The translations under genes were made by a program, and so were the position numbers. From a virus: a DNA stretch of 29,798 bases. The notes beneath the pieces are model-generated. The model did not search any database. It saw only the letters and a list, made by a program, of their open reading frames with translations, and was not told where the DNA came from. The stretch is from IMG/VR virus record IMGVR_UViG_3300013103_000039, positions 1 through 29,798 of that record; one strand, 5' to 3'. Positions within the stretch are counted from its first letter, which is position 1; each line of letters starts with the position of its first letter. Shown piece by piece: positions 1-29,798 of the stretch.

Positions 1-27
1 GGAGCAGGTGATTGGAGAACTGTTTAA
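1..27 (+). CDS. 3' end of an upstream LRR fibre gene (partial)
   Basis: The first 27 bases read in frame 1 as G-A-G-D-W-R-T-V followed by TAA. This matches the C-termini of the two complete fibre genes downstream, which end G-A-S-D-W-R-T-Y and G-A-S-D-W-R-T-V. The window therefore opens at the very end of a third member of the same tandem family. Only eight residues are present, so nothing can be said about its repeats. The next gene starts 13 bases after its stop. Confidence 0.7.
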   Translation, partial: GAGDWRTV

Positions 28-40
28 TTAAGGAATTAAA

Positions 41-3000
41 ATGGCACAAGGTAACGTAGAATTTACTAAAAAAGTTAATTATCAAATAGGCAAAACTGAT
101 TATGCTGATGTTATATTAGATGATATTCAAAAAGTACAAGTAGCTCAACATATACTCAACGCTCAGATCAACGCTGGTGATTTAGTCACCGATATTGAAA
201 TGCCTATTGGTATGTTAGGAGCTGAGCTTGATTGGGACGAAGGGGTCTTAGACGACCTACTCGTCGGAATTGCTTCTGGGCCAAGATTAACAATAATTCA
301 AGACCTTGCCGATGAAAATGTCAGAGTTGGATATCAAGATCATTTTAGTTTTGATGTTAATTCCCCAAGCGAAGCTGGTTTTGACTTTACTTTCCCAAGT
401 AGAAATGGTTATATAATAGATGCTATTATAGATTGGGGAGATGATACACAATCTGATATTACAACATGGAACGATCCTAATCTAGTTCATAATTATACTG
501 GTTTGTTTGATGGAACCATCACAGTCAAAGGTGTATGTGAGTTTTTTCAATTTACTTGGACAGAACAAAATGTAGTATCACTAAACGAAGTAATAAATCT
601 TACCAATCTTAGAGCGGTTGGTTTTGGTAGCCAAACAGGAATTGGTGATGGCGGTCAATTTAATGTTCATCCTTCTTGGTGGCAGAAATGGGCTATAGTA
701 GAGGACTTTAGCTATCTATTTTATAATTGTGGCATAAGTGAAATACCAACTAGTTTATTTAGTAATTGTACTTCTGCAACAACATTCTATAGAGCTTTTA
801 GTGGTAATCCAAATATTACTACAATACCAGATGGGTTGTTTGATGACTGTACTTCCACTATCAGTTTTGAAGAAACTTTTAAAGATATTGGCATAACAGA
901 AATTCCAGTAGATTTATTTAAATATATACCTGATGTATTAAATAATAATCGGTGGAAGAGTACTTTTAATGGATGTGGAGACCTAACAACAATACCCGCT
1001 GACCTATTTAGATACCATACATTAGCAACAACTTTTTCTGGAACGTTTTTCTACTGTACGTCTTTGGTAGAAATACCTGCAGGGCTATTTGATTACAATA
1101 CAGATGTAACAAGCTTCACCTCATTGTTTTATGGTTGTTCTTCATTAACAACAATACCTGCTGAATTATTTAGATACAACATATTAGCAAAAACTTTCTT
1201 ACAGACATTTCGATATTGTACTTCAGTGACTACGATACCACCAGGAATGTTTGATTACCATCCAGATGTAACTTATTTTAGAGAAGTATTTGCAGGAACA
1301 GGTATAACTTCAATTCCGGATAACTGGATGGATAATATGCCGTTGATTAATAATGTCTACCAATTATTTAATAATTGTTCTTCATTAACAACAATACCTG
1401 CTGAACTATTTAGATATAATACTTTAATAGAAAATGCGATAGGTATATTTCAAAATTGCACTTCATTAGTAACAATACCAACAGGATTATTTGATTATAA
1501 TACAGAAGTAATTGACTTTTCAAATGCGTTTTCTGGAGATAGTGTGTTAACAACAATACCAGCAGACTTATTTAGATATAACACTAAAGTAACTAATTTT
1601 AGTGCTGTTTTCTATAATGATGTAGAGTTAACATCACTTCCTACTGGATTATTTGATAATTGTTCTTCTGCTACTAATTTCAGCAACTCGTTTAGATTTT
1701 GTTCTTTAACATCACTTCCTGCTGACTTATTTGATGATTGTACCGCCGCTATTGAATTTGATTACTGTTTCCAAAATAACAATATAAGAACAATACCTGA
1801 TAATCTATTTGACAGTTGTACTTTAGCTACAGAGTTCAATTACTGTTTTGGAGGATGTAGTGATTTATATGATGTTCCAGATGAACTATTTAGATATACT
1901 ACTTCAGCTGATAATTTTGAAGACTGTTTTGGATATTGTACTGTATTATCTGGTTCAGTTACAGGAACAGGAGAATTACAAACTTGGATGGCATCTCATT
2001 CTCCTTCTGCAGCTTGGAGATGTTTTCAGGGGTGCACCGGAATTCAAGACTGGGATTTAATTCCTGTGACTTGGGGTGGTGGTGGATTAGCTGCTTTAAC
2101 TAATAATATGAATTTAACTATTCATGGGCAAGATCCAACTACTTGGGATTTTACGCTGCCAATAAATAATATCGCAAATACAGGAATGGATATTGAAATT
2201 ACTTGGGGAGATGGAACTTCTAATACTTTTATAACTGATTATACTTCTTCTGATGCTATTCATACTTATACTAATGGAGAGGTAGATAACACTCTAAATA
2301 TAAAAGGAAAACTTTCTTGGTTGGATTTTACCAATTCAACAGAGCCAGGAGCACTTGTTGAAACAGGTACAGTTTCTAGGGATTTAGGGTTAACTCAATT
2401 TAAAATAAATTATTGCGCTAATTTAACATCTGTTAATTCCGGCTTAAAAGAGCATAGACAGCTTGAAAGCATCGCTTCTTTTTTTAGAGGATGCACTTCA
2501 TTAACAACAGTTCCAGGCGACATTTTCGATTATGCTTATTCAGCAAATCATCTTTATGATTTATTTAAAAGTTGTTCTTCTTTTGATACAATCCCTTCTG
2601 GTTTATTTGATAATTGTATAAGTACTTTGGATTTTGATGGTGTTTTTTTTGGTACGTCTATAACATCTATACCAACAGATTTATTTAAATATAATACTTT
2701 AGTGACTGACTTCGATGCTACTTTTTCATACACCGATATAACATCTATTCCAGCAGATTTATTTAAATATAATACAGCAGTAATCAGTTTTACAGCAACT
2801 TTTAATAACTGTACTTCATTGGCTACAATACCAGCTGATTTATTTCGATATAACACTCTTGTTAATGGCCTCTCTGTAACTTTTTCTAGTTGCACATCAA
2901 TAATTAATTTACCAGCAGATTTATTTTTATACAACACAGCAATTACTACAATAAACAATTGCTTTAAAAATTCTAATTCAATAACAACAGCAGTTACTGG

Positions 3001-3133
3001 AGTAAATGATTTAATAGATCAAGTTGAAACAAATAACTCAGGTGTATCAAAAACAGGATGTTTTGATGGCTGTACTTCAATCACAGATTATGCAAGTATT
3101 CCAATTGGGGCAAGCGACTGGAGAACTTATTAA
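41..3133 (+). CDS. Large BspA-like leucine-rich-repeat tail fibre/adhesin (copy A)
   Basis: 1030 residues, probably a virion surface protein that contacts the host; receptor unknown. Residues 1 to about 100 are shared with the next two genes and probably form the virion-docking region. A PKD-like beta-sandwich follows at about 105-180 (DWGDDTQSD, LVHNYTG). About 15 BspA/DUF285-type leucine-rich repeats lie at about 210-650, with the signature T-T-I-P-A-D-L-F-R-Y-N-T. A linker W-G-G-G-G-L-A-A-L-T-N-N at about 676 leads to a second PKD-like domain (TWGDGTSN) and six more repeats. A conserved cap ends in D-W-R-T-Y. There is no signal peptide, as expected for a structural phage protein rather than a secreted BspA. 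The AAGGA ribosome site just upstream supports the start. The family assignment is from motifs; the fibre role is inferred from context and from the shared N-terminus. Confidence 0.8.
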   Translation: MAQGNVEFTKKVNYQIGKTDYADVILDDIQKVQVAQHILNAQINAGDLVTDIEMPIGMLGAELDWDEGVLDDLLVGIASGPRLTIIQDLADENVRVGYQDHFSFDVNSPSEAGFDFTFPSRNGYIIDAIIDWGDDTQSDITTWNDPNLVHNYTGLFDGTITVKGVCEFFQFTWTEQNVVSLNEVINLTNLRAVGFGSQTGIGDGGQFNVHPSWWQKWAIVEDFSYLFYNCGISEIPTSLFSNCTSATTFYRAFSGNPNITTIPDGLFDDCTSTISFEETFKDIGITEIPVDLFKYIPDVLNNNRWKSTFNGCGDLTTIPADLFRYHTLATTFSGTFFYCTSLVEIPAGLFDYNTDVTSFTSLFYGCSSLTTIPAELFRYNILAKTFLQTFRYCTSVTTIPPGMFDYHPDVTYFREVFAGTGITSIPDNWMDNMPLINNVYQLFNNCSSLTTIPAELFRYNTLIENAIGIFQNCTSLVTIPTGLFDYNTEVIDFSNAFSGDSVLTTIPADLFRYNTKVTNFSAVFYNDVELTSLPTGLFDNCSSATNFSNSFRFCSLTSLPADLFDDCTAAIEFDYCFQNNNIRTIPDNLFDSCTLATEFNYCFGGCSDLYDVPDELFRYTTSADNFEDCFGYCTVLSGSVTGTGELQTWMASHSPSAAWRCFQGCTGIQDWDLIPVTWGGGGLAALTNNMNLTIHGQDPTTWDFTLPINNIANTGMDIEITWGDGTSNTFITDYTSSDAIHTYTNGEVDNTLNIKGKLSWLDFTNSTEPGALVETGTVSRDLGLTQFKINYCANLTSVNSGLKEHRQLESIASFFRGCTSLTTVPGDIFDYAYSANHLYDLFKSCSSFDTIPSGLFDNCISTLDFDGVFFGTSITSIPTDLFKYNTLVTDFDATFSYTDITSIPADLFKYNTAVISFTATFNNCTSLATIPADLFRYNTLVNGLSVTFSSCTSIINLPADLFLYNTAITTINNCFKNSNSITTAVTGVNDLIDQVETNNSGVSKTGCFDGCTSITDYASIPIGASDWRTY

Positions 3134-3145
3134 TAGTAAAGTTAA
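2987..3145 (+). repeat. Homologous 3' cap of fibre gene A (matches 6480-6638)
   Basis: The last 147 coding bases plus the stop and the first intergenic bases align without gaps to 6480-6638. Most differences look synonymous. The similarity continues past the stop codon into the non-coding TAATAGTAAAGTTAA. Such matched ends would allow homologous exchange between fibre genes. Confidence 0.8.
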
Positions 3146-3155
3146 GTTTATATAT
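3135..3155 (+). promoter_or_regulatory. Possible phage promoter: AGTAAAGTTAA then TATATAT
   Basis: AGTAAAGTTAA (3135-3145), three bases, then TATATAT (3149-3155), 15 bases ahead of the start of fibre B. The same 11-mer occurs before the genes at 6657 and 22834. No -35 element is seen. It could be a phage-specific promoter recognised with the gp55-like factor, or just AT-rich spacer. Confidence 0.3.
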
Positions 3156-3170
3156 CTTTAAGGAAATAAA

Positions 3171-6100
3171 ATGGCTCAAGGCAATGTAGAATTTACTAAA
3201 AAAGTAACTTACCAAATAGGCAAAACTGATTACTCCGATGTCGTTTTAGACGAATACGAGAAAATAGAAGTTGCCCAACATATACTCAACGCTCAAATTA
3301 ATGGCCCAGATGTCATAACAGATACAGAAATGCCTCCACTTATGCTTGGCGCGGATTTAGATTGGGGTGTAGGTATTGTTGATGACTTACTTGTAGGAAT
3401 TGCAGGAAATAGTAGACTTTCTATTGTACAAGACTTAGATGATGAAAACGTACAGCATATAGAATATAAAGATAGATTTAAATTTAATGTAATTGGAGAT
3501 GAAGGTGGGCTGGTTTTTACGTTTCCTTCTAACTCTAGTTATGTAGCTGATTTTTATATTGATTGGGGAGATGGAACATCTTCTGATATTACTTCTTGGG
3601 ATGATCCAGAGCTAACTCATGAATATTTTGGTGCTAGTGGATGGACGGTTGAAGTAAAAGGTATCTGTGAGTATTTATATTTTAATGATGCTGGTATGAT
3701 ATATGAACTTGGAGAATGCTATAACGCTGAAACAATAAAAACAGTATCTTTTCAAAATTCTTCTATTATAAGTATTCCTAGTTCTTGGGGCAAGTTAAAT
3801 CTTCTTACAACTGCAAGTTCTATGTTTAAGTATTGTAGTAATTTAGAAACAATCCCATCGGGTTTATTTGATAACAGCCCTAATATTAATAGTTTTTTTC
3901 AGACTTGGAGAGATTGTTCTAGCCTAACAGCAATCCCAGATGGACTATTTAACAATAATCCTAACGTTAGTTCTTTTTATGGCACTTTTTATAGTTGTTC
4001 GCTTATAACATCTATACCAACTGACTTATTTAAATATAATACTTTAGTTCAGACTTTTGGACCTACTTTTCACGATACATCAATAACATCAATACCTGTT
4101 GATTTATTTAAATATTGTACTTTAGTAACTGATTTCTCTGATACTTTTAGTAGTACATTAATAACATCAATACCTGTTGATTTATTTAAATATTGTACTT
4201 TAGCACAATATTTTCAATATACTTTTAGTAGTACATTAATAACATCAATACCAAAAGGTATCTTTGATTATAATACAGAAGTTAAAAGTTTCAACTCTGT
4301 TTTCAGATACTGCTACTCTTTAACACAACTCCCAGTGAAAGATGATGAAGTTAGTCTTAATGGAGAAAGTCTATATGGGACTGAATTATTTATGTCAAGC
4401 GAAAATAATGATATACCAGCAAAAGTTAATATGTTTGACTATAATATAAAAGTAACAAACTTCACAGGAACTTTTTCAAGTACAGGAATAACATCAATAC
4501 CAACTGGTTTGTTTGATTATAATACAGCAGCTTATGAATTCAGTAGTACTTTTGATGGTTGTGATAGCATTACAGCTATACCAGCAAAGCTATTTGACAA
4601 CTGTTCACCAAACGGCTACTTCTATCAAACTTTCTACTACTGTGACAATTTGGAATCAATTCCAGCAGGATTATTTGACTCAATGACTCAAACTACAAGC
4701 TTTAGAAGAACCTTTCAAGGGTGTCCTCTTATTACAGAAATTCCAGCAGGACTATTCGATTATTGTACTGAAGTTACTGTATTTGATTCAACTTTTCAGG
4801 CATGTGATACACTTGCAACGATTCCAGCAGGATTGTTTGACTATAACATTAAAGTCACTCAAATGACTGAAGTATTTTATAGTACAGCTATAACATCTAT
4901 TCCAGTAGATTTATTTAGACATAATACTTTAATTACAAATTTTAAAAGTGTTTTTGCTAACTGTGATCTTTTAACTTCTATCCCTGAAGATTTATTTAGA
5001 TATAATACTATAGCTGAAGATTTTTCAGGGATTTTTTACACTGCTGATTTAATAGACACGATTCCAGTTGGAATATTTGACTATAATACTCTAGCGTTAA
5101 CTTTTGATACAGCTTTTGCATTTACCGCAGTAACTGAAATTCCAGCAGGATTATTTAATAATTGTACTGTTGCGACTAATTTTAATGATACATTTAATAG
5201 TATAAATATATTAGAAGTACCAGTAGATTTATTTAGATATAATGTTTTAGCTGAAAGTTTTGAAAACACTTTTAGACTTAATGTTTTTTTATATAAAGTT
5301 CCCAATAATTTATTTCAATATAATACAGCTGTTATTACTTTTGATGATACTTTCAATAATTGTAGCTCTTTAAACGGAAGCGTAACAGAAACCGGAGAGC
5401 TTTATGATTGGATGCAATCACATAACCCAGCTGTTACAACTGGTTGTTTTTATGGTTGCACAACAATTCAGGATTGGGATTTAATTCCTAGTACTTGGGG
5501 CGGTGGAGGATTAGCTGCTTTAACTAATAATATTACAATAAATGTTGCAGATAGTGGCACAGTTGCTTGGGATTTCACTCTCCCTATAAATGATATTTTA
5601 AATGTTGGAATGGATGTGGTTGTTGATTGGGGTGATGCGGGTCCAACGGACCATATCACCGATTATACTGACGTAGCTGCTACTCATAATTATCCTGATA
5701 ATATTACTTACACAATAACAATCACAGGAAAATTAAGTTGGATGGATTTCTCCTATAGCTCTCCTCTTAAAAATGTCGGTGTTACGTCAAAAGATATGGG
5801 ATTTAAGTATATATCATTTAGGAATAGTGACCTTATTACCATTGATGCAAGTTTTGGAAATAACAAACAAATTATAAATTGGGCTAATATGTTTGACGAA
5901 TGTTTTGATTTGACAACAATACCTCTTGGTACAATAAACGCACGTTACTCAAATGGGAACTACTCAAATATGTTATCTAACACTTGGTCTTTAACATCTA
6001 TTCCAGCGGGTCTACTAGACAATTGCTATAATGCAACAAACATTGTTGGTATTTTCGAGGGAAGTGCGATTACAACAATTCCAACAGGATTGTTTGATAA

Positions 6101-6626
6101 TATGCCTGAAGTAACTTCTTTAGATAGATTGTTCTATTCAAGTAATAATTTAACTGCAATCCCAATCGGTTTATTTGATAAGCTAATAAACGTAACATCT
6201 GCTGAATTTACTTTCTGGCATACATTTGATGTTGCTTCTTTACCTACCGACTTATTTAGATATAATACTTTAATTACTTCTTTTAGGGAGTGTTTTCAAA
6301 GCTCCACCACGATAACAACAATCCCTGCCGACTTCTTTAGATATAATATTTTAGCAGAAGATTTTTATAAAGTGTTTAATTCCGCTTGGGAAATCATAAA
6401 TTTACCAGCTGACCTATTCTTATACAATACTGCAATTACAATAATAGAGTTTGGATTTAAAGGATGTAATCTTTTAGTTACAGCAGTTACTGGAGTTAAT
6501 GATTTGATTGACCAAGTAGAAACAAATAATGCAAGTGTTACAAAAACTGGATGTTTTGATGGATGCACTTCAATCACAGATTATGCATCTATACCAATTG
6601 GAGCTTCTGACTGGAGAACTGTTTAA
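3171..6626 (+). CDS. Large BspA-like leucine-rich-repeat tail fibre/adhesin (copy B)
   Basis: 1151 residues, paralogue of the preceding gene with the same architecture: shared N-terminal region (MAQGNVEFTKKV), PKD-like domain (DWGDGTSSD), a long block of roughly 20 leucine-rich repeats, the WGGGGLAALTNN linker, a second PKD-like domain (DWGDAGPTD), about seven more repeats and the terminal DWRTV cap. It differs from copy A mainly in repeat number and content. One repeat region near residues 385-425 is disrupted by an atypical insert (VKDDEVSLNGESLYGTE), and two neighbouring repeats are nearly identical at DNA level. Start supported by AAGGA upstream. Probably an alternative or companion receptor-binding fibre; whether both copies are assembled on one virion cannot be told from sequence. 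Confidence 0.8.
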   Translation: MAQGNVEFTKKVTYQIGKTDYSDVVLDEYEKIEVAQHILNAQINGPDVITDTEMPPLMLGADLDWGVGIVDDLLVGIAGNSRLSIVQDLDDENVQHIEYKDRFKFNVIGDEGGLVFTFPSNSSYVADFYIDWGDGTSSDITSWDDPELTHEYFGASGWTVEVKGICEYLYFNDAGMIYELGECYNAETIKTVSFQNSSIISIPSSWGKLNLLTTASSMFKYCSNLETIPSGLFDNSPNINSFFQTWRDCSSLTAIPDGLFNNNPNVSSFYGTFYSCSLITSIPTDLFKYNTLVQTFGPTFHDTSITSIPVDLFKYCTLVTDFSDTFSSTLITSIPVDLFKYCTLAQYFQYTFSSTLITSIPKGIFDYNTEVKSFNSVFRYCYSLTQLPVKDDEVSLNGESLYGTELFMSSENNDIPAKVNMFDYNIKVTNFTGTFSSTGITSIPTGLFDYNTAAYEFSSTFDGCDSITAIPAKLFDNCSPNGYFYQTFYYCDNLESIPAGLFDSMTQTTSFRRTFQGCPLITEIPAGLFDYCTEVTVFDSTFQACDTLATIPAGLFDYNIKVTQMTEVFYSTAITSIPVDLFRHNTLITNFKSVFANCDLLTSIPEDLFRYNTIAEDFSGIFYTADLIDTIPVGIFDYNTLALTFDTAFAFTAVTEIPAGLFNNCTVATNFNDTFNSINILEVPVDLFRYNVLAESFENTFRLNVFLYKVPNNLFQYNTAVITFDDTFNNCSSLNGSVTETGELYDWMQSHNPAVTTGCFYGCTTIQDWDLIPSTWGGGGLAALTNNITINVADSGTVAWDFTLPINDILNVGMDVVVDWGDAGPTDHITDYTDVAATHNYPDNITYTITITGKLSWMDFSYSSPLKNVGVTSKDMGFKYISFRNSDLITIDASFGNNKQIINWANMFDECFDLTTIPLGTINARYSNGNYSNMLSNTWSLTSIPAGLLDNCYNATNIVGIFEGSAITTIPTGLFDNMPEVTSLDRLFYSSNNLTAIPIGLFDKLINVTSAEFTFWHTFDVASLPTDLFRYNTLITSFRECFQSSTTITTIPADFFRYNILAEDFYKVFNSAWEIINLPADLFLYNTAITIIEFGFKGCNLLVTAVTGVNDLIDQVETNNASVTKTGCFDGCTSITDYASIPIGASDWRTV
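4083..4252 (+). repeat. 78-base near-perfect tandem repeat inside LRR region
   Basis: The segment starting ATAACATCAATACCTGTTG at 4083 recurs at 4161, and ATACTTTTAGTAGTACATTA at 4141 recurs at 4219, both with a 78-base period (26 residues, one leucine-rich repeat: ITSIPVDLFKYCTL and following). Other repeats in the gene are far more diverged, so this unit looks like a recent in-frame duplication. Confidence 0.85.
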
Positions 6627-6638
6627 TAGTAAAGTTAA
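6480..6638 (+). repeat. Homologous 3' cap of fibre gene B (matches 2987-3145)
   Basis: Partner of the block at 2987-3145: same length, no indels, encoding TAVTGVNDLIDQVETNN and the cap that ends in DWRTV, then the same intergenic TAATAGTAAAGTTAA. The remnant at positions 1-27 ends the same way but is followed by a different spacer. Confidence 0.8.
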
Positions 6639-6645
6639 TAATATA
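6628..6645 (+). promoter_or_regulatory. Possible phage promoter: AGTAAAGTTAA then TAATATAG
   Basis: Second copy of the AGTAAAGTTAA motif, directly followed by TAATATAG and then GAGGAA as ribosome site for the gene at 6657. The similarity to 3135-3155 may come partly from duplication of the fibre genes, so this copy is not fully independent support. Confidence 0.3.
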
Positions 6646-6656
6646 GAGGAATAATA

Positions 6657-9600
6657 ATGTCACAAAAAAATGTTGACTTCATGAAGAAGAATAAATATCA
6701 ATTCAAAAAACAAATTACACCACCTGACGATTATGAATCAATCAGAGCAACTCAGGAAATTTTTAATGCTCAGATGGATGGAACAGAAATATTCTTAGAT
6801 GCAGATATGCCAATAGACCCTTTTGACACAACTGTCGATTGGTCTGTTGGGCCAGCTCCTAACGATGAAATATTTAGAGCTACAAAAAATAAACACATAG
6901 CAGAAGAAGATTTAGGCAGTGGTGTTTATGAACCAATAAAAGATTTATCAGGAACTCTACCTTATGGATTACCAAAAGATTATACATTTACTATTACTTA
7001 TTATGATATTGCAGTCTTTCATAATAAAATCATCTTAGCAGGAGCTGCTGGTATCGTTCATAGTTTTGACTTATTTTCAGAAACTCTTGAAACAGACGGA
7101 GCTGGTATCTCAAACGATGGTTCAGCAACAGGTCTATTTGATATTCGTAAAATATTAATAAAAGATGATTTGCTGATATTTGTTACAGTTGGTAATAAAA
7201 TAGCAACATATGATTATTCAACTGACACTTGGAACGCTCATAATAGCGGAACTCCATACACTAATACTACAAACGCTGCGTTTGGAGAAAACATAACTGG
7301 AAGTTCCATTATACTTGATGGAGATACTTTAATAGTTGCTGGAATAGAGGGAGTAGCTTCTCACGATGGAACTGCTTGGAAAAATTATGATGGGACTGGA
7401 ACAGGAACTGGAATCTTTCTCTACTATAACGAATTAGGTCTTATAGAAGGTAGAGACGAAATTATATCAATAATTAGATATAATCAATTTATCGTATGTT
7501 CAACAGTTGGCGCAGCAGTGTTTAATCATAATGGAACTGGTTGGACTGACTATCTTGGTGGTGGAGAAGCAGATGGACCTTTTACTCAAGGTTATATGCC
7601 TCTGGCGAGAATGGTTATCTATGAAACAGATTTACTTTTTATTGCTTGGGATAGTGTCATAAGTTCTTATGACACAAATGGATTATGGAAATTTTTTGAT
7701 GGAACTGGAACTGGAAGTGGGTTATATAATAACACAGTATATTCTCAGGGTAATATTAATATGGCTGTTGTTTATCATGGAGACTTAATTCTTTTCGGTA
7801 ACCAAACTAGAGATATTGCTTATTACGATGGTTCTTCATGGCATACACCATTATCTAATAATAAATATGCTTGTTATACATTTAATAACAATCAGTATGC
7901 AATTAATCACACTATATATAACGATTCTATTTACATCGTTGGATATGCAAACTCTGTTCTTACTATGTTAGAAGAGGATAATGGTGACGTTAGTGTTTAT
8001 CAGAGAATTGGATTCTCTGATAATGACAATCCTTTTTTAACAAGAGAAATGCCAACTACAATGACTTCAACTACTTCAATAAAAGTTAATTGTGGTATTC
8101 AATTTGGAGACTATCTTGTCTTCGGATGTGATAATGGAGAAGTTTTCTACTATAATACAGCACTGGAAACATGGCACGCATATGACGACGCAGGAACCGG
8201 ACCTAACTCTATAGGTGTTGGTGGAGCACTAGAAGGAAAAGCAATCTACACAATGCAATATTACTCTGATTGTTTAATTATTGCTGGTGAAACTGGATAT
8301 ATTGCATACTGGAATTCTACAGATGATTCATGGTATGCTTCAAATAATACTCAACAACCTGGAGAGAAAGATTTCAATGGACGTTCTCTTATTGTTGGAA
8401 CAAGTAATATTATTGCAATGCCAATTATGGAATCAATAGATGAAATTTGCATTGTTTCTAGTGATGGTAGAGTTGGTAGTATGTCTGCTGAAAATGGAAT
8501 AGATTATCTTGGAGCAACAGTTTCAGGATCTCCAACTACTATCTATTACGATAATGCGACTGCAAGTTACCTTACTTTATCTGAAGTTTACAGTGCAATT
8601 GTTATGAAACCAAGAAGCTCTGAGTATAAAGAATATTTAGTATTAGGAAGTAGCGGACAAACAATTTCTTGTGATAACGCAAATGCATGGCAAGCAAACG
8701 GAGCCCCTGTAATAGATAATCCATTTACCAACATTGCTGGTACAGGGTTTTCAGGAACCGTGTTTGGAATGGTTCAATTCAAAGGATATTTAATTGCTTT
8801 TTCTTCTGGTGGATATGCTTCATGTGATTGGAATGGTGCATGGTCTTCTTATGTACCAGCAGAGATTCAAGATCCAGTGTCTATTTGGAAGGGTAGTTGG
8901 AATGGAAATATTCATGTAAGATTCCCAGAACTAGTTTATAAAACAGGACGAAAACCTGATTATGTTTACGAAGCGGATGAAAACTCTGCTTATTTAGGTC
9001 TTGCTTATACGAATAGATTAGGTACTACAAGATCATTAGATTTATCTACTTGGCCTCTCCTTGGAGTTACATCAACTGCGACTGGTGAAATTTTATTTGG
9101 TAAGACTACCGATAATGATATTTCTACTTTATTTGGACAAGAGTTTTATGAAGTAGTTGCGTTAGATGCTGTTGATACTTCTCATGTTACAAACTTCATG
9201 AGGGAGCCTATAACCGCTGTCGCTAGTACAAATGTAATATTTTCAGTGATTGCAAGAAAAGGGACTGCTGATGAATCTGCAGTTCGAATAGATAATCAAA
9301 GTGTTAGCAATACAGTAATAGGAACAGCTTTAATTGATTTTACAACTCAATCAGTAACCTCTACAGATAGTGGAGTATTAATAAGTCAGGAGTGGTTTGA
9401 TAATGATACCGTTAGAATTTATATGCACGTAAGTGGAACTCTCTCAGCTGGACATAACTTGAACTATAGATTATATGCAAATTATGGAACTGGAACTGGG
9501 GTTATTGGAGCTTCTACAAAATACATGAGACCTATGGTAACAGATGTTTCTATGACACATAATGTTCCTTGGAATTACAATGTTCAAGCACTAAAAATTA

Positions 9601-10346
9601 TTACTGATACTTCATATACTCTTCCTGAGTCATTTACGATTGTAACAGAATTTACTCCAACGTTTAACTATGACACATCTACATACAATTATATATATTC
9701 TTTCTATGAAGATTCAAGCCACTATGCAAGACTGAGTTATTCAACAAATGATTACTTTTATTTTAAATATTATAATGGAGCTTCTGTACAAAATGTTGTA
9801 GGCCCGATGACTGGTATTGATTTAAATCAGAAGATTAGAGTATACAATTCAATCAACAGGGCAGCTAAAACAATAACTACCGCTATGTATTTAGAAGAAG
9901 ATGATTTATTTTTTATAGTTACTTATACGTCATCAATAGCTTTTAATGCTAGTTATATTAATAATCTTTATATTGGTGGTAAGGACACAACTACAACCCA
10001 ACCAGCAAATACCAACATCTATGGTTTAAAGGTCTACGACGGAATAACATTTGATGGTAGTTATGATACAATAGAAAAGATAGAAGAATTATTTCCAAAA
10101 GATTCTGTAGGTATTGTTGGAAGAGATACTAATGGTTTTGAAATGACTAAAATAGATGATACCGGAGTTTATTATAGCGACGAAGGTTCTATTTACACAG
10201 GAATTAGATGGATTGAAATTGAATCTGGTGTTGGCGCTTTTGAAACAGATGATTCTATTTATATGATAGATACTACAAGTCAAACTACCACTCTTGATAA
10301 GAGAACAGGGGCTTTTGCGACTAAGGATAAAATATTTTATAAATAA
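6657..10346 (+). CDS. Large fibre protein: shared docking region, propeller-like repeats, LamG-like domain
   Basis: 1229 residues. Residues 1-65 (MSQKNVDFMKKNKYQF, IFNAQMDG, ADMP, VDWSVG) align with the N-termini of the two preceding fibres, so it probably docks at the same site. Residues about 115-745 hold roughly ten degenerate repeats of the form hydrophobic strand (LIIAGETGYIAYW), then aromatic strand (DDSWYA), often with a G-T-G-T-G loop (YDGTGTGTGIF, FFDGTGTGSGLY). This looks like a beta-propeller. Around 980-1130 the pattern FTIVTEFTPTF...IYGLKVYDG resembles a LamG/concanavalin-type jelly roll, a fold often used for sugar binding. The C-terminus (residues about 1150-1229) is unassigned. 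The GAGGAA site supports the start. Probably a receptor-binding or tail-tip protein; no chaperone or cleavage motif was recognised. Confidence 0.75.
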   Translation: MSQKNVDFMKKNKYQFKKQITPPDDYESIRATQEIFNAQMDGTEIFLDADMPIDPFDTTVDWSVGPAPNDEIFRATKNKHIAEEDLGSGVYEPIKDLSGTLPYGLPKDYTFTITYYDIAVFHNKIILAGAAGIVHSFDLFSETLETDGAGISNDGSATGLFDIRKILIKDDLLIFVTVGNKIATYDYSTDTWNAHNSGTPYTNTTNAAFGENITGSSIILDGDTLIVAGIEGVASHDGTAWKNYDGTGTGTGIFLYYNELGLIEGRDEIISIIRYNQFIVCSTVGAAVFNHNGTGWTDYLGGGEADGPFTQGYMPLARMVIYETDLLFIAWDSVISSYDTNGLWKFFDGTGTGSGLYNNTVYSQGNINMAVVYHGDLILFGNQTRDIAYYDGSSWHTPLSNNKYACYTFNNNQYAINHTIYNDSIYIVGYANSVLTMLEEDNGDVSVYQRIGFSDNDNPFLTREMPTTMTSTTSIKVNCGIQFGDYLVFGCDNGEVFYYNTALETWHAYDDAGTGPNSIGVGGALEGKAIYTMQYYSDCLIIAGETGYIAYWNSTDDSWYASNNTQQPGEKDFNGRSLIVGTSNIIAMPIMESIDEICIVSSDGRVGSMSAENGIDYLGATVSGSPTTIYYDNATASYLTLSEVYSAIVMKPRSSEYKEYLVLGSSGQTISCDNANAWQANGAPVIDNPFTNIAGTGFSGTVFGMVQFKGYLIAFSSGGYASCDWNGAWSSYVPAEIQDPVSIWKGSWNGNIHVRFPELVYKTGRKPDYVYEADENSAYLGLAYTNRLGTTRSLDLSTWPLLGVTSTATGEILFGKTTDNDISTLFGQEFYEVVALDAVDTSHVTNFMREPITAVASTNVIFSVIARKGTADESAVRIDNQSVSNTVIGTALIDFTTQSVTSTDSGVLISQEWFDNDTVRIYMHVSGTLSAGHNLNYRLYANYGTGTGVIGASTKYMRPMVTDVSMTHNVPWNYNVQALKIITDTSYTLPESFTIVTEFTPTFNYDTSTYNYIYSFYEDSSHYARLSYSTNDYFYFKYYNGASVQNVVGPMTGIDLNQKIRVYNSINRAAKTITTAMYLEEDDLFFIVTYTSSIAFNASYINNLYIGGKDTTTTQPANTNIYGLKVYDGITFDGSYDTIEKIEELFPKDSVGIVGRDTNGFEMTKIDDTGVYYSDEGSIYTGIRWIEIESGVGAFETDDSIYMIDTTSQTTTLDKRTGAFATKDKIFYK

Positions 10347-10359
10347 AAAGGAGAAAGAT

Positions 10360-10608
10360 ATGACACAACAAGAATTGACAGTCATGCAAGAAGAAAAGGG
10401 TAAGAATAGATTTAAAAGTAGAACTTTCTGGCTCACAGTTGCATGGTTTTGTTTAGTTCCAGCGTCGTTTGCAGCACAGATTATAATTCCAGATTTTGAA
10501 TTACCAATCTCTACAATCGTAACACTAGCTGGTTCAATATCACTGATTTATGTCGGTGGTAATAAAGCTGTAAACGCAGCAGAAGTTATGAAACTAGACA
10601 AGAAATAA
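10360..10608 (+). CDS. Small two-helix membrane protein, holin candidate
   Basis: 82 residues from the ATG at 10360, chosen because AAGGAG lies nine bases upstream; an in-frame ATG at 10294 would overlap the fibre gene by 53 bases and has no ribosome site. A charged N-terminus (KGKNRFKSR) precedes two hydrophobic segments at about 23-43 and 47-66, and the protein ends with a charged tail (MKLDKK). Size, topology and position facing an endolysin operon fit a class II-like holin that would form holes in the inner membrane to release the amidase. Holins are too diverse for sequence proof; an unrelated small membrane protein is possible. Confidence 0.55.
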   Translation: MTQQELTVMQEEKGKNRFKSRTFWLTVAWFCLVPASFAAQIIIPDFELPISTIVTLAGSISLIYVGGNKAVNAAEVMKLDKK

Positions 10609-10614
10609 GTAAAT

Positions 10615-10645
10615 AAAAAAGGACACAATTAAGTGTCCTTTTTTT
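10615..10645. terminator. Bidirectional intrinsic terminator
   Basis: A-tract, GGACAC, loop AATTAA, GTGTCC, then seven T. Counting A:T pairs the stem is 12 bp. It sits between the convergent holin-like gene and the endolysin operon and works as a Rho-independent terminator read in either direction. The T-tract runs into the stop codon of the endolysin gene. Confidence 0.9.
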
Positions 10646-11360
10646 ATGCTAGATAGTCTCCTGAAACATACCCGTATTCATCCTCAGATGTTCCGGGGAA
10701 CTTGATTTTATTCCATCCATCAAGTATTCCAACCTGCTGAGTTTTTTCTCCCTCTCGTAATACCTTCATCCATTCTCCGCCAGGAGTTTCACGTACATTA
10801 ACATCACCAGTTGCGATAACAATATTTCCATACATAAGATATCTCTTAACATCTTTTTTAAACCTAAGTAATTCACTTGGATGATTAAAAAACCATCTTG
10901 GGCAATCCTTCCAACCAACAACTGCATTATGAGTTGTTATATCTTCAACATCTAATCCATATTCTTGTATAAGTGCTCCAGCTAAAGCTACAGATTTTGT
11001 CCATGTTTCTTCAGTCATTTGTCCTTCCCAATCAAGGTGAGACATTTCAATTCCAATAGTACAATTATTTGGATAAGAAGAAAGTGATAATCCATAAGCT
11101 GTATAAGTTTCACTTCCTACGTGATAAGCCATTTCATCTTGTGGTAGATATTGATAAATATCTCCATCCATCTCTACACAAAAATGAGCTGACCCATATC
11201 CATTATTTCCGTCTTTTCTGCTTTCAAACCAATTATAAACACCATTTCCAGTTCCATGAGGACTGGCTAACCAATGAAGGACTATTGCCTTGATTGGTTT
11301 TAATTTTGTTCCCGGTCTTGAATATTCATTTGGAGTTAAATACTTTTCAATTATTTTCAT
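10644..11360 (-). CDS. Endolysin: N-acetylmuramoyl-L-alanine amidase with SH3-like domain
   Basis: 238 residues. Amidase_2 domain at about 20-170 that cuts the bond between N-acetylmuramic acid and L-alanine in peptidoglycan at lysis. Expected zinc ligands are H29 (IVLHW), H144 (TTHNAV) and C153 (KDCP), with K151 and E105 (GIEMSH) in likely catalytic positions. Residues about 183-238 (DVNVRETPGGEW, GWNKIKF, YGYVSGDYLA) form an SH3b-like wall-binding module. No signal peptide, so export would need a holin, consistent with the holin candidate across the terminator. It is the last gene of the minus-strand operon and overlaps the gene before it by 14 bases. Confidence 0.93.
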   Translation of the reverse strand: MKIIEKYLTPNEYSRPGTKLKPIKAIVLHWLASPHGTGNGVYNWFESRKDGNNGYGSAHFCVEMDGDIYQYLPQDEMAYHVGSETYTAYGLSLSSYPNNCTIGIEMSHLDWEGQMTEETWTKSVALAGALIQEYGLDVEDITTHNAVVGWKDCPRWFFNHPSELLRFKKDVKRYLMYGNIVIATGDVNVRETPGGEWMKVLREGEKTQQVGILDGWNKIKFPGTSEDEYGYVSGDYLA

Positions 11361-11565
11361 CTTCTACATCCTTAATTAATAAATTAATAAAATTATCAGC
11401 AGCGTCGTTTGCAATAAGATGTAAATCTCTCTTGTTGATATATTTTTTATCCATATATTTTTTATAGTTTAGATATTCATCATAGAATGCCATAGCTATG
11501 TTAGATTTCCATCCGTATCTTAATTCCGGATCTTCTTTCAATCCTTCCACTAATTTTTTTATCAT
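11347..11565 (-). CDS. Small conserved-type phage protein, unknown function
   Basis: 72 residues, helical and charged, with the segment LRYGWKSNIAMAFYDEY and a second half around LHLIANDAADNFINLLI. I recall similar small proteins from other phages but know no function. It begins one base after the stop of the secreted coiled-coil gene and overlaps the endolysin start, so it is translated as part of the lysis operon. No membrane segment or signal peptide. Confidence 0.7.
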   Translation of the reverse strand: MIKKLVEGLKEDPELRYGWKSNIAMAFYDEYLNYKKYMDKKYINKRDLHLIANDAADNFINLLIKDVEDENN

Positions 11566-11566
11566 C

Positions 11567-12073
11567 TTAGAACCTCACTCCTAATCCTAACTTAACACCA
11601 AATCCATTATTAACTACATAGTTTCCTTCAAACATTACAGCTAAAGGTGTTCTAGGAATTAATACATTTAAACCTAAATCAATCGCTGTATCATTTACTA
11701 ACAACCCACCTTGTACATAAACCTGCCACATTTTAACATCAGCTAAACTAATCATGTTATCTAAGTTATCTCTTAATAAACCAATTTCTTCTTGGTCTAA
11801 TTCTATTCTTTCTTTAGAGAATTCATGAAGCTGAATTTCAGATGAAAGTAATTTATTTGTAGAACTAATTGATTCAATTGCAACTTCTAGCTGTGCAAGA
11901 GTTTCGTCGTGTCTTTCTTGAAGAAGCTTATGTGATTCATTTAAATCATCGTATAGAATTTGTGTTTCATCATGAGCAGCTACTTCTTCATAGTAAGCTT
12001 TTTCCCAATCTACTTGTGCAAATAAGGGAAGTGAAATTAAAATAAGACTAATTATTATTAATAGTTTCTTCAT
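11567..12073 (-). CDS. Secreted coiled-coil protein with beta-rich C-terminus; spanin-partner candidate
   Basis: 168 residues. A clear signal peptide (MKKLLIIISLILISLPLFA, predicted cut before Q20) sends it across the inner membrane. Residues about 25-110 are heptad-rich coiled coil. Residues 115-168 have alternating hydrophobic residues and end GVKLGLGVRF. A terminal aromatic residue on an amphipathic strand is typical of outer-membrane beta proteins. There is no lipobox cysteine, so it is not a classical o-spanin lipoprotein. Its start shares one base with the stop of the membrane-anchored coiled-coil gene (TAATG). I infer a role at the outer membrane in lysis; a periplasmic structural protein is the alternative. 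Confidence 0.6.
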   Translation of the reverse strand: MKKLLIIISLILISLPLFAQVDWEKAYYEEVAAHDETQILYDDLNESHKLLQERHDETLAQLEVAIESISSTNKLLSSEIQLHEFSKERIELDQEEIGLLRDNLDNMISLADVKMWQVYVQGGLLVNDTAIDLGLNVLIPRTPLAVMFEGNYVVNNGFGVKLGLGVRF

Positions 12074-12447
12074 TATTCAACCAACTTATTTTTTTCTATT
12101 TCAGCTCTTCTTTTTTCTGTCTTAATTCTATTTCGTTTATTGACAAGATCTCGAACTTCATCTTTCTTCTTAGCTTTTTCGTTCTCATCTTTCTCAGTAC
12201 GAACTTTTTTACGAAGTTCGGCAATTACTACCTCATTTTCGGCATATTTGACCTCAATTTTGGCTATTTTAGCGTCAATTTTGGCAATAGCTTCTTTCCT
12301 GTCTTTATCATTGTCTTTTGAAACAGCTAAAATACCTTTAGCTTTGTCAATTAATTTGTTCTTTCTTTTAGATCTGACAGACAACCAAACGACTAAAATA
12401 CCCACAGCGCCAATTCCAACCAGTACTAATATTCCTGTTATACTCAT
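12073..12447 (-). CDS. N-terminally anchored coiled-coil protein, i-spanin-like
   Basis: 124 residues. One membrane segment at about 4-23 (GILVLVGIGAVGILVVWL), then a basic stretch and a long charged coiled coil at about 45-122, rich in K, E and R (AKIDAKIAKIEVKYAENE). This N-in, C-out layout is that of inner-membrane spanin subunits, which span the periplasm and help fuse the two membranes after endolysin action. The neighbouring secreted coiled-coil gene could be its partner. The start overlaps the zinc-ribbon gene by four bases (ATGA). Function is inferred from topology and context. Confidence 0.6.
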   Translation of the reverse strand: MSITGILVLVGIGAVGILVVWLSVRSKRKNKLIDKAKGILAVSKDNDKDRKEAIAKIDAKIAKIEVKYAENEVVIAELRKKVRTEKDENEKAKKKDEVRDLVNKRNRIKTEKRRAEIEKNKLVE

Positions 12448-12692
12448 TTTTTTATATCTCCTTCAATTCTTGCTTTCATAGAAGTTTTACTTGCTCCCGC
12501 AAAATCTCCTTTAAAAGCATTAGCGTCTTGTGCCCATCCACCACCTTTAAAGTGAGTACCTGCCCCACCTGTAATAACTCTTTTCATTACAACTTCAACG
12601 CATTTTTCGCAATATATAACTGGGTCTTCTAACATTGAATGATTGATTTCTTTTTCTTCCCCACATTTAGGGCATATATAGTCATAAAACAT
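12444..12692 (-). CDS. FmdB-type zinc ribbon protein
   Basis: 82 residues. The N-terminal MFYDYICPKCGEE, with C7-x2-C10 and C28-x2-C31, matches the FmdB/CxxC zinc ribbon family. The rest (GGAGTHFKGGGW, then a basic tail) is typical of longer FmdB-like proteins. Role in phages is unknown; nucleic acid or protein binding is plausible. First gene of the minus-strand lysis operon, with AGGAG five bases upstream of the start. Confidence 0.75.
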   Translation of the reverse strand: MFYDYICPKCGEEKEINHSMLEDPVIYCEKCVEVVMKRVITGGAGTHFKGGGWAQDANAFKGDFAGASKTSMKARIEGDIKK

Positions 12693-12757
12693 AACTACTC
12701 CTTTATTCTGTATATATGGAGTAAAGGTAATAATAACTTATAATAAAGGGAAAAAAT

Positions 12758-13018
12758 ATGACATTACAAGAAATGCTAAAAGAACGAAAGGGAATGAGAA
12801 ATAATCCTCAAGAAAAAAGAGATGGAACTGGACCTCACGGAAGAGGTATGGGACCAGGAAAAGGAAAAAAAGATTGTTCTGGTATGCAAGCAGATGGTGC
12901 TACATATAAAGAGTATCTTGGTGCTATGTTAAACAAGTTTGGAAAGAAATCAGTATTAAAGCTTTCTCCTAAAGAGAGAAAAGAGTTAGACGCTGGATGG
13001 AAAGCAAAGGACGAATAA
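12758..13018 (+). CDS. Small basic glycine-rich protein with leader-like N-terminus
   Basis: 86 residues, not recognised. It begins MTLQEMLKER, resembling the short amphipathic N-terminal peptide seen on many proteins of this phage (L-K-E at 7-9). A Gly/Met/Lys-rich stretch follows (GTGPHGRGMGPGKGKKDC), then a helical C-terminus (LSPKERKELDAGWKAKDE). Preceded by AAAGGG. The next gene starts immediately after its stop codon, so the two are co-translated. Could be a minor head component or a nucleic-acid-binding protein. Confidence 0.65.
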   Translation: MTLQEMLKERKGMRNNPQEKRDGTGPHGRGMGPGKGKKDCSGMQADGATYKEYLGAMLNKFGKKSVLKLSPKERKELDAGWKAKDE

Positions 13019-13675
13019 ATGGATTTTTCAGAAATACTAACAGATGAACTATTTGAAGCAACAGGCAAAAATTTATTATTGTTAGATATAGATGATACTT
13101 TATTAACAGCACAAGGAATTAAAATCTGGAGAAAACTTCCAACTGATAAATCAGAAGTTGGATTAACTCCTGCTCAATATGCTGAAGAGCCAGTGTCTCC
13201 GGATACTAAAAAGTATTATGATTATAGAGAATTTAGAGACCCAGTGAAGGTCGGTAAATCAATCACTACAGGTATTCCAATTGTAGGAAATTTACAAACT
13301 ATGGATAGTTATATCAAGAATGGATGGGATATCGGTATCCTTACTGCTCGTGGTATGGAACCCATTATTTTTAAATCTATCAAACAATTCCTTAAATTCA
13401 AGCAAGGCGCAGACCTTAAACCCATTGGAGATAAACTCGTTAGGGATTTGGTATTTGCCATTAATGATGACAACAAGAAATATAAAGGTGGTACTGACTT
13501 CACTAAAAAAACTGAAGTGATGAAGGGACTACTTAAAAAATATGATAGAGTTTGGTTGATTGATGATGACAAGAAGAATTTAGATGCTATCAATAAACTA
13601 AGAGAGGAACTAAAAAGAGTTGGAGATAATAGGCATGGAAAACTCCGGGCTATAATGGCAAGGGGTAAGAAGTAA
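13019..13675 (+). CDS. HAD-superfamily phosphatase-like protein
   Basis: 218 residues. HAD motif I is LLLLDIDDTLL with D23 nucleophile and D25 acid/base; motif II is GILTARG (T109); a lysine near 163-164 can serve as motif III; motif IV is WLIDDDKKN (D182, D183). The full set suggests an active phosphohydrolase; substrate unknown, with a nucleotide or nucleic-acid 3' end possible by analogy with phage phosphatases. The N-terminus MDFSEILTDELFEATGK precedes the catalytic strand and resembles the leader peptide found on neighbours (L-F-E at 11-13). Start abuts the previous stop. Confidence 0.8.
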   Translation: MDFSEILTDELFEATGKNLLLLDIDDTLLTAQGIKIWRKLPTDKSEVGLTPAQYAEEPVSPDTKKYYDYREFRDPVKVGKSITTGIPIVGNLQTMDSYIKNGWDIGILTARGMEPIIFKSIKQFLKFKQGADLKPIGDKLVRDLVFAINDDNKKYKGGTDFTKKTEVMKGLLKKYDRVWLIDDDKKNLDAINKLREELKRVGDNRHGKLRAIMARGKK

Positions 13676-14425
13676 ATGTTAAAACTTTGCTCTGTTTGTA
13701 AAAAAGAAAAAAATATAGAAGATTTCCCAAAAGAAAAAAGATTAAAATCTGGATATTCTTCTAGGTGTAAAGAGTGTAGAGATATTTATTTAAAGAATTA
13801 TAGAAACAATTTAAAAAATAAAGAAAAAGCAAAAGAATATTCCGTTAAATACAGAAAAGAAAACTTTGAAGAGTTATATGAAAAAAAGAAAATTTATCTT
13901 AAAACAGAACTTGGAGAAAAAAGTAGAAAAAAAGCAACCTCTAAATATAATACTTCAATCAAAAGAAAAGAAGGTTCTTTAAAAAAATATAATAACTCTG
14001 ATAAAAGAAGAGAATATGCTAAAGAATGGGTAAAAGAAAAACGCAAAAATGACATTAACTTTAGATTAAAACAATCAATAAGTTCTAATTTAAACTCACA
14101 ACTTAAAAAAGTTTTTCTTAAAAAAAATGGAAAACAAACAATAAAATATTTAGATTATAATATTGAATTAGTTGCATCTCATTTAGAGAAAATGTTTGAT
14201 GAAAAAATGTCGTGGAATAATTATGGAAGTTATTGGAATATTGATCATATTATTCCACAAGTTTTATATAATTATAAAGATAATAATGAAATAAAAAAAT
14301 GTTGGGATTTAAGAAATTTAAGACCTTTAAAAAAAGAAGATAATTTTTCTAAAAAAGATTTTTTATTTTTAAACCTTATAGAAAAATATAATATAGATGA
14401 TTTACTTCCAGTAGGAGAGATATAA
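13676..14425 (+). CDS. Free-standing HNH homing endonuclease
   Basis: 249 residues. An N-terminal zinc ribbon (C5-x2-C8, C31-x2-C34) is followed by a very lysine-rich helical middle and a C-terminal HNH domain: WNIDHIIPQ (D190, H191), WDLRNLRPL (N214) and DNFSKK (N223). Such proteins cut DNA at gene-sized target sites and spread their own gene. The coding sequence is clearly more A-rich than the genes beside it. It is inserted with no spacer: the ATG follows the HAD stop directly and its stop shares one base with the next start. That suggests precise insertion between two originally adjacent genes. Confidence 0.9.
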   Translation: MLKLCSVCKKEKNIEDFPKEKRLKSGYSSRCKECRDIYLKNYRNNLKNKEKAKEYSVKYRKENFEELYEKKKIYLKTELGEKSRKKATSKYNTSIKRKEGSLKKYNNSDKRREYAKEWVKEKRKNDINFRLKQSISSNLNSQLKKVFLKKNGKQTIKYLDYNIELVASHLEKMFDEKMSWNNYGSYWNIDHIIPQVLYNYKDNNEIKKCWDLRNLRPLKKEDNFSKKDFLFLNLIEKYNIDDLLPVGEI

Positions 14426-15645
14426 TGAAAATTAATGATTTAGTCGAAATGGCTATTCCTGTAGCACAGGGTGAGAAAGTTTGGAAAGAAATTAATGATC
14501 TCCTAAACCAAGATAAATATAAAGAAGCTGCACAAAAATTCATTGATGCTGGTGGTAATCCTCGTGGCGCAAAACGAACTTGGAATGTAGCACAAGCTAA
14601 TACAAAAATTGCAGGTGGAAAAGTTCCTGGCCCTATCTATGGAATAATTGACGCAAAACACGATTATGATAAATTCCTCGCAGCAATGCCAGGAGATGCA
14701 TCTGCTCCTAAGAAAAATAAAGTCAAACAAAAAGATCAAGACCCAGATACCAGAGCAGAAGAACAGGCACTTTCTTACAAGACGATGGCTGACAAAAGAA
14801 AAGTTCAATCTCTTCAAGTTAAAGATGGAACTGCAGCTGGTTCTGATCTCGCAAGAAAAATGAGTAAGAAAGGAGATAATGATCCTGCGAAAACTCTTGA
14901 AGCCGACTCTAAAAGATTTGGTGATGTCGCTAAAGGTATTACAGAAATTAAGAGATTAGAAGCAAAAGACGCAGATCCAGATCAAACAATGACACCAGCA
15001 GATAGAAAGAAACTTGCTACACTTAAAAGAGAAACTCTTGAATATAGAAGTAAAACAGCACTTCCCGATGAAGCCAAAGCAGAGTTTGCAAAAGCTGAAA
15101 CTTCTAAACAACTTGAAACAGCTCTTAAAAAGTATATTAAGAAAAAAGTAAGAGTTGATGATAGAGAAACTGTTGTTATGCTTCTTAATAAAATAAGAAA
15201 AGTTTCTGCTAAAGCAAAAGCTGTTGAATTACATTTGTTATTAAAACAAGTCTTTAGAAACAAAAATAATCAAAAATCAATTGATGATTTAATTGCAAAG
15301 TATGAAAAGAATGTAAATATTGGAATAGCTCATCTTAAAGGTGTTGATAAAGTATTAGATAAATACAATGCAGGAAAAGATATTTCCAGTAAAGAACTTG
15401 AAGGTCTTTATAAAGAAGTAGTTAAGATGCTTCCTGATATGAGCCAGAATAAGAAATATGATCTTAAAGGATTTAGCACCTATAGTGCTACCGCTAAGAA
15501 ACTAAGTGATTTTATCGATAAGAAAGTAGAACCAACCGCAGATGACTTAGAAGAGTTATTAGATGGATTGGCTAATTATCATAACAATTTAAAACCAAAA
15601 AGAAAGAAAAACATAAAAGAGGATATTTTATTCAACCTTATTTAA
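14425..15645 (+). CDS. Large charged helical protein of unknown function
   Basis: 406 residues, rich in Lys, Ala, Asp and Glu and almost entirely helical in appearance; no family recognised. It begins MKINDLVEMAI, resembling the leader peptide of neighbouring genes (L-V-E at 6-8). An N-terminal globular part (about 15-90, KEAAQKFIDAGGNPRGAKRTW) is followed by a low-complexity linker (PKKNKVKQKDQDPDTRAEE) and a long helical C-terminal half. Composition is compatible with a head core or internal protein, but this is inference. It overlaps the HNH stop by one base (TAATG). Confidence 0.7.
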   Translation: MKINDLVEMAIPVAQGEKVWKEINDLLNQDKYKEAAQKFIDAGGNPRGAKRTWNVAQANTKIAGGKVPGPIYGIIDAKHDYDKFLAAMPGDASAPKKNKVKQKDQDPDTRAEEQALSYKTMADKRKVQSLQVKDGTAAGSDLARKMSKKGDNDPAKTLEADSKRFGDVAKGITEIKRLEAKDADPDQTMTPADRKKLATLKRETLEYRSKTALPDEAKAEFAKAETSKQLETALKKYIKKKVRVDDRETVVMLLNKIRKVSAKAKAVELHLLLKQVFRNKNNQKSIDDLIAKYEKNVNIGIAHLKGVDKVLDKYNAGKDISSKELEGLYKEVVKMLPDMSQNKKYDLKGFSTYSATAKKLSDFIDKKVEPTADDLEELLDGLANYHNNLKPKRKKNIKEDILFNLI

Positions 15646-15674
15646 TTGACAATAAAAGAATAAAGTTGTATACT
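15646..15674 (+). promoter_or_regulatory. Strong sigma70-type promoter upstream of Ro60-like gene
   Basis: TTGACA at 15646-15651, 17-base spacer, TATACT at 15669-15674. An AGGAG ribosome site at 15681 and a TTG start at 15692 follow. The -35 box and first part of the spacer (TTGACAATAAAAGAATAA, 18 bases) are identical to the minus-strand promoter at 22768-22796, so both probably belong to one class read by host RNA polymerase early in infection. Confidence 0.85.
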
Positions 15675-15691
15675 TTAGACAGGAGCATCAT

Positions 15692-17155
15692 TTGTCTGAA
15701 CCACAAGTTATTAGAAAAGTAGTTGTTAAAAGAAAGATAGGAAACAACAGAGAAAAAGTCGGGATTACATATGAAGAATTGAACCAGTTAAAGCAATGGG
15801 TTTTAACTGGTTCTTTCACTAATGAGCTTTGTTCAGATCAAAATAAGATTGATTTCAGCAAACTATATTTACTTCGACGAGCTGTATTTTCAGAGCCTCG
15901 ACAACTTAATAAAATTTTATTAGATTACTCGCTTATTACAACTAAAAAAGATACGCTCTTTTTAGTTCTAATCTTTTTGTCTTCTGGCAATTTTCAAGCA
16001 AAGAAATGTTTTAAAGAAAGTTTTAATAAAATAATTAAAACACCTAATGATCTCTATAAATTCTTTTCTCTATTAAAGAGATATAGAGGGATGGGAAGTA
16101 TCATTCACGTCGCAGTTAAAAACTGGTTCAACTCCACTGATATTAGATTACTCGAAAGAATGTTCGTTCTTGAAAGATCTAAATATAGTTGGTCTGCTCA
16201 GGACGTAGTAAGATTAATTAAATTAAAACCTACAGATAAAAAAGAAGGACTTCTTCTTAGATGGTTGGCTATAGATGGTATAGATTTTAATGATCAACAA
16301 GACTATTTAAATTATCTTCCTTTGGTTCATGCTTATGAAACTATGAGACATCGAAAAAATGATATATCAATCCAAGAGATGATGTCAAAACTACAATTTG
16401 ATTATAAAGCTATCCCAAGCAATGTAAGTAGGACTAAGAGTTTGACTAAGAAAATCCTTGAAACTAAAAACATAACCCAGCAACTACATTTTTTAAAAAA
16501 ACGTTATCGCGACGGAGAAGCTATCTCTGCTGTCTCAAAAGGACTTGACGAACTCAGAAAAAATCAAGGCACTTTATCGATGGATGTTATAGATCAACTC
16601 TCAATTTATGAGGAAATGATTAATAACAGAATATCCACTAAGATACTTGATGATATGTTATACTTCATTGAATTGAAACTTAAAGAAATGAACCGCGAAA
16701 ATGTTATTAGTATTGTTGATATGAATACTAATATGTATAATAAGAAAAATAGTTTCTTTGGTATAACCCCTGCAGTAATTGCATCCGCATTGTCAAGTAG
16801 CCATGAACGCGTTTTTACATTTTCTGGTAGAGAAAAGCTCAATACTACTGATAGAGAGATACTTGAAGCAGAAGGAACTCTTGAAACAATTAAACATATT
16901 AATATAGATAAAATAGGAAAAGAAATCAAAGAACATCCAAAAAACATTATCATTTGGACTAACAGAGAATACCTTAAAGATTTAGAGAAAGATGTAAAAA
17001 TTCTTAGTATGATTTATAAGAAAAGTAATGTTTGTCTTATGAATATGAGAAACGCTAAACTAAAAAATAGAGATCCTAATTACTATGTGATTAATGGTTT
17101 CGACAAAAACACAAAAAAGCTAATTAAGTTAGTTGAAAAAGGGATGGGAGTATGA
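15692..17155 (+). CDS. TROVE/Ro60-like RNA-binding protein with vWA-like domain
   Basis: 487 residues from a TTG start, set by AGGAG six bases upstream and the lack of a nearer ATG. The N-terminal two thirds look like the TROVE helical-repeat ring of Ro60/Rsr: YLLRRAVFSEPRQLNKILLDYS, then KRYRGMGSIIHVAVKNWF and KYSWSAQDVVRLIKLKP (about 129-180), which match the 'GxGxxxxxAxxxWY' and 'WSxxDxxRL' regions of Ro60. Residues about 335-485 look like a vWA domain, but the metal site D-x-S-x-S is D343-M-N345-T-N347. Ro60 proteins bind Y RNAs and misfolded RNAs and act with nucleases in RNA quality control. No Y RNA gene is visible nearby. Its stop overlaps the next gene by four bases. Assignment is from remembered motifs. 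Confidence 0.7.
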   Translation: MSEPQVIRKVVVKRKIGNNREKVGITYEELNQLKQWVLTGSFTNELCSDQNKIDFSKLYLLRRAVFSEPRQLNKILLDYSLITTKKDTLFLVLIFLSSGNFQAKKCFKESFNKIIKTPNDLYKFFSLLKRYRGMGSIIHVAVKNWFNSTDIRLLERMFVLERSKYSWSAQDVVRLIKLKPTDKKEGLLLRWLAIDGIDFNDQQDYLNYLPLVHAYETMRHRKNDISIQEMMSKLQFDYKAIPSNVSRTKSLTKKILETKNITQQLHFLKKRYRDGEAISAVSKGLDELRKNQGTLSMDVIDQLSIYEEMINNRISTKILDDMLYFIELKLKEMNRENVISIVDMNTNMYNKKNSFFGITPAVIASALSSSHERVFTFSGREKLNTTDREILEAEGTLETIKHINIDKIGKEIKEHPKNIIIWTNREYLKDLEKDVKILSMIYKKSNVCLMNMRNAKLKNRDPNYYVINGFDKNTKKLIKLVEKGMGV

Positions 17156-17490
17156 GCAGAGAGGAGTACTTAAACCAGTCGAAAATCAAAAGAGACAGAA
17201 CAACAGCAGATGATGTTCGTGATGTCTTTAATGGGATGGCAGATTTAATTGATGTTAAAAATAAAAGATATGGCGATAGTGTCATGCAACCCCTTGGAGT
17301 ATTCAGTAGCCATGTTTATCATGAGAATACTGAAAGTCTCAATGGGGTGTTAATTAGACTTGATGATAAACTAAAACGAATTAAAAACTCAAAAGAGTTG
17401 AGAAAGAATGATGTTTCAGACCTTATAGGATATCTTGGATTTCTATGCGTAGAAAAAGGCTGGACTAGTTTTGAAGACCTCATAGACTAA
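17152..17490 (+). CDS. Nmad1/DUF1599-like protein
   Basis: 112 residues. KNKRYGDSVMQP, then LIRLDDKLKRIKN and NDVSDLIGYLGFLC, match the small helical phage family called nucleotide-modification-associated domain 1 (DUF1599). It is found with modified-base pathways in phages, but its biochemical role is not known to me. No base-modifying enzyme is visible in this window. It overlaps the Ro60-like gene by four bases (ATGA), so translation is probably coupled. Confidence 0.65.
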   Translation: MSREEYLNQSKIKRDRTTADDVRDVFNGMADLIDVKNKRYGDSVMQPLGVFSSHVYHENTESLNGVLIRLDDKLKRIKNSKELRKNDVSDLIGYLGFLCVEKGWTSFEDLID

Positions 17491-17530
17491 TAGATTGTTT
17501 GCTTCATATATATTATATTAAGGAGCAAAT

Positions 17531-17743
17531 ATGTTCAAGCAAAGTAAAGATAATAAAAATAGCTACAAGTTTAAGGCTGGGAACAAAACGATTGAGGTCG
17601 TCTTTTTTGAAGATGATAATAGTTCCGAGCTGTATGACGAAAGTGATCCTGGGAACACAGGTTTTATTTTTAGTGATAAGAAGCAACTCATAAGTTTTGT
17701 TAATGGCCTAACCGATGTAGTAGAAAGTCGTTTAGGAGAATAG
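17531..17743 (+). CDS. Small acidic protein, unknown
   Basis: 70 residues, start supported by AAGGAG upstream. Predicted small alpha/beta fold (YKFKAGNKTIEVVFFED, then FIFSDKKQLISFVNGL). No motif recognised. It sits in the same transcription direction as the Ro60-like and late sigma genes, two bases before the next gene. Confidence 0.6.
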   Translation: MFKQSKDNKNSYKFKAGNKTIEVVFFEDDNSSELYDESDPGNTGFIFSDKKQLISFVNGLTDVVESRLGE

Positions 17744-17745
17744 TT

Positions 17746-18450
17746 ATGAGTACATTAAAGAATATAGTTGATGAAGTAATTTTAGAAGCAAAGGCAGAAA
17801 GTCTAAAACTCTTTTATGACGTAGATGTTTTCGTTCAAGAATTTAAAGATGAAGAACCAGAACCAGAAGCTGAGCCAACAATTGAACCAGCAGCAGGAAC
17901 CACAGTTCCAACAGAACCAGTTCCTGTAGCCACAACCCCACCAGACAATACACTTCCACCACCAGCAGAAAGTTTTGACGATGAAGGTAATTTACTTACC
18001 GAAGCAATAATTAAAGCAAAAGCAAAAGGTGAGTTAATAGTTCCAAAAGAAGCTGCGTTGAACATTCAAACAGTTCAGGACTTAGTGGATTATCTTGGAG
18101 ACCAATCACACTCAGAACAATCAACAGTGCAGAAAATCCTTAATAAGAAAGGAAACATCAAAGGAAAGAAAATCATTTCACCAGAAGTCCAAGAGATCAT
18201 CTTGATCCTTGCGGGTGTTGGTGGTGAGAAAGAACTTGGAGATATTGTAGATAAAGGTGATAAGGTTATAGTCGATATTGATTATGGTATAGAAAAACAG
18301 AATAGTATCGGATTTAAAGTAAATAAAAACGCAGGAACTGATGTGTTTAGCATTATGATGAAGAAAGATGGCAAAATATTGCCAGGTAAGTTTGACCAAG
18401 CGTTGTTAAATAAACAAATTCTTTATTTTAGAAATACACTAGAAGACTAA
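17746..18450 (+). CDS. Unknown protein with leader-like N-terminus and Pro/Glu-rich linker
   Basis: 234 residues. The N-terminus MSTLKNIVDEVILEAKAE resembles the leader peptide of neighbouring proteins (I-L-E at 12-14). Residues about 34-76 are a Pro/Glu/Thr-rich flexible linker. Residue 83 onward (LLTEAIIKAKAKGELIVP) again looks leader-like and opens a globular C-terminal domain (about 95-234) of unknown family, ending with alternating strands (KVIVDIDYGIEKQNSIGFKV). Possibly a head or internal protein; no homologue recognised. Short spacing to both neighbours suggests co-transcription. Confidence 0.65.
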   Translation: MSTLKNIVDEVILEAKAESLKLFYDVDVFVQEFKDEEPEPEAEPTIEPAAGTTVPTEPVPVATTPPDNTLPPPAESFDDEGNLLTEAIIKAKAKGELIVPKEAALNIQTVQDLVDYLGDQSHSEQSTVQKILNKKGNIKGKKIISPEVQEIILILAGVGGEKELGDIVDKGDKVIVDIDYGIEKQNSIGFKVNKNAGTDVFSIMMKKDGKILPGKFDQALLNKQILYFRNTLED

Positions 18451-18453
18451 TGT

Positions 18454-19146
18454 ATGCCGACAACTAAAAAAAAGAAACCTAAATCAAATAATTATTTCGA
18501 CGAAGTAAAAGTTACCACATGGATAGTAGAATATCAGCGCTCAGCGATTAGAGAAATCAACAGCGAGGGAGTAGAAACTGTCGTTTGGAAAGATAAAGTC
18601 ATAGAAGAAAAGATTATGTCTGAGGTTATAAAGATCGTCAAGGCAATCATTCAAGTCTATCGATATTATATCTTTGAAGATTATGATGATTGCTTACAAC
18701 ATGGTTCTATGTCTTGTTATCAAAATTTTATGAAGTGGCACAAAGAAAAAGGAACAGCTTTCAATTTCTTTTCAATCATCTCAAAAAGAAGTTTGTTGAA
18801 TTATACAGATAGAAGAAAAAAACATAGAAACCATAATGATATTGCAGAACATGTAGATCTTTATGACAGCAAAACAATGAACTTTGATTTTTACCTTGAA
18901 GAGTTTCGCGATAACTTAATTGAAATTGTCAATAATAACTTTGTTGGAAAAAAAAGAAAAGGCTTCATTGAAATTTCATTAATACTTATAGACTACTTGT
19001 TTAAAACAAAAAAGTTTGTAAGTAAAACTGATTTTTATTCTTGGGCACGTTCTTATGGAAAAAGAAGTATTGACATAAGAGAGTTTATGAAAGCCATGAG
19101 AGAGCATGGAGCTGAACTCTTTGGAGATGCTGAAGCTGAGGATTAA
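18454..19146 (+). CDS. T4 gp55-like late sigma factor
   Basis: 230 residues. The segment at about 58-125 (IKIVKAIIQVYRYYIFEDYDDCLQHG, GTAFNFFSIISKRSLLNYTDRRKK) has the pattern of sigma70 region 2: an acidic helix, a small loop, then an aromatic 'F-F-S-I-I' helix and a basic tail. There is no region 4. That is the layout of T4 gp55, which binds host core polymerase and reads a -10-only late promoter. The acidic C-terminus (AELFGDAEAED) could interact with a sliding clamp, as gp55 does, but the clamp motif is not certain. Lying downstream of a host-type promoter suits a factor that must be made before late genes. Ribosome site is weak. Confidence 0.65.
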   Translation: MPTTKKKKPKSNNYFDEVKVTTWIVEYQRSAIREINSEGVETVVWKDKVIEEKIMSEVIKIVKAIIQVYRYYIFEDYDDCLQHGSMSCYQNFMKWHKEKGTAFNFFSIISKRSLLNYTDRRKKHRNHNDIAEHVDLYDSKTMNFDFYLEEFRDNLIEIVNNNFVGKKRKGFIEISLILIDYLFKTKKFVSKTDFYSWARSYGKRSIDIREFMKAMREHGAELFGDAEAED

Positions 19147-19148
19147 CT

Positions 19149-19850
19149 ATGAGAATTGAAAATTTGATAGAAGGCATTGGAGAAAGGAAACTTTATCATT
19201 ATACTAATTTTTATGCTTTAAAAGATATTTTAGCGTCGAAACAATTGAAAGGTTTTAAGTATAAGATAAGAGGCGATGAAGGCTATCAAATAGCTACTGT
19301 TCGTCCAAGTATGGCAAATAAAAAGAATATAGGACAATTATCAAAAGGAACCGATGAACAAGAAGTTAGAATAATTATTAATGCTTCTAAGTTAAGTGAT
19401 AATATCCGTGGAACTAAAATTAGATCAATTGCAGAATACCCAAAAGAAGATACAGAGAAGTTCAAAAAACTATTGGGTAGTAGAAGTAAAGAAGTAAATT
19501 CTTTTATAAAAGAAATAAACGCTTACGCTAAAAAATATCCAGAATATAAAAACAGAAATACTCCTAAAGGCCTTAGAGATATAGAAAAAATCTTAAAGAG
19601 ATATGGAGTTGATAAAAAAGAAAAAGAAGAAGCTTTAAGATTTCAGTTGGGACTTTCTCATTACTCTGTTAATAGAGAAGGCGAAGAAAGAATTAATATT
19701 AAAAAAGACCATATACCTTTAAGCCCTAATTTTATTAAAATAGAATTACTAAAGAAACCAGCTGGTGCTTGGGTAAGAAAAATGGTAATGGATAATAGAC
19801 ATTACTTTGTTAAAAATAAAGTATTAGAAGATTTGTTAAAGGAAGAATAG
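19149..19850 (+). CDS. ADP-ribosyltransferase-like protein, paralogue 1, leader-bearing
   Basis: 233 residues. After a leader-like N-terminus (MRIENLIEGIGE) comes KLYHYTNFYALKDILASKQLKG, the H-Y-T plus 'L..IL....L' opening seen in DarT-like and related ART folds (H17). Then TVRP (R52) and, after a helical insert at about 95-170, REGEERI at 176-182 holding a candidate catalytic glutamate, and the strand NFIKIELLKKP. Two tandem paralogues follow. The expected reaction would be transfer of ADP-ribose from NAD to a host target, by analogy with T4 Alt, which is also a head-packaged ART. Family membership is from motif order only and is not certain. Confidence 0.55.
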   Translation: MRIENLIEGIGERKLYHYTNFYALKDILASKQLKGFKYKIRGDEGYQIATVRPSMANKKNIGQLSKGTDEQEVRIIINASKLSDNIRGTKIRSIAEYPKEDTEKFKKLLGSRSKEVNSFIKEINAYAKKYPEYKNRNTPKGLRDIEKILKRYGVDKKEKEEALRFQLGLSHYSVNREGEERINIKKDHIPLSPNFIKIELLKKPAGAWVRKMVMDNRHYFVKNKVLEDLLKEE

Positions 19851-19851
19851 T

Positions 19852-20616
19852 ATGAACTTGAAAGAAGCAATCGGTGAAAGGGAACTTCATCATTATACAG
19901 ATTATAATTCCTTAGAAAGTATTTTAGATGATGGATTTCTTAAACTTGATTATTATGAAGGAACTAAGGATGGAGAAAGCCAACTTTCCTTAGTTCGCCC
20001 AGGAATGGTAAATAAAGAAAATTTAAAAAATTTATCTTCCGGAGCTACAGGTGGAGTTAAATTCATTATTGATGCTTCAAAGATGAGTGATACTGTTCGT
20101 GGTGCAAAAATTAAAACAATTGCAGAGCTTCCTATTATGTTCAAAAGACAGATAAAGAGTATGATGAATTATGGTAGGGGAAAAGATGTAGATAAGATGC
20201 TTAAAGAGATGGAGACTTTATCAAAAAAATATCCAAAGCTAACTACTACCCTACTTCCTTCTGGAACCACAAACGAAGAAATGAAAAAATACTTAGGGGA
20301 TAAAACTTCTGCTGAGTTAAATAAATTTATGTATAAATGGGATATGGACAAGTATCCCACTACTTTCCTAAATGCTTACAGAAGATATAGAAAAAACTCA
20401 AGAGAGAGAGAAGGCGAAGAAAGACTTACATTAAAAAGTAAGAATAGGCTTCACGCAAGACTTCCTTTAAGCACAAAGTTTATGAAAATCGAACTGACAA
20501 AACCTTATCAAGCAGATAAGTTCTATAAAGAAATGTTAGCAAAAAAAATAAGAAAGAATAAAAACTTATTTGTTATGAATGATATCTATAAAGATATAGT
20601 AAAGAAGAAGGATTAA
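19852..20616 (+). CDS. ADP-ribosyltransferase-like protein, paralogue 2, leader-bearing
   Basis: 254 residues. MNLKEAIGE then R-E-L-H-H-Y-T (H14-Y15-T16), SLVRPGMVNKENLKNLSSG (R49), GVKFIIDASKMSD, a longer helical insert (about 95-180), and REGEERL at 186-192, followed by KFMKIELTKP. Same order and spacing logic as paralogue 1, with the whole core conserved, so the fold should be the same. One base separates it from the previous stop. The insert differs most between copies and may set the target. Confidence 0.55.
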   Translation: MNLKEAIGERELHHYTDYNSLESILDDGFLKLDYYEGTKDGESQLSLVRPGMVNKENLKNLSSGATGGVKFIIDASKMSDTVRGAKIKTIAELPIMFKRQIKSMMNYGRGKDVDKMLKEMETLSKKYPKLTTTLLPSGTTNEEMKKYLGDKTSAELNKFMYKWDMDKYPTTFLNAYRRYRKNSREREGEERLTLKSKNRLHARLPLSTKFMKIELTKPYQADKFYKEMLAKKIRKNKNLFVMNDIYKDIVKKKD

Positions 20617-20619
20617 ACT

Positions 20620-21597
20620 ATGAACTTAGAAGAAGCAATTATATATGACTATATCGGAGAAGGAACACTACTTCATTTTACAAACCCAAAACAACTTATA
20701 TCAGCCCTTAAAAAAGGAAAGATTTATGTAGGTAGAGATGGACTGAAAACTATAAGACCATCAGCTGCAACTAAAGACAATATTAGCGATCTTCATGGAG
20801 AACGAGATAGACCTGGCTCTTATCAAACAAAAGACGTAAAAGATTTTGGTTGGGATAAATTTCATGGTAAGTTTAACGCAAGAGAAGAACAACAGATTTA
20901 TGATAGTGGAAAAGATTTTGTTAAAATAGTCATTGATGGTTCAAAGCTAAAAGGCGGAGAAGCAAGAGGGCTTAAAATTGAAAAGAAAAATGAAGACAAT
21001 AAAACACTCTTCAATAAAGTAAAACACTTTATTGGTTCATATAGAGATGATGACGCTGAAATGTTTATAAAAGAAGTATCTCCTTTTATCAATAAACTAC
21101 ATACAAGTAAAGGTGGAAAGAAAGCAAGTTTAGATGAACTCTATAATTCTATCCCAGAAAAACTTCAGAAAAGTTTAATCAAAAAATATGGTGGAATAAA
21201 CCATAGAGGAAATGTAATGTCTGCTCTTCAAGCTGCTTATAATTATAGAGGAGTTTCAAGAGAAAGAAAAGGAACTGAAGTAATTAACTACAAAAAGAAA
21301 AGTAAGTTTTCTTCTATTCCTTTAAATCGTAAGTATATGAAGATTGAATTCCTGAAAAAACCTACAATGAAAGGAATGGGGCTTATAGAATTAGCAAAAC
21401 AAATAAAAGACAATAAGAAACTTTTTAAGAATAATGCAATTTTAGAAAAAATCATTAAAGACGCTGATGCTATGGAAAGAGGCGAAAAGCCAAAAAGAGA
21501 AAAAACTCCTATCAAACCAAAGAAGAAAACTGTAAAAGAAAAAAGTGCATATCACGATGACGATAAAAATGACAAAAAAGGATTTAGAACATTTTAA
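20620..21597 (+). CDS. ADP-ribosyltransferase-like protein, paralogue 3, diverged
   Basis: 325 residues. MNLEEAIIYDYIGE, then GTLLHFT (H19-F20-T21), KTIRPSAATKDNISDLHGE (R46) and VKIVIDGSKL, a long insert, and at 216-222 R-K-G-T-E-V-I in place of REGEER-I/L. Only the second glutamate (E220) is kept, which points to it as the functional one, or to a weakened enzyme. A basic extension of about 50 residues (PKREKTPIKPKKKTVKEK) follows the core and is absent from paralogues 1 and 2; it may bind nucleic acid. Its stop shares one base with the next start. Confidence 0.5.
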   Translation: MNLEEAIIYDYIGEGTLLHFTNPKQLISALKKGKIYVGRDGLKTIRPSAATKDNISDLHGERDRPGSYQTKDVKDFGWDKFHGKFNAREEQQIYDSGKDFVKIVIDGSKLKGGEARGLKIEKKNEDNKTLFNKVKHFIGSYRDDDAEMFIKEVSPFINKLHTSKGGKKASLDELYNSIPEKLQKSLIKKYGGINHRGNVMSALQAAYNYRGVSRERKGTEVINYKKKSKFSSIPLNRKYMKIEFLKKPTMKGMGLIELAKQIKDNKKLFKNNAILEKIIKDADAMERGEKPKREKTPIKPKKKTVKEKSAYHDDDKNDKKGFRTF

Positions 21598-21782
21598 TGG
21601 AAGACGCAGTAAGAAGGTATTATGACACTAAAGTTAAATGCCCTATATGTAATAGGAAAGTTGTAGAAACCTTTTTATCACCACCTCAGTATGTCCCAGG
21701 TAGGGAATATTCTGATAGGGTGAATGTTGTTCTTTGTAATGAATGTGGATGGCGGGGAAAAGTAGATGAACTTAGAAGATGA
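21597..21782 (+). CDS. Small zinc ribbon protein
   Basis: 61 residues with two knuckles, C15-P-I-C18 and C47-N-E-C50, the second followed by GWRGKVDELRR. A two-strand linker (YSDRVNVVLC) separates them, as in transcription-factor-like or rubredoxin-type ribbons. No enzymatic domain. It overlaps the preceding gene by one base (TAATG) and the following one by 17 bases, so all three are translationally linked. Confidence 0.75.
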   Translation: MEDAVRRYYDTKVKCPICNRKVVETFLSPPQYVPGREYSDRVNVVLCNECGWRGKVDELRR

Positions 21783-22224
21783 TAAAATAGACATTGATGC
21801 AATTATGGCTGAACTTGAAAGTGATACAACTGAAATAGAACCTATTGCCAATGTAGTTGCGGAAATTGAAAAAGAAGCAGCAGAAGTTCCTGTAGTAAAA
21901 GATGAAGATGCAATAGATTTAGAGGTAGAGGGAGAACTCTCACAAAGAATTGTGAAGAACTCTTTGAATGTAATCAACGCAGCAAAAAGTGTTTATACTT
22001 CATTTTCCGATGATGTATTTAAGGGAAATGATCGGAGCACTTCCTCTAAGGAAGCAATGCTTAGGGCCTTAGATGTTCAGAATAGTGCCAATAAAAATAT
22101 GATTGACTTAGCTAAAGTGTTAGCCAATAAAGACAAGAACGGAACTAACATATTAATCAATACAATTTCAGAAAAAAAGGCTGGAGTTAATTTTTCTAAT
22201 ATGAAGGATAGTTTTAATAACTAA
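21766..22224 (+). CDS. Unknown acidic protein; small terminase subunit candidate
   Basis: 152 residues: an acidic N-terminal tail (MNLEDDKIDIDAIMAELESD and onward to about 60), a helical core (SQRIVKNSLNVINAAKSVYTSF, then LRALDVQNSANKNMIDLAKVLA) and a short tail. Size, acidic tail and central helical pair recall T4 gp16-type small terminases, and it lies in the block leading to TerL. However, six genes separate it from TerL and no DNA-binding motif is evident, so the call is weak. It overlaps the zinc ribbon gene at its start and the minus-strand SLOG gene by 11 bases at its end. Confidence 0.45.
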   Translation: MNLEDDKIDIDAIMAELESDTTEIEPIANVVAEIEKEAAEVPVVKDEDAIDLEVEGELSQRIVKNSLNVINAAKSVYTSFSDDVFKGNDRSTSSKEAMLRALDVQNSANKNMIDLAKVLANKDKNGTNILINTISEKKAGVNFSNMKDSFNN

Positions 22225-22558
22225 TAACTAAACTCATTATACCTTTTTCTTTTGCTAAATCAATAGTGTGTTTCGTGCCTTTCGACACTCCATCCCAAAA
22301 AGCTATTAGATAATCTGCTTGAGCAATTATTTCTGCGTTTCTTATTCTTCCAGCTGACTTACCTAAATTCTTCCAATCTGCTGGATATTCTTTAAAAGAA
22401 ATAAAGTTTTCATTCGCAAATTGTTTTGCTAAACTATCAGCACCCTTAGCTCCACCTGATATAATACAATCACCTTCAGGAGCTACTGAAGAAAATAACA
22501 CTTCTTCTAACTTATCATAGTCGTTAAAGTCTCGACCACCAACTATAGCTATATTCAT
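22214..22558 (-). CDS. SLOG-family (DUF2493/YspA-like) nucleotide-binding protein
   Basis: 114 residues from the ATG at 22558. This start is chosen over an upstream in-frame one at 22591 because it overlaps the previous gene's stop as ATGA and begins directly at the first strand. MNIAIVGGRDF, CIISGGAKGADSLA, KSAGRIRNAEII and GVSKGTKHTIDLA are the DUF2493/SLOG signatures of a Rossmann-like fold that binds nucleotides or related ligands. SLOG proteins occur in nucleotide signalling and phage-host conflict systems; the ligand here is unknown. Second gene of a two-gene minus-strand operon inside a plus-strand region. Confidence 0.85.
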   Translation of the reverse strand: MNIAIVGGRDFNDYDKLEEVLFSSVAPEGDCIISGGAKGADSLAKQFANENFISFKEYPADWKNLGKSAGRIRNAEIIAQADYLIAFWDGVSKGTKHTIDLAKEKGIMSLVISY

Positions 22559-22749
22559 CGTGCTTCTTCTTTTTCTCTTTCGTCCAACCATTCAGAATAT
22601 GAAAGAAGCTTTTCATCATTACAATTGCAAGGTTTATATCCTATCATGAGTTCTTCAAATATAACTCTTGCACATTCCCTTCCAGTCATTCGCTCTAATC
22701 TCTCGGTTTTTATACTATCCCAGAAATCATCAAAGTTTTTATAAATCAT
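22555..22749 (-). CDS. Small unknown protein upstream of SLOG gene
   Basis: 64 residues (MIYKNFDDFWDSIKTERLER, then a C-x-C pair at YKPCNCND and an acidic/basic tail). No family recognised. A GGGAG ribosome site and a consensus promoter lie just upstream. Its stop overlaps the SLOG gene start by four bases, so the pair is co-translated and may work together. Confidence 0.65.
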   Translation of the reverse strand: MIYKNFDDFWDSIKTERLERMTGRECARVIFEELMIGYKPCNCNDEKLLSYSEWLDEREKEEAR

Positions 22750-22767
22750 ATTTTTTCTCCCTAATTA

Positions 22768-22796
22768 ATTATACCAAATTATTCTTTTATTGTCAA
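22768..22796 (-). promoter_or_regulatory. Consensus sigma70-type promoter for the SLOG operon
   Basis: Read on the minus strand: TTGACA (22796-22791), 17-base spacer, TATAAT (22773-22768), both boxes perfect. The first 18 bases, TTGACAATAAAAGAATAA, are identical to the plus-strand promoter at 15646. It would make this operon strongly expressed by unmodified host polymerase. Confidence 0.9.
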
Positions 22797-22805
22797 GAAA
22801 GAGAA

Positions 22806-22824
22806 AGTAAAGTTAATATATATA
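22806..22824 (+). promoter_or_regulatory. Possible phage promoter: AGTAAAGTTAA then TATATATA
   Basis: AGTAAAGTTAA at 22806-22816 directly followed by TATATATA, ten bases before the ATG at 22834. The same 11-mer precedes two fibre genes at 3135 and 6628, and this gene is not related to them, so the match is not due to gene duplication. The short distance to the start is a problem for a promoter, because transcription would begin at or after the ribosome site. Confidence 0.35.
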
Positions 22825-22833
22825 GGTGAGATT

Positions 22834-23220
22834 ATGACAATAAAAGAAATACTAACAGAAACATTTGTTGATTACTACAAATTCTACAATAAACAATTCC
22901 CTGTTTATAAAAATCCTACATCGAACGAGATAAGAGATTTAGTCAAAGAAACAAAATCTAAAGGTCTTAGATGGCTGGTCGATATTAAAACGAAAGATGT
23001 ATATGTTTTTTCTGACAAAATAATGCATTATATAGCTTGGTCAAAAATGAACAATATTAATGATCCCAAAGTTTTTAATAAAGTGAGTATAAGAGGACAT
23101 GCTGATAATAGAGGTAAAATAAAAAAAGGTGATGGAGAGGATTGGAATAAGAGAATGCCAAAAGGTATTACAGAAAAAGAAGTTCTTAAAATTGCTAAAA
23201 AAGGAAATATTACTCTATGA
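22834..23220 (+). CDS. 'NPT' family protein 1, leader-bearing, unknown function
   Basis: 128 residues. Leader-like MTIKEILTETFVDYYK, then the family core: FPVYKNPTSNEIRDLVKET, LRWLVDIKTKDVYVFSDKIMHY and a glycine-containing end (RGHADNRGKI). The core repeats in the two following genes. Its alternating strands (WLVD, DVYVF) suggest a small alpha/beta fold. No catalytic motif is recognised; a conserved His follows the second strand (H65). The first 34 bases are identical to those of the next gene although the rest has diverged. The stop overlaps the next start (ATGA). Confidence 0.75.
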   Translation: MTIKEILTETFVDYYKFYNKQFPVYKNPTSNEIRDLVKETKSKGLRWLVDIKTKDVYVFSDKIMHYIAWSKMNNINDPKVFNKVSIRGHADNRGKIKKGDGEDWNKRMPKGITEKEVLKIAKKGNITL

Positions 23221-23588
23221 CAATAAAAGAAATACTAACAGAAACATTTGAGGACTACGCTAAAGCTCCATACTCTAAGAAGGTTTATGGTATCTATAAA
23301 AACCCTACGAGTAATGAGCTTAGAGATTTAATCAAAGAAGAAAAACCAATAAGCTTTAGAGTGCTCATAGATAAAAAGAAGAAAGATATTTATGTCTTTA
23401 ATAGCGATTTATTACATGCTGAAGCCGCTAAGAAAATATTTGGTTTTACATCAGTAGGAAAACGAGATAGATTTCATCATGGTATTGCCAATAAAGCAGG
23501 CACTCTCAGAAAAAGAACTTTCTTAAATGATGCTGATATTAAAGAAGTTGCAGATTGGCTAAAGCCACCAATGAAGATGGAAAGCTAA
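23217..23588 (+). CDS. 'NPT' family protein 2, leader-bearing, unknown function
   Basis: 123 residues. Leader MTIKEILTETFEDYAK, identical in its first 11 residues to protein 1, then YGIYKNPTSNELRDLIKEE, FRVLIDKKKKDIYVFNSDLLH (H67), and HHGIANKAGTL. Paralogue of the genes on both sides. Expression is coupled to the previous gene by a four-base overlap. Function unknown; the leader suggests it may be a head-internal protein. Confidence 0.75.
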   Translation: MTIKEILTETFEDYAKAPYSKKVYGIYKNPTSNELRDLIKEEKPISFRVLIDKKKKDIYVFNSDLLHAEAAKKIFGFTSVGKRDRFHHGIANKAGTLRKRTFLNDADIKEVADWLKPPMKMES

Positions 23589-23589
23589 A

Positions 23590-24531
23590 ATGAATTTTAT
23601 AAATATATTAGACAGCTTATATGAAGAGTTTGCTGAGTATGGCAAAAGTAGTAATGATAAAGGCAAAGGTTCTTATGCTATCTATAGCGACCCTACTAAA
23701 AGAGAAATGGGACAAATAATCAAAGAAGAAAAACCAATTGGGTTTAGACTTCTTGCTGATAAAAACTCTAAAAAGGTTTATCTCTTCAATGCTAATATGT
23801 TTCATAACGAAGCAATTGTTGCATTAACAGGAAAATCAGATCAAGGCTCAAGTAGATGGGTTCGGGGATATGCTAACTTATATGGTGAAATTGAAGAGTT
23901 TTATCCAGTAGGAGAAGTATTGAACATAATTGACTGGGCAGATAAAAGTCAAGCTCTTACATGGCCTAATAAAACAGAAGATAAAAAAGATTATCTTGAA
24001 GTTAAAAAAAAGAAAGACGATGAACAGAAAAGATTAAATAAAGAACTTAAACCAAGTTTAGAAAAATCCCTTAAAAGACTTGAAGATAAAAAGAAGAAAC
24101 AAAAAGAAGAAGATAAGAAAGCTATGGGTGAAAGCACATTAGGTTCTATATTAGAAAGCTTTGTTGATTTTGGTAAGAATAGTTCTTATGGTTCTCATAA
24201 GAAAACAGATTATGGCATATATAAAAATCCAACAAGTAAAGAATATAGAGATTTAATGAAAGAAACTGATTTCAAGGGATTTAGAATACTTGTTGATAGA
24301 AAGAAAAAAGATTATTATTTATTCAGCTCAGAACTATTACATGACGATGCTGAATTAGCAGTATATAAAAAGAATTATACTACTGAAAGAGGTGGTAATT
24401 ACTTTAAAGGGTTTGCTAAAAGAAATGGAGAAATAATGTTCTTTCGTTTAATGGACCCAAAGATTGAAAGAGAAGTAAGGCCATGGATAACAAAAGGCCC
24501 ATTGACTTGGCCTATAGAAGAAGGTAGATAA
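23590..24531 (+). CDS. 'NPT' family protein 3: tandem two-module fusion with internal leader copy
   Basis: 313 residues with two copies of the family module. Module 1: leader MNFINILDSLYEEFAEYGK, core IYSDPTKREMGQIIKEE, GFRLLADKNSKKVYLF, H72, ending ALTWP (122-126). A lysine-rich coiled linker follows at about 130-178. Module 2 opens with STLGSILESFVDFGK (182-196), which matches the N-terminal leader of the single-module proteins, then IYKNPTSKEYRDLMKET, GFRILVDRKKKDYYLF and PLTWP (304-308). The internal leader shows that a complete gene was fused downstream of another. Its stop overlaps the alarmone hydrolase start by one base. Confidence 0.75.
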   Translation: MNFINILDSLYEEFAEYGKSSNDKGKGSYAIYSDPTKREMGQIIKEEKPIGFRLLADKNSKKVYLFNANMFHNEAIVALTGKSDQGSSRWVRGYANLYGEIEEFYPVGEVLNIIDWADKSQALTWPNKTEDKKDYLEVKKKKDDEQKRLNKELKPSLEKSLKRLEDKKKKQKEEDKKAMGESTLGSILESFVDFGKNSSYGSHKKTDYGIYKNPTSKEYRDLMKETDFKGFRILVDRKKKDYYLFSSELLHDDAELAVYKKNYTTERGGNYFKGFAKRNGEIMFFRLMDPKIEREVRPWITKGPLTWPIEEGR

Positions 24532-25097
24532 TGAAACTCGTAGATGCAATTAAAGCAACACATGGAGAACTTGGAATAAAGAAAGCAATGAAGTTTGCTG
24601 AAAAGAAACATGAAGGACAAATAAGAAAGTTTGATAAAGAACCTTATGTTAAACATCCAAAAAGAGTTGCTGAAATCCTAAGAAAATATAAAAACTCAAA
24701 AGAAGTTTATAAGCTTGTCCAAGCAGCTTTACTACATGACACAATCGAAGATACTCCAACCTCCGCTAAGGAGTTAAAGAGAAAGTTCGGTAAGTTGGTT
24801 GCCTCTTTAGTTCAAGAACTTTCAAGTGATAAGAAAGACATGGTAGAGAAAGGTGGTAAAAGAAAATACTTAGCTCACAAAACTCAAAACATGTCATCTT
24901 GGGGTTTGGTTATTAAACTCGCTGATAGACTAGATAATGTTTCTGACTTCAAAACCGCATCTCCCGCTTTTGTTAAGAGTTATGGAAAACAAACTAATTA
25001 TATCTTAGACGAACTTGAAAAAAATAGAAAACTATCTGGAACTCAAAAACGATTGATTGCAGATATTAGAAAGAAGATGGCTGAAGTTTCCAAATAA
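24531..25097 (+). CDS. Small alarmone hydrolase (MESH1/SpoT-type HD domain)
   Basis: 188 residues, a stand-alone HD hydrolase of the RelA/SpoT type. It would remove the 3' pyrophosphate from (p)ppGpp. Visible residues in family order: FAEKKHEGQIRK (H27, R32), YVKHPKRVAEIL (H42), AALLHDTIEDT (H69-D70, E73-D74) and KLADRLDNVSD (D132, N136). These correspond to the Mn ligands and catalytic pair of SpoT/MESH1 hydrolases, so it should be active. There is no synthetase or TGS domain. The N-terminus MKLVDAIKATHGELG resembles the neighbours' leader but lacks a clean I/L-x-E. Likely counters the host stringent response, possibly from the start of infection. Confidence 0.85.
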   Translation: MKLVDAIKATHGELGIKKAMKFAEKKHEGQIRKFDKEPYVKHPKRVAEILRKYKNSKEVYKLVQAALLHDTIEDTPTSAKELKRKFGKLVASLVQELSSDKKDMVEKGGKRKYLAHKTQNMSSWGLVIKLADRLDNVSDFKTASPAFVKSYGKQTNYILDELEKNRKLSGTQKRLIADIRKKMAEVSK

Positions 25098-25122
25098 CAT
25101 ATATAATATCTAAGGGAGACTT

Positions 25123-28101
25123 ATGGCACTTTCACCACAAGAGAAATCTTTCATTGCTTCAATTGAAGCAAAGATAAGAACTTATCAAATAAGAACAACT
25201 CTAAAAGAATGCTTTGAATACTCAGCAAACGCTTTAGTATATACAATCTATAATACAGATACCCCTGAGCTTGTTGATGCAGGAATAGAACTCTTCCTAA
25301 TAAGAAAATCTTACTCGTATTTCCTTAACAATTACGCAAGAGTAGATATACCAGGCTTGGGAACTATTGCAATGGAACCTTATTACTTTCAAACAGAAAT
25401 GTCAAAAGAAATAATGGACTATAGAAAAGTCGTTCTCGATAAAACCAGACAATGTTTAACAGAAGAAAATTTTGTTATGACAAATAATGGTTATAAATCT
25501 ATTAAAAATGTTAAAGTAGGAGAATTAGTAGAAACCAAAGCTGGAAACAAAACTGTTTTTGTTCCAGTTGAAAGAACTTATAAAAATGGAAAAAGGCAAG
25601 TTTGTAGAATTTTAACAAACTCAGGTGCAGAGATAAAATCTACATTAGATCATTTAATACTTACTCCTAGTGGATATGTTGAAGCTCAAAGTTTATCACT
25701 AAACGACGAAATTATTTCTATTGTAAACAGTAAGGAGTTTGGTGATTTTAAACTAGAAAACGATAATCACGCTGCGCTTATAGGATATTATCTCGCTGAT
25801 GGTAAAAGCAATCAACCTGTATTTGTAAGCACAAACACTGAATATATTAATGAAGTGTTGGAAATAGGAAAGACTTTTAAGAATTGTTTTCCTTATGTAT
25901 ATAACAGACCTCTTGTTGATAATCACAAACAAGGATACGATGTAAGATTAGTATCAAGAACTAAATCTAATAAAATAGAAAGGCCGATATTAGATTTTAT
26001 GAGAAAATATAATTTGCTTAAAAAGTCTAACGATAGAATATTAACAAAAGACCTAATGAACCTTAATGAAAAACAAATGTCTATTTTTATAAATAGACTT
26101 TTTGCTGGTGATGGATATATTACTTACAATAAAGACAAAAGAAGAACTAATTATATTCAATACGAAATAGGATTAGGAGCACCTAACTATACATTATTAA
26201 AACAACTTGAATATATATTACAAACAAAATATGGAATTCATTGTTGGATACACGAACAATTTGGAAAAAAACAAACACAACAATTTTGGAAAATAAGAAT
26301 AACTCAAAAAAAATCTATAATTGATTTTATAAACAAAATAGGGATAAAAGGAAAAACAGATACACAAGAAATAATAAATCTAATTTCAAAAGAAAAACCT
26401 CATAAGTCTAATCAATCTTTTGAAAAAATAAGAAAGATAGAAGTTTTAAAAGAAGAAGAAAATGTTTATGATATAACAACTCCAACAAGTAATTTCTTAA
26501 CTAATGGTTTAATGGTTCATAATAGTGGATTATCTACAATCTTTGCCCTGTATAGTTTATGGAGAGCACACTTCTTTCCTGCTGAAATGATTGATGTTGT
26601 TTCAGTTAAACAAAAGAAAGCACAACAATTCGTAAAGAAAATTTATTCAACTTTAAACAACTTTCCGGAATGGATGAAAACTCCAGTTAAATATCAAAAC
26701 CAACAAGAGATTACTTTCCAACATAAAAACTCTACATCAACAATACTCTCTGAAAGTCAATCGGAAAACGCAGGTAGAGGTGACTCTCTTTCTGTGTTAG
26801 TTTTAGATGAAGTTGCCTTCTATCAATCAGAAAGAATGGCAAGAGAAATCATTGCTTCTGCACAACCAACCCTAAACAAAACTGGTGGGCAAATCATTTT
26901 GATTTCTACACCCAATGGGGTTGCGGGTAAAGGTGCCTATTATTATGAACAAGTAGTCGCAGCACGAGGTGGCGAATCTAAAGATACTAAATATCTTGAA
27001 ATTGATTGGTGGGAAGTTCCTGACGATGAAAGAATTAACGGCCCCAATAAAGGCTATAATGATATACTTAAAAAAGCTATCAAAGAAGGCTATTATTATA
27101 AACCACACATTAAAGCAAAATATAACGAATTCTTTAAACCAATCTCAAGAGAAAAATACTTGGATAACGCTTGGCTAAAAGCAGCTCATCAGGACTTAGG
27201 TGCTGCTAAGTATCGACAAGAAATCCTACATGATTTTATTGTCGCTGGAGATAAAGTTTTCTCTGAGAATATACTTGAAAAAGTTGAATCAAAAGTTGTA
27301 GAACCAATCATTAGAGATGTAGTTGGAACTTCTGAATATGTTGGCTGGTGGCAGTGGAAAAAACCAATTCCGGGCCATCGTTATATAATCGGAGTTGATG
27401 TCTCAACCGGAACCAGCAATGACTACTCAACAATGCAGATACTTGACGTAGCAGAATACGAACAAGCGGCAGAATATAAAGGACATATGTCTACAGCAAA
27501 CTTTGGTAGATTTATTAAAAAAATTGCTTTATATTACAATGAAGCTTATCTCATAATAGAGTGTAATAGTATAGGAGAAGCAATTTTTAATGAAGTTTAT
27601 TATTCTGATATAGATCCTTATAATAATCTATATAAACAAAAGAAAACTAAAAATGGCATCACAAGACAAACCGGATGGATCACAGATGTTAAAACAAGAA
27701 AACTTCTTACCAACGATTTTATTGATTGGATTTCAGTTGATGATTTGTTTGATACATTAAAAATCTATAGTAAAAGATTATGGTTAGAACTTTCAACTTG
27801 GATTTGGTCTGGTGGCAATAGACCTGATCATAGTGATGGTTCCCACGATGATACAATCATTGCAATGGCTTTAGCGCTTTACAATAGAAGTAAGGCGATC
27901 AACTCCGGAGAATCGTTTCTTATCACGGATAGTGGAGAAGTTATAGAGTCCGGGGGTAAAGATAATGGTGAGGGACTTGATAATAGTAGAAAGGATACTT
28001 TCGACATTATAGAGTCCGAAGCACCCGACGATGATATGTTTCAAGAAAGATTTGGATGTTCTAAATCTGATTATGATTGGTTGATTGGTGGATTTAATTA
28101 A
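25123..28101 (+). CDS. terL: Terminase large subunit precursor interrupted by an intein
   Basis: 992 residues; removing the intein (111-467) leaves 635, close to T4 gp17 (610). The ATPase motor and nuclease package DNA into the prohead through the portal. The Walker A region spans the splice site: V-L-D-K107-T-R-Q110 then S468-G-L-S-T, giving K-T-R-Q-S-G-L-S-T, where the lysine precedes the R-Q instead of following the glycine, as in other deviant terminase P-loops. Walker B is VLVLDE (D562, E563) and the coupling motif is STP (595-597). RNase H-type nuclease residues are D759 (GVDVSTG), E813 (IIECNS) and D909/D910 (GSHDDT). Ribosome site GGGAG. ATPase activity requires splicing. Confidence 0.95.
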   Translation: MALSPQEKSFIASIEAKIRTYQIRTTLKECFEYSANALVYTIYNTDTPELVDAGIELFLIRKSYSYFLNNYARVDIPGLGTIAMEPYYFQTEMSKEIMDYRKVVLDKTRQCLTEENFVMTNNGYKSIKNVKVGELVETKAGNKTVFVPVERTYKNGKRQVCRILTNSGAEIKSTLDHLILTPSGYVEAQSLSLNDEIISIVNSKEFGDFKLENDNHAALIGYYLADGKSNQPVFVSTNTEYINEVLEIGKTFKNCFPYVYNRPLVDNHKQGYDVRLVSRTKSNKIERPILDFMRKYNLLKKSNDRILTKDLMNLNEKQMSIFINRLFAGDGYITYNKDKRRTNYIQYEIGLGAPNYTLLKQLEYILQTKYGIHCWIHEQFGKKQTQQFWKIRITQKKSIIDFINKIGIKGKTDTQEIINLISKEKPHKSNQSFEKIRKIEVLKEEENVYDITTPTSNFLTNGLMVHNSGLSTIFALYSLWRAHFFPAEMIDVVSVKQKKAQQFVKKIYSTLNNFPEWMKTPVKYQNQQEITFQHKNSTSTILSESQSENAGRGDSLSVLVLDEVAFYQSERMAREIIASAQPTLNKTGGQIILISTPNGVAGKGAYYYEQVVAARGGESKDTKYLEIDWWEVPDDERINGPNKGYNDILKKAIKEGYYYKPHIKAKYNEFFKPISREKYLDNAWLKAAHQDLGAAKYRQEILHDFIVAGDKVFSENILEKVESKVVEPIIRDVVGTSEYVGWWQWKKPIPGHRYIIGVDVSTGTSNDYSTMQILDVAEYEQAAEYKGHMSTANFGRFIKKIALYYNEAYLIIECNSIGEAIFNEVYYSDIDPYNNLYKQKKTKNGITRQTGWITDVKTRKLLTNDFIDWISVDDLFDTLKIYSKRLWLELSTWIWSGGNRPDHSDGSHDDTIIAMALALYNRSKAINSGESFLITDSGEVIESGGKDNGEGLDNSRKDTFDIIESEAPDDDMFQERFGCSKSDYDWLIGGFN
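25453..26523 (+). mobile_element. Intein with LAGLIDADG homing endonuclease in TerL
   Basis: 357 codons from C111 to N467 of the TerL precursor. Splicing motifs: first residue Cys (CLTEENFVMTNNG), block B TLDH (174-177), block F ENVYDITTPTSNF, block G LMVHN, and Ser as the +1 residue of the C-extein. Two LAGLIDADG-type motifs, LIGYYLADG (219-227) and INRLFAGDG (323-331), each with the expected acidic residue, indicate an intact homing endonuclease. Insertion in the ATPase P-loop is typical of inteins, because the site is conserved and precise loss is needed to escape it. More A-rich than the extein sequence. Confidence 0.95.
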
Positions 28102-28550
28102 TGTTAGAAGTTCAAGAAATTTTGGTAGATGAAACTATTGTAGATTATGGAATTAAATATGAATTTCATAGTGGAGACAATAAGATTACTTATGATATAG
28201 TTTCTATGAATATAGAAGAGTTTCATACTTTCAGTCATAGTAATAATGATTATGAAGAATATAATCTTATTATGGACAATGCAACTACTGAAATTAAATC
28301 TATTGCCGGGATGGATTGGAATATTGAATTTGGAAATGACATACCAAACATTGTGAAAATCTTTCGAGTGTTTGAATTTGTTGGACAACGATATGCAGAA
28401 ATCTATAAACCGGATGTTATTTATTATAGATTTGAAGATGTTAGAATGCACGAAGCATATAGAAGATGGATTGAAGTAAAGAAATATGTTTTATCATTCA
28501 CAGGTAAAGACATTGCTATTTATTATAGAGAGATAGAAAATGAAGTATAA
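28101..28550 (+). CDS. Unknown protein between TerL and portal
   Basis: 149 residues, acidic and aromatic, mixed alpha/beta (GIKYEFHSGDNKITYDIVSM; VIYYRFEDVRMHEAYRRWIE). No family recognised. The N-terminus MLEVQEILVDETIVDYG loosely resembles the leader peptides upstream but lacks an I/L-x-E triplet at the expected place. It shares one base with the TerL stop (TAATG) and overlaps the next gene by 11 bases. Position suggests a head, neck or packaging role. Confidence 0.7.
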   Translation: MLEVQEILVDETIVDYGIKYEFHSGDNKITYDIVSMNIEEFHTFSHSNNDYEEYNLIMDNATTEIKSIAGMDWNIEFGNDIPNIVKIFRVFEFVGQRYAEIYKPDVIYYRFEDVRMHEAYRRWIEVKKYVLSFTGKDIAIYYREIENEV

Positions 28551-28974
28551 GAACAAAACAGATGAAAGGTTAAGAGATAGACTTGAGAAAACCGTATCTA
28601 CTGATAAGATTGTTTCAAGTAATAAAATGAAAAAATCAAGAAGCTCTTCGCGTGCTGCTAGTTTTAATATAGGAAAAATAGTTAATAAAACTAGTGAGTA
28701 TGATAAGACAATGGAGAAGGCAGAAGATAAAGTCAATCCAGATGTTGAAGTTAAGAAAGAAATGAAAGTAATACAGCCTGTAGTTAAGATTTTTAACAAG
28801 GGCAATATAACATATATTAAATATAAAAACAATGACATTATGGTTAGTCAATTACCGAAATTGGCAAAGACAGATGCTGACATAAAAGCTTTAATTGATA
28901 GTATTAATGTAAAGAAAGCAGCAATGAATGACACTGGAAGCTTTAATAGCTTCCTGCTTAAACAGTATTCCTAG
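28540..28974 (+). CDS. Unknown basic protein upstream of portal
   Basis: 144 residues, very lysine-rich N-terminal half (KNKTDERLRDRLEKTVSTDK, SRSSSRAASF) that looks disordered, then a small strand-rich part (VVKIFNKGNITYIKYKNNDI) and a helical C-terminus. No motif recognised. The start overlaps the previous gene by 11 bases and the stop lies nine bases before the portal. Possibly a minor head protein; in T4 the gene order between 17 and 20 is different, so no equivalent can be named. Confidence 0.65.
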   Translation: MKYKNKTDERLRDRLEKTVSTDKIVSSNKMKKSRSSSRAASFNIGKIVNKTSEYDKTMEKAEDKVNPDVEVKKEMKVIQPVVKIFNKGNITYIKYKNNDIMVSQLPKLAKTDADIKALIDSINVKKAAMNDTGSFNSFLLKQYS

Positions 28975-28983
28975 GAGTAATAT

Positions 28984-29798
28984 ATGCCACTAATAGATGG
29001 AGTTGAAGTATTCAACGACGAAAAATCAGCAAGAGAAATACAGAGACAAGTCAATGCGATTTCTGATCTACCTCAAGATTTAAAGACAGATGTTGATACA
29101 AAAGATATTAATCTTAGTGATGATAATGACAATGTAGATTATAGTATTTTCTTTGATGAGAATGAATTTGGTGAAGGAAATACATTAAATAACAGAAGAG
29201 ATGCTTATGATACTTTCAATGAAATGGATACAATGGAATTCATTCATAGAGGTATTGAAATCATTTCAGATGATGCAACACAGCCTAATGATTCCGGTGA
29301 TGTAATGAAGTTTGTTTCAGACGATGAAACACTTAAAGATGTTCTTGATCAATTGTTTATTAAAAAGTTAGATATGAACAATGAGTTGTGGTCTATCTTT
29401 TATGAGACAGTTAAGATGGGTGATAACTTCTATGAAGTTATTCCAGATGATTATAAAAAACCAAAAGAGATTCGTCGTATCAGATACTTAGAACCTGACA
29501 AAGTTGATAGAATTGAAAAGAACGGAAAACTTTCTCATTTTACTTATAAAGTAACTCGTAATGATAAAGCCAATGATGGTAGTAGAAACGCAGTAAAAGA
29601 AACTATGGAATATAAATTATTTCCTTGGCAGATAATTCATTTCAAAATTGAGAATAAAGTCCATGCACCTTATGGTGGTTCATTACTTGAAGCTGGTGTA
29701 AGAACTTATAGACGACTTGTAATGCTAGAAGATTTAATGCTTGTTTATAGAATAAGTAGAGCACCAGAAAGAAGAGTATTCTATATTGATGTTGGTAA
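28984..29798 (+). CDS. Portal vertex protein, T4 gp20-type (5' part, truncated by window end)
   Basis: 271 codons are present before the window ends. The portal is the dodecameric ring at one head vertex through which DNA is packaged and on which the tail assembles. The late part of the fragment reads FPWQIIHFKIENK, then PYGGSLLEAGVRTYRRLVML and LVYRISRAPERRVFYIDVG, the strongly conserved signature of T4-like portal proteins. An acidic N-terminal region (DDNDNVDYSIFFDENEFGEG) precedes it. AGGAG ribosome site eight bases upstream. In T4 the prohead protease gene lies soon after gene 20, so it may lie just beyond this window. Confidence 0.93.
   Translation, partial: MPLIDGVEVFNDEKSAREIQRQVNAISDLPQDLKTDVDTKDINLSDDNDNVDYSIFFDENEFGEGNTLNNRRDAYDTFNEMDTMEFIHRGIEIISDDATQPNDSGDVMKFVSDDETLKDVLDQLFIKKLDMNNELWSIFYETVKMGDNFYEVIPDDYKKPKEIRRIRYLEPDKVDRIEKNGKLSHFTYKVTRNDKANDGSRNAVKETMEYKLFPWQIIHFKIENKVHAPYGGSLLEAGVRTYRRLVMLEDLMLVYRISRAPERRVFYIDVG

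Follow-up and report, generated by a model that had tools for sequence, protein, structure and literature searches.

Eleven proteins encoded in a phage genome fragment begin with a short leader of the form M-x1-2-[hydrophobic]-x-x-[hydrophobic]-[hydrophobic]-x-E, 8–14 residues in length, and this shared leader is real, far beyond what chance provides. By analogy with phage T4, there is a strong likelihood that the leaders are capsid-targeting propeptides and that the proteins behind them are packaged in the head, cut and injected; injection, which draws on the same analogy, is less certain than the head-targeting propeptide. One short removable tag fronts at least six kinds of protein, very probably for head loading, trimming and injection. 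Several lines of evidence support the capsid-targeting reading: the excess of the pattern, an S77 protease and a capsid cleavage site in relatives, retention of the cleavage triplet in homologs, the position of the leader outside two predicted folds, the basic charge of the tagged proteins, and leader-free homologs of an HD-domain protein.

A shared leader on seven protein families

The stretch of DNA analysed here (the window) is the whole of IMG/VR virus record IMGVR_UViG_3300013103_000039, a fragment of 29,798 bases that ends inside a portal gene. Its portal is ~23–34% identical to gp20-type portals of the T4 superfamily, and closer portal relatives are encoded by 24 viral contigs; the fragment comes from an uncultured T4-superfamily phage. 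Megablast of the fragment DNA against known phages gave no match, tblastn against 50,697 phage records gave none for the families of 13019, 14425, 17746, 19852 and 23217 (proteins are named by the first base of their genes), and viral contigs scanned with four family alignments yielded few new loci. A published virion proteome turned up neither for this phage nor for a relative. Padloc returned nothing useful. We also searched the records of six relatives, G001 (201 kb), G002 (208 kb), G003, G004, G005 and G006. Because genes were called by a simple script, their starts are predictions.

All eleven start codons and N-termini, from 12758 to 24531, are as an earlier sequence-only reading described them, and an I/L-x-E triplet lies at residues 6–14 in ten of the eleven proteins, the exception being 24531, as that reading had stated (Table 1). 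It had also called the proteins unrelated; the shared leader stands, but similarity places its bearers in seven families: 12758; 13019; 14425; 17746; 19149/19852/20620; 22834/23217/23590; and 24531. Eleven proteins reduce to seven families because the ADP-ribosyltransferase-like trio and the 22834/23217/23590 trio are each paralogous. Six of the seven families have the triplet; that of 24531 does not.

Table 1. Leader-bearing proteins and the portal gene of the window.
Position	Strand	Feature	Leader	Further attributes
12758..13018	+	86-aa basic protein	MTLQEMLKE	cut predicted after E9; strict-pattern match; pI 9.8
13019..13675	+	HAD-type phosphatase, PNK 3'-phosphatase-like	MDFSEILTDELFE	PHROG 415 polynucleotide kinase, 3e-6
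14425..15645	+	406-aa basic protein, no assigned function	MKINDLVE	cut predicted before MAIP
17746..18450	+	acidic protein	MSTLKNIVDEVILE	variable acidic linker; second conserved site LLTE86↓A
19149..19850	+	ADP-ribosyltransferase-like paralog 1	MRIENLIEGIGE	
19852..20616	+	ADP-ribosyltransferase-like paralog 2	MNLKEAIGE	body starts RELHHYT
20620..21597	+	ADP-ribosyltransferase-like paralog 3	MNLEEAIIYDYIGE	
22834..23220	+	'IYKNPTS' family copy 1, small, basic	MTIKEILTE	
23217..23588	+	'IYKNPTS' family copy 2	MTIKEILTE	
23590..24531	+	tandem fusion of two 'IYKNPTS' units	MNFINILDSLYEE (N-terminal); TLGSILE (internal)	
24531..25097	+	HD-domain (p)ppGpp-hydrolase-like protein	MKLVDAIKATHGE	leader without triplet; spoT_relA 5e-24
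28984..29796	+	gp20-type portal		cut by fragment end; S77 protease gene downstream in relatives

Excess of the leader over chance

Matches were counted with two patterns: a strict one, derived exclusively from T4 sequences (IPII/IPIII MKTYQEFIAE, Alt MELITELFDE and gp24 MAKINELLRE) with a start that may shift by one residue, and a relaxed one, combined with the triplet, that was shaped on the description in the sequence-only reading. As a control, residues 2–20 of each protein were shuffled 1000 times with their own composition kept. The strict pattern matches 5 of the 30 proteins in the fragment as compared to 0.32 expected from the shuffles (maximum 3), and the relaxed pattern with triplet matches 11 of 30 as compared to 0.27 (maximum 3). 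Among 421 proteins from AT-rich bacterial contigs there were 2 strict and 4 relaxed matches (Fisher test against the fragment, 1.8e-5 and 1.8e-11, respectively). The earlier reading had warned of chance matches and called for a frequency control; by the shuffles and the bacterial proteins, the pattern is not equally common elsewhere, and the shuffles, which preserve the composition of each N-terminus, rule out chance arising from Glu-rich composition. Relaxed matches concentrate in the region from 12.7 to 25.1 kb (10 of 17 proteins, against 1 of 13 in the rest of the fragment), and the one match outside it, 28101 (MLEVQEILVDE), shows no conservation among the relatives and probably arose by chance. 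Strict matches are also in excess in two relatives, with 10 against 1.6 expected in G001 and 5 against 0.5 in G004.

We considered whether gene duplication together with a Glu/Leu-rich composition could have produced the shared N-terminus with no targeting role. Six of the eleven proteins do lie in two paralogous groups, the fragment does contain the non-conserved match at 28101, and in this clade a chance I/L-x-E turns up in 27% of N-termini. The shuffles, however, fall far below the 11 and 5 matches observed, and six families without mutual similarity share the leader: counted by family, the relaxed pattern is found in 6 of ~24 (binomial p ~9e-8) and the strict, T4-derived pattern in 4 of 24 (p ~1e-4), the strict figure being the fairer one, since the relaxed pattern had been modelled on the claim. 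Paralogy alone accounts for six of the eleven proteins, not for seven families. We regard this explanation as very improbable.

Within the T4 proteome, the strict pattern retrieves 7 of 229 proteins, namely gp61.1, IPII, IPIII, gp2, gp24, Alt and RNase H; the Alt N-terminus is MELITELFDE and not MKTYQEFIAE, as the sequence-only reading had implied. A matrix built from the leaders of the fragment ranks gp67 first among the 229 T4 proteins, gp24 second, Alt 12th, IPII and IPIII 21st–22nd, and IPI 76th. When each family was left out in turn, several leaders, including those of 14425, 20620 and 24531, did not score as outstanding, so that the signal is weak for any single protein and the matrix was set aside as a single-protein classifier. 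In T4 IPIII, targeting depends on residues 4 and 7 and processing on residues 8 and 10, and gp21 cleaves after L/I-x-E (PMC9026906). Leaders of the fragment place their hydrophobic residues and Glu at the same spacing as IPIII, mostly one residue closer to the start.

Short N-terminal peptides with a hydrophobic pattern are used by several sorting systems, and a leader of this kind might send proteins to another destination, for example as a membrane-binding helix or a signal for import into a phage nucleus. Against this, the leaders have no net positive charge and end within 8–14 residues in a protease triplet, the pattern retrieves T4 head proteins, and in this clade the portal, protease and capsid genes are all of the T4 type. 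We give such a destination almost no credence and retain the capsid-targeting reading.

Protease, capsid site and conserved triplet in relatives

The sequence-only reading proposed a search for a gp21-type protease downstream of the portal and named its absence from the genome as a refutation. The fragment itself stops in the portal gene and does not include the protease, but in the relatives the refuting absence was not borne out: all six records encode a Peptidase_S77 (6 of 6; in G004 at 25832–26446 of the record, within L062), which resembles T4 gp21, GELxHP segment included. In the relatives' major capsid proteins, an I/L-x-E is conserved directly ahead of A-P and aligns in register with FLTE65↓A of T4 gp23. 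Judging from this capsid-protein alignment, the I/L-x-E specificity of the protease is kept in the clade.

A triplet with its E at residues 8–20 is found in 19 of 19 homologs of the six triplet-bearing families from outside the fragment, whereas among the remaining proteins of these relatives' genomes the share is 27%; the test is not fully independent because the relatives share descent. The triplet is retained though leader length varies, which again argues against duplication and composition as the source of the leader. Homologs of 12758 in G004 and G001 keep both leader and triplet; in the HAD family, LFE, LNE or LKE stands ahead of the domain with a variable spacer, and the predicted cut in 13019, after E13, falls immediately before the LLLLDIDDT motif; and in four homologs of 14425, L-x-E↓MA is invariant behind a leader of 5 to 10 residues. 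AlphaFold models of 19852 (pLDDT 79) and 23217 (pLDDT 76) both show a disordered leader, with values below 50 at residues 1–8, and the first strand of 19852 and the fold of 23217 each begin at residue 11, just past the predicted cut. A leader-bearing homolog of 23217 lies between TerL and portal in L077. Homologs of the ADP-ribosyltransferase-like proteins in L073 begin just ahead of the HYT motif, without a clear leader or triplet; for families other than these and the HD protein, no leader-free outgroup was found.

The HD protein also has homologs that lack the leader. By sequence, 24531 is a RelA/SpoT-type HD hydrolase domain protein (Pfam HD_4 4e-17, 62.7 bits against a curated cut-off of 27.2), with (p)ppGpp as its predicted substrate. 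It matches 211 phage records: among the 25 matches listed, 21 have alignments that leave out at least the first 15 residues, the HD gene of two annotated phages starts three codons before the point where the alignment begins, and for most bacterial homologs the alignment likewise sets in at residue 16. These data suggest how a tag may be gained, the HD protein being tagged in this clade and untagged in other phages and in bacteria. With half of the signal, 24531 may be targeted but uncut, or may be a false member of the group.

Charge also sets the leader proteins apart, with a pI above 9 in 10 of the 11 as compared to a pI above 8.5 in 5 of the 19 other proteins of the fragment (p = 8.5e-4). 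This trend holds with the relatives pooled (p = 0.005–0.008) and is absent in G002, G005 and G006 individually.

Candidate cargo and known systems

By analogy with T4, the leader would dock each protein on the prohead core during assembly; once the shell has closed, a gp21-type protease would cut after the I/L-x-E triplet and free a mature, mostly basic protein within the head, which would then enter the host together with the DNA. The predicted cargo would comprise three ADP-ribosyltransferase-like enzymes (in the role held by Alt in T4), a polynucleotide-phosphatase-like enzyme and small basic proteins, and perhaps also the (p)ppGpp hydrolase-like 24531, targeted yet untrimmed. Sequence and model together make an ADP-ribosyltransferase-like identity probable for the three 'HYT' proteins: by sequence, 4 of 8 members hit Tox-ART-HYD1 with scores under its cut-off and DarT1 is hit at 0.07, the best PDB matches of the 19852 model, both weak, are Tpt1 (E 0.23) and DarT (E 0.26), and one predicted viral structure matches at 7e-5. 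For the 'IYKNPTS' model, the PDB yielded no credible structural match. The second half of 23590 begins with a leader of its own, and an internal cut is predicted after E189.

Alternatively, the tagged proteins might mostly be parts of the prohead core or other structural components, cut up and discarded or kept in the head rather than injected. The protein that best fits this description is 17746, which is acidic, is conserved in all six relatives, as widely as a structural gene, and carries a second conserved site that precedes its C-terminal domain and flanks the variable linker; it may belong to the prohead core and not to the cargo. In addition, the N-termini of the T4 core proteins gp67 and gp22 are similar to the leaders, and the relatives' protein encoded between portal and protease starts in a leader-like manner (MDMNEALLED). 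The other ten proteins, by contrast, are basic and include several with enzyme folds (HAD, HD, ADP-ribosyltransferase-like), and most families are patchy among the relatives, as accessory cargo is. We consider it unlikely that the group as a whole is structural. A bolder extension of the capsid-targeting reading, possible and somewhat doubtful, is that the tag acts as a plug-in address label on many enzyme families, illustrated by the ADP-ribosyltransferase tandem, an uncut alarmone hydrolase, and 23590 as a polyprotein split at its internal tag by the head protease into two injected proteins.

The leaders resemble those of T4 IPII and IPIII in being short N-terminal peptides with the same hydrophobic spacing and a terminal I/L-x-E, in a clade with an S77 protease and with basic mature proteins; they differ in usually placing the first hydrophobic position one residue closer to the start and in fronting enzymes as well as small proteins, the mature parts have no sequence similarity, and their packaging is deduced from sequence. 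Alt, an injected ADP-ribosyltransferase, has the same leader form, here found on proteins with a probable ADP-ribosyltransferase fold, but the three small tandem paralogs represent a different branch of this fold (HYT motif; a weak structural match to Tpt1 and DarT) and are not Alt homologs. Leader-like N-termini also occur on gp21-processed gp24 and the core proteins gp67 and gp22, which are structural, and only 17746 looks comparable in the fragment. Head and ejection proteins of phiKZ and SPN3US share the propeptide, a gp21-related head protease and injected cargo, whereas the phiKZ motif is S/A-x-E and the propeptides are mostly far longer (PMC5694885, PMC9026906). In phage P1, an N-terminal peptide of DarB likewise sends the protein into the head for injection, yet the Dar proteins are reported to have no common consensus (PMC9024508). 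Polyvalent proteins are also proposed phage effectors, but the class is defined by multi-domain architecture (PMC5512222), whereas the proteins of the fragment are mostly single-domain. One relative encodes a protein of 1013 aa (G002_179562) that begins with a leader and HAD domain as in 13019.

Finding genes of internal proteins by their targeting signal is a known principle, since it has been applied in T-even phages (cited in PMC12373910). As far as the literature searched shows, neither this clade nor its cargo nor the tandem fusion had been described before. To our knowledge, host targets have been established for only a small number of the internal proteins of T4 (Type IV restriction enzymes, RNA polymerase). 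If the capsid-targeting reading is true, the proteins that a phage injects in the first moments of infection would be readable from sequence alone, by searching genomes that encode an S77 protease for the tag and with no need of a cultured member, and the ADP-ribosyltransferase-like and alarmone-hydrolase-like enzymes described here would be new candidates for early host takeover or counter-defence.

Inserts in the terminase and prohead protease genes

The window TerL contains an in-frame insert of ~357 residues, bounded by C-L-T at its start and V-H-N|S at its end, that is lacking from the TerL homologs of three relatives (G001, G005 and G006) in the regions that align; we read this insert as an intein. 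An intein-like insert is also found in the S77 (gp21-type) prohead protease of three relatives (G003, L005 and L023), directly after the GELxHP segment, which presumably contains the catalytic His.

Other window genes

Three large proteins in a row share an N-terminal segment (MAQGNVEFTKK...), also present in relatives, while their bodies differ: two are repeat-rich and one is unlike these. This arrangement looks like tandem adhesins sharing one virion anchor. Flanked on both sides by genes with the putative capsid-targeting leader, a leaderless HNH-endonuclease-like protein is possibly a free-standing homing endonuclease. The Ro60/Rsr-like gene starts with TTG; its product, matched by NCBIfam RNA-bind_Rsr at 1.8e-8, far under the family cut-off, has homologs in three relatives.

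Candidate cargo in relatives and T4

LNE triplets near the N-termini of two DHH-domain-like proteins (MKNFMSILNES... in G001; ...LLLNESG in L073) make these additional candidate cargo. A multi-domain protein of 1013 aa, resembling a polyvalent effector, begins with a leader and an HAD domain of the type in the window's phosphatase-like protein. Finally, the N-terminus of T4 gp61.1 (MKTFKEFIKE) is near-identical to the targeting sequence of the internal head protein IPIII; gp61.1 may be head-packaged in T4 itself.

Coordinates of the features
Feature	Record	Position
Three large proteins	window	41-10346
HNH-endonuclease-like	window	13676-14425
Ro60/Rsr-like	window	15692-17155
TerL gene	window	25123-28101
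TerL insert	window	25453-26523
S77 protease with insert	G003	6721-
S77 protease with insert	L005	5684-
S77 protease with insert	L023	6991-
DHH-domain-like	G001	150165-151805
DHH-domain-like	L073	1520-3613
Multi-domain protein	G002	179562-182603
gp61.1	T4, NC_000866	18966-19130
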